From assembly GCA_024682115.1 (NCBI GenBank), contig JAIKZO010000058.1:1-64000 (forward strand): a stretch of 64,000 nt of DNA. Direction: 5' to 3'. The notes beneath the pieces were generated by a model. That model was not told the origin of the DNA, ran no database searches, and was given only the letters and a program-made list of their open reading frames with translations. The translations under genes and the position numbers were made by a program. Source of the DNA: Lachnospiraceae bacterium. Lineage in GTDB: Bacteria; Bacillota; Clostridia; Lachnospirales; Lachnospiraceae. How positions within the stretch are numbered: the first letter of the stretch is position 1; every line of letters begins with the position of its first letter. Positions 1 through 64,000 of this stretch are shown in pieces.

Positions 1-1
1 A

Positions 2-70
2 AAATTCCACCGGAAATATGATGAAATGATGAAATGGAATGCCATGTATCTGCGCTGCAAACAGAAATAG
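2..70 (+). CDS. C-terminal end of an upstream gene (partial)
   Basis: An open frame enters from the window edge and ends at TAG 68-70, giving about 22 residues ending MYLRCKQK. The tail is basic and rich in Lys, Arg and Met, as many protein C-termini are. There is too little sequence to name a family, and it could be chance. It is listed because a MerR promoter starts only about 55 bp downstream, so an upstream gene ending here is plausible. Confidence 0.35.
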   Translation, partial: KFHRKYDEMMKWNAMYLRCKQK

Positions 71-125
71 GCAGTCATACAGAATACGGCTATTGGGAAA
101 AATTTATAATAATATTAAAAAATAC

Positions 126-156
126 TTGACCTTCCACCTGGTGGAAGGTCTATTTT
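126..156 (+). promoter_or_regulatory. MerR-type promoter with 19-bp spacer and perfect operator dyad
   Basis: TTGACC (126-131) and TATTTT (151-156) are separated by 19 bp, the over-long spacer typical of promoters activated by MerR-family proteins. A perfect 23-bp inverted repeat, GACCTTCCACC-T-GGTGGAAGGTC (128-150), fills the spacer. It lies directly upstream of a merR gene, so autoregulation is the natural reading. Spacing and dyad are seen; the regulatory link is inferred. Confidence 0.85.
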
Positions 157-197
157 TCAGGTATCGAGAGGCCATTCGATAGAAATTCGAGGTAGAA

Positions 198-842
198 ATG
201 AAGATCAATCAGGTTGAAGAACTGGTAGGGATCACCAAAAAAAACATACGGTTTTATGAGGAGCAGGGATTGTTAAATCCCGGCAGGAATCCGGAGAACG
301 GATACAGGGATTATTCATTATCGGATGTTGACTGTCTTCTTAAGATAAAGCTCTTAAGAAAGATCGATGTTCCGATCGAAGAGATCAAAAAACTGGAGAC
401 AGGTTCCGTTTCTTTTGAAGAATGCATGGAGATCCAGTCAAAGAAACTGGAAGACCAACGTGATAACATCGGATTGATGATAGACCTTTGTAAAAAGCTG
501 AGCAATGAAGTTGCCGGTTACGATCAGATCGATGCATCGGCTTACCTCGACGAACTAAAGCAACTTGAAAAAGGAGGCGCAGTATTTATGGATCTGTCCA
601 AAAGCGATGTGAGCAGGAAGACCATGACAGGTGCCGTTCTTGCCGCAACATGTTTTATAGCTGTTATGCTGCTGCTCATCGTTATAGTGATCATGGGAGC
701 GGTCAATGATCCGATACCTTTACCGGTGTTGATCTTATTTCTAGTAACTCCGTCGATAATGATAATAGCAACAGTAACAGCATTGTTTCAAAGGATCAAA
801 GAGATCAGAAAAGGAGAGGCATATGAAGCTCGTAAGTATTGA
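198..842 (+). CDS. Membrane-anchored MerR-family transcriptional regulator
   Basis: The N-terminus (about 1-70) is a MerR winged helix-turn-helix (ITKKNIRFYEEQGLL, then ENGYRDYS), followed by a dimerisation coiled coil at about 75-120. Unlike ordinary MerR proteins it has no soluble ligand domain. Residues about 145-167 and 174-196 form two hydrophobic helices, so the regulator should sit at the membrane with its DNA-binding domain in the cytoplasm. The ATG follows a GAGGT site and a 19-bp-spacer MerR promoter with a perfect operator, so the gene is probably autoregulated. Its 3' end overlaps the next gene by 20 bp, indicating translational coupling to the YbjQ and YhfC genes. The signal is unknown; a membrane or envelope stress signal is an inference. 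Confidence 0.88.
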   Translation: MKINQVEELVGITKKNIRFYEEQGLLNPGRNPENGYRDYSLSDVDCLLKIKLLRKIDVPIEEIKKLETGSVSFEECMEIQSKKLEDQRDNIGLMIDLCKKLSNEVAGYDQIDASAYLDELKQLEKGGAVFMDLSKSDVSRKTMTGAVLAATCFIAVMLLLIVIVIMGAVNDPIPLPVLILFLVTPSIMIIATVTALFQRIKEIRKGEAYEARKY

Positions 843-1134
843 AACAATTCCCGGACAGGATTTTGAAGTTCTCGGATTGGTAAAAGGAACAATTGTTAAT
901 TCGAAGAATGTTGGAAGAGACCTTATGGCCGGACTTAAGACCATCGTCGGAGGTGAGATCGTAGGATATACCGAGATGTTAAATGAGGCAAGACAAATTG
1001 CTACCAAGAGGATGGTTGATGAGGCTGAAGCATTGGGTGCAGATGCAATAGTTGGCGTAAGGTACGGTTCTTCGGCAGTAATGCAGTCCGCTGCCGAGAT
1101 AGTCGCATACGGAACAGCGGTAAAGTTTAAGTAG
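823..1134 (+). CDS. YbjQ family (UPF0145) protein
   Basis: At 103 aa this has the usual length and pattern of the YbjQ/UPF0145 family: an N-terminal IPGQDFEVLGLVKG strand region, a central SKNVGRDLMAGL segment, an ARQIATKRM helix and a GADAIVGVRY core. Family members form pentamer-like rings and are sometimes called heavy-metal-binding, but no firm function is known. The ATG lies inside the 3' end of merR behind an AAAGGAG site, so expression is coupled to the regulator. The YhfC-type gene follows 9 bp after its stop. Its role in a MerR-protease operon is unknown. Confidence 0.88.
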   Translation: MKLVSIETIPGQDFEVLGLVKGTIVNSKNVGRDLMAGLKTIVGGEIVGYTEMLNEARQIATKRMVDEAEALGADAIVGVRYGSSAVMQSAAEIVAYGTAVKFK

Positions 1135-1143
1135 GAGGATATC

Positions 1144-1956
1144 ATGGATCTTTCACAATGCAGAGTTCCCGACGCTACAATGTTTTTACTGTTTGTAAGA
1201 GCGATAGTTTGTTTAGGGTTGCCGATAGTGCTCATGCTCATATGGAGGAAGAAGACCGGGGCTAAATTAAGATCATGTCTGCTTGGAATGGCAACATTTG
1301 TGATATTTGCTCTTATCCTTGAGACGATACTTCATAATGTCGTATTGTTGGTGCTGGGTGAGGAGAAATTCACATCGACTGCATTTTATGCGATCTACGG
1401 CGGACTTGCCGCAGGTGTATTTGAGGAATACGGTCGATATATCGTGATGCGCAACTTTATGAAGACGGATCTTGAAAAAAAGGAATCCGTCATGTTCGGT
1501 ATAGGACACGGGGGTATTGAGAGCATCATTTTGATAGGAACTTCAACGATTTCGAGCCTTGCTATGGCATTTACCTTAAATGCCGGGATGGGGAATATGC
1601 TGATCGAAGGCATGAGCCCTGATCTTCAGCAACAATTATATGAACAGATATCGCCTTTATGGTTGTCTGCACCGCCTGCGGTACTTGCCGGAATTGTTGA
1701 GAGAGCCTTCGCGATCACGTACCATATCTGTGCTTCTTATATCGTATACAGATCCGTTAAGGATAAAAAGATATCACTCTGCCTTCTGGCTGTTTTACTG
1801 CATGCCCTGATGGACGGGCTCGCTGTTACATTGTCAAGATTAACCGGTTCGGCTTTGATCACGGAAGCTTTTATCGGAATATACACTGTAATACTGGCTG
1901 TATTCACTGTAAAAGCATACAAAAATGAAAAAGAAGACACAGTTATCCCGGAGTAA
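1144..1956 (+). CDS. YhfC-family intramembrane metalloprotease
   Basis: This 270-aa polytopic membrane protein carries the two signature motifs of the YhfC family: EExxR (EEYGR, residues 94-98) and GHGGxE (121-126). They resemble the metal-binding motifs of CPBP/Abi intramembrane proteases. About seven hydrophobic helices are visible. The RBS is AGGAGG and the gene is third in the MerR operon. Because the regulator is itself membrane-anchored, the protease could act on it or on a protein it controls; that is inference with no direct evidence. Proteolysis has not been shown for most YhfC members. Confidence 0.85.
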   Translation: MDLSQCRVPDATMFLLFVRAIVCLGLPIVLMLIWRKKTGAKLRSCLLGMATFVIFALILETILHNVVLLVLGEEKFTSTAFYAIYGGLAAGVFEEYGRYIVMRNFMKTDLEKKESVMFGIGHGGIESIILIGTSTISSLAMAFTLNAGMGNMLIEGMSPDLQQQLYEQISPLWLSAPPAVLAGIVERAFAITYHICASYIVYRSVKDKKISLCLLAVLLHALMDGLAVTLSRLTGSALITEAFIGIYTVILAVFTVKAYKNEKEDTVIPE

Positions 1957-1961
1957 AGCAA

Positions 1962-2001
1962 TACCTCCGTGGCTTGACCTGACGGCCTTACCACGGAGGT
2001 A
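1962..2001. terminator. Inverted repeat after the MerR operon, probable terminator without U-tract
   Basis: TACCTCCGTGG (1962-1972) and CCACGGAGGTA (1991-2001) are perfect 11-bp arms around an 18-nt loop. The repeat lies just after the YhfC stop and between converging genes. No T-run follows on either side, so intrinsic termination is uncertain. The arms contain an anti-Shine-Dalgarno-like CCTCC and a GGAGG sequence. Confidence 0.5.
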
Positions 2002-2037
2002 CCCCGATTGTGAAGACAGTATGGAGATTGGTATTTT

Positions 2038-2223
2038 TTATACCACCTTTTTTAAATCCTTTGCATCCAGACGAAGAACGTAGGTTGTATGGTTGCTGAA
2101 AACACTGTCACGATCTTCGCGGATCCTGTAATCCACATGTGCTTTTTCGAGTTTTTCGATGAAATCATCTTTTTGAGACTCCGAATATAGATAAATTGTT
2201 TCTTTTTTTCCAAATATCGACAT
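2038..2223 (-). CDS. Small 61-aa hypothetical protein
   Basis: On the minus strand the ATG at 2223 is preceded by AAAAAAGGAGGAGAATAT, one of the strongest ribosome binding sites in the window, which supports a real gene. The product has an aromatic YLYSES start, an amphipathic helix (KDDFIEKLEKAHVDY) and a second strand-rich half. This outline is reminiscent of the small DUF2007-type signal-transducing fold, but no family can be named. It has no membrane segment. It converges with the MerR operon and diverges from the NUDIX gene. Confidence 0.7.
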   Translation of the reverse strand: MSIFGKKETIYLYSESQKDDFIEKLEKAHVDYRIREDRDSVFSNHTTYVLRLDAKDLKKVV

Positions 2224-2254
2224 ATATTCTCCTCCTTTTTTGTCGTAAACCGAC

Positions 2255-2283
2255 TTGGTTTGTTTTCATCTGTAGTATAAAAT
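2255..2283 (+). promoter_or_regulatory. Probable sigma-A promoter of the NUDIX gene
   Basis: TTGGTT (2255-2260), a 17-bp spacer and TAAAAT (2278-2283). It lies in the divergent gap between the small minus-strand gene and the NUDIX gene, and predicts a leader of about 80 nt. Confidence 0.5.
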
Positions 2284-2369
2284 GGCATGGAGGATAAAAA
2301 CTTCTCGTTTTTTTAACAGGGTAATATCATTTTTTGTTGCAAAAAATCCATCATGGTAAAGGTATCATT

Positions 2370-2822
2370 ATGTCAGGATATATTTCAGAAATGAGAAAGA
2401 TCGTCGGACACAGGACCGTTATCCAGTGCGCGGCAAGCATAATATGTATAGATGATAAGGGACGGATCCTTCTTGGAAAACGGACCGATAATCACCTGTG
2501 GGGATATTCGGGCGGATCCGTGGAGATCGATGAGCCCGTGGAGGAATGTGCCAAAAGAGAATTTTTGGAGGAAACAGGGCTTATTGCGGACGAGATAGAG
2601 TTTTTCTTTGTAAATTCTGGTCCCGATACTCACTATGTTTATCCTAACGGAGATGAGGTGTCAAACATAGAGATCATATATATTTGCAGAAAGTACCATG
2701 GCGAACTTAGGGCTCAGGAGTCCGAAATAGAGGAACTTAAGTTCTTCAGAACGGAAGATATCGATATCGGGATGATCTCTCCGCCGATAAGACCTGTTTT
2801 TGAGAAACTGCTATCAAAATAG
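2370..2822 (+). CDS. NUDIX hydrolase
   Basis: The NUDIX box is complete: GGSVEIDEPVEECAKREFLEETGL fits GX5EX7REUXEEXGU. The protein therefore hydrolyses a nucleoside-diphosphate-linked substrate using metal held by the REXXEE glutamates; which substrate cannot be read. The ORF track starts at TTG 2334, but ATG 2370 is preferred because GGTAAAGG precedes it and family homology begins shortly after (150 aa). The region after the box (HYVYPNGDEVSNIEIIYICR) resembles ADP-ribose-type or MutT-like members that act on small nucleotides. It is a single gene, ending just before the promoter of the large signalling operon. Confidence 0.88.
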   Translation: MSGYISEMRKIVGHRTVIQCAASIICIDDKGRILLGKRTDNHLWGYSGGSVEIDEPVEECAKREFLEETGLIADEIEFFFVNSGPDTHYVYPNGDEVSNIEIIYICRKYHGELRAQESEIEELKFFRTEDIDIGMISPPIRPVFEKLLSK

Positions 2823-2841
2823 CGACCTTTCTTTCCCTTTT

Positions 2842-2872
2842 TTGTTAAAAATATGGCATTTTATGATATAAT
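2842..2872 (+). promoter_or_regulatory. Promoter of the large signalling operon
   Basis: TTGTTA (2842-2847), a 19-bp spacer and TATAAT (2867-2872) with an extended -10 TG (2864-2865). No other good promoter was seen in the short gaps between the following genes up to about 25,650, so it may drive about 23 kb of transcript. Confidence 0.6.
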
Positions 2873-2910
2873 AAAGTGTTATTGAAAGTGGATTGAGAAA
2901 GGGATGTCTC

Positions 2911-5052
2911 GTGAATATCTTTCGTAAGGGAGCAAACAGCAGAGTTTTTCTCATTGTAATGGCGATCTGTATCGCTATCACAGTCAACGTTTTGCTGTCG
3001 TTTGCGGTATTCAAGCTTGGTTTTCCGTTATATCTGGATACGATCGGAACTATCATCATGGCAACCATGGGTGGTTTTTTCCCCGGCGTTGTCACAGCGG
3101 TCGTAACAAATCTGATCTGCAGTTTCTTCAACAGAGAGGCTTTGTATTTTGCGGTCATTAATGCTTTGGCCGCTCTTTTTGTTTCTTCTTTTTCAAGAAA
3201 AAGATCTCTTAATAGAGCCAAAGACATCGGTATATTCATTGTTATTATAAGCATACTGTGCGGAAGCCTGAGTTCGATAATTCAATGGGAGCATTTCGGC
3301 GGCCCGCAGGATGCCATTATAAGATCCATGGTCGATTCTACGGTTGAGGCTACGGGCTATAACGGTTTTGTGGTATTGCTCATTATTAATCTTATACTCA
3401 ACTTTCTTGATAAGGGACTCGTTACGATGGTTTCCTGCTATGTGATGAGTCTTATCCCGGAAGAAATGGCAGATAAGATCGAAGGTGGAGCCTGGATGCA
3501 ACGCCCACTTTCGAAGGATGAAAAAAGATCTATCAAGGAATGGGGCAAGGATGTCAGACAATCGTTAAGATTTCGCATGACGGTAACTCTTTCTCTTGTT
3601 TCACTTGTCCTTGTGCTTTTAGTCGGCGGCGCCGGTCTGAGACTATATATCGAAAACGTTAAAGCTGAAAGGACTAAAGAAGCCGGTGATGTTGCACATA
3701 TGGTAGCTGCCGTTCTCGATGCCGAAATGATCAATGATTATATCCTCGGAGGAGATGCTGTCGAAGGATATGAAGATACGGTTCAGGTCATAGAGGGTAT
3801 ACGGAATAACATGACAAATGTTAAATACCTCTATGTTGCAAGAGCAGAAAAAGACGGATTCCGCTATGTTTTTGATGCCAGAGGCGATGAGGGCAGCCCC
3901 GAGCCATATAAGGCCGGCGAAATGGTTCCTTATGAGCATGAATTTCTCCCTTATGTCGAAGATCTTATAGCAGGAAAAGAAATAGATCCCGTTGAGTCAA
4001 ATGATTCGTGGGGATGGCTTATATCGGCTGCTCACCCGGTAAAGAATTCGGAAGGCAATACGGTCTGCTATGTGATTGCGGATGTTTCCATCGAATTGAT
4101 CGCCGACTTCATGAGGGAGTACATATTCAAGATCGGCCTCATCATTGCGGCTATCTTTATTGTCATAGTCGGATACGGTCTGTGGACTACAGGAATTTAT
4201 ACTTCATATCCTATAACAAGCATGGCTTATTGTGTCGACCATTTTTCTCAGGCCGGAGAAGATCAGGATAAACTTGATGATAATGTAAGATCGATACGTT
4301 CTTTGGATATTCACACAGGCGATGAGACGGAAAAACTATATAATGCGCTTTGCAGACTGACCTTGAATCAGGCGGAACAGATGAGAAACGTAAGAAGGCT
4401 GTCCGATTCGACGGCTCAAATGCAGGACGGACTTATCATCACCATGGCGGATATGGTCGAGAGTCGCGATTCCGATACCGGTGCACATGTCCAGAAGACC
4501 GCCGCATACGTTAAGATCATAGTAGAAGGCCTTAAGAAAAAAGGATATTATTCCGAAAAGATCACGCCCAAATTCATTTCCGACGTAATTCGAAGCGCAC
4601 CGCTGCATGATGTCGGAAAGATCAATATATCAGATAAGATACTGAATAAAGTCGGAAAGCTTACGGATGAAGAATATGAGATCATGAAGACTCACACTAC
4701 GGCGGGAAAGAAGATCATGGAAAATGCCATAAGTACCGTTAAGGGTGAAAACTATCTTAAGGAAGCCAGAAACATGGCCGCCTATCATCACGAAAGATGG
4801 GACGGCAAAGGTTATCCGGAAGGACTTCACGGAGAGGTCATTCCGTTGTCTGCACGTATCATGGCAGTGGCGGATGTTTTTGATGCACTTTCTTCACCAC
4901 GTGTTTACAAACCTGCTTTTTCCATAGAAAAATCCATAGAGATAATCAAAGAAGGTTCCGGAACACAGTTTGATCCAAAATGTGTTGAGGTATTTATGGA
5001 AGCCTTAACGGAAGTAAAACTGATAGTTAAGAAATACAATCAGGAATCTTAA
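2911..5052 (+). CDS. Membrane HD-GYP cyclic-di-GMP phosphodiesterase
   Basis: The N-terminal 200 residues form about six membrane helices with the FPLYLDTIGTI and GFFPGVVTAVVTN pattern of ECF-transporter S-component-like sensors. A further transmembrane pair flanks an extracytoplasmic PAS/Cache-like region (about 235-410). The C-terminus is a complete HD-GYP domain. All ligands are present: the TGAH helix, HDVGK, KTHTTAGKKIM, HHERWDGKGYPEGL and ADVFDAL. Such domains hydrolyse c-di-GMP to GMP or pGpG. The ORF track begins at TTG 2893, but GTG 2911 has AAAGGG at good spacing. It is the first gene of the signalling operon, with 18 bp to the next gene. The signal is unknown; a small vitamin-like ligand is only suggested by the S-component fold. 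Confidence 0.9.
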   Translation: MNIFRKGANSRVFLIVMAICIAITVNVLLSFAVFKLGFPLYLDTIGTIIMATMGGFFPGVVTAVVTNLICSFFNREALYFAVINALAALFVSSFSRKRSLNRAKDIGIFIVIISILCGSLSSIIQWEHFGGPQDAIIRSMVDSTVEATGYNGFVVLLIINLILNFLDKGLVTMVSCYVMSLIPEEMADKIEGGAWMQRPLSKDEKRSIKEWGKDVRQSLRFRMTVTLSLVSLVLVLLVGGAGLRLYIENVKAERTKEAGDVAHMVAAVLDAEMINDYILGGDAVEGYEDTVQVIEGIRNNMTNVKYLYVARAEKDGFRYVFDARGDEGSPEPYKAGEMVPYEHEFLPYVEDLIAGKEIDPVESNDSWGWLISAAHPVKNSEGNTVCYVIADVSIELIADFMREYIFKIGLIIAAIFIVIVGYGLWTTGIYTSYPITSMAYCVDHFSQAGEDQDKLDDNVRSIRSLDIHTGDETEKLYNALCRLTLNQAEQMRNVRRLSDSTAQMQDGLIITMADMVESRDSDTGAHVQKTAAYVKIIVEGLKKKGYYSEKITPKFISDVIRSAPLHDVGKINISDKILNKVGKLTDEEYEIMKTHTTAGKKIMENAISTVKGENYLKEARNMAAYHHERWDGKGYPEGLHGEVIPLSARIMAVADVFDALSSPRVYKPAFSIEKSIEIIKEGSGTQFDPKCVEVFMEALTEVKLIVKKYNQES

Positions 5053-5070
5053 CGGAGGAATATCCTCAGG

Positions 5071-8000
5071 ATGTATAAAGGAAAACATAAAAGTTCGATC
5101 GTGATCATAATATGCATATTGCTGATCTTGGCCGGGAGTATTCCGATGGAAGTCTTTGCCGAAGAGGATTCTTCGACGACATCGTCAACCTCCGGTGTCA
5201 TCGGAAATGTCATCGGCGGAGGTTATGCCGCTACCGGACAGATAGAGGGCGTGGGATACACGACCAAGCTTTTTGATGCCACAAACGGGTTGAATTCTTC
5301 GGATGCCAATTGTGTATACGGGTCCAGGGACGGATATGTATGGATTGGAAACAACGGCGGAATAATCCGTCATGACGGAACCTCTTTCGAGAGACTTGAT
5401 ACTTCCTACGGATTGACAAGCGGAAGAGTGATCTATGAAGACAGTTCATCAAGACTCTGGATAGGAACCAATGATAACGGTGTAGTTGTCATGGACGGTA
5501 ATGAACATAAGCATATAACATATGAGGACGGTCTTCCTTCATCTTCAATAAGGACATTTGCCGAAGGGATAAACGGCTATGTTTATATTGGAACAGCCAA
5601 TGGTCTTGTATATGCCGATAATGACATGAATATTGCCCGGGTAAATGATGTCAGACTTGAAAACGAGACAGTTTCAAGGCTTGTTGCCGATATGAACGGA
5701 CTGGTATACGGATGCACCAAAAACGGATGTATATTTACCGTTAATTCAGGTTCCGTTTCGTATTTTTTAAGATCGGGAGAGGGTAAATTCCCCAAGATAT
5801 CCATGATGCTTGCCGACCCCAGATCTCCCGGAAAGGTTTATATGGGAGCCGAACAGGACACCGTATATTACGGCAGGCTGTCGGGGGATTCCGAAGGTTA
5901 TAAAAAAATATATATTCCCGGTCTCGGAAATGTGAACTGGATGTCATATGAATGCGGCAGAGTCTGGATCGCATCCGACAATCTGGTCGGTTACCTGGAT
6001 GATGATAACTGCTTCCATGAGATAGACATTTCTCCAGTTGACAACCCGGTAGATATGATCACATCGGATTATCAGGGGAATATATGGATCGCTTCTGCAA
6101 GACAGGGCGTGATGAAGATCGTCACCAATAATTTTGTGAACATCCCTTCCGGTGCCGGAATCGCTGACGGTGCTGTCAATTCCACATGTCTTTATAAAGA
6201 GCAGCTTTATATCGGCACTGACAAGGGACTCAGTATCCTTGAAGAAAGCAGCCACAGATCGATAACAAATGATCTGACGAATTTTCTGGCAGAAATAAAG
6301 ATACGCTGTATCGCCAGGGACAGCGAGAATAATCTTTGGATAGGAACATATTCCAAGGATTGCGGACTGGTCTGCTATACGGATAAAGGCGTAATAAGAA
6401 AATATACCGATAAAGATGGTATGTTAAGTAATCAGATAAACTGTATCAGGATCGCTTCGGACGGATCAGTACTCATAGGCACAAACGGTGGCCTAAATGT
6501 GATCAAAAACGGTTTGATCGTAAGAGCTGTCGGCGCATCGGATAGTATCAGCAATACCGTATTCCTTACTGTCGAAGAAGGAGGAAACGGCGTTTTGTAT
6601 GCCGGTACCGACGGAGACGGCATATATATGATAAAAGGCGATAATGTCATGAAGATAGGTCGGGATAACGGCCTTACGAGTGACGTTATCGTAAAGATAA
6701 AAAAGGACATAATCTTTGGATGCTACTGGATAATTACATCCAATTCGATCGAATATATGAGGGAGGGTGCAATCACCAATATAGAAACCTTCCCGTATAA
6801 CAATAACTTCGATATTTTCGCCGATAAACTCGGCAACAGATGGATCCTTTCATCACAGGGTGTTTACTGTGTCAGCGGTAAAGATATGCTCGACGATGAT
6901 ATCACGGCTTACAGGCTTTATTCCCTGTCTAACGGACTTGACGGCATTCCTACTGATAATTCTTCGAGTGATCTGGATGATGAAGGAAATCTTTATATTG
7001 CTCAGAGAACCGGTGTAAGTGTCGTGAATATCGACCATTATTACGATCGCGATACATACGTCAAAATGTTCATCAGATCTCTTTATTGTAATAACGAACT
7101 GATCATGCCCGATGCAAACGGTAATTATTCGTTACCGGCGGCGCAGGGAAGAATTCAGATAACGCCTTCCATTCTTGATTATACGCTCACCGATCCGTTG
7201 GTACGTGTTTATCTTGAAGGCGCAAAGGATGAAGGTGTTACCAGCGTGCAGAGCAAGCTGTCTCCGCTGGAGTATACCGATCTTGGATACGGTGATTATG
7301 TGCTCCATCTTCAGATACTTGATAAGAATTCCGGTTTCGTTATTGAGGAAAAGGCATTCGGCATTTCGAAAACGCCCAGATTTGCCGAACTTCTCATAGT
7401 AAGGATTGCCACTCTGGCTGTCCTTTCGATCGGCGTTGCGCTCCTGGTATGGCGTATCCTTAAAGGGACCGTCATCAGCAAACAGTATGCCGAGATCAGG
7501 AATGCCAAAGAAGAAGCGGAAAGAGCCAATACCGCAAAATCCAGATTCCTCGCCAATATGTCTCACGAGATAAGAACGCCCATCAATACGATAATGGGAA
7601 TGAATGAGATGACTATGAGGGAAGACCCTACCGGAGTGCCCAAGAGCTATTTCATGTCCATGATGAACTATGCGTTTGATATCAGGAATGCGTCGGAAAC
7701 ACTTCTCGGACTTATAAACGACCTGCTTGATATCTCGAAGATAGAATCCGGGAAAATGCATCTTGTAGAGCAGGGGTACGATGTCCAGGATATGTTAAGG
7801 TCGATTGCGTCGATGATCCGGGTAAGGAGCACACAAAAGGGTCTTACTTTTGATGTGGTTGTTGATGAAGTATTACCGAAACGGCTATACGGAGACGAGG
7901 GAAAGATAAAGCAGATAATACTTAATCTGCTGACAAATGCCGTGAAATACACTCAAGTCGGCGGATTCATCCTCAGTGTTTCCATGACCGCAAGGACAAA

Positions 8001-9324
8001 TGACGAATGCGATCTTCGAATATCGGTCAAAGATACAGGCATGGGTATCAGGGAAGAGGATATGGGCAAGCTCTTCAGTGCCTATGAAAGACTGGAAGAA
8101 GAAAAGAACAGCGGTATCCAGGGAACAGGTCTCGGACTGGATATTTCCAAGAAATTTGCGGAACTGATGAACGGAGATCTCACATGTGAAAGCGTTTACG
8201 GAGAAGGCTCCGAGTTTATCCTTACGTTAAAACAGAAGATCGTTGATGATACGCCCATTGGTCTGTTTATCGAGCAGGAAGCCGAAAATGTGAAAGGGCC
8301 TTATGTTCCTCAGTTCATCGCACCCGATGCGGATGTCCTTGTTGTGGATGATAATCCCATGAACCTGGGTGTCATTAAAGGCCTGCTCAAAGCGACAAGA
8401 GTTTTTGTCACCACCGCTTCCAGCGGAGAAGAGTGTCTTGAAAAGATCAAAAACAGCAAGTTCGATGTGGTTCTCCTTGATCACATGATGCCCGGCATGG
8501 ACGGGATCGAGACTGTTGCTAAGATACGTGAGACCGATAAGGATCTTCCCGTATATGCCCTTACCGCGAATTCGACATTCGGGGAAGATTTCTATGTATC
8601 GAAAGGATTTAACGGTTATCTGTCAAAGCCGATAGACAGTGAAACTCTTGAAAAGGCAATAATGCGCCATCTTCCCGAAGAGATGATGGAAAAACCCGAG
8701 GCTGCAGATGCCATAGAGATAATCACGGAACTTCCGGAAGATATGCTTTGGGTAAAAGAAGTCGAGGGTATCAATACCGAAGACGGAATAGAGAATTCAG
8801 GTGGAGCAGGAAGCTATGTCTTCTCTCTCAACCTGTTCCTTGATACCATCGATGATAATACCAGGGTTCTCAAAGAAGCATATGAGAGCGATAATTTCAG
8901 GTTCTATACGATCAAAGTCCATGCTCTTAAGACTTCCGCCAGGATCATCGGCGCAAATGATCTTTCAAAACTGGCCGCCGAACTTGAAGAAGCCGGAAAC
9001 AAGGATGATATTGCATTTATCAGAGAAAACAACAATCTGTTCCTGAATGAATATAATGAGTTCAAGGAAAAACTCAAGAGGTTAAAGAATACGGAAGAAA
9101 AGAAGGATACTGAAAAAGAAGTCATATCCGAAGAGGAACTTAAGGATGCGTATGATACGCTTCGCGATGTCGTTCCTCAGATGGATTATGATTCCGTTGA
9201 AATGATATTGGGACAGCTTGAGAATTATTCTCTGCCCGAAGAAGATGAAGAGAAGGTCGCAAAGCTTTCCGGGATGCTTAAAAACTTTGATTGGGATAAA
9301 ATGGAAGAACTGTTGAACAGTTGA
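5071..9324 (+). CDS. Propeller-type hybrid histidine kinase (Reg_prop/Y_Y_Y-HK-REC-HPt)
   Basis: A signal peptide (cut near VFA-EE) precedes about 650 residues of two-component-regulator propeller repeats, recognisable as YVWIGNNGG, RLWIGTNDN, VYIGTANG, IWIASARQG, LWIGTYSK and similar. A Y_Y_Y-like strand domain (about 680-770) and one transmembrane helix (about 775-797) follow. The cytoplasmic part is HisKA with H832 (NMSHEIRTP), HATPase (GTGLGLDIS), a receiver with D1137 (LLDHMMPGMDG), an HPt with H1284 (VHALKTSARIIG), and a C-terminal domain of about 70 aa shared with three other kinases here. The sensor layout is that of the HTCS proteins that sense glycan fragments in Bacteroides, but an HPt replaces the AraC DNA-binding domain. 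It is the second gene of the operon. A saccharide ligand is an inference. Confidence 0.93.
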   Translation: MYKGKHKSSIVIIICILLILAGSIPMEVFAEEDSSTTSSTSGVIGNVIGGGYAATGQIEGVGYTTKLFDATNGLNSSDANCVYGSRDGYVWIGNNGGIIRHDGTSFERLDTSYGLTSGRVIYEDSSSRLWIGTNDNGVVVMDGNEHKHITYEDGLPSSSIRTFAEGINGYVYIGTANGLVYADNDMNIARVNDVRLENETVSRLVADMNGLVYGCTKNGCIFTVNSGSVSYFLRSGEGKFPKISMMLADPRSPGKVYMGAEQDTVYYGRLSGDSEGYKKIYIPGLGNVNWMSYECGRVWIASDNLVGYLDDDNCFHEIDISPVDNPVDMITSDYQGNIWIASARQGVMKIVTNNFVNIPSGAGIADGAVNSTCLYKEQLYIGTDKGLSILEESSHRSITNDLTNFLAEIKIRCIARDSENNLWIGTYSKDCGLVCYTDKGVIRKYTDKDGMLSNQINCIRIASDGSVLIGTNGGLNVIKNGLIVRAVGASDSISNTVFLTVEEGGNGVLYAGTDGDGIYMIKGDNVMKIGRDNGLTSDVIVKIKKDIIFGCYWIITSNSIEYMREGAITNIETFPYNNNFDIFADKLGNRWILSSQGVYCVSGKDMLDDDITAYRLYSLSNGLDGIPTDNSSSDLDDEGNLYIAQRTGVSVVNIDHYYDRDTYVKMFIRSLYCNNELIMPDANGNYSLPAAQGRIQITPSILDYTLTDPLVRVYLEGAKDEGVTSVQSKLSPLEYTDLGYGDYVLHLQILDKNSGFVIEEKAFGISKTPRFAELLIVRIATLAVLSIGVALLVWRILKGTVISKQYAEIRNAKEEAERANTAKSRFLANMSHEIRTPINTIMGMNEMTMREDPTGVPKSYFMSMMNYAFDIRNASETLLGLINDLLDISKIESGKMHLVEQGYDVQDMLRSIASMIRVRSTQKGLTFDVVVDEVLPKRLYGDEGKIKQIILNLLTNAVKYTQVGGFILSVSMTARTNDECDLRISVKDTGMGIREEDMGKLFSAYERLEEEKNSGIQGTGLGLDISKKFAELMNGDLTCESVYGEGSEFILTLKQKIVDDTPIGLFIEQEAENVKGPYVPQFIAPDADVLVVDDNPMNLGVIKGLLKATRVFVTTASSGEECLEKIKNSKFDVVLLDHMMPGMDGIETVAKIRETDKDLPVYALTANSTFGEDFYVSKGFNGYLSKPIDSETLEKAIMRHLPEEMMEKPEAADAIEIITELPEDMLWVKEVEGINTEDGIENSGGAGSYVFSLNLFLDTIDDNTRVLKEAYESDNFRFYTIKVHALKTSARIIGANDLSKLAAELEEAGNKDDIAFIRENNNLFLNEYNEFKEKLKRLKNTEEKKDTEKEVISEEELKDAYDTLRDVVPQMDYDSVEMILGQLENYSLPEEDEEKVAKLSGMLKNFDWDKMEELLNS

Positions 9325-9343
9325 TTTTATGGAGGATTTACGG

Positions 9344-10102
9344 ATGGTAAAAGAACAGATGATCGTTATCGGTGAGAAAGAAACATTCATGGTGCGCGTG
9401 CTTACTCAAAAAGCACAGTCCGCTGATGTGGAATGCAAGTTTGTTCCCTGTACCGTCAATGATATCAATGCGAATATGGAAAACGTAACGCTGATCGCCC
9501 TGTATATGGAAGACGAGATGATACCCAATGAATCTGTACTTCATTTTATAACCGAAAAGCTTGAAGATAAGGGGATACAGATCATGATCATCGGCGATCA
9601 GAGAGATATCCCTAAAGTATGCGAACATATTCCGCCTGAACTTGTTTACAGGACATTTGCCAGACCCATAGATAACGCCGAATATGTTGAGGAGATTTCC
9701 GAATATTATAAGAAGATCGCTCTGGGAGAATTCAAGAAGAGTATCCTTGTTGTTGACGATGATCCGCAGTATCTGTCTATAGTCAGAGAGTGGCTCAAGG
9801 ATACATATAAGGTATCAATGGCTAATTCGGGACTCCAGGCGATAAAATGGCTCGGAAAGAATAGAGTCGATCTTATCTTACTTGACCACGAAATGCCAAT
9901 CACGGGCGGACCGCAGGTGCTTGAAATGTTAAGGAACGATGCGGATACCAGTTCTATCCCCGTGATCTTTCTTACCGGAAAAGGGGATAAGGAAAGCGTT
10001 ATGGCGGTTAAAGCGCTTCATCCCGAAGGGTATTTCTTAAAAACTATCAAACGCGAAGAATTACTTGAAAAGCTGAAAGAGTTTTTCCTTATTCACAGAT
10101 AA
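9344..10102 (+). CDS. Output-less response regulator with N-terminal pseudo-receiver
   Basis: The first half (about 1-125) has a receiver-like alternating strand/helix pattern (QMIVIGEKE, IQIMIIGDQRDI) but lacks the acidic pocket and phosphoacceptor. The second half is a true receiver: VVDDDPQYLSIV, D181 in LLDHEMP, then FLTGKG and K in YFLKT. There is no DNA-binding or enzymatic output. The ORF track start at 9329 is rejected because that ATG overlaps the GGAGG ribosome site; ATG 9344 lies 8 nt after it (252 aa). It is paralogous to the protein at 25746-26525, including the REWxK and GPQVLxMLR segments. It is a likely phosphate acceptor or sink for the kinases around it (inference). Confidence 0.88.
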   Translation: MVKEQMIVIGEKETFMVRVLTQKAQSADVECKFVPCTVNDINANMENVTLIALYMEDEMIPNESVLHFITEKLEDKGIQIMIIGDQRDIPKVCEHIPPELVYRTFARPIDNAEYVEEISEYYKKIALGEFKKSILVVDDDPQYLSIVREWLKDTYKVSMANSGLQAIKWLGKNRVDLILLDHEMPITGGPQVLEMLRNDADTSSIPVIFLTGKGDKESVMAVKALHPEGYFLKTIKREELLEKLKEFFLIHR

Positions 10103-10141
10103 GTCGGGACTTTAGCGTCGACGGCAAAATGAGGATTTAGG

Positions 10142-12526
10142 ATGTTTGATTTTATCAGAGATCATCAAATGAATATCATGCTGGCTCTATGTGCGGCCTG
10201 CGCGACAATGGCGATCATGCTTTTCTTCACCAGGTTCCTTCCGACTAAAAGGAAATGGATACTTATCCTGATGGAGTTGATTGCCACGTTTTTACTGTTC
10301 TTTGACCGCATGGCATATATCTATTCCGGAGATGTGAGCCGGAAAGCCTATATACTTGTCAGGGTTTCTAACTTTATGGTTTTTTTCCTGACCAGCGGTA
10401 TCGTCCTTGGCTTTAACATGTATCTTTGCGATCTCCTTTTGAGCGAAAAAGCAGTTGAAAAGCTTCCCGTGAGGCTTAAAACTGTTAGCATCATGTCTTT
10501 AATGGGCATGATGCTTGTCGTTATCTCGCAATTTACCGGCCTGATCTATTCGTTTGATGAACAGAATAAGTATTTCAGAGGACCGGGATTCCTATTATGC
10601 TACATTGTTCCCGTTATATGTCCTTTGATCCAGTTTACGGTCATCTGCCAATACAGGAAAAGTTTCAGCCGATTTATCAATATCGCTCATGCATTATATA
10701 TATTTGTTCCGATCATCGTCGGGATCATCCAGATCTTTACCTATGGTCTGTCCATAGTCAATATGTCGATGGTGCTGGTTTCGATCTCTCTTTATGTCTT
10801 TACCTATCTTGATATAAATGACGAGGTTGTCAGGATGCATAAGATCGAGATGGAAGGCCTTAAAGCGGAACGAAAGAGTATGAGGAGACTTTTTGATCAG
10901 ACAGCCACGGCTTTTGTTACGGCAGCCGAATATAAAGATCCTTTTTCAAAAGGATATTCAATGAGGGTGGCTGTTGTATCCAAAAGATTGGCAAAAGAGC
11001 TTGGCAAGAATGAAGAAGAATGTAACGAGATATATTATGCGGCCCTGCTTCACGATGTCGGTAAGGTTGCGCTTCCGGATGATGTTATCGGGAAGACCGA
11101 TTATCTTACTGCCGAAGAAGAAGAGATGATAAAACAAAGCCCTGCCATAAGTGAGGAGATATTATCCAATATAAACGAATATCCCTATCTTGGCGAGGCT
11201 GCCAGATACAGCAATGAAAGATATGACGGCACCGGATATCCTGAAGGACTTTCGGGCAAAGAAATCCCCGAGGCGGCAAGGATAATAGCCGTAGCCGAAG
11301 CATATGTTGAAATGACAAGAAAAACGAGGACAAGAGATCCGCTTCCTTCGGCATTTGTCAGAGAGGAACTTATCAAGGAATCCGAAGGAAAATATGATCC
11401 GGAGATCGCCGATATCATGGTCAAGATCATGGATTCATTAGAGAACGAGGGACTCGGACTCGATGATGTCACTGTGGAGACCCAGATCACCTGCGGAAAA
11501 TACAGGGATAATATCACGAAAGGAATAGAGATCACCAACAATGTTTCAAAGATAAGCTTTAATTATTCTCCTACAGATATTAAAGGAGACGGATTCAGTG
11601 CGCCTTCCATCATTCTGTTTGATTCATTTGACAGAAGAGTTCACAGCAACGAAAAGGCTATAAAGGCTTATAAATATCTGGAATACGGCGAACTTTGGTT
11701 TGACGGTCACAGCATTCGGACCGGTGCCAAGAATATGGAAGTCAGTGTTGACGAACATGTTGAAACTGATGAAAGACTCATCGATCGCATGAAGAACAAA
11801 AAACAGGCTTATTCCATCGTGGCTTCCAGGTATGAAGATCATATAAAACTTATATTGGAAAGCAGGGACCATACGGTTGAAGTTGTAGCCGCGCTTCCGT
11901 CGGTTTCGGTTTCGGCTTATATAGGTCTTACCGGTGAAAACTGCAATATTTCAGGTATAAGGATTGAACAGACCGGCGAAATGACACGTGAAGAGGATAT
12001 TCCGAGGATCGCGAGCTCGGATGTTTATACAGACAGACTTGAATCGGATATCCCGAATATTCAGATCGATCGTCCCCGTAATGTTTCGACGATCGGAACG
12101 CCGGTCAAAGACGGGATGATGCTCAGATTTCATTCCATGAGCCTTCCTTCTGCTACTCTTGTATGGCATTGCCCTTATGTTGTTCTGTTCAGTTCAGACG
12201 ACAATACGGTTGGCGGCAGTAACTACAGGGAATATGCGATGATAAAGATCAACGGCGAAAGCAATATAGAAAATGATTTTGCCGAAAACCGATTTATCAT
12301 GAAGAGAAAAGAATCGTTCCCGGGTTGGGAGGAATGGAAGAGGATCAACAGGGAAGGCATCGAATGCAAGGTTGTTTTCAGAAAAAAAGGAAACCGGTAT
12401 TCGATCATTACCGAGAATCTCGGCATATCTCTTGAGAACATAACAACTGTCAATGATGCTTCCGGTGAGATCTGTGCGGCATTGACCGGAGATCAGGTCG
12501 CGCTTACCGATATCAGGATATCGTAG
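10142..12526 (+). CDS. Membrane protein with degenerate HD-GYP domain and unknown C-terminal domain
   Basis: About seven membrane helices fill residues 10-225, as in 7TM-type sensor input domains. The next 220 residues align end to end with HD-GYP domains and keep HDVGK (H304-D305) and DGTGYPEGL. The other metal ligands are gone. The usual TGH histidine is Y272 (KGYSMRV), the HPxI histidine is S333 (QSPAIS), the HH of HHERWDG is S357-N358 (YSNERYDG), and the ADVxDALT aspartate is replaced (AEAYVEMT). It is therefore probably inactive as a phosphodiesterase and may bind c-di-GMP or a partner. The last 350 residues are strand-rich and not recognised. It sits between an output-less regulator and a hybrid kinase. 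Confidence 0.85.
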   Translation: MFDFIRDHQMNIMLALCAACATMAIMLFFTRFLPTKRKWILILMELIATFLLFFDRMAYIYSGDVSRKAYILVRVSNFMVFFLTSGIVLGFNMYLCDLLLSEKAVEKLPVRLKTVSIMSLMGMMLVVISQFTGLIYSFDEQNKYFRGPGFLLCYIVPVICPLIQFTVICQYRKSFSRFINIAHALYIFVPIIVGIIQIFTYGLSIVNMSMVLVSISLYVFTYLDINDEVVRMHKIEMEGLKAERKSMRRLFDQTATAFVTAAEYKDPFSKGYSMRVAVVSKRLAKELGKNEEECNEIYYAALLHDVGKVALPDDVIGKTDYLTAEEEEMIKQSPAISEEILSNINEYPYLGEAARYSNERYDGTGYPEGLSGKEIPEAARIIAVAEAYVEMTRKTRTRDPLPSAFVREELIKESEGKYDPEIADIMVKIMDSLENEGLGLDDVTVETQITCGKYRDNITKGIEITNNVSKISFNYSPTDIKGDGFSAPSIILFDSFDRRVHSNEKAIKAYKYLEYGELWFDGHSIRTGAKNMEVSVDEHVETDERLIDRMKNKKQAYSIVASRYEDHIKLILESRDHTVEVVAALPSVSVSAYIGLTGENCNISGIRIEQTGEMTREEDIPRIASSDVYTDRLESDIPNIQIDRPRNVSTIGTPVKDGMMLRFHSMSLPSATLVWHCPYVVLFSSDDNTVGGSNYREYAMIKINGESNIENDFAENRFIMKRKESFPGWEEWKRINREGIECKVVFRKKGNRYSIITENLGISLENITTVNDASGEICAALTGDQVALTDIRIS

Positions 12527-12544
12527 TATTAAGAATCTGTCCCT

Positions 12545-15385
12545 ATGGATGAGAACAGAAAAAACAAAATCGAAGATCTGAACGGATCTGAAAATTCCAA
12601 TATCAGACCGGCCATTTGGAAGATATTGCTGTATGTTCTTATTACAGCTTTTTTCGTATGCGTGGTTTTTATCTATTACAGGATGATCTATTTCGAGACC
12701 AGGGATAATATCATCAACGAAGGTAAGATAAACGCTATAGAATCATCAGATCTTATTGATAAACGTCTTCTGTCCAGTATGGATACCCTTATTCTTGCCG
12801 GACACACACTTGATATTTTGCTCGCAGAAGACAGATCCCAGGAAGAGATACTTGATTATCTGACCGAAGAAACCAGAGCTGTAGGGGAATCGCTCATAGT
12901 CAATACAACGGGGATCTACGGATATTTCAGGGGAGAATATATGGACGGATCCGGTTGGGATCCCGGCGAAGGCTATAATCCTACCGTAAGACCCTGGTAT
13001 ACGGAAGCCATGGCCGGACATGGCGAGATCGTTATAGTAGATCCATATGTGGATCTTGATACCGGAACCGTAATGATAGCCATAGTAAAGACGCTTTGCG
13101 ATAACGAAAGCGTTGTCGGAATAGATGTTTCGATGGATACACTTCAGGAAGTAGTGGAAGAACGTGTGGCCAGAAACGATGCTTTTGCGGAGTTCATTGT
13201 TAACAGCCATGGGACGATCATTTCTCATTCCGACATGCATCTTATCGGAACCACGATCAATGACGGAACAGATCCGCTTTCCGTATCTATCTGGAATAAG
13301 ATCAACACGGTCGAAGACGGATATTTCTATCTTGAATATGCAAATCGCGATTACATGATCTATGTTATGCCGTTAAGTACCGGCTGGACATGTGTATCCG
13401 TTATCGATGCAACGGATGATTTTGCCGCTCTTCGTATCCCGCTTGTGATAACCATTTTTATCTCAGTTATAATCATCGCTGTTTTCTTTATTCTGCTCGG
13501 GGCTTCGGAAAAGAAGAGCAGAAAGATCAGAGAATCTGCCGTAAGGACTGAACGCGCCATGGCCGCAAACGAGGCCAAGACTTCATTCCTTTCAAATATG
13601 TCTCATGAAATACGAACACCTATAAATGCGATCCTCGGGATGAACGAGATTATACTCAGAGAGTCTGATGATGATTCCATACTCGGCTATTCCGAGAATA
13701 TCAAGAGTGCGGGATCTTCATTACTTGGTATTATCAATGATGTCCTTGATTTTTCCAAGATAGAAGCCGGAAAGATAGAGATATTACCTGTGGATTATGA
13801 TCTGTCATCCGTAATAAACGATCTCGTGAACATGATCCAGGTTCGTGCGGAAAGCAAACATCTCGATCTTGAACTTTATTTTGACAAAGATATCCCCAGA
13901 TCTTTAAACGGAGATGAGGTCCGCATAAAACAGGTCATCACCAACATATTAACAAATGCCGTGAAATATACGGAAAAAGGAACCGTAAGGTTTTCAATGG
14001 GATATGAACACATTGAAAATGATGATGAGAACATTTTGCTTAAAGTATCCGTGAAAGACACGGGTATCGGTATAAAGCAGGAAGATATCCATAAACTGTT
14101 TTCTAAATTCGAGCGCATAGAAGAAAAACGTAACCGTAACATAGAGGGTACGGGACTCGGGATGAACATTACTCAGAGCCTGTTGTCATTGATGGGATCA
14201 TCTTTGGAAGTGACCAGTGCGTACGGGAAAGGTTCTGTTTTCGGTTTTTCACTTAAGCAGAAAGTCAATTCATGGGAACCGCTCGGAGATTATGAAGCAT
14301 CTTACCGGCAGCACATCGAAAAACAGGGCACATATAAACAGAAATTCACTGCCGAAAAGGCTCAGATACTTGTGGTTGATGATAATCCGATGAACCTTGT
14401 CGTATTCACCAGCCTCTTAAAGAGAACAAAGATAAAGATCGATACAGCTGATAACGGAGATAACGGTATCGTTCTTACACGGAACAAAAAATATGATCTG
14501 ATCTTCCTTGATCATATGATGCCTGAAAAAGACGGTATCGAAACGCTTCGTGAAATACGAAAAGAAAACGATAATCCTAACATTTCGACTCCTTATGTCT
14601 GCCTAACCGCAAATGCGATCTCCGGTGCAAGAGAACAGTATATCGAAGCAGGCTTTGATGATTATCTGACAAAGCCCGTAGATTCTGACAAACTTGAGCA
14701 AATGCTCCTTCAGTATATTCCGGAAGATAAGATCGAAAAGATCAAAGAGGCGACCGGAGAAGAAAAGAAAAAATTTACCGAAGAAGATATCCCCGAAGAA
14801 CTCATAGCGATCGACGGAGATCTTATAGATGTAAAAGCGGGTCTTAACAATAACGGAAGCCCGGAACTGTATAACAATGTCTTAAAAATGTTCTTTAATT
14901 CGATAAACCATACTCATAAGATGTTATCGGATCTTTTCGGATCGGATTCCTATGAGGAATATACGATAAAAGTACATGCACTTAAGAGTTCCGCAAGGAT
15001 CGTAGGTGCCGCCGCTTTCGGAGAAGAAGCCCAAAAACTTGAGGATGCCGGAAAAGCAGGTGATTTCGGATATATCCGTGAGCATAACCGTGAATTCCTT
15101 GATCATTATCTTGAGTTCGGGGAACTTCTTGCAGGATTGTTCGACTGCGGTAAAGAGCAGGCTGAAAGACCTGTTGCGGATCCCGAACTATTGAGTAATG
15201 TTTATGAAGAAATAAGATCCGCGGCGGATGATATGGATTGTGACCGCCTTGAAAACATATTTAAGGAAATGGATGAATACAGCATCCCGAAAGAAGAAGA
15301 GGAACTTTATACCGGGTTGAAGGAAGCGACCTGGAATTATGATTATGATGGGATACTTTCCCTTCTGAATAACAATGATAAATGA
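12545..15385 (+). CDS. dCache hybrid histidine kinase (dCache-HK-REC-HPt), putative amino-acid sensor
   Basis: One transmembrane helix (about 25-47), a periplasmic dCache domain (about 50-290) and a second helix (about 298-320) are followed by HisKA (H354), HATPase (GTGLGMNIT), a receiver (D656, FLDHMMPEKDG), an HPt (H811, VHALKSSARIVG) and the C-terminal domain shared with three sister kinases. The dCache contains R149-P-W151-Y152, Y168 (DPYVD) and D194 (GIDVS). Residues and spacing closely match the dCache amino-acid-binding signature known from PctA-like receptors. The operon also encodes an alanine-type symporter, which fits amino-acid sensing (inference). The kinase core is very close to that of the next gene. 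The ribosome binding site before the ATG is weak. Confidence 0.92.
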   Translation: MDENRKNKIEDLNGSENSNIRPAIWKILLYVLITAFFVCVVFIYYRMIYFETRDNIINEGKINAIESSDLIDKRLLSSMDTLILAGHTLDILLAEDRSQEEILDYLTEETRAVGESLIVNTTGIYGYFRGEYMDGSGWDPGEGYNPTVRPWYTEAMAGHGEIVIVDPYVDLDTGTVMIAIVKTLCDNESVVGIDVSMDTLQEVVEERVARNDAFAEFIVNSHGTIISHSDMHLIGTTINDGTDPLSVSIWNKINTVEDGYFYLEYANRDYMIYVMPLSTGWTCVSVIDATDDFAALRIPLVITIFISVIIIAVFFILLGASEKKSRKIRESAVRTERAMAANEAKTSFLSNMSHEIRTPINAILGMNEIILRESDDDSILGYSENIKSAGSSLLGIINDVLDFSKIEAGKIEILPVDYDLSSVINDLVNMIQVRAESKHLDLELYFDKDIPRSLNGDEVRIKQVITNILTNAVKYTEKGTVRFSMGYEHIENDDENILLKVSVKDTGIGIKQEDIHKLFSKFERIEEKRNRNIEGTGLGMNITQSLLSLMGSSLEVTSAYGKGSVFGFSLKQKVNSWEPLGDYEASYRQHIEKQGTYKQKFTAEKAQILVVDDNPMNLVVFTSLLKRTKIKIDTADNGDNGIVLTRNKKYDLIFLDHMMPEKDGIETLREIRKENDNPNISTPYVCLTANAISGAREQYIEAGFDDYLTKPVDSDKLEQMLLQYIPEDKIEKIKEATGEEKKKFTEEDIPEELIAIDGDLIDVKAGLNNNGSPELYNNVLKMFFNSINHTHKMLSDLFGSDSYEEYTIKVHALKSSARIVGAAAFGEEAQKLEDAGKAGDFGYIREHNREFLDHYLEFGELLAGLFDCGKEQAERPVADPELLSNVYEEIRSAADDMDCDRLENIFKEMDEYSIPKEEEELYTGLKEATWNYDYDGILSLLNNNDK

Positions 15386-15426
15386 TCGGGAATATAGCCT
15401 GATATCTGATCACCGGAGAAGCAGAA

Positions 15427-18400
15427 ATGGAAAAAAGCATTGTTTATACCAATGACAATTGTATCGGATGTAATAAGTGCATCAAAGTCTGCAGTGCGAT
15501 AGGCGCCTGTATCTCAAAGGAAGAAAACGGAAAGGCCAGGATCGATGTTGACGGAAACAAATGCGTAGGCTGCGGAAGCTGTATCGATGTCTGTGTTCAC
15601 GGCGCAAGGGAATACCTTGATGACACCGAAAGATTTTTTGATGATCTTAAAAAAGGTGAAAACATTTCCCTGCTGCTGGCGCCTGCATTTAAGGCTAATT
15701 ATCCCGATGACTATGAAAGTGTTCTCGGAGGATTGAAACAGCTTGGTATTAACAGGATCATCAGTGTTTCGTTCGGTGCGGACATTACTACATGGGGATA
15801 TCTTAACTATATAGAAAAGTACGATTTTCTTGGAGGAATATCGCAACCCTGTCCGGCACTTGTTTCTTACATAGAAAGATATCTTCCCGAGCTTATCCCG
15901 AAGCTTTTTCCCGTACAGAGCCCTTTGATGTGCGCTGCGGTATATGCGAGAAAAGAAATGGGGATAACGGATAAATTCGCATTTATCAGCCCCTGTATCG
16001 CAAAAAAACTTGAGATCGAAGATCCGCATAACTCCGGTCTGGTTCAATACAATGTAACTTTTGAACATCTTATGAAGTATGTGAAGGAACATGATATAAA
16101 AGGACCGTCCGTAAACAGCGAGATAGAATACGGTCTCGGGTCTTTTTATCCGACTCCGGGCGGCTTGGCCGAGAACGTTAAATGGTTCCTTGGAGACCAT
16201 GTTTATATTCGCCAGATAGAAGGCGAACGACATCTTTATGAATGGCTGCACCAGAACAAAGACAGGATCAAAGAAGACAAGACGCCGTTCCTTTTTATCG
16301 ATGCTCTTAACTGCGAAAAGGGATGTATATGCGGAACCGCTGTAAATCCCGAAAAATCTAAGACCGATGATGCTCTTTATGCCCTGCTCAATATCAGGGA
16401 AAAGTCAAAAAAAGAGACAAGCGGAGATGCCTGGTCAAGGCCCGATCCTCCCGAAGAGCGATTGAAGAACTATAATCTCCAGTTCAGGGATCTTGATCTT
16501 AACGATTATTTAAGGGGTTATACTGACAGATCCTCCGAATGCAGATATGACTTTCCGCAGGGTAAAGATCTGGAAGAAATATATGTCAGCATGAACAAGC
16601 TTGATGAAGCATCAAGAAAGATAGACTGTACATGCTGCGGTTATGAGAGCTGTTACCAGATGGCAACGGCTATTTACAACGGCTTCAACCATAAGGAAAA
16701 CTGTATCCATTACGAAAAAGCGATGGTACAGGAACTCGAAGTTGAAAAGGCCATAGCCGAGGAGGCAACAAAGGCTAAAAGCTCATTCCTTGCCAACATG
16801 TCTCATGAGATCAGAACACCCATAAATGCTGTTCTCGGAATGAATGAAATGGTACTTCGCGAATGCGAGGATCCCAATATAGTCGCATATTCGGAGAGCA
16901 TAAGAAGTGCCGGGAATACGCTTCTTGGTCTTGTTAACAATATTCTCGATTTCTCTAAGATCGAAGCAGGCAAGATGGAGATCACTCCGGTGGATTATGA
17001 TCTTTCATCCGTTGTCAATGACCTTGTAAACATGATACAGAACAGAGCCGATGAAAAGGGACTCCTGATCGCCTTGGATATCGATCCGAAGATACCGAAA
17101 GTACTTCACGGCGATGAGATAAGGATAAAGCAGATCATTACAAATATTCTTACAAATGCCGTTAAATATACCGAAAAGGGCACGATAACCTTCAGACTCG
17201 GATACGAAGCCATCCCTTCGGATAATGACCATATCGTACTTAAGGTAATGGTTGAGGATACCGGTATCGGGATCAAAGAGGAAGATATCTCAAGACTCTT
17301 TGAACAGTTTGACAGGATAGAGGAAAAACGTAACCGAAACATCGAAGGAACCGGCCTTGGGATGAATATTACCCTGAAGCTTTTGGAGCTTATGGGTTCG
17401 ACCCTGAATGTCAAGAGTGTTTACGGAGAAGGTTCGAAGTTCTACTTTGACCTTGAACAGGAAGTCATCAAATGGGAAGAACTCGGGGATTATGAGTCTT
17501 CATACAGACATCTGGTCGGTGAAAGGAAGGAATATAAAGAAAAGTTTACAGCCCCCGAAGCGCAGGTTCTTGTTATCGATGATAATCCGATGAACCTGAT
17601 GGTATTCAAGAGCCTGTTAAAACAAACACGGGTATGTGTTGATACCGCAAACGACGGTTTTGAAGGTCTTACGCTTGCGTATGACAAGAAGTATGACATC
17701 ATCTTCTTTGACCATATGATGCCGGAAAAAGACGGTATTGAGACGCTTCATGAAATGAGAGCACAGGAAAAAAATCCCAATCTTGAAACACCTGCGGTAT
17801 GCCTTACTGCAAATGCGATCTCCGGAGCCAGAGAGTTTTATATAGAAGCCGGATTTGATGATTATCTTACGAAACCCATAGATTCGGAAAAACTCGAAGA
17901 TATGCTCCTTCATTATCTGCCTGAAGACAAGATCGTTATGGTAAGTGCTGATCAGATTTCATCCGATGATAATGAAGAAGCATTAAGTGACGAACTTAAA
18001 GAACTCGACAAATACGAAGGAATAGATGTTAAGACAGGTATCCTTAACAGCGGAAGTGTCGATGCTTATATGCCGCTCCTTAAGATCTTTTATGAATCGA
18101 TGGATGAAAAAGGTAATGAGATAGAAAACTATTATAAAGAAAAAGATATAAAGAATTATACGATAAAGGTTCATGCACTTAAGAGCTCAGCGAGACTCAT
18201 AGGTGCCGTTGAATTCGGAGAGATAGCACAGGAACTCGAAAACGCCGGAAAGAGTGAAGATATCGGCTTTATTGACGAAAACCATGCTACCTTTATGGAG
18301 GAATTCCATAAGTTCAAAGAGCCGCTTTCGAAACTGTTTGATAAGGGTGGCAATAACGAAGACAAACCTCTTGCCGATCCGATCCTTATGGCTGAGGTGT

Positions 18401-18576
18401 TTGAAGAAATAAGGTCTGCGGCAGAAGACATGGATTGCGACAGGCTTGAGAGCGTATTTGAAGAAATGGCCGATTTTCGTATTCCGGACAGTGATGTCGA
18501 TCTTTACGAGAAGCTTAAGAGCGCGGCAGGAATGTTTGATTATGATTCGATTACGGAACTGCTGAAAGACAAATAG
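15427..18576 (+). CDS. Sensory [FeFe]-hydrogenase fused to a hybrid histidine kinase
   Basis: Residues 1-70 hold two [4Fe-4S] ferredoxin motifs (CIGCNKCIKVC and CVGCGSCIDVC). Residues about 75-330 are the large-subunit catalytic domain of [FeFe]-hydrogenases, with H-cluster cysteines in SQPCPAL, SPCIAKKLE and NCEKGC. The catalytic TSCCP motif has become SQPCP, so the proton-shuttling cysteine is absent, as in sensory (HydS-like) enzymes. An FeS domain with CX2CX4CX16C spacing (about 398-427) follows. Then come HisKA (H460), HATPase, a receiver (D762), an HPt (H916) and the shared C-terminal domain. There is no transmembrane helix, so it acts in the cytoplasm. Known sensory hydrogenases usually carry PAS domains; here the kinase is joined directly. 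H2 or redox sensing is inferred. Fifth hybrid or pseudo-sensor gene of the operon. Confidence 0.93.
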   Translation: MEKSIVYTNDNCIGCNKCIKVCSAIGACISKEENGKARIDVDGNKCVGCGSCIDVCVHGAREYLDDTERFFDDLKKGENISLLLAPAFKANYPDDYESVLGGLKQLGINRIISVSFGADITTWGYLNYIEKYDFLGGISQPCPALVSYIERYLPELIPKLFPVQSPLMCAAVYARKEMGITDKFAFISPCIAKKLEIEDPHNSGLVQYNVTFEHLMKYVKEHDIKGPSVNSEIEYGLGSFYPTPGGLAENVKWFLGDHVYIRQIEGERHLYEWLHQNKDRIKEDKTPFLFIDALNCEKGCICGTAVNPEKSKTDDALYALLNIREKSKKETSGDAWSRPDPPEERLKNYNLQFRDLDLNDYLRGYTDRSSECRYDFPQGKDLEEIYVSMNKLDEASRKIDCTCCGYESCYQMATAIYNGFNHKENCIHYEKAMVQELEVEKAIAEEATKAKSSFLANMSHEIRTPINAVLGMNEMVLRECEDPNIVAYSESIRSAGNTLLGLVNNILDFSKIEAGKMEITPVDYDLSSVVNDLVNMIQNRADEKGLLIALDIDPKIPKVLHGDEIRIKQIITNILTNAVKYTEKGTITFRLGYEAIPSDNDHIVLKVMVEDTGIGIKEEDISRLFEQFDRIEEKRNRNIEGTGLGMNITLKLLELMGSTLNVKSVYGEGSKFYFDLEQEVIKWEELGDYESSYRHLVGERKEYKEKFTAPEAQVLVIDDNPMNLMVFKSLLKQTRVCVDTANDGFEGLTLAYDKKYDIIFFDHMMPEKDGIETLHEMRAQEKNPNLETPAVCLTANAISGAREFYIEAGFDDYLTKPIDSEKLEDMLLHYLPEDKIVMVSADQISSDDNEEALSDELKELDKYEGIDVKTGILNSGSVDAYMPLLKIFYESMDEKGNEIENYYKEKDIKNYTIKVHALKSSARLIGAVEFGEIAQELENAGKSEDIGFIDENHATFMEEFHKFKEPLSKLFDKGGNNEDKPLADPILMAEVFEEIRSAAEDMDCDRLESVFEEMADFRIPDSDVDLYEKLKSAAGMFDYDSITELLKDK

Positions 18577-18597
18577 TTTAACGGGAAGGAACTATCA

Positions 18598-20649
18598 ATG
18601 AGGAGAAATAAGATCCATCGTTTTATCATTGCGATGATAACGATAGCAGCAATAGGACTCATAATTGACAGTGCGTCGGAAAACTGGGAGTTTTGGGTTA
18701 CTCCGCTTATGATCATCGGTACTATAGGTATGTGGGTCATCCATTTCGGTCAGTTTCTGAACGAACAAAGCAGAGAAATGATATACCTGTTCTTCGGGAT
18801 GTTTCTTGCGTTCTTTCATGGTGTACACGAAACGAGTTTTTTTGATGTGTGCTCAGTCATGGCTTTAATGCTGGTTCTGTATTCGCTATACGACAGATTA
18901 TATGCTTTGAATCTTATACTGATCGAGTTTTTCTTTGTAATGATCATGGCGTTCTTTTTCGTTATCAGACCCGAGAACTTTTTGCTTGACATGATAAATG
19001 TATCGAGACTCGTGCTTCAGGTTGTGATCGTTCTTTCCATCTATATGATCTGCAGAATGAGTGTTATCACACGTCTTGAACAGATCGATCTTCTTAAGCA
19101 GCAAAACGCTGATATGGAAGCCACCCAAAACGATATGGAGGACTTCCTTTCCAATATCTCTCATGAACTCAGGACACCCGTAAATGTTGTAAACGGCATG
19201 TCTGAACTCATGATAAAAAGAAACGCCGGATCCGAGGCATATTCCATAAAGAATGCCGGGATAAGGATCGCATATCAGATAGAAGACGTTCAGGATTATA
19301 CGGAATGTAAAAGAAATAAGGTGATGCTCGAAGAGGAAGATTATATGAGTACATCCCTTATTAATGATGTTGTCACCGGATATAAGCTTATTGAATATAA
19401 CAAAGCTCTGGAACTTATTGTTGATATCGATCCCGAAGTCCCTACCATGATGCGCGGTGATGTTAAAAAGATCCATAAGATCTTCAGGCATCTTCTCGAA
19501 AACGCGGTCAAATTTACCAAACGCGGAGGAATCCTGGTAAGAATGTATTCGGAAGAGACCGATTACGGGATCAATCTTTGTATTGAAATGACCGATACCG
19601 GAATAGGAATGGATCAAAGAGCCATAGAGGCTATCTCCGAAGGAATGTATCAGGTCAACAAAAAACGAAATCGCAGCACCGGAGGTATCGGACTCGGACT
19701 TTTCATCGTATACGGATTTGCCCATCGGATGGGAGGTTTCGTTAAGATAGAAAGCAAGAAAGGGAACGGTACAAGAGTGCGTGTTACGATCCCTCAGAAA
19801 GTCATAAAACCCGAACCCTGTCTGGTGTTATCCAATGACTATGAAGGGGATATTCTTTTCCATGTCAGATCGGATAAATACAAGGTTCCGAAAGTGCGCG
19901 AATTTTATCGCACCATGGCAGGTAATCTGGCAACAAAGCTTCATGTCCGGCTTTACTCGGCCGAGACGATTAAAGAGATCGAAAGACTCGAAGAAAAACT
20001 GAACGTTAAGTATATCTTTATGGGTCAGGAAGAATATGAAGATAATCCCGAGTATTTCGATGAATTGAGTAAAGGGGATATCGTTGTATCCGTATCCGCA
20101 TCATCCGGGTTTAAGACCAATCCTGGAAGCAGGGTCATGATCATGCCGAAACCTCTTTATGCATATCCGGTCTTCAAGATCCTGAATGAAGGGCTTAACG
20201 CTGATAATTTTGACATTTCCGGTGAAGCTGTAAGACCGGTATTTAAAGATGTCAAAGCGCTTGTTGTCGATGATGAACCTATGAATCTCGTAGTGGCGAC
20301 AGGTTTGTTCAAAGATTATGAAATGATCATTGATACGGCCGGAAGCGGAAAAGAATCAATCAAAAAATTTAAAAATGATAATTATGATGTTGTTTTCATG
20401 GATCATATGATGCCGGAAATGGACGGAGTGGAAGCCATGAAGCATATAAAAGAGGAAGCCGGGGAGCATAACAGGAGTGTTATTGTCATTGCACTTACTG
20501 CCAATGCCGTATCAGGGGCTAAAGAGATGTTCATTAAAGAAGGTTTTGACGGATTCATCGCAAAACCTATAAATACGGCCGACTTCGAAAGAGTAATGAT
20601 GAAACTTCTTCCGGAACTTTCTTCCGTAAAGGGAGGTGAAACGGCATGA
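18598..20649 (+). CDS. Membrane hybrid histidine kinase with pseudo-receiver and receiver
   Basis: Six hydrophobic helices in residues 1-160 form a compact membrane sensor without a large outer loop. A HisKA (H189, NISHELRTPVN) and HATPase (LLENAVKFT, DTGIGM, GIGLGLFIV) follow. Residues about 400-535 look like a degenerate receiver (strands around CLVLSND and KYIFMGQ) without a phosphoacceptor. The final domain is a true receiver (VVDDEPMN, D602 in FMDHMMPEMDG). Unlike its sisters it has no HPt and no shared C-terminal domain. Its stop overlaps the start of the DegV kinase (ATGA), so the two are translated together. The HPt of that neighbour could serve this receiver in trans (inference). Confidence 0.9.
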   Translation: MRRNKIHRFIIAMITIAAIGLIIDSASENWEFWVTPLMIIGTIGMWVIHFGQFLNEQSREMIYLFFGMFLAFFHGVHETSFFDVCSVMALMLVLYSLYDRLYALNLILIEFFFVMIMAFFFVIRPENFLLDMINVSRLVLQVVIVLSIYMICRMSVITRLEQIDLLKQQNADMEATQNDMEDFLSNISHELRTPVNVVNGMSELMIKRNAGSEAYSIKNAGIRIAYQIEDVQDYTECKRNKVMLEEEDYMSTSLINDVVTGYKLIEYNKALELIVDIDPEVPTMMRGDVKKIHKIFRHLLENAVKFTKRGGILVRMYSEETDYGINLCIEMTDTGIGMDQRAIEAISEGMYQVNKKRNRSTGGIGLGLFIVYGFAHRMGGFVKIESKKGNGTRVRVTIPQKVIKPEPCLVLSNDYEGDILFHVRSDKYKVPKVREFYRTMAGNLATKLHVRLYSAETIKEIERLEEKLNVKYIFMGQEEYEDNPEYFDELSKGDIVVSVSASSGFKTNPGSRVMIMPKPLYAYPVFKILNEGLNADNFDISGEAVRPVFKDVKALVVDDEPMNLVVATGLFKDYEMIIDTAGSGKESIKKFKNDNYDVVFMDHMMPEMDGVEAMKHIKEEAGEHNRSVIVIALTANAVSGAKEMFIKEGFDGFIAKPINTADFERVMMKLLPELSSVKGGETA

Positions 20650-23600
20650 TAAGAAAAGTGATAAAAGATATCTATGCTGCTATAAAAGATCCCGGACGGG
20701 AGATAAAGGAACGTGTTTTTCTGCACATTTCTTTTATAGCCGTTATTTCTGCGATAATAGCACTTATCGGAGATATCGTTTTCGGAGAAAACATATTTGA
20801 GATAATCACCCTGGCCGGCGTGATAGTTTTTATTCCGGTTATTACCGTAATATGTATGTATAAGAATAAAATGTCTCTGGCGGTCAATATCCTTTCGCTC
20901 GGTTTTGTCGCGATAGTTCTTCCCGCGCTTTTTTTCTTCGGAGGCGGTGTTGAAGGCGGCGGTATTATTTGGGTTATATTTATATTCGTATACGTAGGGT
21001 TGTTACTGTCTGGAAAACTCAAAGCTGTTGTTCTTTTCCTACTGTTGGCTTTATCCGCTGCTTTTTATCTGATCGGATATTATCATCCGGAGCTTGTTCA
21101 TACTCATTCCAGGGAAGTTTTTTATATTGATTCATTCATATCCCTCATTCTGGTGGCGGTTGTCTGCCTTACGATGGCATGGTTCCAGAATCAGCTTTTT
21201 ATAGAAGAAAATCTTCGTGCAAAGAAAGAAGCTGAAAGAGCAGAGGATCTTACCCGGGCTCAGAACAGATTTTTCTCCAGCATGAGCCATGAGATTAGAA
21301 CTCCGATCAACTCGATCCTTGGATTGAACGAGCTCATATTGCGCGACCAGACGGCATCCGAAGAGATCGTTAAAGATGCTTCCGGTATCCAGGGGGCAGG
21401 TAAAATGCTCCTTGCACTCATTAATGATATTCTTGATTTTTCAAAGATGGAAGCAGGAAGCATGGATATCGTACCTGTTGATTATAATGTCGGGAACATG
21501 CTTTCAGAGATCGTTAACATGATCTGGTTAAGGGCGCATGATAAGGGGCTGGGATTTAATGTCAGTATCGATCCCGAAGTTCCGTCTGTCCTGTATGGTG
21601 ATGAAGTCAGGATAAAGCAGGTTATAATAAACCTTCTTAACAATGCGGTCAAATATACACAGGAAGGTTCTGTTTCTCTTCACATCGAAAGTGATGACAA
21701 TGACGGAGACTCGGTCATTTTACGTATTTCGATCTCCGATACGGGGATGGGTATCAAAAAAGAAGCTATTCCGTTCCTTTTTGATGCGTTTAAGAGAGTC
21801 GATGAAGAAAAGAACATGTATATAGAAGGAACCGGACTGGGGCTCAGTATCGTTAAGCAGATAGTTGAATTGATGAACGGTACGGTTTCAGTTAACAGTG
21901 TATACGGCGAAGGATCGATGTTTACCGTTGAACTGAAACAGCAGATCACGAATAATACCGGCATCGGCGAACTCAATATCCATAATCAGCAAAGCATAAA
22001 AAGAAACGTGTATACGAGCAGCTTTACGGCACCTGAAGCAAGTATACTCATTGTTGATGATAACGAGATGAACCTCGAGGTGGAATGCAAACTCCTTTCA
22101 GAGACCGAAATGTTCATTGATAAAGCTTTAAGCGGTAAAGAAGCGCTGGAAAAGACATTAAAAAGACATTACGATACCATTCTTATGGATCATCTTATGC
22201 CCGAGATGGACGGTATAGAATGCCTTAATCTTATCAGAGATCAGGAAGGCGGATTAAACAGGACTTCACCCGTGGTTGTGCTGACGGCTAATGCAGGCAG
22301 TGATAACAGAGAGCTTTATAACCGCGCTGGATTTGACGGATATCTTGTTAAGCCTGTTTCGGGAGAAGCTCTTGAAGCCACACTGATAAAGCATATAGCT
22401 AACGAAAAAATGATCATCAAAGATGCCAAGATGTCCGGAGACCGTGAAGATATCAATACGTTAGTCGGATATTCGGGAAAGGTTCCGGTCATCATAACTT
22501 CTTCTAGCATGTGTGACCTGCCTGATTCCATGATCAAACGTATCAATCTTCCCGTTATTCCGTTCCTTATCCGTACGGAAGAAGGAATATTCAAAGACGG
22601 GGAACAGATGGGCGCGGATGAACTTATAAGGTATATGAATCAGGGAAAGAAGACGATCTCTTCTCCGCCGGATGAATCAGATTACACCGAGTTTTTCGCG
22701 GATGTGCTCAGGAAAGCTCATCACGTCATTCATATCGCGCTTACAACGAGTTTAAGTGAAGACCTTAAGAGAGCGACAGAGGCAGCCAAATCTTTTGAAA
22801 ATGTTACTGTCATAAATTCCGGATGCATTTCTTCGGCTACAGGTATCATGGTCCTTATAGCTCATAAACTTGCCCAGCAGAATATGCCTGTTGAAGAGAT
22901 CACAAAGGAACTAGAGCATGTAAGAGAAAGACTTCAATGCAGCTTTGTCATTGACACAACGGAATACATGGCAAGGAGGGGTCTTATAAGTCAGGGTATT
23001 CACCGGCTTGCAAGAAATCTTAATCTTCATCCATGCCTTAAATTCAAAAACGACAGATTGGGTATAGGAGGAATCTGGACCGGAAAGACCAGGCGTGCTT
23101 ATAAGAAATATATCAATAAGGCTTTCCCTGTCGATATCATTCCGGATCCGGACATTGTATTTATCACATATGCTGATGTGCCTATAGATACACTCCTGTG
23201 GGTAAAGGAAGAGATCAGTAAGATCGCATATTTTGAGCACGTTATTTTCAAACAGGCTTCAGCCGCGATCACCTCAAACTGCGGCCCCGGAACTCTGGGT
23301 ATTTTGTATTTTGTAAAATCAAATAAATCATATAATCTTGGGTCTTATGTAGATGATCATTCTCAGGATATGCTATTAAGCAATAACGACGATCACGGAT
23401 ATGATGAAGATGATGAAACTGAAAGTGCTCCGATCACTTTCTATGATGTTACTTCGCCCGTAGAAACAGTCAATGCCAATGGAACGGAAGATGGTCTTTG
23501 GTACAGAGGAATAGAAGGCATAGACCCAGATGAAGCAATAAAGAACAGCGGATCCGAAGATGCGTTTAAGACCGTTCTTAAGATATTCTATGATTCGATT

Positions 23601-24095
23601 CCGGTAAAGTCCTCCGAACTTGAGAAGTTCTTTTCATCGGAGGATTGGAGTAACTATACTATCAAGATCCATGCGCTTAAGAGCTCGGCCAGGCTGATCG
23701 GTGCTTCAGAACTTGCGGATAAAGCCCAGCTGCTCGAAGATGCCGGGAAAGCATCGGATAAGGATTATATAGGCGAAAATCACGATCCTTTTATGAAAGA
23801 CTATCTGAAGTTTAAAGATATTCTCAGAGAGATATTTGAAGATGACGGAGGAAAAACCGATGATATTCGAGGGGATAATACAAAACCGGTAGCTGACGAC
23901 TCTCTTATGAAGGGAGTGTATGAAGGGCTTAAGGAAGCGGCCGAAGCGATGGATTGTGATGCGATAGATGAGATATTCGGTGAACTGAAGGATTATTCCA
24001 TTCCTGATAAAGAGAAGGCAAAATATGATTTGATCATTGAAAAAGCCGGTAACTTTGATTATGAAGGGATACTTGAAGTTTTGGCTCGGGATTAG
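20646..24095 (+). CDS. Hybrid histidine kinase with an inserted DegV (fatty-acid-binding) domain
   Basis: About six membrane helices (residues 25-185), HisKA (H215, SSMSHEIRTP), HATPase (GTGLGLSIV) and a receiver (D515, LMDHLMPEMDG) come first. Residues about 612-893 are then a full-length DegV/EDD domain, recognisable by VIITSSSMCDLPD, SSPPDESDYTEFF, IALTTSLSEDL, VINSGCISSATG, YMARRGLISQG, LHPCLKFKNDRLG and CGPGTLGILYF. The chain ends with an HPt (H1009, IHALKSSARLIG) and the shared C-terminal domain. Free DegV proteins bind long-chain fatty acids, and FakB partners deliver them to a kinase. Placing one between receiver and HPt suggests phosphorelay gating by lipid binding (inference). The start overlaps the previous gene by 4 bp. 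Confidence 0.92.
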   Translation: MIRKVIKDIYAAIKDPGREIKERVFLHISFIAVISAIIALIGDIVFGENIFEIITLAGVIVFIPVITVICMYKNKMSLAVNILSLGFVAIVLPALFFFGGGVEGGGIIWVIFIFVYVGLLLSGKLKAVVLFLLLALSAAFYLIGYYHPELVHTHSREVFYIDSFISLILVAVVCLTMAWFQNQLFIEENLRAKKEAERAEDLTRAQNRFFSSMSHEIRTPINSILGLNELILRDQTASEEIVKDASGIQGAGKMLLALINDILDFSKMEAGSMDIVPVDYNVGNMLSEIVNMIWLRAHDKGLGFNVSIDPEVPSVLYGDEVRIKQVIINLLNNAVKYTQEGSVSLHIESDDNDGDSVILRISISDTGMGIKKEAIPFLFDAFKRVDEEKNMYIEGTGLGLSIVKQIVELMNGTVSVNSVYGEGSMFTVELKQQITNNTGIGELNIHNQQSIKRNVYTSSFTAPEASILIVDDNEMNLEVECKLLSETEMFIDKALSGKEALEKTLKRHYDTILMDHLMPEMDGIECLNLIRDQEGGLNRTSPVVVLTANAGSDNRELYNRAGFDGYLVKPVSGEALEATLIKHIANEKMIIKDAKMSGDREDINTLVGYSGKVPVIITSSSMCDLPDSMIKRINLPVIPFLIRTEEGIFKDGEQMGADELIRYMNQGKKTISSPPDESDYTEFFADVLRKAHHVIHIALTTSLSEDLKRATEAAKSFENVTVINSGCISSATGIMVLIAHKLAQQNMPVEEITKELEHVRERLQCSFVIDTTEYMARRGLISQGIHRLARNLNLHPCLKFKNDRLGIGGIWTGKTRRAYKKYINKAFPVDIIPDPDIVFITYADVPIDTLLWVKEEISKIAYFEHVIFKQASAAITSNCGPGTLGILYFVKSNKSYNLGSYVDDHSQDMLLSNNDDHGYDEDDETESAPITFYDVTSPVETVNANGTEDGLWYRGIEGIDPDEAIKNSGSEDAFKTVLKIFYDSIPVKSSELEKFFSSEDWSNYTIKIHALKSSARLIGASELADKAQLLEDAGKASDKDYIGENHDPFMKDYLKFKDILREIFEDDGGKTDDIRGDNTKPVADDSLMKGVYEGLKEAAEAMDCDAIDEIFGELKDYSIPDKEKAKYDLIIEKAGNFDYEGILEVLARD

Positions 24096-24122
24096 CCGTA
24101 TCGGTATGAAAGGGTAAAGTTC

Positions 24123-25646
24123 TTGGAAACGATTGTTAGGATAAATGATGCGGTAAACGGATTTGCATGGGGTACTTTCGGTCTTGTTCTCCTTTTGGGA
24201 ACAGGGCTAATATGTACAGCGATAACCGGATTTTTTCAGATAACGCATATAAGACACTGGATCAGACGAACTTTCGGAACGATAAGGAACGAGGGGAGGA
24301 TCATTAACGATGCCGGTGCGTTATCTCAATACAGAGCCTTTTGTACTGCTCTGGGCGCGACGATAGGAACCGGTAATATTGCAGGAGTTTCCACCGCGAT
24401 CTGTGTAGGCGGACCGGGGGCTGTTTTCTGGATGTGGATAGCCGCTTTCTTCGGTATGATGGTCAAATATTCGGAAAACGTTCTGGGTATCTATTACAGG
24501 AGAAGAAATACCGAAGGCGCATGGTCCGGAGGCCCAATGTATTATCTGGAAGACGGACTCGGCTCCTTAAAACACTGCAGGAAGATCGGTAAAGTTCTCG
24601 GTGTTCTGTTCTGTATTTTTACCGTCCTTGCTTCTTTTGGGATAGGAAATATGGGACAGATAAACAAGATCACGATCAACATCCAATCCACCTTTTTTTC
24701 GGATGTTGACAAAGGAATGATGCTAGGTTTCTCCCGGGTAAACATATCGATCGGTCTGTTTCTGATGATCGCCGCAGCTGTCATCATACTCGGAGGATTC
24801 AGAAGGCTTGCGGCCGTATCCGAAAAGATCATTCCGTTTATGTGCGTGATCTATATCCTGGGATGCCTTGTGATCATAGTTTTGCATATAAAGATGCTGC
24901 CTTCCGTTTTCGCTTCCATATTCAGGTTCGCGCTCGGCCCCGATGCGGTTAAAGGCGGTGTGGCAGGTACCGCGATACAACTTGCATTTAATACGATCAA
25001 GAACGGATGCAAAAGAGGTGTTTTTTCAAATGAAGCAGGGCTCGGTTCTTCCGTAATGGTTCACAGTAACAGTTGCGCCAGAGAACCGGTAAAACAGGGA
25101 ATGTGGGGAATGGCGGAGGTATTCCTTGACACCATCTTTATCTGCACGATGACTGCTGTCGTTGTTTTAAGTTCCGGAGCTATCGACCTTGGTACAGGTA
25201 TTGTCGCGGAAGGAACAAATGATGCGACCTTGGTTGCCAAGGCCTTTGGAAATTCGCTCGGCAGACCCGGTGAATGGTTTGTGGTATTGGCGATCACACT
25301 GTTTGCTTTCACGACGGTTTTGGGATGGTCGTATTACGGTGCAAAGGTTACTGAGTATCTCTTTGGAGTCAGGATCGCAAAGCTCTATAGATTTGTATTT
25401 ATCATACTGGTCGTTTTTGGCGCGGTCATGGAATCAAATCTCGCCTGGGACATCTCGGATACTTTTAACGGTCTTATGATGATTCCTAACCTTATCGGCG
25501 TGATAACATTGACACCGCTTATCATAAAACTGACAAAGAACTATACAGACAGAAGAATAAGAAAAATGGATATTCCGGCTATGCTTTCATACGATCCTGA
25601 TATCGAACGGGATGCGCTGAAAGCTGTTCAGAAGGGCGCAGATTAA
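24123..25646 (+). CDS. Sodium:alanine/glycine-type symporter (AGCS family)
   Basis: This 507-aa protein with about ten membrane helices carries the AGCS signatures: GALSQYRAFCTALGATIGTGNIAGV near the N-terminus, GGPGAVFWMWIAAFFGM, the FSNEAGLGSS segment, and GWSYYGAKVTEYLFG late in the chain. AGCS carriers import small neutral amino acids with Na+. The start is TTG at 24123, 8 nt after AAAGGG; no in-frame ATG is nearby. It lies 27 bp after the DegV kinase and in the same direction. A transporter inside a signalling operon suggests it supplies or co-senses the ligand of the dCache kinase (inference). Alanine, glycine and serine cannot be told apart from sequence. Confidence 0.92.
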   Translation: METIVRINDAVNGFAWGTFGLVLLLGTGLICTAITGFFQITHIRHWIRRTFGTIRNEGRIINDAGALSQYRAFCTALGATIGTGNIAGVSTAICVGGPGAVFWMWIAAFFGMMVKYSENVLGIYYRRRNTEGAWSGGPMYYLEDGLGSLKHCRKIGKVLGVLFCIFTVLASFGIGNMGQINKITINIQSTFFSDVDKGMMLGFSRVNISIGLFLMIAAAVIILGGFRRLAAVSEKIIPFMCVIYILGCLVIIVLHIKMLPSVFASIFRFALGPDAVKGGVAGTAIQLAFNTIKNGCKRGVFSNEAGLGSSVMVHSNSCAREPVKQGMWGMAEVFLDTIFICTMTAVVVLSSGAIDLGTGIVAEGTNDATLVAKAFGNSLGRPGEWFVVLAITLFAFTTVLGWSYYGAKVTEYLFGVRIAKLYRFVFIILVVFGAVMESNLAWDISDTFNGLMMIPNLIGVITLTPLIIKLTKNYTDRRIRKMDIPAMLSYDPDIERDALKAVQKGAD

Positions 25647-25745
25647 AAGATCGGATGATCGGATCCGGAATTTATTCGTTTTCACGTACCGGGGTTTGTG
25701 TTAAAATAAAAAAGTCTATACGAATTTGGTAAAAGAGGTTTGACA

Positions 25746-26525
25746 ATGGGTACGATATCTAAAAACGTAGTTATAGTTTTATATCAATACAGCGTGGTGG
25801 TCAAAGGCATTGAAAACAAGCTTAAGGACCTTGGTTACCATGTTGATATTGTTACCGAGAAATATGATATTATCAGAGATTTTACATCGACTACGCCTTT
25901 GTTCATTGTTTATCTTCCCGGAGATATCAGAGGAGACATACATAAGGTCAAGGTTTTATCCAATGTGTGCGGAATGGTTGTTGAAGGCGGCCGAAATCTG
26001 ATAATCATAGGCGATTATCAGCAAAAAGACGATATAAACGAAGCCGTTCCTCAAAGTCGTGAATCAAGATGGGTAGACAGACCTGTTGACCTTGAAAAAT
26101 TAGGAAATCTTGTTGATGAATTTTATGTTACCGAAGAAGAGGTTTCGAATTCGAAAAAGAGGATACTTATCGTTGATGACGATCCTTCTTATGCCAAAAT
26201 GGTCAGGGAATGGATCAAGGAAGTATACAGGGTAGATATTGTGACTGCAGGTATGCAGGCGATAAGTTTTCTCTTGAAGGTGAAGGAATCGGAGAAGGTA
26301 AATCTGATCCTGCTGGATTATGAGATGCCTGTTGTAGACGGACCCCAGGTACTTCAGATGTTAAGGCAGGATCCTGCGACCGCTAATATTCCGGTTATAT
26401 TCCTTACGGGTAATGGAACCAAGGAAGCCGTTGCAAGGGTAATGGAACTTAAACCCGACGGATATATACTTAAGTCCACGACAAGAGAGAACCTTATGGG
26501 TTATCTGTACAGTAAGCTTAAGTGA
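25746..26525 (+). CDS. Output-less response regulator, paralogue of the operon's first
   Basis: It has the same two-part structure as the protein at 9344: a receiver-like but degenerate first half (KNVVIVLYQYS, NLIIIGDYQQ), then a true receiver with LIVDDDPSYAKMVREW, D191 in LLDYEMPVVDG, GPQVLQMLR, FLTGNG and YILKS. There is no output domain. The ORF track start (TTG 25740) is replaced by ATG 25746, which sits 7 nt after AAGAGG (259 aa). A weak promoter (TAAAAT at 25702-25707) may precede it, and a gap of about 100 bp separates it from the symporter, so it may be partly independent of the long operon. A tRNA gene starts 10 bp after its stop. Confidence 0.88.
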   Translation: MGTISKNVVIVLYQYSVVVKGIENKLKDLGYHVDIVTEKYDIIRDFTSTTPLFIVYLPGDIRGDIHKVKVLSNVCGMVVEGGRNLIIIGDYQQKDDINEAVPQSRESRWVDRPVDLEKLGNLVDEFYVTEEEVSNSKKRILIVDDDPSYAKMVREWIKEVYRVDIVTAGMQAISFLLKVKESEKVNLILLDYEMPVVDGPQVLQMLRQDPATANIPVIFLTGNGTKEAVARVMELKPDGYILKSTTRENLMGYLYSKLK

Positions 26526-26535
26526 CAGTTTAGCT

Positions 26536-26592
<57 letters not shown>

Positions 26593-26608
<16 letters not shown>

Positions 26609-26682
26609 TTTATTCTAAAAATTTTTTTCACTTGAACCCATGACTTGCTGCACCTGTTTGCGGAGTCCGGCTAGCTCCATTT
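26593..26682 (+). repeat. 19-bp direct repeat: duplicated 3' end of tRNA-Ala
   Basis: AGTCCGGCTAGCTCCATTT occurs at 26593-26611, where it forms the 3' end of tRNA-Ala, and again exactly at 26664-26682. The second copy lies inside the last codons of the minus-strand esterase gene and encodes part of its C-terminal tail (NGASRT). The arrangement is that of an attachment-site or tRNA-end duplication, but only 52 bp lie between the copies and no integrase is present in the window. Confidence 0.9.
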
Positions 26683-27650
26683 TCGTATATTTTTTCGATG
26701 AAGGATCGTATTTCTTCCCAGGCTTCTTTTGCTTCAGGGAAGGCTTCCAGACCTAATTGAAATACATGAAACATTCCGGGGTAAGTGTGAGAGATCACGT
26801 TTACCCCTTCTTTTTCAGCTTTTTCGGCAGCTAAGACCGTGTCATCAAGCAGCATCTCCAATTCGCCTACCTGCATGAGCATGGGAGGAAAATCCCTGAA
26901 CGAACCGAAGATGGGGGAGATATAAGGATTTTGCGGATCGTTATCTCCGTAGTATCCCTTTTTATATACCAGAGTGTGCTTTGTTCCACCGAAAACAGGG
27001 TCGGAGTCAAAGTTTTCGCTGTAGGAATCGCCACTTTTTGTAAGATCGGTCCATGCGGACATTGTGATGATGCCGGCAGGGAGAGGAAGATCGTGATCCC
27101 TTAAGTACATTACAAGGCAAAGGGAGAGTCCGCCACCTGCCGAATCTCCGGAAATGATGATGTTTTTGGATAGATATCCCTGTGAAAGAAGCCAGTTGTA
27201 TGTTGCTACGGCATCTTCCAAAGCGGCCGGATAGGGGTCGCCGGGGGCTACGCGGTAATCAGGACTTACTACATCGAAGCCGTTCGTAATGATGTTGTAA
27301 TATGTTGCTACGGCACGATATGTATTATGGAGCTTGCCGTAATAACCGCCGCCGTGTAGCTGAAGAATCACTTTTCTTACGGCTTTTCTGGTCTCGTCAT
27401 CATTTCTGCGTAGAAGTTCAAACCTGAATTTTCCCAAATCGACCACGTCATTTTTCAGAGTGTCCGGGAAGCGCCATTTATGTTCATGCTCGCTTATCAG
27501 GTTTTGAAGTATGCCGTTCACTCTGAGTGTCCCGATAACGGGCATGTGATTGGCAACTTTAACTATCCTTCGGGCGGTCTTTCCCCTAAGGCTTATATCT
27601 TCTTTTGTTGAAACCGGATCATGACCGGTGTTATTTGTGTTATCAGTCAT
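26628..27650 (-). CDS. Alpha/beta-hydrolase, hormone-sensitive-lipase-like esterase
   Basis: The 340-aa protein has the HGGGYYG oxyanion-hole motif (about residue 98), the nucleophile elbow GDSAGGG (about 166-172), an acid residue in the LDDTVLAAEKAE region, and a late histidine in GMFHVF. It belongs to the acetyl-esterase (Aes/HSL) family and should hydrolyse short acyl esters in the cytoplasm. Its ATG shares one base with the stop of the zinc-ribbon gene (TAATG), so the two are coupled. The last 15 or so residues (GASRTPQTGAASHGFK) extend past the usual end of the fold and are partly encoded by the duplicated tRNA-Ala 3' end, which suggests that a recombination event rewrote the C-terminus. 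Confidence 0.88.
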   Translation of the reverse strand: MTDNTNNTGHDPVSTKEDISLRGKTARRIVKVANHMPVIGTLRVNGILQNLISEHEHKWRFPDTLKNDVVDLGKFRFELLRRNDDETRKAVRKVILQLHGGGYYGKLHNTYRAVATYYNIITNGFDVVSPDYRVAPGDPYPAALEDAVATYNWLLSQGYLSKNIIISGDSAGGGLSLCLVMYLRDHDLPLPAGIITMSAWTDLTKSGDSYSENFDSDPVFGGTKHTLVYKKGYYGDNDPQNPYISPIFGSFRDFPPMLMQVGELEMLLDDTVLAAEKAEKEGVNVISHTYPGMFHVFQLGLEAFPEAKEAWEEIRSFIEKIYENGASRTPQTGAASHGFK

Positions 27651-28345
27651 TAAATGTGAATCCTTCGTTTTAACTCATGTTCGGCTGTTTTTCCACCGAA
27701 CAGAATGGCTCCGAAACTGGACAGACACGAAACGCCGGAACAGATCAGCGGCATAAGGAACATTTCGATCTTACCCGCGAAATACAGTCCCAGGATCGTC
27801 AGAGAACATATTGCCATCAAAAGCAGGAGCAGAAGATAACTCTGCCAGCGGCTTTTGTTAAGTATCATAAGGAAAAAGACTATTCCGTCACCAAGAAGTA
27901 TGATACCGGGTATGGCCCATTGGAGGGACCATCCATGCATGCCGTTAGCATAGTCGATACCGAGCAAAAAGAGCATTGTGATCATAAGCTGGAAACCGAC
28001 CTTTGCGGCGAACCCGGAGTCGTAGGTAACCCAATATGCCAGGAACAGATATATATAGATAAGAGACAGTCCGGTGATGAGCGACCAGGGATATGACACA
28101 TGAGTCATATAATTGATCGTTACCATGATGATCTCCGCAACAACAAAAATAAAGAGTACGAGCTTAAGGACAAAACGAAGGATACGCTGCCTCTTTCTCG
28201 TGTTCGGATAAAACGATCTTTCTCCGAAAAGCGTGCTGAGTCTGGTCTCTTCTTCTTTAGATACCTCGGCTGTCACACAGCTGCATAGAGGACATACTTC
28301 TTCGTTGTGATACAGTGTTATATTGCATTGTGGACATCTGTTCAT
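27650..28345 (-). CDS. Zinc-ribbon membrane protein (DUF6320-like)
   Basis: The N-terminus holds a zinc ribbon (CPQCN, then CPLCSC), which binds one zinc in the cytoplasm. After a linker come about six membrane helices (residues 58-215). This layout and the neighbours match a Lachnospiraceae family that I recall as DUF6320, found beside alcohol-acetyltransferase-like and esterase genes; the name is from memory and could not be checked. No enzymatic motif is visible. Its start overlaps the acyltransferase stop (ATGA) and its stop overlaps the esterase start (TAATG), so the three proteins are made together and may work together at the membrane. Confidence 0.82.
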   Translation of the reverse strand: MNRCPQCNITLYHNEEVCPLCSCVTAEVSKEEETRLSTLFGERSFYPNTRKRQRILRFVLKLVLFIFVVAEIIMVTINYMTHVSYPWSLITGLSLIYIYLFLAYWVTYDSGFAAKVGFQLMITMLFLLGIDYANGMHGWSLQWAIPGIILLGDGIVFFLMILNKSRWQSYLLLLLLMAICSLTILGLYFAGKIEMFLMPLICSGVSCLSSFGAILFGGKTAEHELKRRIHI

Positions 28346-29691
28346 TCTTCATCCTCCATGAACTCATTGGTCTCAAGCATTACATCAACGCCTTCGGAAG
28401 CTATGATCCTGAAGAATCTTTTCTGTATCGAAACATCGGACAGTTTGGTGGTAAAGTTGACAGTCAGGATCCCGTTGCAACAAACTATCGCACCTTTCAG
28501 ATTCTGCCCCCTTGAAAGAGCGAGCATATCATATATGCGGTCCACATATTCAGCATAAGGTTCCCTGAATTTAACATCTCCGATATTGGTCATCGTGGCG
28601 GTTGTTTTATCGGCCGTCGCGTAATATACACTCCTTATCGCGATGTTCTTTATGAATAAGGGGATCGGTCGTAAGAATACGTTTCTTTCGTTTGAAACAT
28701 TATATGAAAGAATGGTATCGAGGTTTTCCTTGTTTGTCTGATCCTTAAGACTCTTAGCTACTATAGCGAGCACATCGTCAAGACTGTATTCTTTATCCTC
28801 GGGCCTGAAGGATGCCATGATCATCGCAAAGAAATTCTTTACGGTGGAAGAGTCATAGAAGGACCTTAAGTCAACCGGAACGCAACAGTTTATGGGGCGG
28901 TCGGAAGAGGAACTTTTAAGGTATTCGACATAGATCGAGTATACGAATATACCGACCAGAAACTGATTGATCGTAACGCCGTGTTTTTTTGCCGCAGCCT
29001 TGATCTCATCGAGCCTTAAGCACCCGTGCATTACACCGATCTCACCTTTGGGAAGTTTTTCGCCTTTTATTATTACAGCTTTACCGCCGCAATATGCTTC
29101 ATCATGGCTTTTGGCCGTTTTGAAGCTTTTGAGATAACTGTCTTCCATATCAAGAGTAACACCGGGAGAAAGCCTGTCTTTTTCGCCGGAAAACACGTCG
29201 CGATGAGCAAGTCTTAAATACTGATAAACGAGTTCTTTTAAGAAGAGAAGACCGCCGTATCCGTCTGTAAGTGCATGGAATACTTCGAGATTTATACGTT
29301 TCTTGAAGTATGTAACCCGGAACATATAATGATTGTTCCGGCTTTTGTTTATATATGTACCTGGGAAAGAGTTTTCTTCGGTGACTTTGGGAGATCTGCG
29401 ATCATTTTCCTCAAAATAATACCAGAATATACCAGTTTTCAGGCGCATGCGGAAAGGCAAAAACTGAGGAAGCAGGATATCCTGAGCCTGTTGAAGGAGA
29501 TCCCCGTCGATCTCTTCTTTGAGCAGAACGCTTATCCTGTATGTGCTACTCATTTCGGAACTTGCGATCACTGGAAAAAGCAAAGCCGTATTATCCAGCT
29601 TTGCCCATGCGGGATTTTTTTTGATTGTTCCTCGTTTTTCCTTTTTTGCGTTCATCAGATTTATTTTGACAGAAAACATGTTTTTTTTCAA
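28342..29691 (-). CDS. Condensation-superfamily acyltransferase (alcohol acetyltransferase-like)
   Basis: The protein (449 aa in the ORF track) has the condensation-domain catalytic motif HxxxDG as HALTDGYGG near residue 165, and the two-lobed layout of the CoA-dependent acyltransferase fold. Relatives include alcohol acetyltransferases and NRPS-like condensation proteins that join an acyl-CoA to an alcohol or amine. The start is uncertain. TTG 29691 has no good ribosome site, and ATG 29655 (MNAKKEKRG) is an alternative that gives 437 aa. It is first of a three-gene coupled operon with a zinc-ribbon membrane protein and an esterase, so one enzyme may form and another cleave the same type of ester (inference). 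Confidence 0.82.
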   Translation of the reverse strand: MKKNMFSVKINLMNAKKEKRGTIKKNPAWAKLDNTALLFPVIASSEMSSTYRISVLLKEEIDGDLLQQAQDILLPQFLPFRMRLKTGIFWYYFEENDRRSPKVTEENSFPGTYINKSRNNHYMFRVTYFKKRINLEVFHALTDGYGGLLFLKELVYQYLRLAHRDVFSGEKDRLSPGVTLDMEDSYLKSFKTAKSHDEAYCGGKAVIIKGEKLPKGEIGVMHGCLRLDEIKAAAKKHGVTINQFLVGIFVYSIYVEYLKSSSSDRPINCCVPVDLRSFYDSSTVKNFFAMIMASFRPEDKEYSLDDVLAIVAKSLKDQTNKENLDTILSYNVSNERNVFLRPIPLFIKNIAIRSVYYATADKTTATMTNIGDVKFREPYAEYVDRIYDMLALSRGQNLKGAIVCCNGILTVNFTTKLSDVSIQKRFFRIIASEGVDVMLETNEFMEDEE

Positions 29692-29711
29692 TCTTATGAA
29701 GCATTATTTCG

Positions 29712-29741
29712 TTTACTGTTTGATGATCGATGAAGTATAAT
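29712..29741 (+). promoter_or_regulatory. Promoter of the GH127 gene
   Basis: TTTACT (29712-29717), an 18-bp spacer and TATAAT (29736-29741), giving a leader of about 70 nt before ATG 29817. It overlaps the 5' end region of the divergent acyltransferase gene. Confidence 0.6.
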
Positions 29742-29816
29742 CTTTTATATGACCGACCTATTACACATAACGGTCAAGAAAAGAGAAGAAAAAAGATATT
29801 TCGGAGGGGAACAGAA

Positions 29817-31616
29817 ATGATCAAAAACGGAAAAAGCAGGCTGGTCAACAGCATTTTCCTTAACAGACTGAAGGTAGACAGAGAATATCTCCTTTCGCTT
29901 GACAGCAGGGCTTTATTACAAAACTATACTCTTGAAGCAGGAGTGATCCTTGAGAATAATCAGATAACTCCCGATCCTTCGGCAACTTATCTGCACTGGG
30001 GTTGGGAATCGCCTATGTGCCAGCTTAGAGGACATTTTCTCGGACATTGGATGAGCGCATCTTCAAAGATCATTTATCAGGAAGGATCACGTGAACTTGA
30101 GGCCAAACTTTTCGATATCGTTGATAAGCTCGCCGAATATCAGAGCCTGAGTGATGACGGATGGGTAGCTCCTATTCCTCAGAAATATATGTATATTCTC
30201 AGGCATACCGACAGATATATCTGGTCGCCTCAATATACAATGCATAAATTCCTAATGGGCCTGATCGATACCTATGAGTTTGCGGGCTCGGAAAAAGCAC
30301 TCGACATTTTTTCAAAACTTGCGGACTGGTATGTGGCATGGACGAAAGATAATGAACAAAAGTGCCCTGAAGCGACCTACCTTGGCGAAACCGGAGGGAT
30401 GCTTGAGATCTGGGCGAGAGCATATTTGCTTACTTCTGATGATAAGTATAAAGAACTGATGCATGCTTATGATCATCCCGTTCTGTTCAAGGCACTGGAA
30501 AACGGTGAAGATCCTCTTACCGATAATCATTCAAATTCCAGCATTCCCTGGTCCCACGGACTTTGTGCCATGTACCTGGCTACAGGTGAGGAGAGATTCC
30601 TTGAGCTTGCAAAGAAGTTTTGGAAATGTGCCGTTTTCGATCGGGAATCCTATGCTACAAACGGCCAGAATGCCGGAGAGTTCTGGATCCCCAAAGGAAA
30701 ACTCGGGGAGTACATGTCGGATCGTAATCAGGAATTCTGCACAGTCTATAACATGGTACGACTAGCTGATTATCTATACAGATTCACGGGAGAGAGCGAA
30801 TACCTTGATTATATCGAGCGTTGCATTTATAACGGATTCCTGGCTCAGCAGAACCCGATGACGGGAATGCCTACTTATTTCCTCCCCATGAAGAGCAGGT
30901 CAAGAAAAACATGGGGAAGCAGGACACATGATTTCTGGTGCTGCCACGGAACGATGATACAGTCTTCGACGATATATTCAGCACTTACATTCTATACTGA
31001 TGAAGAAAAAAAGAAGGTCATTATCGGACAGTTCATTCCCGGAAGGCTGGAAACAGTGATCGACGGAATAAAATGCTGTATTGAACTGCAATCCGATGAC
31101 AAAGGATCTCCTGTTGACACGCTTTTTGAGGAGACGGCCGACAGCAAATCTTCAAGATGGAATTTCGTTCTCAAAACGGAATGCGAGAGCGAAAAAGAAT
31201 TCACGATAGCAATAAGGATACCTGATTGGGCATCGGATAAAATAGAGATAACTTCAGATGATGCAGATCTGAATTCAGATAATATCAAAAACGGTTTTTT
31301 GCGTATTAAGAAAACCTGGGGAAGATCCACGGTGAGATTCGGGTTTAATGCTCCCTTATATCTTATGCCTCTTCCCGACAGAAAGGATCTGGCTGCTGTC
31401 ATGGAGGGTCCCATAGTTATTGCTTCTGTGGGAGACAGTGCCGCTCTTAAGGAGACTCCGGACAAATGTCTGGTTCCCAAGACGGAGAGAGTTTATCAGA
31501 CCGTTCCCTGGATGCAGAGCCATTACTTCCTGCCCACCAAAGGCTCAGACCGTGAATTCATGCCGCTGTATGAGATAGTGGACGAAGAATACAGTATATA
31601 TCAGAAGATCAGATGA
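29817..31616 (+). CDS. GH127-family glycosidase, putative beta-L-arabinofuranosidase
   Basis: The protein has the (alpha/alpha)6-barrel sequence pattern of GH127/DUF1680: WMSASSKIIYQ, YLGETGGMLEIWARAYLLT, NQEFCTVYNMVRLADYLYRFTG and FWCCHGTMIQS. The E-x-C and CCHG elements correspond to the zinc-binding site that holds the nucleophilic cysteine in characterised members. These enzymes release beta-L-arabinofuranose from plant glycans or glycoproteins. There is no signal peptide, so it acts on imported oligosaccharides. The ORF track starts at 29730, but ATG 29817 follows GGAGGGG by 7 nt (599 aa). It is a single gene ending at a bidirectional terminator shared with gpmA. Related GH families (GH146 and others) cannot be excluded. 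Confidence 0.88.
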   Translation: MIKNGKSRLVNSIFLNRLKVDREYLLSLDSRALLQNYTLEAGVILENNQITPDPSATYLHWGWESPMCQLRGHFLGHWMSASSKIIYQEGSRELEAKLFDIVDKLAEYQSLSDDGWVAPIPQKYMYILRHTDRYIWSPQYTMHKFLMGLIDTYEFAGSEKALDIFSKLADWYVAWTKDNEQKCPEATYLGETGGMLEIWARAYLLTSDDKYKELMHAYDHPVLFKALENGEDPLTDNHSNSSIPWSHGLCAMYLATGEERFLELAKKFWKCAVFDRESYATNGQNAGEFWIPKGKLGEYMSDRNQEFCTVYNMVRLADYLYRFTGESEYLDYIERCIYNGFLAQQNPMTGMPTYFLPMKSRSRKTWGSRTHDFWCCHGTMIQSSTIYSALTFYTDEEKKKVIIGQFIPGRLETVIDGIKCCIELQSDDKGSPVDTLFEETADSKSSRWNFVLKTECESEKEFTIAIRIPDWASDKIEITSDDADLNSDNIKNGFLRIKKTWGRSTVRFGFNAPLYLMPLPDRKDLAAVMEGPIVIASVGDSAALKETPDKCLVPKTERVYQTVPWMQSHYFLPTKGSDREFMPLYEIVDEEYSIYQKIR

Positions 31617-31642
31617 TCTGCTTATATGATCTTTTCAAACAA

Positions 31643-31672
31643 AAAAGGATGGCCCTAAAGGACCATCCTTTT
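31643..31672. terminator. Bidirectional terminator between GH127 and gpmA
   Basis: AAAAGGATGG (31643-31652) pairs perfectly with CCATCCTTTT (31663-31672), with an inner CC/GG pair. The A-run on one side and T-run on the other suit termination in both directions between converging genes. Confidence 0.88.
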
Positions 31673-31689
31673 AATATAGTCGTACTTGA

Positions 31690-32436
31690 TCAGGCTTTCT
31701 TACCCTGGTTTGCAACAGCATCCATCTTGGCTTTTAAAGCTTCCTGGTCGCCGAGGTAATAATGCTTGATAACCTTGAAGTTGTCGTCGAACTCGTAAAC
31801 GAGCGGAACAGCTGTGGGGATATTTACTCCGATGATCTCTTCGGGAGACATATCGTCAAAATACTTAACGAGAGCACGAAGCGAATTTCCGTGAGCAGCT
31901 ATCACTACACGCTTACCTGCTTCCATATCCTTTTTGATAACGTCATTGAAATAAGGAACAACTCTCTCTATTGTGGTTTCAAGAGATTCGTTGGGAGGCA
32001 GAAGAGCCTTGTCCACATCTCTGAACATTTCCATCTTTGTTGCAGAGCGCTCATCGCTTTCTTCAAGTGCGGGGGGCTTAACATCGAAAGAACGTCTCCA
32101 GATCTTAACCTGCTCCTCGCCGTATTTCTCGGCTGTCTCTGACTTGTTGAGTCCCTGAAGGGCACCATAATGACGTTCGTTAAGCTTCCAAGACTTGATG
32201 ACGGGAAGCCATGCTCTGTCCATCTCGTCAAGGCAGATGTTTAATGTATGGATGGCACGCTTTAAGTATGAGGTGTAGCATACATCGAAATCATAGCCTT
32301 CCTCTTTAAGGATCTTTCCTGCATTCTTAGCTTCTTCACGACCTTTGTCCGAAAGGTCAACATCTGTCCAACCGGTGAAGAGATTAAGCTTGTTCCATTC
32401 ACTTTCACCGTGTCTGATAAGTACAAGTTTCATCAT
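31690..32436 (-). CDS. gpmA: 2,3-bisphosphoglycerate-dependent phosphoglycerate mutase
   Basis: The start [12 protein letters not shown] contains the RHGE catalytic histidine motif, followed by [49 protein letters not shown] and, near the end, [15 protein letters not shown] with the second histidine. The length, 248 aa, is normal for GpmA. It interconverts 3- and 2-phosphoglycerate in glycolysis. Start: ATG 32436 follows CGGAGAA; the second codon is also ATG. It is a single gene on the minus strand, ending at the terminator shared with GH127. Confidence 0.95.
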
Positions 32437-32546
32437 AGGTTTATTCTCCGTTTCTTTATTAATCTTATGTCTGATAGTGCTGACGATAACTATGCTAACA
32501 CATTATCGTACAATTTTAAAGAACAAAGTATATGTTCGTCTTATCC

Positions 32547-32575
32547 TTGAAGAATGGTCATAAAGATAATAAAAT
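32547..32575 (+). promoter_or_regulatory. Promoter of the AlkD-like gene
   Basis: TTGAAG (32547-32552), a 17-bp spacer and TAAAAT (32570-32575). The leader to ATG 32638 would be about 55 nt and ends in CGGAGAAAGAAA. Confidence 0.65.
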
Positions 32576-32637
32576 GAAATAGTCCGAAAAGTTGATTTTA
32601 TCGATAAAACAGGTCACAGATACGGCGGAGAAAGAAA

Positions 32638-33330
32638 ATGATAAATGACGAAATAAAAAAAGAGTTGAAAGCGCTTCAGGATACCAAATACAGGGATTTT
32701 CAGGCAAAGCTTATCCCTACTGTAGATCCGGCCTCGGTCATCGGAGTCAGAACTCCCGAATTAAGGAACATGGCAAAAAGATATGCAAAAGAAAAGGATA
32801 TAGATCTTTTCCTGTCTTCGCTTCCACATGACACATTTGATGAAAACCAGCTTCATGCATTTATCCTGTCTTTGATGAAGGATAACGAAGAATGTCTTAA
32901 AAGAGTCGATGCTTTTTTGCCGTATGTTGATAACTGGGCAACCTGCGATCAGATGTCGCCCAAGATCTTCGGAAAACACAAAAAGGAATTATTGGCAGCG
33001 ATCTCAAAGTGGATCAGGTCAAAAAGCACATATACCGTAAGGTTTGCCGTCGGGATGCTGATGGAACATTTCCTGGATGATGATTTTGATATGAAGTATC
33101 CTGAAATGGTGCTGAAGATTAGATCCGAAGAATATTACATAAACATGATGAGAGCGTGGTATTTCGCGACGGCACTGGCAAAACAGTATGATGCGGTAAT
33201 ACCGATAATAGAAGATAAAAAACTTGATGCGTGGACTCATAATATGACAATACGAAAATCCGTCGAGTCAAACCGTATCAGTGCGGAGACCAAACAGTAT
33301 CTGAGAAGCCTTAAGGTTTCTGCGGACTGA
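32638..33330 (+). CDS. AlkD-type DNA alkylation repair glycosylase
   Basis: The 230-aa all-helical HEAT-repeat protein matches the DNA-alkylation-repair family: GVRTPELRNMAKRYAK, VDNWATCDQMSPK, STYTVRFAVGMLMEHF and EEYYINMMRAWYFATALAKQ. The Trp and Asp of NWATCD, the Arg of VRFA and the Trp of AWYFA match the residues AlkD uses to hold and excise 3- or 7-alkylated purines. The gene has its own promoter and a good RBS. The following membrane protein is only 42 bp away and may be partly co-transcribed. Confidence 0.9.
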   Translation: MINDEIKKELKALQDTKYRDFQAKLIPTVDPASVIGVRTPELRNMAKRYAKEKDIDLFLSSLPHDTFDENQLHAFILSLMKDNEECLKRVDAFLPYVDNWATCDQMSPKIFGKHKKELLAAISKWIRSKSTYTVRFAVGMLMEHFLDDDFDMKYPEMVLKIRSEEYYINMMRAWYFATALAKQYDAVIPIIEDKKLDAWTHNMTIRKSVESNRISAETKQYLRSLKVSAD

Positions 33331-33372
33331 TCATTAAGATCGTGAAAATGATTTATAACGGAGAGGATAAAA

Positions 33373-33954
33373 ATGGCTGAAAGATCTGATCTGATAGTCG
33401 GAGGATATTTTTTCGGTTCCTTTGATGATGCAAAGCTTGCACAAAAAGAGCTCAAGAATGCTAAATATCTCGATGAAAGAACAAGCGCTATGCGGCCTTC
33501 GCAGATGAAGTCGGTTTATGACAAGATGATAGATGAAAAAGTATTTGCCACACCGGTAGGTTGGGAATACCTTAAGTATCTGCGGACCAAGGTGATAGAA
33601 GCCGGAGTTGACGAAAACGACCTTCGGCCGATACCGCTTTATATCAATTTCGGCGCTCAAAAAGAAGACCTTCTTGATAAGAACAGGGATCATATAGCCA
33701 GAGAGCACATACGTCCTTCGAGAAGAAAGAAAGCATCGATAAAGGATTTCTTAAGGATCTCGATAATAGCAAATGTATTTCTTGTAGTTCTGGTTGTTTT
33801 GATGTTCCTGATAACGATAAAATCGGATAATCCCAACATCCTGAATTACAAAGAGGCTATAATCAATGAATACGCTTCCTGGGAGGAGGAACTTAATGCC
33901 AGGGAAGCCGATCTGAAGGAAAGGGAGAAAGCACTTGAAGATATTGGTGGTTGA
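33373..33954 (+). CDS. Single-pass membrane protein coupled to a response regulator
   Basis: Not recognised. The first 120 residues are soluble (IVGGYFFGSFDDAKLAQKEL, then MIDEKVFATPVGWEYLKYLR). One membrane helix follows at about 133-153, and then a short charged coiled coil (WEEELNAREADLKEREKALE). The ATG follows GGAGAGG. The gene overlaps the response-regulator gene by 20 bp, so their products are made in step. It could be a membrane partner or a modulator of the regulator, but nothing in the sequence shows it. No cysteine or catalytic motif stands out. Confidence 0.8.
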   Translation: MAERSDLIVGGYFFGSFDDAKLAQKELKNAKYLDERTSAMRPSQMKSVYDKMIDEKVFATPVGWEYLKYLRTKVIEAGVDENDLRPIPLYINFGAQKEDLLDKNRDHIAREHIRPSRRKKASIKDFLRISIIANVFLVVLVVLMFLITIKSDNPNILNYKEAIINEYASWEEELNAREADLKEREKALEDIGG

Positions 33955-34600
33955 CGATGAATCAAGAATGAGAAAACTGGTCAGGGATTTTCTTGTGAAT
34001 GACGGTCATTCGGTTCTGGAAGCACAGGACGGCGAGGAAGCACTCAAAGTATTCTATGAGAATCCCGATCTTGCTCTTATCATACTCGATGTGATGATGC
34101 CTAAGAAGGACGGTTATGAGGTTTTGAAGGAGATAAGGGAAACCTCGAAGATACCGGTCATCATGCTCACGGCAAAGTCCGATGAAAAAGATGAATTGCT
34201 GAGTTTTTCTCTTGGTGTTGACGAATTTGTTTCCAAACCGTTTAGCCCGAAGGTCCTTGTTGCAAGGGTCAATGCGATATTAAGAAGGACGAACGGAGAA
34301 GAATCCGACAAACGTCTCGAGGCCGGCGGAATAGTGGTCGATCAGCTTTCCCATCGCGTTCTTGTCGGAGAAAAAGAGATCGAACTCAGTTTCAAGGAGT
34401 TTGAACTTCTGGTCTTCTTTATGGAAAACACCGGTGTGGCTCTTTCACGTGAAAAGATACTGAACTCGGTCTGGAACTATGATTACTTCGGTGATGCCAG
34501 AACTATTGACACCCATGTCAAAAAACTCCGTGCAAAACTCGGCTCCGCCGGTGATAACATCAAGACCATCTGGGGGATAGGATACAAGTTCGAGGTATGA
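33935..34600 (+). CDS. OmpR/PhoB-type response regulator
   Basis: The receiver (1-115) has the DD pair (VVDDES), phosphoacceptor D52 (ILDVMMPKKDG), T (MLTAKS) and K (SKPFSP). The winged-helix DNA-binding domain follows (FKEFELLVFFMENTG, LSREKILNSVW, RTIDTHVKKLRAKLG, TIWGIGYKFEV). The start is TTG 33935, which lies inside the preceding gene after AAAGGGAG; MKILVVDDE is the normal beginning of this family. No kinase gene is adjacent. The nearest simple kinase is at 40709, about 6 kb downstream on the same strand. The 5-bp gap to the CPBP protease suggests co-transcription. Confidence 0.93.
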   Translation: MKILVVDDESRMRKLVRDFLVNDGHSVLEAQDGEEALKVFYENPDLALIILDVMMPKKDGYEVLKEIRETSKIPVIMLTAKSDEKDELLSFSLGVDEFVSKPFSPKVLVARVNAILRRTNGEESDKRLEAGGIVVDQLSHRVLVGEKEIELSFKEFELLVFFMENTGVALSREKILNSVWNYDYFGDARTIDTHVKKLRAKLGSAGDNIKTIWGIGYKFEV

Positions 34601-34605
34601 CATAA

Positions 34606-35478
34606 ATGAAAGAAATGATCAGTAAACATACAACACTATCATGTTGGATCATATTTGCTGTTTTGATTCTTGTACATGGATTTGAAGCGATCGTGCTTCG
34701 AATGGATGAAACGGTTCTTGGGGAAAACTGTATAAACAAGCTTTTTGGTATTCTTGTTATCTTTATTGTTCTTCGTCTTCTCGATTGGAGATGGGAGGAT
34801 ATAGGCTTTTCGAGGACCGGGTTCGTGAAAGGTGTTTTGATCGGATTTATCCTCGCGTTCTGTTCGTTTTTGATATCATACATTGTGGAGATCATCTTAT
34901 TAAGGAATCAGGGTTTGAATACGCATTTCGGTTTTTTTACCACCGGTTTTTCTCTTACCGGTGAGGCAGCCATACATACCGGTATCGGCTATATTCTTAT
35001 GTGCGTTTTCTTTAATATTGTAAATGTGATCATGGAGGAAGGAACGTTCCGAGGGTTGTTCCATAAGATCATTGAGACGGACCATTCGTTTAGATTTGCA
35101 GTATTATTTCAGGCAATCCTCTTTGGAATATGGCATATAGTAACCCCACTTCATAATCTGATCGACGGTAATATTAATGTTGCAACTTTTTTTGTTCTTG
35201 GTGTAGGATATACCATTCTTGCAGGCTTGATGGGGGTTAAATGGGCGCTGCTGTACCGGATGACCGGAAATCTCTATGCAGGTATGGCCGATCATTTTTT
35301 CAACAACTGTATTGCCACTAATCTGCTTCATGTTATAACCGATACGGGAACGGATGAGATGATGATCTTTCGTGTGATCATAGCTCAGCTTTTATCATTT
35401 GCCTTAGTGATGACGATTTGGTTAAAAAGAAGTGGTTCCGCTGGTAATTTGAAATATAAGATGACAACAAAAAGATAG
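34606..35478 (+). CDS. CPBP-family intramembrane protease
   Basis: The 290-aa protein has about seven to eight membrane helices and the CPBP (CAAX/Abi) motifs: EEGTFRGLF with the paired glutamates, ILFGIWHIVTP with FxxxH, and NLYAGMADHFFNN near the end. Members are glutamate intramembrane endopeptidases involved in prenyl-protein processing, bacteriocin immunity or stress signalling. It starts 5 bp after the response-regulator stop. The substrate is unknown; the unknown membrane protein that follows is one candidate by position only. Confidence 0.88.
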   Translation: MKEMISKHTTLSCWIIFAVLILVHGFEAIVLRMDETVLGENCINKLFGILVIFIVLRLLDWRWEDIGFSRTGFVKGVLIGFILAFCSFLISYIVEIILLRNQGLNTHFGFFTTGFSLTGEAAIHTGIGYILMCVFFNIVNVIMEEGTFRGLFHKIIETDHSFRFAVLFQAILFGIWHIVTPLHNLIDGNINVATFFVLGVGYTILAGLMGVKWALLYRMTGNLYAGMADHFFNNCIATNLLHVITDTGTDEMMIFRVIIAQLLSFALVMTIWLKRSGSAGNLKYKMTTKR

Positions 35479-35546
35479 GAGGAAAGATTAATTCTTATCG
35501 TGTGATATAAAGCTTATTTATTTTCTTCAAAGGTGAAATAAAACAC

Positions 35547-37259
35547 ATGAATTACTCAAAAAAAGATAAACGAAGAATTGTATTGGATGTATTGGTGACC
35601 ATCATAATAGCGATAATTCTGGCTTGCTGTGTCGGTACCCTGATATGCTTTGGAAGTGTATATGCAGGACTTTCGCGGGATTGGTTCTTTTTTGAAAAGA
35701 ACACGCATCTTACTTTTCTTGCCATCAGTTATCAGGTGATCTTTTTAACCACATCACTTTTGAGTTTGCTTTCCGATAAAGAAGAAACAGTGTATTGGGA
35801 AAGATTTACCGAGTATGTTCTGGTCTATCCCAGACATATGAATTTTATAGGACTATCAAGCGTAGGTTTTGTTACGCTTTTGATGCAGACGCTTTCATGC
35901 TTTTTCTCTGATCATTTATGGTGGAGTGGTTTCTTTTATGCAAATTTCCTTATTGGGATTATCGTGATCATCATTTTGTATTACAAGATGAGTTCCGTAT
36001 ATTTTAACCGCCCGCATTATGTGCGGATTCTCAGGAAAACAAAAATAACGCAGGAAGAACTGAACCGCCTGAAAGAGCATTCGCTCATTGCAGCAGACAG
36101 ATCAAACGGTCGTGTGGTTAATGAGAACATGTCTTATCTTTTAGATAAATCATTAGAGGAAGACGGAGATATATCATCTTCTGCGACCGATGCTCTTATA
36201 GCTGTTTTTGATCATCTGTATGAAAACAAACAGGGAGCGTTGATAGAAAACTTCTTTGGCGAAAATCTCTCCTTGATCCCCGGATCATCCCTTTTATACA
36301 AGGAGATCGTCTTTTGGATCATGGAAGATGTTTCGAGAGTGGAATTATGGCATGCATTTATCAAAGCCAAAGGTAATGTTACCGAATATAAGAACATGCT
36401 TGATTGTGTGAAGAGTTATATCAGGGATGTGTGGTCTTCTTTGCCGATCCGATTTAAAGAAGGCAGTGAACACTTTATGAGACAGGCAGAGTTTTATGAG
36501 GATTCGCGTGACGCAACGATCGAAGTCAGGCATATTTTCTCAGAATATGAACGTAAGATAACCAAGATGGTCTCTTTTGTGTTCAATAATAATCTGAGAG
36601 ACGAACAGGAAGATCTGACGGAAATCCTCCTGACCATGCCGGATCCGATATCGTTCAGACCGTTGATCAATCCTTTGGACATAAACAATGATGATATAAT
36701 ACAGAGGATCATCAAGGACATAAAAAATGATGATTCCGAACTTGCAGATTTTATTTATACTTTTGATGTGGTCGCTAATACAATGGCTCATGATGTTTGC
36801 CTTGATGAGAGGAAAAAAGACGATATCATTTTATGCTTGATAAGGACCATGGAGGAAAAAGAACATCCGGATATCAGATTGGAAAATGCCTTTAATAGTT
36901 TCCTGATCGAGAGCGTTCAGTTTGATAAATACTATAGAAAAAAATACATAAAAAACCTTGCCCAAAAGGCAAGTGATGAATGTGATCTAAATGCCATGGA
37001 TACCCTACAGGCTTTCATAAGTTATGATCATTGGTTGGATGAATCGATCAGGTCTTTGGAAGAAGAAAGGGACGATGATATAGACGATGTTTCCAACATT
37101 GAGAATGGTGAGGAAGAGAGTAAAGATGATCAGGATGATACAGGATCGCCTTTGGAATTTTGGACAGAAATAAGAGGTGAGATATCTTCCGGAAATGATT
37201 GCAGAAAAGATCTGCTGGAATCACTTGATGAATATATAGATTTTCTGAAGAACATGTGA
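35547..37259 (+). CDS. 570-aa membrane protein of unknown function
   Basis: Not recognised. The N-terminal 155 residues contain four membrane helices (about 12-36, 50-72, 97-118, 125-147). The rest, over 400 residues, is a soluble, mostly helical cytoplasmic domain with many acidic and aromatic residues, ending in an acidic stretch (DDDIDDVSNIENGEEESKDDQDD) and a final helix. No catalytic motif is seen. The ATG lies 10 nt after AAAGGTG. The secreted transglutaminase-like gene begins 9 bp after its stop, so the two are probably one unit. By eye the base composition is more AT-rich than in the genes around it. Confidence 0.8.
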   Translation: MNYSKKDKRRIVLDVLVTIIIAIILACCVGTLICFGSVYAGLSRDWFFFEKNTHLTFLAISYQVIFLTTSLLSLLSDKEETVYWERFTEYVLVYPRHMNFIGLSSVGFVTLLMQTLSCFFSDHLWWSGFFYANFLIGIIVIIILYYKMSSVYFNRPHYVRILRKTKITQEELNRLKEHSLIAADRSNGRVVNENMSYLLDKSLEEDGDISSSATDALIAVFDHLYENKQGALIENFFGENLSLIPGSSLLYKEIVFWIMEDVSRVELWHAFIKAKGNVTEYKNMLDCVKSYIRDVWSSLPIRFKEGSEHFMRQAEFYEDSRDATIEVRHIFSEYERKITKMVSFVFNNNLRDEQEDLTEILLTMPDPISFRPLINPLDINNDDIIQRIIKDIKNDDSELADFIYTFDVVANTMAHDVCLDERKKDDIILCLIRTMEEKEHPDIRLENAFNSFLIESVQFDKYYRKKYIKNLAQKASDECDLNAMDTLQAFISYDHWLDESIRSLEEERDDDIDDVSNIENGEEESKDDQDDTGSPLEFWTEIRGEISSGNDCRKDLLESLDEYIDFLKNM

Positions 37260-37268
37260 GGATAGAAA

Positions 37269-38447
37269 ATGAAAAGAAGGATCATTAGTGTTATTTCTGT
37301 CATAAGCATATGTTTGTGTATGTTATCGGGGGCATCATCGCCTCGTGAGATTGATGCTCAATATGGAGCCTATACCAAGCAGGATGTTGTGCAAAGCGGT
37401 GACATTTATTTATATCATTTTGGCAACAGTGCTAAATGCGGATTGGCACCGGACGGAACCAGTATAGATTTTGAGGGCTTCGCAGGATTTAAAGCTACGA
37501 CCAATGGCAGTAAAGTTACTTATACCATGTACACACATACCTCTTCTTATAACGCAGGTGCTATGCGAATAGCATCGTACCATGATTGCGAGAATTATAT
37601 CGATCTGGGTGTTGCGGTACCTGACAAGAGTCAAAACTTTGATATGGCTGATGCCTGTAAATCCATAAAGGATGTGTCAAACGCCTATGTTCTCAGCATA
37701 TACCTGGAAGGCGAAGACAAACCGCATGTTGACATGAACCTGTATTATGACGGCAAGAACGTTAAGACCTGTCGAAAGGGTATGATCGATACTGAAAGAA
37801 GGATTGCCGAATGGAATGATCTTGTGGGGAACTTAAAGCCTAAGACATGCCTTAATATGTATGTTGGAACCAAGGAATATCCGATAACTTATCCTACCAG
37901 CGGAACGGACGGACATTGCAATCATGTACAGGAATGGTGTGACTTGAGCGATGAGATTGTTCTTCATGATGATTGGACCGATGAGGTGAAGGTTTTTGCA
38001 TTCACTCTCTGGCTTACCCGAAACACAGCCTATGATAACTATAGGGTTGATAAGAACGATAATAAATCAAGGGCAACTCTTGAAAATGACTGGGATAATG
38101 ACGACCTTTGGATGTACTATAATCATGTAGGTCAATGCTGGGACTATGGCAATGCCATGGCGATAATGTGCAGACATCACGGTATTCCATGTACTACGGT
38201 TGAAAACAACCATCATGAAGTGACCTGTGTCTGGCTGAATAACGAATGGGTTGCAATAGATGTAAGCGTACTGGTCAAATATCACTGTTATGATAAAGAC
38301 ACCGATCCGAAAAACTGGACCGTTTGGCGTGATTCGAGCTTTTCAGACGCATACGGTTATTATGACGATACCATGGTAACCTATAATCAGGGATTGACAA
38401 CCCCTCATACTGCGCTGCAGGGCATGGACGGGAAAAATCCGATGTGA
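37269..38447 (+). CDS. Secreted transglutaminase-like cysteine protein
   Basis: A signal peptide (ISVISICLCMLSGASS) precedes a strand-rich N-terminal region with a Thr-rich TYTMYTHTSSY patch, then a transglutaminase-core domain. The catalytic triad is visible as C290 (GQCWDYGNAMAIMC), H315/H316 (NNHHEVTCVW) and D331 (AIDVS). Bacterial members act as proteases, peptide cross-linkers or cyclising enzymes on the cell surface. The RBS is GAGGATAG. The gene is last of the group starting at 33373 and converges on the araC gene with only a 7-bp T-rich gap. The substrate is unknown. Confidence 0.85.
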   Translation: MKRRIISVISVISICLCMLSGASSPREIDAQYGAYTKQDVVQSGDIYLYHFGNSAKCGLAPDGTSIDFEGFAGFKATTNGSKVTYTMYTHTSSYNAGAMRIASYHDCENYIDLGVAVPDKSQNFDMADACKSIKDVSNAYVLSIYLEGEDKPHVDMNLYYDGKNVKTCRKGMIDTERRIAEWNDLVGNLKPKTCLNMYVGTKEYPITYPTSGTDGHCNHVQEWCDLSDEIVLHDDWTDEVKVFAFTLWLTRNTAYDNYRVDKNDNKSRATLENDWDNDDLWMYYNHVGQCWDYGNAMAIMCRHHGIPCTTVENNHHEVTCVWLNNEWVAIDVSVLVKYHCYDKDTDPKNWTVWRDSSFSDAYGYYDDTMVTYNQGLTTPHTALQGMDGKNPM

Positions 38448-38454
38448 AAGTTTT

Positions 38455-39312
38455 TTATTTTTTCTCGTAAAGATTACGGAATTCGGTGGGTGTGCAACCC
38501 TTGATTATCTTGAACATGCGCATGAAGGCAGAAAGAGAATTAAAGCCTGATCTTGATGCGACTTCCATGACGTTCATGCCGGGATCCATAAGAAGCTTTT
38601 CGGCATAATCAATCCTTCGGCTGTTCAGATATTTATAGAAAGGAACATTGGCAAATTCCTTGAATAGACGACTGAAATGGAATTTTGAAAAGCCTGCGAT
38701 CTCTGCTACGGAATCAAGAGAAAGATCCTCCGTACAGTGTGCGTTGATGTATTCGCAAACCTTCATGAATTTATCGATGTATTCAACCTGTTTCGTGGGT
38801 TTTATGTCGGCAAAACGATCGGGCTGGTGAGCATAACTTCTTCCGGCCATTACAAGGATCTGTAACAATTTGGAACATATAGAAGCATTCTTCAGGGGCG
38901 AATTCGAAAAGTATTCGTCCCTTATTTCTGTCATAAGTCTGGAAACATCTCCGTGAATATCCGGAAATTCTTCAGGTGTGATCAAAAGCGCATTCTGAAA
39001 GGAAAAAAATGATTCAAAATCGCTGAACGTGCTTAGAAGAGTCATTCCGCACTGGAAAATGATCCTGCGCCCGCTGTCGGCATTCATCCTGTGCAGAACT
39101 CCCGGTCCGATGATAAGGACGTCGTTTACACGAAGATCATATCTTTTTTCGGCACAATAGATAGTGTATTTACCTTCTGTCGGCATAAGGATCTCGATCG
39201 GAGTATGCCAATGGATCGGATATTCTTCATAATCAACATTGTCATAGCAGAGCAAGAATGTATTGCCTTCGAAATATACGGTTTCTTTTGTTCCTTCAAG
39301 ATTTTTGATCAT
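38455..39312 (-). CDS. AraC-family transcriptional regulator
   Basis: The N-terminal cupin (about 1-130: HWHTPIEILMPTEG, RVNDVLIIGPGVLHRM) is a sugar-binding fold. The C-terminus (about 185-285) has two helix-turn-helix units: LSLDSVAEIAGFSKFHFSRLFKEF and NVMEVASRSGFNSLSAFMRMFK, ending GCTPTEFRN. It is divergent from the GH43 gene, with 266 bp between them, so the likely target is that promoter, induced by a plant sugar (inference). The start, ATG 39312, has no Shine-Dalgarno sequence, and its predicted transcript leader is only about 11 nt. Confidence 0.92.
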   Translation of the reverse strand: MIKNLEGTKETVYFEGNTFLLCYDNVDYEEYPIHWHTPIEILMPTEGKYTIYCAEKRYDLRVNDVLIIGPGVLHRMNADSGRRIIFQCGMTLLSTFSDFESFFSFQNALLITPEEFPDIHGDVSRLMTEIRDEYFSNSPLKNASICSKLLQILVMAGRSYAHQPDRFADIKPTKQVEYIDKFMKVCEYINAHCTEDLSLDSVAEIAGFSKFHFSRLFKEFANVPFYKYLNSRRIDYAEKLLMDPGMNVMEVASRSGFNSLSAFMRMFKIIKGCTPTEFRNLYEKK

Positions 39313-39329
39313 ATTTTTTAAACTTTTTT

Positions 39330-39357
39330 ATTATATTTGCGATAAAAACACTATCAA
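39330..39357 (-). promoter_or_regulatory. Promoter of the araC-type gene
   Basis: Read on the minus strand: TTGATA, a 16-bp spacer and TATAAT (complement of 39352-39357 and 39330-39335). The predicted start is only about 11 nt before the ATG, in an A-rich leader without a ribosome site. Confidence 0.65.
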
Positions 39358-39493
39358 AATTTGCTTTGTATACACTAATATATATCCTTAAAATAAAAAA
39401 GTAAAGAGTGTACGATCTCATAACGACTGGAGAAATGCCGAAAATATCAACATTTTTGAACACAAACTCGGTAAAATCGGCTTCAGCAATTAT

Positions 39494-39522
39494 TTGTAGT
39501 TAATTAGCAATAATTTTATAGA
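39494..39522 (+). promoter_or_regulatory. Candidate promoter of the GH43 gene
   Basis: TTGTAG (39494-39499), a 17-bp spacer and TATAGA (39517-39522), about 57 bp before ATG 39579. The AT-rich region around it is the likely binding site of the divergent AraC regulator, but no clear operator repeat was found by eye. Confidence 0.45.
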
Positions 39523-39578
39523 AGCACATCGCAGTCACATCGTATTATTTAAACATAAGATTTTAAGAAGTTGAGTAT

Positions 39579-40556
39579 ATGAGAAGAGCAAACGAAAGAA
39601 AACCGCTTGTAAAGCATATTTATACTGCCGATCCGTCTGCACATGTTTTTAACGGAAAGATTTATATCTATCCCTCTCATGATGTGGAAAGAGACGTTCC
39701 GGACGATGACAACGGCGATCAGTATATGATGGAAGACTATCATGTGCTGTCGATGGATAAACTTGATTCGGAATGCGTTGATAACGGACTGGCGCTCCAT
39801 CAGGATGATGTACCCTGGGTAAAGAACCAGATGTGGGCTCCTGATGCTATATGTGTTAACGGCAAGTATTATCTGATTTTTCCTGCCAAGGATAAGGACG
39901 GGATATTCAGGATAGGAGTTGCTTCTTCCGATTCACCTACAGGCCCTTTTGAACCTCAGCCGGAACCGATCAAGGGAAGCTACAGTATAGATCCCGCGGT
40001 GCTTCTGGATGACGATGGCAGAATATATTGCTATTACGGAGGACTTTGGGGCGGACAGCTTGAAATGTGGCAGTCGGGATCATTTAATCCGGACGAAAAA
40101 CGTCCTTCAGGCGATGACAAGGCATTGGGTCCCATGTTCGCAGAATTCGCTCCTTCGATGGACAGATTCATTTCGGAACCCAAACATCTCGTGATACTTG
40201 ATGAAAACGGTGAACCTTTAAAGGCTTCCGATGAAGACAGAAGATATTTTGAAGGACCGTGGATGCATAAATATAACGGAAAGTATTATCTTTCCTATTC
40301 GACCGGAACCACACATTATATCTGTTATGCCGAGGGAACTTCACCTGACGGACCCTTCACTTACAAGGGCAGGATAATGGAACCCGTACTCGGATGGACC
40401 ACACATCATTCGGTAGTACAGATAGACGGCGAATGGTATCTTTTCTATCATGACTGTGAGCTTTCCGGTGGCGTAACGCATGAAAGATGCGTAAAATATA
40501 CCAAACTTGATATTGACGAAAACGGCAATATCAAGACTATTCATCCCTACGAGTAA
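39579..40556 (+). CDS. GH43-family glycosidase
   Basis: The 325-aa five-bladed propeller enzyme shows all three GH43 acidic residues in their usual settings: the base in YTADPSAHVF, the pKa-modulating Asp in YSIDPAVLLDDDG and the acid in YFEGPWMHKYNG. Other family features are NQMWAPDAICVNGKYYLIF and a late HHSVVQIDGEWYLFYHD. GH43 enzymes cleave alpha-L-arabinofuranosides or beta-xylosides. No signal peptide is present, so it acts on imported oligosaccharides. With GH127 10 kb away it points to use of arabinose-rich plant glycans. It is divergent from an AraC regulator and ends at a strong terminator. Subfamily and exact substrate cannot be fixed. Confidence 0.9.
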   Translation: MRRANERKPLVKHIYTADPSAHVFNGKIYIYPSHDVERDVPDDDNGDQYMMEDYHVLSMDKLDSECVDNGLALHQDDVPWVKNQMWAPDAICVNGKYYLIFPAKDKDGIFRIGVASSDSPTGPFEPQPEPIKGSYSIDPAVLLDDDGRIYCYYGGLWGGQLEMWQSGSFNPDEKRPSGDDKALGPMFAEFAPSMDRFISEPKHLVILDENGEPLKASDEDRRYFEGPWMHKYNGKYYLSYSTGTTHYICYAEGTSPDGPFTYKGRIMEPVLGWTTHHSVVQIDGEWYLFYHDCELSGGVTHERCVKYTKLDIDENGNIKTIHPYE

Positions 40557-40593
40557 TTTCTTTTTCAATACATCCTCTTTTATAGTTTTTGCG

Positions 40594-40625
40594 AAATCAG
40601 TCTCCGTGCTGCGGAGGCTGATTTT
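40594..40625 (+). terminator. Intrinsic terminator after GH43
   Basis: AAATCAGTCTCCG pairs with CGGAGGCTGATTT (one G-T pair) around a 5-nt TGCTG loop and runs into TTTTG. It separates GH43 from the histidine kinase gene. Confidence 0.85.
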
Positions 40626-40673
40626 GTGTGCGTATAATGAGCAGATATCTCTGCTCCTGTGGCCCTGCTCATA

Positions 40674-40702
40674 TTGCTCCTATATTATTATGGTGATAAA
40701 AT
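40674..40702 (+). promoter_or_regulatory. Promoter of the lone histidine kinase, predicting a leaderless mRNA
   Basis: TTGCTC (40674-40679), 17 bp, and TAAAAT (40697-40702) with an extended -10 TG. Only 6 nt separate the -10 box from ATG 40709, so the transcript would start at or next to the start codon. The in-frame TAA inside the -10 box rules out an upstream start. Confidence 0.6.
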
Positions 40703-40708
40703 CGACCT

Positions 40709-42043
40709 ATGAAACACAGACTTTCTTATTCAAAAAAGTATCTGCTCATATCCGGAATCCTCATGGCGCTAATAGTTTTTCTGGCGCTTCTTTTTGGCAG
40801 GACGATTACCAGACAGTTTTTTATAAACAGAAAACTCAGTTCTATGATAGAAGCTTATTCCAAACTTAACGAGGCTTCGGCTGCAGGTAAACTTAATTCC
40901 GATTCATTTGAACTCACTTTTAAAAAGATAATAGAAAACGATAATATTTCCATAGTCATGGTCGATTCGGATTCTGAAACGATAAAGGCCAGCGGGCCCG
41001 ATTATGAGTTTATGTCCAAACAGCTTATGATCTATCTGTTCGACCAGAAGAATAACGAAGCCGCTGTTCTTAAATCCGCAGAAAAATATGAAGCGTATCT
41101 TGCGAAAGACTCGAGAAATGACATTGAATATATCGATATGTGGGGTGTGCTCGACGACGGAAATCTTTTTCTTTTAAGAAGCCCTCTTGGAAGCATAGAG
41201 CAGACTGCAAGGCTTGCGAATAATCTCATTGCATTTATCCTTGTCTCGATAGGATTTGTTCTTTTGGTCATATTCCTTATCATCAGCAGGAGAGTTACGG
41301 TTTCCGAGCTCAGGGAAGATAATATCCGTTTACAAAAAGACATAGAGGAAAAGGAACGGAACGAAAAAATGAGAAACGAGTTTCTTTCCAATGTTTCTCA
41401 TGAACTCAAAACTCCGATCGCGCTCATTCAGGGATACGCGGAAGGGCTTAAAGAGAGCGTTAACAAAGACGAAGAGTCCAAAGACTTTTACTGTGATGTG
41501 ATCATGGATGAAGCTTCAAAGATGAATATCATGGTCAAAAAGATGCTCGACCTTAATCAGCTTGAGTTTGGTGACATGGACTTTTCCGAAGACGAATTTG
41601 ATATTGTTTCGTTGATAAAAAACTATCTTTCATCATCAGAGATCCGTTGCAGGCAAAAGGGGGTTGAACTGATCTTTGACCAGTCCGAGCCGATGCTGGT
41701 AAAGGCTGATGAATATTATGCCGAAGAAGTATTGGACAATTATTTCAGTAATGCGCTGAATCATGTTTCCGGAAACATGAGGATAGAGATCAAAGCGGAA
41801 GAACTGGATGCCGAAAAGATCAGAGTGTCGGTGTTTAATACAGGAGATCCTATACCCGAAGAATCTTTGGAGCGCATCTGGGAAAAGTTTTATAAGGTCG
41901 ACAAAGCCAGGACCAGGGAATATGGCGGAAGCGGAGTCGGATTGAGCATAGTAAAAGCGATCGTTGAAAAAATGGATCAGATCTACGGCGTTGAAAACAG
42001 GCCCGACGGAGTAAGCTTTTATTTCACGTTAAAAAAGGCATAG
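40709..42043 (+). CDS. Membrane sensor histidine kinase (simple, PhoR/BaeS-like)
   Basis: The 444-aa protein has transmembrane helices at about 10-33 and 166-190 around an extracytoplasmic sensor of about 130 aa. Then come a linker coiled coil, HisKA with H231 (NVSHELKTPIALIQGYAEGL) and an HATPase (DNYFSNALNHV, NTGDPIP, GGSGVGLSIVKAI). There is no receiver. It is typical of a two-gene system with an OmpR-type regulator, but none is next to it. The same-strand regulator at 33935 is the obvious candidate partner (inference). A lipoprotein and a membrane protein follow on the same strand. No ribosome binding site is seen before the ATG. Confidence 0.92.
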   Translation: MKHRLSYSKKYLLISGILMALIVFLALLFGRTITRQFFINRKLSSMIEAYSKLNEASAAGKLNSDSFELTFKKIIENDNISIVMVDSDSETIKASGPDYEFMSKQLMIYLFDQKNNEAAVLKSAEKYEAYLAKDSRNDIEYIDMWGVLDDGNLFLLRSPLGSIEQTARLANNLIAFILVSIGFVLLVIFLIISRRVTVSELREDNIRLQKDIEEKERNEKMRNEFLSNVSHELKTPIALIQGYAEGLKESVNKDEESKDFYCDVIMDEASKMNIMVKKMLDLNQLEFGDMDFSEDEFDIVSLIKNYLSSSEIRCRQKGVELIFDQSEPMLVKADEYYAEEVLDNYFSNALNHVSGNMRIEIKAEELDAEKIRVSVFNTGDPIPEESLERIWEKFYKVDKARTREYGGSGVGLSIVKAIVEKMDQIYGVENRPDGVSFYFTLKKA

Positions 42044-42057
42044 TGTCTATAGACAGA

Positions 42058-42086
42058 TTTACGCAAATGAGGATTTGTGCTAGACT
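42058..42086 (+). promoter_or_regulatory. Promoter of the lipoprotein gene, predicting a leaderless mRNA
   Basis: TTTACG (42058-42063), 17 bp, and TAGACT (42081-42086) with an extended -10 TG. Again only 6 nt separate the -10 box from the ATG (42093), and the in-frame TAG inside the -10 box blocks any earlier start. Confidence 0.55.
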
Positions 42087-42092
42087 AACCTT

Positions 42093-42872
42093 ATGAAAAA
42101 GAGATCATTGGCGACAATTTTATGTTTTGCTTTAGTTTCCCTGACCGGATGTGCCGCGTTAAAATCGGAGATCCCGGATCTTACCGAACAGGAACAGGGG
42201 ATGGTCGTTGAATATGCGACGGAAGTTCTGCTCCATTACGACAGGATGAACGGTGATAAGATAAAGCCGGTAAAGTATTCTATCGTAGAAGACGGTACTA
42301 CCGTTTCCGAAGAAGAATACGGAAATATGCTTCAGGAAGAAACGGAAGCTTCTTCAGGGTTGCAGCTTCCCGAAAACAACTATACATCCGCGGATCAGGT
42401 ACAGGATGTAACGGTCGTTGATAATACTTCGGAAGATCAAACCGTTGTGTCAGCTTTTTCTTCTTTGGTTGAGTGCTTCGGACTCAGCGGTATTTCGATC
42501 GAGCCGGTGGGCTATGAGATCACGGATTTCTATCCGCAATCACCTACCGAATATTTTGTTATGAATGCTACGGACGGCAACAGGCTCATCATCCTCAGAT
42601 TTAAACTTTCAAACACCTCCGGAAGTGACATGAAGGTGGAAATTCCTTACGGGGACGTAAAATATAAGATCATGCTTAACGGCAATACCAAGAATGCGCT
42701 TACGACGCTTCTTGTCAACGACCTCGGAACTTATTCCAGAGATCTTCTTGCCGATGAAAACGAAGAAGTCGTTTTGGTCGGTGAATTTCCTTCTTCCGAA
42801 GCGGATAATATTTCTTCCCTTTCTGTTGAGGTTAAGAGAGAAGCGGGAAGTTATTCCGTTATCTTCAAATAG
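42093..42872 (+). CDS. Putative lipoprotein of unknown function
   Basis: A short lipoprotein signal ends in LTGC (Cys20), which predicts lipid attachment outside the cytoplasmic membrane. The remaining 240 residues have an N-terminal acidic, Ser/Thr-rich half and a C-terminal half of beta strands (YFVMNATDGNRLIILRFKLSNTSG, KVEIPYGDVKYKIMLNG, EEVVLVGEFPSSEADNI) like an immunoglobulin-type or DUF4352-like telokin fold. That likeness is weak. It lies 50 bp after the histidine kinase and 18 bp before the next membrane protein, so it may be a target or accessory factor of that kinase. Its own promoter seems to give a leaderless message. Confidence 0.8.
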   Translation: MKKRSLATILCFALVSLTGCAALKSEIPDLTEQEQGMVVEYATEVLLHYDRMNGDKIKPVKYSIVEDGTTVSEEEYGNMLQEETEASSGLQLPENNYTSADQVQDVTVVDNTSEDQTVVSAFSSLVECFGLSGISIEPVGYEITDFYPQSPTEYFVMNATDGNRLIILRFKLSNTSGSDMKVEIPYGDVKYKIMLNGNTKNALTTLLVNDLGTYSRDLLADENEEVVLVGEFPSSEADNISSLSVEVKREAGSYSVIFK

Positions 42873-42890
42873 TGTTTTGGAGGATAAACT

Positions 42891-43937
42891 TTGAAAAGAT
42901 CCAAGAAAAAAACCGGTTTGATCATTTTGATCGTCCTGCTTTTTTTACTTTTAGCGGGGGCCGGTGTTTTTTGTTTTTATTATTTCAACAGGCCGATCCT
43001 TAAGATCAACAAAGCGATCGAAGAAGATAATATCGAAGAGGTAGCTGATCTATACGGTTCTCTTTCAAAGGAAAGCGAAATGCTCGATGTCCAGGATCTG
43101 ATGCTTGATAGGTGTAAGGATCTTGAGGAGGGTTTCGTTAACGAGAAATATGAATACGATTTTGTTCAGGAACAGTTTGATATTCTGGGCGAAGAGATCC
43201 TCGAAGACAACAGCAGATTCAATAAGATCGTAAAAAACATAAATATTCTGAATAATTCCCGTAACGCATATGATGCGGGGATCGAGGCTTTTGAGAAAGA
43301 GGATTATGAAACGGCAATTGAGGAGTTCTCGAAAGTAATAAAGGATGATGGGAACTTTGAAAACGCCCAATCAAAGATAGAAGAATGCAAGGCCCTTATG
43401 AAACCTGACGTGACAGGTGTTTACAGGGCCAAGATAGATGTTGCGGATATCATAATGTCATACATGGGCGTCGCTGGCGGATCTTCGCCTTTGCCGCTGA
43501 CGATCGATTTTGTCATAGAGATCACGGATGATGTAAACGGATCAGCATATGTTGATCTTAAAGATCCCGATGCCATGATCGAAACCGTTATCAAGATCGT
43601 AACTGCTTTGACCAAAAAGAAGATCGCCGATGAATACGGTGTGTCTGAGGCTAATTTAGATTCTTATCTCAAGATACTTATGGGAAAGAGCGTTGAAGAG
43701 ATGATAAGGGATGAAGTAAATATCGATGAACTCAAAAAAATGATTCCCCTTGAAAAAACGCCATTTACTTATACCGTTGAAGAAGATGTTGTTCATGCCG
43801 ATTATGAAGGAAGTACCGGCGGATTTAATCTCTACATACATGATGAGGGATTGTATCTTGAAGAGGATTCCAAAAACGAAATGGGCGAATTCAGTTCTAT
43901 GGGCCTGGAATTTCCGTTGATTTTTTACAAAGAATGA
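42891..43937 (+). CDS. Single-pass extracytoplasmic protein with TPR-like segment
   Basis: One N-terminal membrane helix (about 9-31) follows a KRSKKK start, which suggests an anchored protein facing outwards. Residues about 35-165 are helical and include a TPR-like unit (AYDAGIEAFEKEDYETAIEEFSKVIKDDGNFENA). The C-terminal half is strand-rich (VTGVYRAKIDVADI, PLTIDFVIEITDDVNGSAYVDL), in a pattern also seen in Gram-positive surface proteins of unknown role. The start is TTG 42891, 8 nt after TTGGAGG. It is last in the kinase-lipoprotein group. No family name can be given. Confidence 0.8.
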   Translation: MKRSKKKTGLIILIVLLFLLLAGAGVFCFYYFNRPILKINKAIEEDNIEEVADLYGSLSKESEMLDVQDLMLDRCKDLEEGFVNEKYEYDFVQEQFDILGEEILEDNSRFNKIVKNINILNNSRNAYDAGIEAFEKEDYETAIEEFSKVIKDDGNFENAQSKIEECKALMKPDVTGVYRAKIDVADIIMSYMGVAGGSSPLPLTIDFVIEITDDVNGSAYVDLKDPDAMIETVIKIVTALTKKKIADEYGVSEANLDSYLKILMGKSVEEMIRDEVNIDELKKMIPLEKTPFTYTVEEDVVHADYEGSTGGFNLYIHDEGLYLEEDSKNEMGEFSSMGLEFPLIFYKE

Positions 43938-43946
43938 CATTTTAAA

Positions 43947-43962
43947 AATTGTATATACAATT
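43947..43962. promoter_or_regulatory. Perfect 16-bp palindrome upstream of cheV
   Basis: AATTGTATATACAATT is a perfect palindrome 22 bp before the -35 box of the cheV promoter. Its TTGTATATACAA core resembles GntR-type operators. No GntR gene is in the window, so its use as an operator is a guess. Confidence 0.4.
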
Positions 43963-43984
43963 AGTTAAATTATCTATTTTATTG

Positions 43985-44013
43985 TTGTTTGAGTTGTATT
44001 GATATGATATAAT
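43985..44013 (+). promoter_or_regulatory. Promoter of cheV
   Basis: TTGTTT (43985-43990), 17 bp, and TATAAT (44008-44013) with an extended -10 TG at 44005-44006. The leader is about 68 nt. The sequence is sigma-A-like rather than a flagellar sigma-28 (TAAA/GCCGATAA) promoter. Confidence 0.75.
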
Positions 44014-44087
44014 GACTTGTGTGTGGTTTATTAATTACCATAGCGAATAAATAATTCTCATTTATTGAGAAAGAACGAGGTGTGTGG

Positions 44088-44987
44088 ATGGATACAAAGA
44101 TATTACTTGAAAATGGTACCAACGAGTTAGAGGTACTTCAGTTTGAATTGGATGGTAATGCATATGGAATCAACGTAGCCAAGATAAAGGAGATCATACC
44201 TTATCAGCCTGTTACGCCTGTTCCCAATTCACATCCCAGCATAGAAGGGATATTCATGCCGAGAGATGTCATGATCACAGCTATCGACTTGAAGAACTGT
44301 CTTCAGCGTGGCGAAAGCACACCCGGCGGATTGTTTATCATTACCAACTTCAATAAACTTGATATTGCGTTCCATGTAGATACAGTTAAAGGGATCCACA
44401 GGGTTTCATGGCAGGATATCATAAAACCCGGTGCTACGGTTTCATCAGCCGATGAAAGTATCTCAACCGGTATTGTTAAACTTGACGGAAACCTTGTTAT
44501 CATTCTAGACTTCGAGAAGATAGTTACGGATATCAATCCCGAGACCGGACTTAAGGTTTCGGAGATCCTTGAACTCGGAGAAAGAAGCCGTACGGATGTA
44601 CCTATCCTTATCGCTGAGGATTCGGTCCTGCTTAACAAGCTCATTGTTGACTCACTCAAGAAAGCCGGATACACGAATCTTATCCATACTCAGAATGGTC
44701 AGGAAGCGTATGATATCATTACTGAGTGTAAAGAGAAGGGTACACTTGACGAGCATGTTCAGTGTATCATCACTGATATCGAGATGCCTCTCATGGACGG
44801 CCATCGTCTTACCAAACTTGTTAAGAGCGATCCGGCAACCGAAAAGATCCCGATCATCATTTTCTCATCTTTGGTAAATGGTGAAATGAGAAAGAAAGGT
44901 GAGGCGCTTGGAGCAAATGCTCAGCTGTCTAAACCTGAGATCGGAAATCTCGTACGTACAGTAGATGAACTAGTTAAGTTCATTTAA
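44088..44987 (+). CDS. cheV: Chemotaxis coupling protein CheV (CheW-REC)
   Basis: The N-terminal CheW-like domain (about 1-150: LQFELDGNAYGINVAKIKEII, VPNSHPSIEGIFMPRDVMITAIDL) is joined to a receiver (about 165-299) with the acidic pair AEDS, D230 (IITDIEMPLMDG), FSS and K (LSKPE). CheV couples chemoreceptors to CheA and is phosphorylated by it, which aids adaptation. The ORF track start (GTG 44082) is replaced by ATG 44088, 7 nt after ACGAGG (299 aa). The gene has its own promoter and terminator. The acidic repeat protein follows 88 bp on, which suggests a chemotaxis link for that protein. Confidence 0.93.
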   Translation: MDTKILLENGTNELEVLQFELDGNAYGINVAKIKEIIPYQPVTPVPNSHPSIEGIFMPRDVMITAIDLKNCLQRGESTPGGLFIITNFNKLDIAFHVDTVKGIHRVSWQDIIKPGATVSSADESISTGIVKLDGNLVIILDFEKIVTDINPETGLKVSEILELGERSRTDVPILIAEDSVLLNKLIVDSLKKAGYTNLIHTQNGQEAYDIITECKEKGTLDEHVQCIITDIEMPLMDGHRLTKLVKSDPATEKIPIIIFSSLVNGEMRKKGEALGANAQLSKPEIGNLVRTVDELVKFI

Positions 44988-45021
44988 ACGCATGATCGAT
45001 CAACAGATTTAATGAATTATT

Positions 45022-45051
45022 ATACCCCGTAGATCTCTGCGGGGTATTTTT
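45022..45051 (+). terminator. Intrinsic terminator after cheV
   Basis: ATACCCCG pairs with CGGGGTAT, extended by TAG/CTG (one G-T) around an ATCT loop, and is followed by TTTTT. Confidence 0.9.
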
Positions 45052-45075
45052 CGAGATTAGCCTCTAGGAGATTTT

Positions 45076-48000
45076 ATGGCTTCGGAAGAAAACTACCTTG
45101 ATGATTTACTTAAAAATGTAATAGGTGATGAGCCAAAGAAAGAAAGGACCATGCAGGATGTCATGCGTGAGATGGGAATGGAGCTGGCCGAACCGGCACC
45201 AACGCCTGAAACACCTGCGGAGCCTGCTTCAACGCCTGAAACACCTGCGGAGCCTGCTCCAACGCCTGAAACACCTGCGAAGCCTGCTCCAACGCCGGAT
45301 ATTCCTGTTGAGCCCTCTGCTGACTTTTCTTCGGAACCTGAGATATCGTTGGATGCTGATTATTTGGATCCATTGGAATCCGAGCCCGTAAGTGATAATC
45401 TGACTTTCCCTGATCAGGATGTCCTGGCGGATATGCTTGATATTCTTGATAATCCAATGACTTTTGCAGAGGAAGTCAAACCTGCCGAGGCGCCTTTGGA
45501 AGATGATATCGGAAATATGCTTGAAAGTGTACCCGGGATCATAGAGGAACCGATCGCTGAATCTGTTCCCGAAGAACCGGATCCGTTACAAAGCGATCTT
45601 GAGTCTATGCTTGACGGCATAGAGGAAAACTATAATCTTGAGGCTTCTTCTGCAGTAGAACAGACCCTTGAAGGATCTGTTGCAGAAGAAATACCAGTTG
45701 CGGCAGAAATACCATCTCCCGAAGAAACCTTTGCGGCGGAAATGCCTGTCGAAGAAATGCCTTCGCAGGATGACCTTGCTGCAATGCTTGAAGGCCTTGA
45801 AGAACCTTCTGCTGAGGAACCCGCTGCAGAAGAAATACCTCTTGGGGAAGTGCCTACACAGGATGACCTTTCGGCGATGCTTGAAGGTCTTGAAGAGCCT
45901 TCTGTTGAGGAACCCGTTGCAGAAGAAATACCTGTCGAGGAACCTGCTCAGGAACCTGAAATCTCTTCCGAGGATATAGAAGCGATGTTAGCAGCTGCCG
46001 AAGAAATATCTTCTGCAGACGAAATGCCTGCTGAGGAGACTTTTTCACAGGATGATCTTGCTGCGATGCTTGAAGGTCTTGAAGAACCTTCTGTTGAGGA
46101 ACCCGCTATTGAAGAACCTGCCGCAGAAGAATTACCTGTCGAGGAACCTGCAGAAGAAGCACCTGCCGAGGAAGCAGCCTCACAGGATGACCTCGCTGCA
46201 ATGCTTGAAGGAATGGGTGGTTCAGATCCAAATGCGAAGATGTCACCTGATGATATAGCTGCTATGTTCGCAGCCGCTGAGGGAGCTTCCGCACCTGCTG
46301 AAGAGCCCGCAGTAGAAGAACCTGCCGCAGAAGAAATACCTGTCGAGGAACCTGTGGAAGAAGCACCTGCCGAGGAAGCAGCCTCACAGGATGATCTTGC
46401 TGCAATGCTTGAAGGAATAGATGAATCATCTCCGGATGGGACACCCGGTGAAGAAGGTGCATCTTCTGATGATGATCTGTTAAAGATGCTTGCAGAAGCT
46501 ACAACGGCCGAAGATTTTGAAATGCCTGCGGACAGATTGCCCAATGACGAATCTTCCGATAACATCGATCTGTCTCAAGATGACATTGAAACTCTTATTT
46601 CCGGAGAAGATATTACTTCGGATTCCGAAACTCAGGATGATCTGGAGGCTATGCTTGCAGAAGCCGGCGAAGATGTCGATACTTCATCTGATTCTCAGGA
46701 TGATCTTGAAGCCATGCTTGCTGAAGCAGGTGTGGATTCCGATAGCTCATCAGACTCCAATTTGGAAGAAGACGCCAGTCAGGACGATCTGGAAGCTATG
46801 CTTGCCGCTGCTGACCTCGAAGGCTCGGAAGGCGCAGATGCTTCGGAAGGTGGAGAATTAAGTCAGGATGATCTTGAGGCCATGCTTGGCGGTATTGACA
46901 TGGGATCAGAGGGTGAAACTTCGCCTGAAGAAATGTCCGATGTTGAAAAACTTGCTGCAACAGAAGGAAGTGACGAGGACCTTCTTTCGCTGCTTGAAGG
47001 AATTGATGAAACGGCATCGGAAGAAGCTTCGGAAGGTTTGCCTGTTGAACTGAGCGGAGTCATCGAAGAAGGCGAAGAAACGGAAGATAAAGGCAAAAAG
47101 AAAAAGAAATTCTCGCTTGCCGCATTACTTCCTTTTGGAAAAAAGAAAAAGAAGAAGGATGAATCGGAAGAAGAAACCGAAGAGCCCGGTGAGCAACCGA
47201 TAGAAGCATCTCCCGATAAGATAGATGATATTCTGACAGGGATCGAGGAAGCCGGTGAAGAAGGCGCGGAAGATACGCTTTCGGATGAAGAGGCGCTTAA
47301 GGAACTTGAACTTGCTTCGATTCCGGAAAAGAAAAAGAAGAACGGCTTATTTGCCAAGATCATGTCATTCCTCTTTGATGAAGTTGAAGAAGAGGAGGAG
47401 ATTGTAGCCGAGGTTTCCAACGAAGATATTCTTGCCGAGATAGATGCCGAAAATGCCGAAGCCGAACAGGGAAAAGGCAAAAAGGGAAAGAAAGCCAAGA
47501 AGGATAAAAAGAAGAAGGGCAAAAAGGGAGGAGACGAAGAGGCTAAAGAAGGTTCGGAGGAATCTGAAAGCGGCGAAGGCGAGGAGGACTCCAAGAAAAA
47601 GAAAAAGCCCAAGAAAGAAAAAGCTCCAAAAGAACCCAAACCGAAAGAGCCCAGAAAGGTCGTTCTTTCAAAGAAGGCATTTATCGCTCTGGTTGCATGT
47701 TGCGCTTCGATAATTGCGGCCATAGTTATCATCAGTAACATACTTCCTGATCATTCCGATAAGTTACTGGCCAGAAGAGCATATTTTAACGGTGATTATC
47801 GTACCGTTTATGATAACCTTTACGGAAAACGTCTTAATGATTCGGATTATCTTATGTATAAGAAAGCCGAAACGATATTGCTGATGCAAAGAAGGCTTGA
47901 TTCGTATCGTAACAGACTTCTTTTGAATGAACCTGCTCAGGCACTCGATTCATTGCTCGAGGGTGTACACCTATATGATATTCTTACCGAAGAAGACAGA

Positions 48001-48390
48001 TATGGCGTAAATAAAGAATTACAGCCTATCTATGAGAATATTCTGCAGATTCTGAGTACTGAATACGGAATTAGCAGGGATGAAGCGTTAATGCTTTATT
48101 CAATGGAAGATTCAGAAGCATATACCGAAGAACTGATAAAGATCGTTTCCGGTGGACAATACACAATTCAGGGTAAAAACGTTTCTTCGGGTGAAAACCC
48201 GGAAGCACCTGAAAATGCCGAGGGATTAGGAGAACCCGGTCCTGCACCTGAAGGCACGGATCCTTCCGTAGCTGCTCCGCCTGATGCAGCCCCGCCTGAG
48301 GATGCTCCGCCTGCCCCGGAAAATGAACAGGAAGCATTTAACGAACTTCATCCGCTGGATGATCTTTTGGAAGCAGAAGAGGATTTATAA
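45076..48390 (+). CDS. Acidic membrane protein with multiple FliM-like SQDDLxAML motifs
   Basis: Not assigned to a named family. Residues 1-80 hold proline-rich TPETPAEPAP repeats. Residues about 115-650 are very acidic and hold about 17 copies of a motif with consensus SQDDLxAMLEGL (for example PSQDDLAAMLEGL, LSQDDIETLIS, ASQDDLEAMLAAA). This resembles the SQxEIDALLxG peptide at the N-terminus of FliM, FliN and FliY, which binds phosphorylated CheY in FliM. Lysine-rich blocks (KKKKKFSLAALLPFGKKKKKK and later ones) follow. One membrane helix lies at about 868-890, and about 210 outer residues end in a Pro/Ala/Glu-rich tail. The ATG follows TAGGAG. The gene lies just after cheV and touches hisH. 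Scaffold or phospho-receiver binding is an inference; a structural linker role is the alternative. Confidence 0.85.
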   Translation: MASEENYLDDLLKNVIGDEPKKERTMQDVMREMGMELAEPAPTPETPAEPASTPETPAEPAPTPETPAKPAPTPDIPVEPSADFSSEPEISLDADYLDPLESEPVSDNLTFPDQDVLADMLDILDNPMTFAEEVKPAEAPLEDDIGNMLESVPGIIEEPIAESVPEEPDPLQSDLESMLDGIEENYNLEASSAVEQTLEGSVAEEIPVAAEIPSPEETFAAEMPVEEMPSQDDLAAMLEGLEEPSAEEPAAEEIPLGEVPTQDDLSAMLEGLEEPSVEEPVAEEIPVEEPAQEPEISSEDIEAMLAAAEEISSADEMPAEETFSQDDLAAMLEGLEEPSVEEPAIEEPAAEELPVEEPAEEAPAEEAASQDDLAAMLEGMGGSDPNAKMSPDDIAAMFAAAEGASAPAEEPAVEEPAAEEIPVEEPVEEAPAEEAASQDDLAAMLEGIDESSPDGTPGEEGASSDDDLLKMLAEATTAEDFEMPADRLPNDESSDNIDLSQDDIETLISGEDITSDSETQDDLEAMLAEAGEDVDTSSDSQDDLEAMLAEAGVDSDSSSDSNLEEDASQDDLEAMLAAADLEGSEGADASEGGELSQDDLEAMLGGIDMGSEGETSPEEMSDVEKLAATEGSDEDLLSLLEGIDETASEEASEGLPVELSGVIEEGEETEDKGKKKKKFSLAALLPFGKKKKKKDESEEETEEPGEQPIEASPDKIDDILTGIEEAGEEGAEDTLSDEEALKELELASIPEKKKKNGLFAKIMSFLFDEVEEEEEIVAEVSNEDILAEIDAENAEAEQGKGKKGKKAKKDKKKKGKKGGDEEAKEGSEESESGEGEEDSKKKKKPKKEKAPKEPKPKEPRKVVLSKKAFIALVACCASIIAAIVIISNILPDHSDKLLARRAYFNGDYRTVYDNLYGKRLNDSDYLMYKKAETILLMQRRLDSYRNRLLLNEPAQALDSLLEGVHLYDILTEEDRYGVNKELQPIYENILQILSTEYGISRDEALMLYSMEDSEAYTEELIKIVSGGQYTIQGKNVSSGENPEAPENAEGLGEPGPAPEGTDPSVAAPPDAAPPEDAPPAPENEQEAFNELHPLDDLLEAEEDL
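45194..45300 (+). repeat. 30-bp tandem repeat encoding TPETPAEPAP
   Basis: The unit AACGCCTGAAACACCTGCGG... recurs with an exact 30-bp period at 45201, 45231 and 45261, with a diverged fourth unit at 45291. It is in frame and encodes the proline-rich N-terminal region, so length variation would keep the frame. Confidence 0.9.
46111..46418 (+). repeat. Two near-identical copies of about 104 bp inside the acidic protein gene
   Basis: The segments 46111-46214 and 46315-46418 differ at only a few positions and lie 204 bp apart, a multiple of three. Each encodes the EEPAAEE...ASQDDLAAMLEG module. They are the clearest of several internal repeats and suggest growth of the gene by in-frame duplication. 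Confidence 0.85.
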
Positions 48391-48996
48391 ATGATCGCCG
48401 TAATAGATTACGATGCCGGAAATATCAAAAGCGTCGAAAAAGCCATTGTGCATCTTGGGAAAGAAGCACAGATAACCAGAGACCACGAGATCCTTCTTTC
48501 TGCTGAAAAAGTAATCCTCCCCGGTGTCGGAGCTTTTGGCGATGCGATGGCAAAACTGAATGAATACGGGCTTACCCCTGTGATAAAGTCGATCGTTAAA
48601 AAAGGGACACCCTTTTTGGGGATATGTCTGGGACTTCAACTGTTGTTTGATTCGTCCGAAGAGTCGCCGGGTGTTGATGGATTGGGTGTACTTCCCGGTA
48701 AGATACTGAGATTTCCGTCAACTGAGGGATATAAAGTCCCCCAGATCGGCTGGAACAGTCTCAGCTTTCCGAAAGAGAAAAGATTGTTTAAGGGCATCCC
48801 TGAAGATTCATATGTATATTTTGTTCATTCATATTATCTCAAAGCTGATGAACGAAATGACGTAGCAGCTCAAAGTGATTATATCCTTACGTTTGATGCG
48901 GCGGTAGAAAGGGATAATGTATTTGCCTGCCAGTTCCATCCCGAAAAAAGTTCAGATGTGGGTCTTAAGATCCTTAAAAACTTTATTGATCTGTAA
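48391..48996 (+). CDS. hisH: Imidazole glycerol phosphate synthase, glutaminase subunit
   Basis: The 201-aa class-I glutamine amidotransferase starts with [15 protein letters not shown] and has [11 protein letters not shown], the nucleophile cysteine in [10 protein letters not shown], and the His/Glu pair in [11 protein letters not shown]. It releases ammonia for HisF, which makes imidazole glycerol phosphate and AICAR in histidine synthesis. Its ATG follows the stop of the acidic repeat protein with no gap, so it is co-transcribed with it. hisF follows 2 bp later. No other his gene is in the window. Confidence 0.95.
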
Positions 48997-48998
48997 AT

Positions 48999-49760
48999 AT
49001 GCTTACAAAAAGAATCATTCCCTGTCTAGATGTCGATAAAGGCAGAGTTGTTAAGGGAACAAAATTTCTCAATTTAATAGATGCCGGAGATCCTGTTGAA
49101 GTGGCAAAAATGTATGACAAAGCCGGTGCAGATGAACTTGTTTTTCTTGATATCACTGCGTCATCGGATTCCAGAGAGATCAAGGCGGAACTTGTCAGAG
49201 CCATCGCGGAATGTGTTTTTATTCCGTTCACTGTCGGAGGCGGGATAAGGTCTGTAGATGATTTCAGGATGATACTCCGTGAGGGTGCGGATAAAGTTGC
49301 TGTTAATTCCGCAGCTATCATGAATCCCAATATTATTTCGGAAGCTGCCGAAAAATTCGGGTCGCAATGTGTGGTTGTTGCCATAGATGCAAAAAGTACC
49401 GGCGGATCCTGGAATATATACAAAAACGGCGGACGTGTCGACATGGGGATAGATGCCGTGGAATGGGCTGTCAAAGCCGAAAAACTCGGTGCAGGTGAGA
49501 TACTTCTTACTTCCATGGATGCGGACGGGACCAAGAACGGATATGATCTTGAACTTACAAAAGCCGTATCTTCAAGTGTGTCTATTCCTGTAATAGCTTC
49601 CGGAGGGGCAGGAACGCCGGAACATTTTTACGATGCTTTTGATAAAGGCGGAGCCGACGCCGCACTGGCTGCTTCTCTTTTCCACTTTAAAGAACTTTCT
49701 ATCATGGATCTTAAGGAATATCTTAATGATAAAGGAATTCCCGTAAGGAGATTTGCCTGA
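48999..49760 (+). CDS. hisF: Imidazole glycerol phosphate synthase, cyclase subunit
   Basis: The 253-aa (beta/alpha)8 barrel has the HisF hallmarks: [16 protein letters not shown] (with the catalytic Asp), [47 protein letters not shown] with the second catalytic Asp, and [13 protein letters not shown]. It uses ammonia from HisH in histidine synthesis. It sits directly after hisH, and its stop shares a base with the ung start (TGATG). The usual histidine-operon neighbours (hisA, hisI) are absent. Confidence 0.96.
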
Positions 49761-50434
49761 TGTCTATGATAGCTAATGACTGGTTAGACGAACTTAAGGA
49801 CGAATTCGGCAAACCGTATTATAAAGAACTGTATAAATTCGTTAAAACCGAGTATAATACAAAAGTGGTCTTTCCGCCGGCAGATGATATTTTCAACGCG
49901 TTTCATCTGACAATGCTCAAAGACGTTAAGGTTCTTATCCTCGGACAGGATCCGTATCATGATGTTGATCAGGCACATGGACTTTGCTTTTCCGTTCTGC
50001 CGGGGAATAAGATACCGCCTTCACTTGTGAATATTTATAAAGAACTGCATGACGATCTGGGCTGCAAGATCCCCAATAACGGATATCTGGTAAAATGGGC
50101 CAAACAGGGCGTTTTGTTATTGAACACGGTTCTCACCGTAAGAGCGCATGAAGCGTTTTCTCACAGGGGAATGGGATGGGAAACCTTTACTGATTCTGTG
50201 ATACAGGCTCTTAACAGGCAGCAAAGGCCCATAGTTTACATGCTTTGGGGCTCTCCCGCACAGGCAAAAGCAAAGATGCTTGATAATCCAAAGCATTTGA
50301 TATTAAAAGCAGCTCATCCGAGTCCACTTTCGGCTTACCGGGGCTTTTTCGGATGCAGGCATTTTTCGAAGTGCAATGAGTTTTTGAAAAATAACGGTCT
50401 TGATCCAATAGACTGGCAGATAGAGGATGTTTAA
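49760..50434 (+). CDS. ung: Uracil-DNA glycosylase, family 1
   Basis: The 224-aa protein has the Ung motifs: LILGQDPYHDVDQAHGLCFSV with the catalytic Asp of the water-activating loop, PPSLVNIYKEL, LLLNTVLTVRAHEAFSH, and the uracil-flipping HPSPLSAYRGFFGCRHFS. It removes uracil from DNA in base-excision repair. It overlaps hisF by one base and lysA begins directly after its stop, so it lies in the middle of a tight operon. Confidence 0.96.
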   Translation: MSMIANDWLDELKDEFGKPYYKELYKFVKTEYNTKVVFPPADDIFNAFHLTMLKDVKVLILGQDPYHDVDQAHGLCFSVLPGNKIPPSLVNIYKELHDDLGCKIPNNGYLVKWAKQGVLLLNTVLTVRAHEAFSHRGMGWETFTDSVIQALNRQQRPIVYMLWGSPAQAKAKMLDNPKHLILKAAHPSPLSAYRGFFGCRHFSKCNEFLKNNGLDPIDWQIEDV

Positions 50435-51676
50435 ATGAATTCTTATATTGAAAAAGTTGATTATTTTAAAGGCAATGATATCGAAAAGATCGTTTCCGAA
50501 TTCGGGACACCTTTGTATGTTTACAATGAGGACATCTTACGCAAGAGGATGTACGAAGTATCAAGTATCATCACAAAGTACCCTTATAAAGCCAATTATT
50601 CGATGAAGGCCAACTCCAATCTTGAGATCTTAAAGATCGCCAAAGAAGAAAACGTGAATTGCGATGCTATGTCAGAAGGCGAGATAAGACTTTTGTTAAA
50701 GGCTGGTTTCGATCCTTCACAGATATTCTTTGTTCCCAATAACATCGATGCAAATGAAATGAAATTTGCAATAGATAACGGGATAATGACGAGCCTTGAC
50801 TCCATAGACCAGATAAGACTTTACGGTTCTCTTGCTCCGGGCAGTAAATGCGCCATCAGGATCAATCCCGGTGTCGGAGCGGGCCATCACGAAAAAGTTG
50901 TTACTGCAGGAAAAAATACGAAATTTGCGATAGCCGAGGAAGATATTGATGAAGCTATAAGGGTTGCTTCCGAATACAACCTTAAGATCTGCGGTATCAA
51001 CCAGCATGTTGGATCGCTTTATATGACTCCGGATCCTTTTATTAATGCTATAGATCAGTTCCTCAGGATCGCAAGAAAGTTTCCGGGACTTGACTTTATC
51101 GATTTTGGCGGAGGCTTCGGCATTCCATATCATAAGCTTGAAGACGAGGAACCTTTCGATATTTTCAAGCTCAGTATCGAATGGACAAAACGTCTCGACG
51201 AATTCGTGAAAGTATACGGAAGTACGCCTTTGTTCAAATCCGAACCCGGCCGTTACTGTGTTGCTGAAGGCGGTGTGATAATCGGAAGAGTAAATGCGGT
51301 CAAGTTTAACGGCGATCATAAATACGTCGGCACCGATGTCGGAATGAACGTTCTTGCCAGACCTGTTCTTTATGATTCTTGGCACGATATTGAGATTATT
51401 TCAAACGGAAAAGTTGTTAAGGGCATGAAAGAAGAAGCCACCATAACCGGCAACATATGTGAATCCGGAGATGTATTGTGCAAAGACAGACCGATGCCAA
51501 TGATCAATACCAATGATCTTATCTGCGTTTTGGATGCGGGCGCATACGGTTATTCAATGTGTAGTTCGTATAATACGAGACTTAAGCCTGCCGAAGTAAT
51601 GATCTGTTCCGACGGATCATACAAACTAATCAGAAGACGCGAAACTTACGAGGATATCTTTAATACGTTTGTTTAA
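50435..51676 (+). CDS. lysA: Diaminopimelate decarboxylase
   Basis: The 413-aa fold-type III PLP enzyme has the PLP lysine in YSMKANSN, then HVGSLYMTPDPF, DFGGGFGIPYH with the phosphate-binding glycines, SEPGRYCVAEGG, and the CESGDVLCKDR and DAGAYGYSM active-site segments from the partner subunit. It makes L-lysine from meso-diaminopimelate. The ATG follows the ung stop with no gap. Related carboxynorspermidine or ornithine decarboxylases share the fold, but the CESGD pattern favours LysA. Confidence 0.93.
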   Translation: MNSYIEKVDYFKGNDIEKIVSEFGTPLYVYNEDILRKRMYEVSSIITKYPYKANYSMKANSNLEILKIAKEENVNCDAMSEGEIRLLLKAGFDPSQIFFVPNNIDANEMKFAIDNGIMTSLDSIDQIRLYGSLAPGSKCAIRINPGVGAGHHEKVVTAGKNTKFAIAEEDIDEAIRVASEYNLKICGINQHVGSLYMTPDPFINAIDQFLRIARKFPGLDFIDFGGGFGIPYHKLEDEEPFDIFKLSIEWTKRLDEFVKVYGSTPLFKSEPGRYCVAEGGVIIGRVNAVKFNGDHKYVGTDVGMNVLARPVLYDSWHDIEIISNGKVVKGMKEEATITGNICESGDVLCKDRPMPMINTNDLICVLDAGAYGYSMCSSYNTRLKPAEVMICSDGSYKLIRRRETYEDIFNTFV

Positions 51677-51678
51677 TT

Positions 51679-53025
51679 ATGGATAACAAAAAGAATAACC
51701 AGATATACAGTCAGATCGGAAATCAAATAAAGGATTCGCTTACGGAAGGATTAAAGACCGGGGACTTTTCCAGCCTTAATGTGGCGATCACGGATTCTGT
51801 CAACAGTGTCATAAAAGAGGCGACAGGGCGTGTGGGCGATGTGTTCGCCGATCCGTACAAAGGACAGGATGTTTATAAGGTTCAGAACGGGAGAAAACCT
51901 TACTCCAGCTTTGATGAGGCTGAAGAATATGCGAAGATGCTTCAGGAAAGAAGAAGACTTCATAATGAAGCCGTTCACAAAGAACAGATGCAGAGACTTC
52001 AGCACAAGAAGGAACTGAAGGAATTAAAAAGGAAACAGAAATACGAAATAGTATTGGATAAACAGAATATTCCCGTAAAGTTCAATCCTGTGGGCAAAGC
52101 ATCGGGAACTGCGTGTATCGTTGGCGGTATATTCGGTTCGGTTATATTCGGCATCAATTCGATCATGTCGTTGTTTGCGATGCTTTTCAGTACGGGAACC
52201 ATTATGTCGCTTGCCGGTCCGGTTGTTCTTCTGGCAGGAAGTCTCGGACTTCTTAAATACGGCCTTGCTAAAAAGGGCATGCTGGACAGGGCTAAAAAAT
52301 ATGCGATGATAGCCGGCAGCAATATGTATGCTCAGATATCAATGCTGGCGTCTTCACTGGGACTTAATCCCAATAAAGTCAAAAAAGACGTAAAGAAAAT
52401 GCTGAGAAAAGGTTATTATCCGGAAGGTTATCTGGATGCCCAGGAAACAACTCTTATGCTCAGCAATGATGTGTTCAAGCAATATGAACTCTCGATGAAG
52501 TCTGCCGATGAGATGAGAAAGGAACAGGCAAAGAACGCGGCGATCAACGACGAAATGCTCAACGAGGCAATGAGCAAGCTCGATCCTTCTTTGCGCGAAG
52601 AATTTGCTCAGATGGTAGGATACGGAAGAGAGTGTATCACCAGACTTCATAAGCTCAACGATGATATTCCCGGGGAAAACATCTCCATGAAACTTGATTC
52701 CCTGGAGAATATATTAAAAGAGTTATTCTTTAATCTTCAGGAACATCCCGAGCAGATGAACCGTATGCATAAGACCATGGACTATTATCTGCCTACGATG
52801 ATCAAACTTGTTGAGGCATATGCCGAATATGACAAGGTGACCAATCCTGGAAATGATATCATTTCCGCCAAAGCAGAGATAGAAAAGACGCTTGATACCA
52901 TAAACGAGGCATTCGTACAACTGCAGAACAATCTATTCAGGGATTCTGTATGGGATGTCACAACGGACGCACAGGTGTTACAGACCGTCCTTAAACAGGA
53001 AGGCCTGGCAAAAGATAAAGTTTAA
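51679..53025 (+). CDS. XpaC-like membrane protein
   Basis: The 448-aa protein has an N-terminal soluble part with a basic coiled coil (about 90-120), two to three membrane helices (about 145-200) and a C-terminal helical domain. The end matches the XpaC family (named for 5-bromo-4-chloroindolyl phosphate hydrolysis): MDYYLPTMIKLVEAYAEYDKV, then IEKTLDTINEAFVQLQNNLF. The function of XpaC is not known. It nearly always accompanies TelA, and here telA follows 14 bp later. It starts 2 bp after lysA. Confidence 0.85.
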   Translation: MDNKKNNQIYSQIGNQIKDSLTEGLKTGDFSSLNVAITDSVNSVIKEATGRVGDVFADPYKGQDVYKVQNGRKPYSSFDEAEEYAKMLQERRRLHNEAVHKEQMQRLQHKKELKELKRKQKYEIVLDKQNIPVKFNPVGKASGTACIVGGIFGSVIFGINSIMSLFAMLFSTGTIMSLAGPVVLLAGSLGLLKYGLAKKGMLDRAKKYAMIAGSNMYAQISMLASSLGLNPNKVKKDVKKMLRKGYYPEGYLDAQETTLMLSNDVFKQYELSMKSADEMRKEQAKNAAINDEMLNEAMSKLDPSLREEFAQMVGYGRECITRLHKLNDDIPGENISMKLDSLENILKELFFNLQEHPEQMNRMHKTMDYYLPTMIKLVEAYAEYDKVTNPGNDIISAKAEIEKTLDTINEAFVQLQNNLFRDSVWDVTTDAQVLQTVLKQEGLAKDKV

Positions 53026-53039
53026 AAAGGAGAATTGTT

Positions 53040-54182
53040 ATGAGTGATGTAATCGATATGGAACAGACCAAAACCATCGATCTTACCGGGAAAGAGGAAA
53101 AACTTGATACGATGCTTGCTGAAGCTCCGGCTTTGGAACTTTCCGTACAGGATCAGGAAACCATCAAAAGTTATGTGGCGGGAATAGATATCAACGACAC
53201 ACAGATGGTGCTCCAGTATGGTGCGGGTGCTCAGAAGAAGATCGCGGATTTTTCCGAGAGTGCATTGAGCACCGTAAAGACAAAGGATCTTGGCGAAGTC
53301 GGCACGATGCTTTCAAGTGTTGTGACCGAGCTTAAGAGTTTTGATGTGAGCGAGACCAAGGGAGGATTCCTTGGACTGTTCAAAAAGGGCGCCAATCAGG
53401 TTACAGCTTTAAAGGCAAAATATGATAAGGCTGAAACCAATATAGATAAGATCTGCGGCGTGATGGAAGGACATCAGGTTACATTGCTTAAAGACATTGC
53501 GATGCTCGATAAGATGTATGATACAAATCTTGAGTATTACAAGGATCTTACTTTATATATCATGGCCGGAAAGGAAAAACTCGAGGAAGCAAAAACGGTT
53601 GTACTTCCCAAGCTTCTTGCCGAAGCTGAGGCTTCGGGACTTCCCGAGGATTCGCAGAAGGCTAAGGACTACGCAGAAAAAGTAGAGCGTTTTGAAAAGA
53701 AGATATATGATCTTGAACTTACAAGAAACATATCTCTGCAGATGGCTCCCCAGATCAGACTGATCCAGAATAACGACACAACAATGTCTGAAAAGATCCA
53801 GTCTACTCTTGTTAATACGATACCGTTGTGGAAATCACAGATGGTCATTGCCATTGGTATTAATCACGCCGGTGAAGCCGCAAAGGCTCAGAAGGAAGTT
53901 ACCGACATGACCAATGAGCTTCTTAAGAAGAATGCGGAAGCCTTAAAGATCGCAACTGTTGAATCAGCCAAAGAATCCGAGAGAGGTATCGTTGATATCG
54001 AAACGCTTACTCAGACGAACAAGATGCTGATCGATACGCTTGATGAAGTCGTTAAGATCCAGCAGGACGGAAGGACAAAACGTCGTGAGGCTGAAGTTGA
54101 ACTTTCACGTATAGAAGATGAGATGAAACATAAGCTTCTTGAAGTAAGCAAGCAATCGGCTCAGAACATGGCTGAAAATTAA
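53040..54182 (+). CDS. TelA-family toxic-anion-resistance protein
   Basis: The 380-aa, mostly alpha-helical soluble protein matches TelA: GLFKKGANQVTALKAKYDKAETNIDKI, then LEGHQ-like MEGHQVTLLKDIAMLDKMYDTNLEYYKDLTLYI, and QMAPQIRLIQNNDTTMSEKIQSTLVNTIPLWKSQM. Members were named for tellurite resistance and are linked to envelope stress, but the mechanism is not known. It pairs with the XpaC-like gene upstream. The RBS is AAAGGAG. A strong terminator follows and ends the long unit that starts at the acidic repeat protein. Confidence 0.92.
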   Translation: MSDVIDMEQTKTIDLTGKEEKLDTMLAEAPALELSVQDQETIKSYVAGIDINDTQMVLQYGAGAQKKIADFSESALSTVKTKDLGEVGTMLSSVVTELKSFDVSETKGGFLGLFKKGANQVTALKAKYDKAETNIDKICGVMEGHQVTLLKDIAMLDKMYDTNLEYYKDLTLYIMAGKEKLEEAKTVVLPKLLAEAEASGLPEDSQKAKDYAEKVERFEKKIYDLELTRNISLQMAPQIRLIQNNDTTMSEKIQSTLVNTIPLWKSQMVIAIGINHAGEAAKAQKEVTDMTNELLKKNAEALKIATVESAKESERGIVDIETLTQTNKMLIDTLDEVVKIQQDGRTKRREAEVELSRIEDEMKHKLLEVSKQSAQNMAEN

Positions 54183-54201
54183 TAAGAATTTCATATATAA
54201 C

Positions 54202-54228
54202 AAAAGCCCCGATCATTCGGGGCTTTTT
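54202..54228. terminator. Terminator between telA and tRNA-Leu
   Basis: AAAAGCCCCGA pairs perfectly with TCGGGGCTTTT around a TCAT loop, with a T-run on one side and an A-run on the other. It can stop telA transcription and, in the other direction, tRNA-Leu transcription. Confidence 0.93.
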
Positions 54229-54232
54229 GTTA

Positions 54233-54316
54233 TGCCGGCGGCGGGACTTGAACCCGCACGATGTTGCCATCAACAGATTTTGAGTCTGCCTCGTCTGCCA
54301 ATTCCGACACGCCGGC
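54233..54316 (-). tRNA. tRNA-Leu(CAA)
   Basis: On the minus strand an 84-nt class II tRNA reads GCCGGCG...CGCCGGC (7-bp acceptor stem), anticodon loop CTCAAAA with anticodon CAA, a long variable arm (TGATGGCAACATCG) and T arm GCGGGTTCAAGTCCCGC, with discriminator A. CCA is not encoded. The two ORFs in the track that cross it are shadows. Confidence 0.96.
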
Positions 54317-54344
54317 AAATGCTGATATCTGATCAACGAAAATG

Positions 54345-54373
54345 ATTTTATCATAACAGGAAATCACGGTCAA
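54345..54373 (-). promoter_or_regulatory. Promoter of tRNA-Leu
   Basis: Minus strand: TTGACC (complement of 54368-54373), 17 bp, and TAAAAT (complement of 54345-54350) with an extended -10 TG. It lies about 29 bp upstream of the mature tRNA 5' end. Confidence 0.8.
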
Positions 54374-54457
54374 GCAGACTGCCTGTGCCGCTGTCGGATA
54401 ATTGGTCATCCCGTACAAAATATTGGTAAAAAGCCCGTCGCTTCTACAACATATTGA

Positions 54458-54486
54458 TTGATAATACGGATATATGTTGGTATAAT
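54458..54486 (+). promoter_or_regulatory. Promoter of the zinc-finger/polA operon
   Basis: TTGATA (54458-54463), exactly 17 bp, and TATAAT (54481-54486) with an extended -10 TG: one of the closest matches to the sigma-A consensus in the window. The predicted leader is about 27 nt. Confidence 0.85.
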
Positions 54487-54519
54487 ATATGATGTATGCA
54501 TAGATGACGGAGATGATCG

Positions 54520-54843
54520 ATGGAATGCAAAAAGGCCATCCGGCTTATCAACAGATTTTTGGATGATGATCTAGATACCGAAGAACTTCAGGATTTTATC
54601 GAACATGTTGAATCCTGTGAAGAATGTAATGAAGAACTGACCATTGCTTTCCTTGTAAGAGAAGGTGTGGCAAGGCTTGAAAACGGTAATGTCTTTGACC
54701 TTAAGAAAGAACTGGATCTCACCATGAACAAAGCCAATCATTCCCTTAAGTTAAGGGAAGGAATGCAGTGGCTTTATTATGTCATCATCGGTCTTATCGT
54801 AGTCGGAATTGCGTTTGTGATTCTTATTTTGATCTTTTTGTAA
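54520..54843 (+). CDS. Anti-sigma-factor-like zinc-finger membrane protein
   Basis: The 107-aa protein has an N-terminal zf-HC2-type zinc finger (MECKKAIRLINRFLDDDL, then HVESCEECNEEL, the H-x3-C-x2-C pattern), a linker, and one C-terminal membrane helix (about 83-105). This is the layout of anti-sigma factors that hold ECF sigma factors at the membrane (ZAS proteins). No sigma factor gene lies next to it, so its partner is either distant or not a sigma factor. It is first in the polA operon, 6 bp before polA. Confidence 0.85.
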   Translation: MECKKAIRLINRFLDDDLDTEELQDFIEHVESCEECNEELTIAFLVREGVARLENGNVFDLKKELDLTMNKANHSLKLREGMQWLYYVIIGLIVVGIAFVILILIFL

Positions 54844-54849
54844 ACAAAC

Positions 54850-57489
54850 ATGAGTAAACTTGTACTTATTGACGGACACAGCATCCTCAACAGAGCTTTT
54901 TTCGGTGTTCCCGAACTTACAAATTCACAAGGACTTCACACTAATGCGATATATGGCTTCCTGAACATATTGTTCAAGATCGTCGAGGAGGAAACTCCCG
55001 ATTTTCTCACTGTGGCGTTTGATGTTTCAAAGCCGACTTTCCGACATGAAATGTTCGCTGAATATAAGGGGACCAGAAAGAAAATGGATGATGCCCTGGC
55101 CGAACAGGTTCCTGTTATGAAGGAAGTGCTCAAAGCCATGGGAATAAAGATTGTCGAATCTCCGGGATTTGAAGCAGACGACATTCTTGGAACGCTTGCG
55201 TATAAAGGCCAGAGCGAAGGAATGGATGTTTCGCTCGTTTCGGGAGACAGAGACCTTTTGCAGATCGCTACCGATAAGGTCAAGATAAGGATACCAAAGA
55301 CCAAAGGCGGTAATACCACGGTTGAAGATTATTATGCCAATGACGTGAAGACCGCTTACGGTGTCACTCCGTCTGAATTCATAGAACTTAAAGCTCTCAT
55401 GGGAGACAGCTCCGACAATATCCCCGGGGTTCCCAAAGTCGGTCAGAAAACGGCTACAGAGCTTATAGTGAAATATCACAGTCTTGACAATGTTTATCGG
55501 AATGTTGAAGAGATCACTAAGAATGCCATAAGAGAATCTTTGATAGAAAATCGTGAACTTGCATATCTTTCACTTAAACTGGCGACCATAAAGACGGACG
55601 TGGATCTCGATTACAGGTTTGAAGATGCAAAAGTAAACGATTTTTATACCGACGAAGCATATGTCCTTTTCAAAAAACTTGAATTCAAGAATTATCTCGG
55701 ACGTTTTGAGACCAAGGTGGATTATAAGAGCATCACGGATAAATTCGAATTGATTGATGATCTTAACAGAGCTTCGGATATCGTTTCCGCAGCTGCTTCA
55801 AAGTCTTTAAAAGTAGGACTGAGCCTCATTTATGATGACAAAGCATCCGATGAATTGCTTGGTTTTGCTCTTTCTTATGATGACCGTTCGTATTTCATAA
55901 AAAAATGGATGCTCCTTAACGAGGATAACCTGATCGATCTTGTCGGCAGGATATGTTCTTCGTGTTTTGTGATATCGGACAATGTCAAAAAACTGTTCGA
56001 TCTTTCCGGCAAAGAAGATACCAAAGATCTTTTCGACTCGATCATCGCCGCTTATCTTTTGAATCCTTTAAAAAATGACTATACGCTGACGGATATAGGG
56101 CAGGAATATCTCGGGATTCTTTCTCCTGAAGTTTCGCAGGTGAAAAAGAAGATGTCCCTGGCAGATGCACTTGATAAGAATACCGAAGCTTTTTCCGAGT
56201 ATGCCTGCTTTGGATCATACATCTGTCTTCATTCGTATGAGCCGATAAAAAAAGCTCTTGAAGATCAGGAAATGTGGGATCTGTACAGTAACATTGAACT
56301 TCCTTTGAGTTATGTTCTTTACAGGATGGAAAAAGAAGGAATAAGAGCTCTTCCCGATAAGCTTGCGGAATACTCTGCCATGCTCGGAGAAAACATAGAA
56401 CGTCTCCAGGCGGATATTTATTCCGAGGCAGGATGCGAGTTTAATATCAATTCACCCAAACAGCTTGGTGAGATACTTTTCGAGAGACTGAATCTGCCGG
56501 GAGGTAAAAAGACCAAGACCGGTTATTCGACCGCAGCCGATGTTCTCGATAAACTGTCCGAAGATCATCCGATCGTTAAGAAAATACTCGAATACAGGGC
56601 ATATGCGAAGCTTAAGAGCACATATGCCGACGGCCTGCAGAATTATATCGCATCCGACGGAAGGATTCATTCCACATTTAATCAGACAATAACCGCTACG
56701 GGCAGACTTTCATCTGCGGATCCGAATCTTCAGAACATTCCTATAAGGATGGAACTTGGCAGGCAGCTACGCAAGGTTTTCGTTCCCGATGACGGCTGTG
56801 TATTCATGGATGCGGACTATTCACAGATAGAATTACGTGTCCTGGCTTCGCTGTCGGGCGACGAGGAACTCATAAAGGCTTACAGAGAGCATGCGGATAT
56901 ACATCGATCTACCGCATCCAAAGTGTTTAAGGTTCCATACGATGAAGTTACGGATCTTATGAGAAGAAACGCTAAAGCCGTCAATTTCGGTATCGTATAC
57001 GGTATTTCCGCATTCGGACTTGGAGAGGATCTTGGTATTTCTCAAAAGGAAGCTAAACAGTATATAGCCGATTACTTTGAGATGTATCCTGCAGTAAAGA
57101 AATATATTGACGGTCTTGTCACTACGGCAAAAGAAAAAGGATATGCCGTTACATATTACGGCAGAAGACGTCCCATGCCCGAACTTAACAGCCCGAATTT
57201 TATGCAAAGATCGTTCGGCGAAAGAGTTGCAATGAATTCGCCGATACAGGGGACGGCCGCGGATATCATAAAGATAGCCATGATAAATGTCTTCAATGCA
57301 CTTAATAAGGAGGGCATGAAGACTAGGCTCATATTGCAGGTGCATGATGAACTCCTTTTGGAAGTGCCTGAAGAAGAAAAGGAAAAAGCAGAAAAGATAT
57401 TGAGGGAGCAGATGATATCGGCAACCGATCTTGCTGTCAGTATGGAAGTTGACCTTCATACGGGAAATGACTGGTTTGAGGCTAAATGA
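54850..57489 (+). CDS. polA: DNA polymerase I
   Basis: The 879-aa protein has an N-terminal 5'-3' exonuclease domain (LVLIDGHSILNRAFF, SPGFEADDILGTLA, LVSGDRDLLQ, GDSSDNIPGV), a central domain (about 300-480) without the DxE and other acidic residues of the proofreading exonuclease, and a complete polymerase domain (TATGRLSSADPNLQNIPIR, DADYSQIELRVLA, RRNAKAVNFGIVYGIS, QVHDELLLEVP). It therefore should lack 3'-5' proofreading, as in Bacillus-type PolA. It works in repair and Okazaki-fragment maturation. coaE overlaps its stop. Confidence 0.96.
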   Translation: MSKLVLIDGHSILNRAFFGVPELTNSQGLHTNAIYGFLNILFKIVEEETPDFLTVAFDVSKPTFRHEMFAEYKGTRKKMDDALAEQVPVMKEVLKAMGIKIVESPGFEADDILGTLAYKGQSEGMDVSLVSGDRDLLQIATDKVKIRIPKTKGGNTTVEDYYANDVKTAYGVTPSEFIELKALMGDSSDNIPGVPKVGQKTATELIVKYHSLDNVYRNVEEITKNAIRESLIENRELAYLSLKLATIKTDVDLDYRFEDAKVNDFYTDEAYVLFKKLEFKNYLGRFETKVDYKSITDKFELIDDLNRASDIVSAAASKSLKVGLSLIYDDKASDELLGFALSYDDRSYFIKKWMLLNEDNLIDLVGRICSSCFVISDNVKKLFDLSGKEDTKDLFDSIIAAYLLNPLKNDYTLTDIGQEYLGILSPEVSQVKKKMSLADALDKNTEAFSEYACFGSYICLHSYEPIKKALEDQEMWDLYSNIELPLSYVLYRMEKEGIRALPDKLAEYSAMLGENIERLQADIYSEAGCEFNINSPKQLGEILFERLNLPGGKKTKTGYSTAADVLDKLSEDHPIVKKILEYRAYAKLKSTYADGLQNYIASDGRIHSTFNQTITATGRLSSADPNLQNIPIRMELGRQLRKVFVPDDGCVFMDADYSQIELRVLASLSGDEELIKAYREHADIHRSTASKVFKVPYDEVTDLMRRNAKAVNFGIVYGISAFGLGEDLGISQKEAKQYIADYFEMYPAVKKYIDGLVTTAKEKGYAVTYYGRRRPMPELNSPNFMQRSFGERVAMNSPIQGTAADIIKIAMINVFNALNKEGMKTRLILQVHDELLLEVPEEEKEKAEKILREQMISATDLAVSMEVDLHTGNDWFEAK

Positions 57490-58082
57490 TCATGAAAGTT
57501 ATTGGGATAACCGGAGGAGTCGGTAGCGGGAAAAGCTCTATCGTTAAAGAAATGGCAAAAAGGTTCCGGTGCAGGATATTGATGGCCGATGATGCCGCTC
57601 ATGCTGTATATCTGCCGGGGAACAAGTGCTATGACGAACTAGTCGCACTGCTTTCGGAAGAAATACTCGACGAGGACGGATCGATAGATAAAAAGAAGAT
57701 GTCATCACTGATATTTGATAACGAGGAACTCTTATCGGCCGTTAATTCGATCGTACATCCCGCTGTGAAGATTTACATCCTCGACCGGATCGATGAAGCC
57801 CGAAAAGCGGATGATTGCGATTTTTTCCTTCTTGAGGCAGCACTGCTTATAGAATGCGGATATAATGATATAGTTGATGAAATGTGGTTTGTTTATGCTT
57901 CCGATGAAGTGCGCAGAGAAAGACTCCGTTCCTCAAGAGGATATTCGGATGAAAAGATAGATTCTATCATGAGATCACAGTTAAGTGATGAGGAATTCAT
58001 TAAGGGCTCGGATTTTATGATAGATAACAGTTTTTCAATAGAAAACAGTATTATGCAGATCGAAAAAAGGATAGGAAAATGA
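57486..58082 (+). CDS. coaE: Dephospho-CoA kinase
   Basis: The 198-aa P-loop kinase starts IGITGGVGSGKSS (Walker A) and has the CoaE features MADDAAHAVY, the SIVHPAVK helix, the DFFLLEAALLIE segment and the lid RRERLRSSRGYSDEKID. It carries out the last step of CoA synthesis. The ATG at 57486 overlaps the polA stop; the second ATG at 57492 is an equally possible start. It overlaps the next gene by 4 bp. The polA-coaE order is common in Firmicutes. Confidence 0.94.
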   Translation: MIMKVIGITGGVGSGKSSIVKEMAKRFRCRILMADDAAHAVYLPGNKCYDELVALLSEEILDEDGSIDKKKMSSLIFDNEELLSAVNSIVHPAVKIYILDRIDEARKADDCDFFLLEAALLIECGYNDIVDEMWFVYASDEVRRERLRSSRGYSDEKIDSIMRSQLSDEEFIKGSDFMIDNSFSIENSIMQIEKRIGK

Positions 58083-60217
58083 AAGAAAAACTCGTTTTTG
58101 GACTTGATATAGGAACAAGAAGCGTAGTCGGGACCGTTGGATACCGTAAACAGGATAAATTTGTCGTGGTCACTCAGAGGATTAAAGAGCATGAGACCAG
58201 AGCGATGCTTGACGGACAGATCCATGATATACAGAAAGTCGGAGACACCATACGCGAAGTAAAAGTCAGACTCGAAGAAGCTATCGGCGAAAAACTTGAA
58301 GGTGTATGTATAGCGGCCGCCGGACGCGTTCTCTTTACGGTTAATACTCATGCCGAAAACGAGATAGACAACAGGGAAGTGACCGATGAAGATATATACT
58401 CCCTGATCTCAAAGGGTGTTGAAAATGCATATAATGATTTTCTTGCTTCTCAGGATGCGGATTCCCAGGTAAAGTTCTACTGTGTCGGCCATTCGGTGGT
58501 CAGATTTTATCTCAACGGAAACCAGATATCAAATCTGGAAGGTCATAAAGCAAGAAATATAGCGGTAGACCTGATCGCGACTTTCCTTCCCGATGAGGTT
58601 GTGGACGGACTTTACAAAGCGGTTGAGATAGCTGGATTAAAAGTCGATAATCTTACTTTGGAGCCTATAGCTGCGATAGGGCTTGCCATTCCGGAACGTT
58701 TCAGAATGCTGAATATCGCACTTATCGATGTCGGCGCCGGAACATCCGATATCTCGATCACAAATGATGGATGTATCCTTGCTTACGGGATGATCCCCAT
58801 GGCCGGAGACGCACTTACGGAATGTATTGCAAAAGCCTGTCTGGTAGATTTTTCCGAAGCTGAAAAGATAAAAAAAGAAGCCGATTACAAGGAAGAGATC
58901 GAATATACGGATATCATGCTCCTGCCTCAAAAGATCAAACAGTCTGAAGTACTTAAGATAATGGATGATACGCTCGAGGAAATGTCAGGGCTGGTTGCCG
59001 ATAAGATAAAGGAACTTAACGGAGGACGTTCGGTAAGTGCCGTATTTATCGTCGGCGGAGGCGGAAAGAACATAAACTATGCTCATAAGGTTGCCGACAA
59101 GCTCGGGATCGCAAGAGAAAGAGTTGCGCTCAGAGGTGAAGAAGTCATGCAGTCGGTCGTTTTCGAAGAAGACATCAAAAAAGACAGCCTTCTTGTAACT
59201 CCCGTCGGTATCTGTCTGAATTATTATGAGCAGAGTAATAATTTCATCTTTGTATCTTTCAACGGATCAAGGATCAAAATGTACGACAACAATAACCTTT
59301 CGGTCGGAGATGTTGCCATGCAGGCACAGTTCCCCAATGACGGCCTTTTCCCCAAAAGAGGAGAGGCTCTTGAATTTACGCTTAACGGAAAAGCAAGGAT
59401 GCAAAGGGGACTTCCCGGCGAGGCGGCTCTTATCACGATCAATGACGAACCCGCATTTATTACCAGTAAGATAAGAGCTAACGATATCATTCATGTGAAA
59501 GAATCAACTGCGGGACCTGCAGCCTCAATGAACCTTGAGGATCTTGAGGAACTTTCCGAATCAATAGAATTCGTAGTTAATGATCAAAAGATAACTGTTC
59601 CCAAATTCGCTTCGGTCAACGGAGAACTTCAGTCAAAGTTTTATGAGATCCAAAGCGGTGATGAGATAGAGATCGTAAATTTCTATACGGTCAAACAGAT
59701 CGCTGATTTCATGGATGTGATCATAGAAAAGAATATGAACATCTATGTCAACAATCAACTGGCTGACATGGAGACGAAGGTTTATGAGAATTTCACGGTC
59801 AACTGGACAACGGAGACGATAAAGTCCGAACGTGAGATGATCGAAGAATCCATGAATGATGAAGAGATCTATGATAATGAGGAAAACCCCGATCCGGAAG
59901 AGACTGACACAGAGGGAACGGAAACTTCTGTGGAAGGAACTTCCGATGGAGACAGTTTTGCCTCTCTTCCCGAAGATGACGGAGAATATAAAGGGCCTAC
60001 GCCCGTCAGCGTTCTTACGGTAACTGTGAACGGTGCGCCTGTCATTCTCAGAGGAAAACAGAATTATGTATTTGTTGATGTTTTTGATGCGATCAACTTT
60101 AACCTCGCCGAGTCAAAAGGAAGAAGGATAGTTACAAACCTTAACGGTAAACAGGCACAATATATGGAAGCACTTAAAGACGGAGATACTGTAGATATTT
60201 ATTGGGAGGAAGCATGA
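58079..60217 (+). CDS. FtsA-like actin-fold ATPase with long C-terminal extension
   Basis: The first 380 residues form an actin-like ATPase: VFGLDIGTRSVVGTVGY (phosphate 1), an SHS2-like insertion as in FtsA/PilM, NIALIDVGAGTSDISIT (phosphate 2) and AVFIVGGGGKNINYA (adenosine). A further 330 residues are unlike FtsA: strand-rich regions, an acidic linker (about 600-645, DEEIYDNEENPDPEETDTEGTE) and a final ubiquitin-like beta-grasp segment. Clostridial relatives are often called cell division protein FtsA but are distinct from the divisome gene. It overlaps coaE and the next gene by 4 bp each (ATGA), so it belongs to this operon. The role is unknown. Confidence 0.85.
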   Translation: MKEKLVFGLDIGTRSVVGTVGYRKQDKFVVVTQRIKEHETRAMLDGQIHDIQKVGDTIREVKVRLEEAIGEKLEGVCIAAAGRVLFTVNTHAENEIDNREVTDEDIYSLISKGVENAYNDFLASQDADSQVKFYCVGHSVVRFYLNGNQISNLEGHKARNIAVDLIATFLPDEVVDGLYKAVEIAGLKVDNLTLEPIAAIGLAIPERFRMLNIALIDVGAGTSDISITNDGCILAYGMIPMAGDALTECIAKACLVDFSEAEKIKKEADYKEEIEYTDIMLLPQKIKQSEVLKIMDDTLEEMSGLVADKIKELNGGRSVSAVFIVGGGGKNINYAHKVADKLGIARERVALRGEEVMQSVVFEEDIKKDSLLVTPVGICLNYYEQSNNFIFVSFNGSRIKMYDNNNLSVGDVAMQAQFPNDGLFPKRGEALEFTLNGKARMQRGLPGEAALITINDEPAFITSKIRANDIIHVKESTAGPAASMNLEDLEELSESIEFVVNDQKITVPKFASVNGELQSKFYEIQSGDEIEIVNFYTVKQIADFMDVIIEKNMNIYVNNQLADMETKVYENFTVNWTTETIKSEREMIEESMNDEEIYDNEENPDPEETDTEGTETSVEGTSDGDSFASLPEDDGEYKGPTPVSVLTVTVNGAPVILRGKQNYVFVDVFDAINFNLAESKGRRIVTNLNGKQAQYMEALKDGDTVDIYWEEA

Positions 60218-61029
60218 GGATCACCAGCCTGGCATCAGGTTCGAGCGGAAACTGCGTATATGTAGGGACCGATACAACGCATCTTTTGGTCGATGTGGGA
60301 ATAAGCGGTAAAAGAGTCCTTTCCGGGATCGAACAGCTGGATCTGTCAATAAGAGATATTGACGGAATACTTATCACCCATGAACATACAGATCATATAT
60401 ATGGGCTTGGAGTGATATCAAGGAAATTCGGCATTCCAATATATACAACCGCAAAGACAAAAGAAGCGATCCTGAACTGTCACTCGCTGGGACCGATCGA
60501 TGAATGCCTTTTTAATGAAGTAAAGGCGGACACAAAGCTTTCGATAAAGGATATCATCGTCAATCCTATGAAGATATCACACGATGCCGTCGATCCTGTT
60601 GCATACAGATTTCAACACGGCAACAGACGAGTTTCCGTCGTGACCGATCTGGGGAAATATACCGATTACACTGTGGAATCCCTTAAAAACATGGATGTAC
60701 TTTTCCTTGAAGCGAACCACGATGTGAACATGCTTCAGGTCGGGCCTTATCCGTATTATCTCAAACAAAGGATCCTGGGTGACAGAGGACATCTTTCAAA
60801 CGAAAATGCCGGTTCACTTCTTTTCAGGATACTGAACGATAATCTCAAGGCGGTTTTTCTCGGACATCTCAGCAAGGAAAACAATATGCCCGAGCTTGCA
60901 TATGAATCGGTCAGATGCGAAGTCAACATCAAACAGCAAAACAGCGATTATAAAGGGATCGGAATGTCGGACATACCGATGTATGTTGCGAAGAGAGATA
61001 CGATGTCCCATATAGTCGAGATAGCATAG
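60214..61029 (+). CDS. MBL-fold hydrolase, WalJ/YycJ type
   Basis: The 271-aa metallo-beta-lactamase fold protein has the ITHEHTDHIYGL metal motif (HxHxDH), SGSSGNCVYVG near the start as in YycJ/WalJ, DLGKYTD, EANHDVNML, and the GHLSKENN histidine. Family members are 5'-3' exonucleases or nuclease-like enzymes tied to the WalRK cell-wall system in Bacilli. The ORF track start at 60202 is replaced by ATG 60214, which follows GGGAGGAAGC and overlaps the previous stop by 4 bp. Confidence 0.9.
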   Translation: MRITSLASGSSGNCVYVGTDTTHLLVDVGISGKRVLSGIEQLDLSIRDIDGILITHEHTDHIYGLGVISRKFGIPIYTTAKTKEAILNCHSLGPIDECLFNEVKADTKLSIKDIIVNPMKISHDAVDPVAYRFQHGNRRVSVVTDLGKYTDYTVESLKNMDVLFLEANHDVNMLQVGPYPYYLKQRILGDRGHLSNENAGSLLFRILNDNLKAVFLGHLSKENNMPELAYESVRCEVNIKQQNSDYKGIGMSDIPMYVAKRDTMSHIVEIA

Positions 61030-61047
61030 AAAGAAGAGGATAAAAAT

Positions 61048-61320
61048 ATGAGCAAAACGATCATCACTGTTGTCGGAAAAGACACTGTAGGAATCATCGC
61101 AAAGGTCTGCACCTATCTTGCCGACAATTCCATCAATATCGAGGATATCTCCCAGACTATAGTTCAGGGCTTTTTTAATATGATGATGGTAGTTGATATG
61201 GAAAAATGCGAAAAACATTTTGTCGATGTTGCAGATGAACTTGAGAAGCTGGGTAATGACATCGGTGTCATCATTAAGTGCCAGAAGGAAGAGATCTTCG
61301 AAAAAATGCACAGATTTTAA
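61048..61320 (+). CDS. ACT-domain protein (UPF0237)
   Basis: This 90-aa single ACT domain (TIITVVGKDTVGIIAKVCTYLADNSINIEDISQTI) of the UPF0237 family probably binds a small ligand such as an amino acid and acts as a regulator. The RBS is AGAGGA. It stands 6 bp before the PFL gene with which it is nearly always found. The exact ligand is unknown. Confidence 0.93.
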   Translation: MSKTIITVVGKDTVGIIAKVCTYLADNSINIEDISQTIVQGFFNMMMVVDMEKCEKHFVDVADELEKLGNDIGVIIKCQKEEIFEKMHRF

Positions 61321-61332
61321 TACGAGGTGGGT

Positions 61333-62697
61333 ATGATCAATTTAAGAGAAGTTTCGGAAACCAACGAGATGATTTCAAAAGAGAATCTGGACGTACGTAC
61401 GATCACTCTCGGTATTTCCCTGCTTGACTGTATAGATTCGGATCTTGAAAAACTGAAGAAAAACATTTATAACAAGATATTTGATGCCGCTAAGGATCTT
61501 GTTGCTACTGGCGATAAGATCTCCAGATATTACGGCATACCGATAGTAAATAAACGTATATCGGTTACTCCCATAAGTCTTATCGGAGGAAGCGCATGTA
61601 AGACGGAAGAAGATTTTGCTTCGATCGCCGTTACTCTTGACGAGGTGGCGGCCAAGGTCGGAGTTAATTTCATCGGAGGTTATTCCGCGCTTGTTGCAAA
61701 AGGCATGACAGCGGCCGATGAACTGCTGATAAGATCGATACCGCTTGCTCTTTCAAAGACCGAAAGGATCATGAGTTCCGTAAATGTCGGATCTACAAAG
61801 ACGGGAATAGATATGGATGCGGTAAGGCTCATGGGTGATGTTATAAAAAAGACAGCTGAGCTTACACGCGAAAACGATTCCATAGGATGTACAAAACTTG
61901 TCGTTCTCTGTAACGCCCCTGATGATAATCCGTTCATGGCCGGAGCTTTTCACGGCGTGACGGAAGGAGATAAAGTCATCAATGTCGGAGTTTCGGGCCC
62001 CGGTGTTGTTAAGACTGCGCTTGAAAAGGTCAAAGGCGAAAGCTTTGAAGTCCTTTGTGAAACTATAAAGACTACAGCCTGCAAAGTCACCCGCGTTGGA
62101 CAGCTTGTAGCTATGGAAGCATCAAAAAGACTCGGAGTACCTTTCGGTATAGTCGATCTGTCGCTTGCCCCCACTCCTGCGATAGGAGATTCGGTTGCGG
62201 ATATCCTTTGCGAGATGGGACTTGAAAGTGCCGGCGCACCCGGTACAACGGCTGCACTTGCGATCCTTAACGATCAGGTCAAAAAGGGCGGTGTCATGGC
62301 GGCTTCTTATGTCGGAGGACTTTCGGGAGCTTTCATTCCCGTTTCGGAAGATCAGGGTATGATAGATGCGGCGACCAGAGGATCGCTTACGATCGAAAAA
62401 CTTGAAGCGATGACCTGTGTATGCTCCGTCGGACTCGATATGATAGCTATCCCCGGAGATACAAAGAGCACGACCATTTCCGGCATGATCGCGGATGAGA
62501 TGGCAATAGGTATGATAAATCAGAAGACCACTGCAGTGAGGATAATTCCCGTGGCAGGTAAGAAACCCGGAGACCACGCCAACTTCGGAGGCCTTCTCGG
62601 CCATGCGCCCATTATGGAAGTCAATCAGTATTCCTGTGATGATTTTGTCAACCGCAAAGGCAGGATACCCGCACCTATCCACAGCTTCAAAAACTGA
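61333..62697 (+). CDS. PFL-family protein (UPF0210)
   Basis: The 454-aa protein matches the UPF0210/PFL (DUF711-like) family: [31 protein letters not shown] at the start, [20 protein letters not shown], the [32 protein letters not shown] segment, and [12 protein letters not shown] late in the chain. Despite its structural likeness to pyruvate formate-lyase, no glycyl-radical motif is seen and the activity is not known. The start is ATG 61333 after GAGGTGG, not GTG 61327. It pairs with the ACT protein, which may regulate it. Confidence 0.92.
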
Positions 62698-62738
62698 TGA
62701 TCTTTTTGATGATATAAACTGACATTAAGGAGTGTCAT

Positions 62739-64000
62739 ATGAAAAAGAAACCGGGCGGAATCACTTTATCATTTCTGACAATCACGATCATTCCCATGCT
62801 TATCCTGGGTCTTATCATCACAGCTTCGGGATCTTCCATTGTCTTGAACTCACTTAACAGAAGTATCGAACAGCAGCTGGAGAACATGTCAAATACGGTT
62901 CTTGTCGGATATGACATGCTTTATCCCGGCGATTACAGATACGACACTGTTGAAGACGAGATATATCTGTATAAAGGCGAAAAGATGATCAACGGTGATT
63001 TTGAATACATTGATCAGATCAAAGCTGAAACCGGTATCGATATAACACTTTGTTATATGCAGTTTGCGGTCATCACCACCCTGAAGGATGTCTATGGTAA
63101 CAGGATAGTTGGAGCCGGAGATTCGGATGTTATATATAACGAAGTCGTTGTCGGAGATACCAGCCGGTTTTATTCAAATGTGGAATTCGGCAAAGAAGAT
63201 TACTACGCATTTTATACTCCCATACATGACGGCAACGGCAAGGTTTTGGGCATGCTCTGTATACTTGAAGATTCGGAATATGCGAAACCTCTTGTCTGGA
63301 TGGCACTTTTGCCGATCCTTCTGATCGCTTTTTTTGCAATGCTTGCCGCATGTTTCTTTTCTTATAAGTATTCTTCGAAACTCATCGATGCCATCCATAA
63401 GATCCAGAGATATATGGCAGGACTTGCCAAAGGTGATTTCACATCTTCAATGGATAACGATGTGATATCCAGAAGCGACGAACTCGGAAAAATGGGGAAC
63501 AGTGCGGTCAAGACCGCAGCCGCATTACGCAAACTCGTTGAAGAAGACCAGCTTACTTCTCTGAACAACAGACGTTCAGCCTATAAGCATCTGCATAATA
63601 CGATGCTTTCATACCTTAATAAGGGTGTCAGATTCTGTGTGGCTATCGGTGATATAGATTTCTTTAAGAAAGTTAACGATACTTACGGACATGACGGCGG
63701 TGATGCCGTACTTATCGCAGTTTCTTCGACGATCAAGAGATATATGATGGGCAAGGGTTATGCCATAAGATGGGGCGGTGAAGAATTCCTTCTTATCTTT
63801 GAGGATGCCGTTCTTGAAAAAGCCGAAAGCCGTTTAAAGGAACTTCTTGATGAAGTAAGAGGCCTTCAGATAGTTCATGGCGAGAATACCATAAAGGTCA
63901 CCATGACATATGGAATAATTGAATGCGATAAGGTTGACCTTGAAAATGAGTCTTTGAATGTTGCGGCAAAAAACGGAGAAGAATATGAGGATCTTCTTAA
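62739..64000 (+). CDS. Membrane diguanylate cyclase (sCache-HAMP-GGDEF), truncated by window end
   Basis: The gene is not in the ORF track because it has no stop before 64000; 420 codons are visible. ATG 62739 follows AAGGAG by 6 nt. A transmembrane helix (about 9-35), an outer Cache-like sensor (about 40-185), a second helix (about 189-210) and a HAMP (about 212-268) lead to a GGDEF domain with DQLTSLNNRRSAY, GDIDFFKKVNDTYGHDGGD and the catalytic GGEEF (about 346-350). The product-inhibition RxxD site before GGEEF is absent (MGKGYAIRWGGEEF). It makes c-di-GMP and could counter the HD-GYP enzyme at the start of the window (inference). Confidence 0.93.
   Translation, partial: MKKKPGGITLSFLTITIIPMLILGLIITASGSSIVLNSLNRSIEQQLENMSNTVLVGYDMLYPGDYRYDTVEDEIYLYKGEKMINGDFEYIDQIKAETGIDITLCYMQFAVITTLKDVYGNRIVGAGDSDVIYNEVVVGDTSRFYSNVEFGKEDYYAFYTPIHDGNGKVLGMLCILEDSEYAKPLVWMALLPILLIAFFAMLAACFFSYKYSSKLIDAIHKIQRYMAGLAKGDFTSSMDNDVISRSDELGKMGNSAVKTAAALRKLVEEDQLTSLNNRRSAYKHLHNTMLSYLNKGVRFCVAIGDIDFFKKVNDTYGHDGGDAVLIAVSSTIKRYMMGKGYAIRWGGEEFLLIFEDAVLEKAESRLKELLDEVRGLQIVHGENTIKVTMTYGIIECDKVDLENESLNVAAKNGEEYEDLL

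Follow-up and report, generated by a model that had tools for sequence, protein, structure and literature searches.

The window (the whole stretch of 64,000 nucleotides that was analysed) belongs to the genome of a rumen-type gut bacterium and carries the following conserved unit:

2893 to 5052, forward strand: intact membrane HD-GYP protein (HDGYP1), first operon gene (Pfam HD_5, E = 7.8e-31; translation may instead begin at a later GTG, at 2911)
5071 to 9324, forward strand: hybrid histidine kinase with a Reg_prop propeller (HisKA-HATPase-REC-Hpt; Pfam), second operon gene
9329 to 10102, forward strand: response regulator, third operon gene (Pfam Response_reg, E = 2.4e-23, with REC at residues 139-249; synteny)
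10142 to 12526, forward strand: 7TM - stalk - degenerate HD-GYP - tandem beta-sandwich protein, last gene of the unit (ATG start, 794 amino acids)

This gene order, namely an intact HD-GYP, a propeller hybrid histidine kinase, usually a two-receiver regulator, and the degenerate HD-GYP protein last, recurs across many genera and in more than 20 genomes. An orthologue of the kinase (about 50-70% identity) is found upstream of nearly all operon-linked homologues, and roughly one operon in three lacks the response regulator gene. The N-terminal half of the regulator encoded in the window looks REC-like as well by eye, and the protein lacks an output domain. The initial annotation had placed an intact HD-GYP enzyme at 2911; indeed, HDGYP1 possesses all eight metal ligands (EHHDHHHD) together with the D, K, R, and Y residues of the site. 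Similarly, the site of the partner HD-GYP protein is complete in 28 of 30 operons. One exception is L065 (also L173:2240-4399), in which both HD-GYP proteins have changed sites (D661N, R670K, and Y672D in the partner, by window numbering). The other is the reciprocal case of Lachnospiraceae MA2020 (L098:749-2470), in which the HD motif of the partner has Tyr for His and the HD-GYP protein with the C-terminal domain is complete. No conserved downstream target gene was found next to the homologues, and the unit therefore ends with the gene at 10142-12526. As the same genome contains 39 GGDEF, 13 HD_5, and 3 PilZ matches, c-di-GMP is probably in use in this host.

The last gene encodes a predicted membrane-bound protein with the following parts:

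10142 to 10753, forward strand: N-terminal part with six of the seven predicted membrane helices (AlphaFold model)
10754 to 10930, forward strand: seventh membrane helix running on as a stalk into the HD-GYP domain, residues 205-263 (AlphaFold model)
10919 to 11437, forward strand: degenerate HD-GYP domain, residues 260-432 (Pfam HD_5; best solved-structure match DvhD, 9rbz)
11480 to 11986, forward strand: C-terminal beta-sandwich 1, residues 447-615 (AlphaFold pLDDT 89.9; match to tandem galectin-8, 4han, E = 5.3e-6)
11987 to 12523, forward strand: C-terminal beta-sandwich 2, residues 616-794, homologous to sandwich 1 (hhalign)

The AlphaFold model of the whole protein (mean pLDDT 86.6) consists of seven membrane helices, followed by the HD-GYP fold and two beta-sandwiches, the helices being located at residues 2-29, 35-60, 67-101, 110-132, 150-170, 177-199, and 205-263 (pLDDT mostly above 84). 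Charged loops after helices 1, 3, and 5, as read from the sequence, would place the C-terminus inside the cell. By fold and descent, the protein is a member of the HD-GYP family. Indeed, Pfam HD_5 matches residues 260-422 (E = 1.1e-32, well above the cut-off), and Foldseek retrieved 9rbz, 4r8z, and 4mcw, with DvhD bound to c-di-GMP (9rbz) closest to the HD-GYP part (E = 2.3e-10, TM-score 0.85 on the target). DvhD (PDB 9rbz and 9rc0) is also the best sequence match among solved structures (E = 1.6e-23).

Within the HD-GYP domain, the following positions of the metal and nucleotide site were located:

10955 to 10957, forward strand: Tyr272 replacing a ligand His (PmGH H189; alignment)
11051 to 11056, forward strand: His304-Asp305, retained HD motif (alignment)
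11138 to 11140, forward strand: Ser333 replacing a ligand His (PmGH H250; alignment)
11210 to 11215, forward strand: Ser357-Asn358 replacing the ligand pair HH (PmGH H276-H277; alignment)
11216 to 11269, forward strand: retained ERYDGTGYPEGLSGKEIP loop, residues 359-376 (E359, G363, G365, P367, I375, and P376 invariant even in the degenerate clade described below)
11297 to 11308, forward strand: Glu386 (ligand Asp in relatives) to Val389 (structural Asp, PmGH D308; alignment)
11324 to 11335, forward strand: Thr395-Arg396-Thr397-Arg398 replacing R-x-Y-R, contacts to the base and phosphate of c-di-GMP (alignment to DvhD R650/Y652/R653 and PmGH R314/K317)

The ligand positions were taken from an alignment with three intact paralogues of the same genome and mapped onto PmGH of Persephonella marina. 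The latter shares the HD-GYP fold but, as a tri-iron phosphodiesterase, is active and complete in its eight ligands, namely E185, H189, H221, D222, H250, H276, H277, and D305 (PMC4159591). The corresponding positions of the 794-amino acid protein are E263, Y272, H304, D305, S333, S357, N358, and E386. Hence, five of the eight ligands are replaced (H272 to Y, H333 to S, H357 to S, H358 to N, and, conservatively, D386 to E), and four of the five ligand histidines are gone. The initial annotation had numbered these residues correctly (His304-Asp305, Tyr272, Ser333, and Ser357-Asn358), although its statement that nearly all metal ligands were lost was slightly too strong, as E263 and H304-D305 remain. 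The eight-ligand pattern E/D-H-HD-H-HH-D of active HD-GYP phosphodiesterases is absent, and the HHExxDGxGYP motif reads SNERYDGTGYP, with HH lost and ExxDGxGYP intact; the GYPEGL loop is kept, as annotated. The stretch AEAYVEMT had also been read correctly, but the family norm is ADAYDAMS/T instead of the proposed ADVxDALT, the real changes being D386E, D389V, and A390E. Among these, D389 corresponds to PmGH D308, a structural residue needed for activity (PMC4159591). In addition, two c-di-GMP contacts are changed, namely R395 to T (PmGH R314, DvhD R650) and Y397 to T (DvhD Y652), and R398 is retained. In PmGH, a single change to Ala at any ligand His essentially abolishes activity, and changes of the glutamate or the last aspartate leave a trace (PMC4159591). 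Judged from these residues, the HD-GYP domain of the window protein presumably does not hydrolyse c-di-GMP, residual activity with the three remaining ligands being unlikely.

The strand-rich C-terminal domain, which the initial annotation had left unrecognised, could be assigned to a fold by a structure search of its model. Modelled alone, the C-terminal part of about 360 residues reached a pLDDT of 89.9 and matched tandem galectin-8 best (4han, E = 5.3e-6, probability 1.00), and hhalign aligned its two halves with a probability of 99% (E = 6.6e-18). The domain thus models confidently as an internal duplication of two tandem concanavalin A/galectin-like beta-sandwiches. As superposition on the whole tandem is loose (TM 0.2-0.3) and single-domain matches have a TMt of about 0.45, the claim is limited to the concanavalin A/galectin-like fold. 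Kinship with the clostridial neurotoxin binding domains is not claimed, because those Foldseek matches reflect the shared lectin-like sandwich fold, with loose superposition and about 10% identity. Searches of Pfam and NCBIfam with this domain gave no family match, and the sandwich pair, predicted to be cytoplasmic, would represent an undescribed family.

The C-terminal domain had been proposed as the output of the pseudoenzyme. This role as its special output was rejected, since three paralogues of the same genome (C134, C103, and C170; 36-39% overall identity) bear the same domain on a fully intact HD-GYP, with all sites complete, as do intact HD-GYP proteins elsewhere. With a profile, the domain was detected in 30 of the 250 genomes sampled from the family and in one further main family of the class. 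Named records with the domain are mostly those of rumen Lachnospiraceae and Ruminococcus MAGs, Oribacterium sp. KHPX15, Lachnospiraceae MA2020 and XBB2008, and Treponema zioleckii. Furthermore, the domain occurs in a fusion:

L080:3992-8161 and L111:4981-9141, also in L110 and L116: propeller - intact HD-GYP - tandem-sandwich fusion of about 1390 residues

The propeller sensors of L080 and L111 are of the type present in the operon kinase and are joined directly to an intact HD-GYP and the same C-terminal domain, and this fusion is a functional link of the propeller input with the HD-GYP - C-terminal-domain module. Weak matches to the second sandwich only were seen in three proteins without HD-GYP (L043:664-2094, L044:1201-2094, and L045:853-3249), two of which hold two copies; Pfam gave no identification for these proteins.

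The history of the ligand loss was followed on a tree of the C-terminal domain alone, the HD-GYP columns being left out so that the trait columns could not shape the tree. The operon-linked copies fall mainly into one group, in which a clade of 25 rows (support 100) is wholly degenerate. Four further losses lie apart from this clade (L072, L063, L076, and the pair L048/L049). Ligands were thus lost at least five times independently, and every event is operon-linked. Of the intact branch length where loss is countable, only 19% lies on operon branches (P = 2.8e-4). Counted by rows of the tree, which stem mostly from other genomes and are not independent, 30 of 38 operon-linked rows are degenerate versus 0 of 41 elsewhere. 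Three rows with contigs ending too early were placed as operon-linked by their tree position, and some of the rows counted as elsewhere are also short-flanked. Eight operon-linked rows keep all ligands (for example L055, L057, and L096). In the genus of the window, five operon copies from three other species display five site patterns, namely EHHDQSCD, EKHDESYR, ERHDRVNR, ENHDKSRD, and DHHDPLYN. Since 30 of the 38 operon-linked rows and these five additional copies are degenerate, versus none of the 41 rows elsewhere, the ligand loss, on this comparison of sequences, is not a matter of chance or sequencing error. The functional link with the intact copy that had been suggested is also borne out, as far as synteny indicates, by the one operon conserved in more than 20 genomes and by the loss in that setting only. 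The most extreme copy is the following:

L095:7450-9741 (NZ_JPUF01000046.1): Treponema zioleckii kT3 orthologue, a spirochaete record with the operon and an intact partner

This orthologue has deletions of the GYP loop, of about 30 residues around the H333 position, and of the 395-398 (RxYR) loop. Its HD-GYP falls below the Pfam cut-off, and the 7TM part, the C-terminal domain, and the operon are kept.

Pairs of degenerate genes have a pN of 0.07-0.33 versus a near-saturated pS, the HD domain included. Because silent differences are near saturation and replacement differences amount to 0.07-0.33 per site, the degenerate genes are under purifying selection; by this comparison, the ligand loss is old and the genes are not decaying. 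A pseudogene or an assembly error as the cause was rejected, the frame being open, the gene being under purifying selection, and the same trait occurring in related genomes. In the main degenerate clade (23-24 diverged copies), E359, G363, G365, P367, R380, E408, and D419 are invariant; H272, K308, and positions 333, 395, and 397 vary more than the median column. Residues contacting the nucleotide persist in most members of this clade, with K/R265 in 24/24, Y366 in 22/24, an aromatic residue at 397 in 18/24, and K/R395 in 15/24, which may fit a nucleotide sensor at least as well there. Most often, the clade has Lys in place of His333 and Ser in place of His357, as if lysine stood for the metal charge; the window copy has Ser instead of Lys at position 333.

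The ligand loss, the conserved operon, the repeated loss confined to it, the purifying selection, the intact partner, and the shared C-terminal domain point to a catalytically dead membrane HD-GYP protein that is kept as a non-enzymatic subunit of an operon-encoded signalling complex, an explanation to which we assign a probability of about 0.58. Because the loss occurred at least five times and only in copies sharing an operon with an intact HD-GYP, the dead domain is probably kept as a signal-relaying subunit. A signal from the 7TM sensor would pass via the long stalk helix to the pseudo-HD-GYP and on to the pair of cytoplasmic concanavalin A-like beta-sandwiches, which would serve as the cytoplasmic contact part. 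Where hydrolysis of c-di-GMP is needed, the intact membrane HD-GYP, whose gene lies three positions upstream, would perform it, leaving the dead domain free of selection for metal binding. The latter could act as a dimerising, docking, or relay module touching its operon partners, namely the intact HD-GYP, the propeller kinase, and the two-receiver regulator; such a complex is suggested by the gene order and the fusion. Tentatively, this may be extended to a live and dead membrane HD-GYP pair in an operon of rumen Lachnospiraceae and their neighbours. The second partner would have been inactivated at least five times once beside the first, and the dead subunit, with its metal and nucleotide sites shed, might be an allosteric partner of the live phosphodiesterase or the propeller kinase via the undescribed lectin-like sandwich pair.

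Alternatively, the protein may be a c-di-GMP receptor of the DvhD type, in which metal-free binding of the nucleotide splays the stalk helices and sends a signal to the membrane domain or the C-terminal sandwiches, which is a possibility that we regard as rather unlikely. The precedent behind the c-di-GMP-binding effector of the initial annotation is real, as DvhD, the closest solved relative by sequence and fold, lacks the ligands and binds c-di-GMP, with a Kd of about 0.1 uM, without hydrolysing it (PMC13090378). The window protein resembles it as a membrane protein with a stalk helix and an HD-GYP fold without metal ligands. In addition, K265, F268, P312, L322, Y366, M391, and R398 agree exactly or nearly with DvhD contacts, and the c-di-GMP machinery of the host is ample. 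Compared with the canonical contacts Y523, L577, K582, Y621, M646, R650, Y652, and E668 of DvhD, F268, L322, Y366, and M391 are the same or similar, whereas E327, T395, T397, and S414 differ. Both lost contacts at 395 and 397 matter in DvhD, in which R650A and Y652A/R653A weaken stabilisation by c-di-GMP (PMC13090378). DvhD of Desulfovibrio vulgaris has dCache and PAS domains, retains R650/Y652, and has c-di-GMP sites that are conserved across its orthologues (PMC13090378). The window protein, in contrast, has a 7TM part, C-terminal sandwiches, a drifting site, and an operon with an intact HD-GYP; Pfam matched neither dCache nor PAS in the protein, nor an LapG-type protease among the gene neighbours scanned. 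Within the genus, residues 395-398 read TAYR, GRTG, HRTA, KRYR, and TGSR, the variability of columns 395 and 397 in the degenerate clade ranks at the 65th-67th percentile, and both pocket loops are gone in the Treponema orthologue. Binding of c-di-GMP as in DvhD thus appears possible for the family and doubtful for the window copy.

It is improbable that the HD-GYP part has become a passive remnant, which would space the sandwiches from the 7TM sensor, have a folding role only, and be in the course of being lost. The ligand losses differ among lineages, as with relaxed constraint, and HD identity is lower in the degenerate set than in the intact copies (50% versus 64%), the C-terminal domain evolving alike in both; the reduced Treponema domain fits this picture too. 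However, purifying selection goes on in the HD domain of degenerate copies, most of the DGxGYP loop, E359, R380, E408, D419, and the core are invariant among diverged copies, and visible shortening of both pocket loops is limited to a single copy. Finally, retained enzymatic activity of the HD-GYP domain, through a reduced metal site or on another substrate, is very improbable, for although E263, H304, and D305 are left, D386E is conservative, and the degenerate ancestor seems to have had Lys333 and Ser357, retained in most clade members, the window copy lacks four of five His ligands and the Lys of that pair, and the HD motif, K308, and D386 vary in the degenerate clade.

Inactive HD-GYP proteins with a function are known, namely PA2572 (PMC3411652) and DvhD (PMC13090378). 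The YN-GYP protein PA2572 of Pseudomonas aeruginosa has no detectable c-di-GMP hydrolysis and its regulatory effects remain (PMC3411652). It is likewise a non-canonical HD-GYP, but has a REC-YN-GYP architecture and a chemotaxis receptor partner, whereas the receiver of the window operon is separate and the HD-GYP membrane-bound. Bd1817 of Bdellovibrio (PDB 3tm8 and others), a structurally matched HD-GYP described as inactive, is a weaker match (E of about 7e-5) with another architecture. Two-component c-di-GMP systems of the RpfC-RpfG type follow the logic of a hybrid kinase, a receiver, and an HD-GYP output. In the window operon, however, REC is encoded by its own gene instead of being fused to HD-GYP under the hybrid kinase, and there are two HD-GYP proteins, one of them dead. 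Degenerate GGDEF and EAL domains are well studied, but the known inactive HD-GYP domains come from just a few individual proteins. In the library searched, no paper combined HD-GYP with pseudoenzyme, and the titles and abstracts of the matches for Lachnospiraceae or Reg_prop gave no indication of this operon. What is new is the pairing of a live with a dead HD-GYP in one operon, the recurrent loss confined to that operon, the fact that the nucleotide site drifts as well, and the family of tandem sandwiches. The homologues form a natural series in one conserved operon, from intact copies via one-ligand losses to a domain without the GYP loop, with the intact paralogue as a built-in control. With this series, the point at which a c-di-GMP phosphodiesterase turns into a partner protein can be tested by comparison and simple assays.

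Downstream of the unit, the window contains four more hybrid kinases in the same direction (12545-24095). These genes were considered as members of the unit and rejected, as homologues elsewhere do not share them. The hybrid histidine kinase at 15427-18576 has an N-terminal iron-only-hydrogenase-like domain and 4Fe-4S clusters and is likely a redox or gas sensor. The one at 20646-24095 carries a whole DegV domain (fatty-acid-binding family) between its receiver and Hpt domains.
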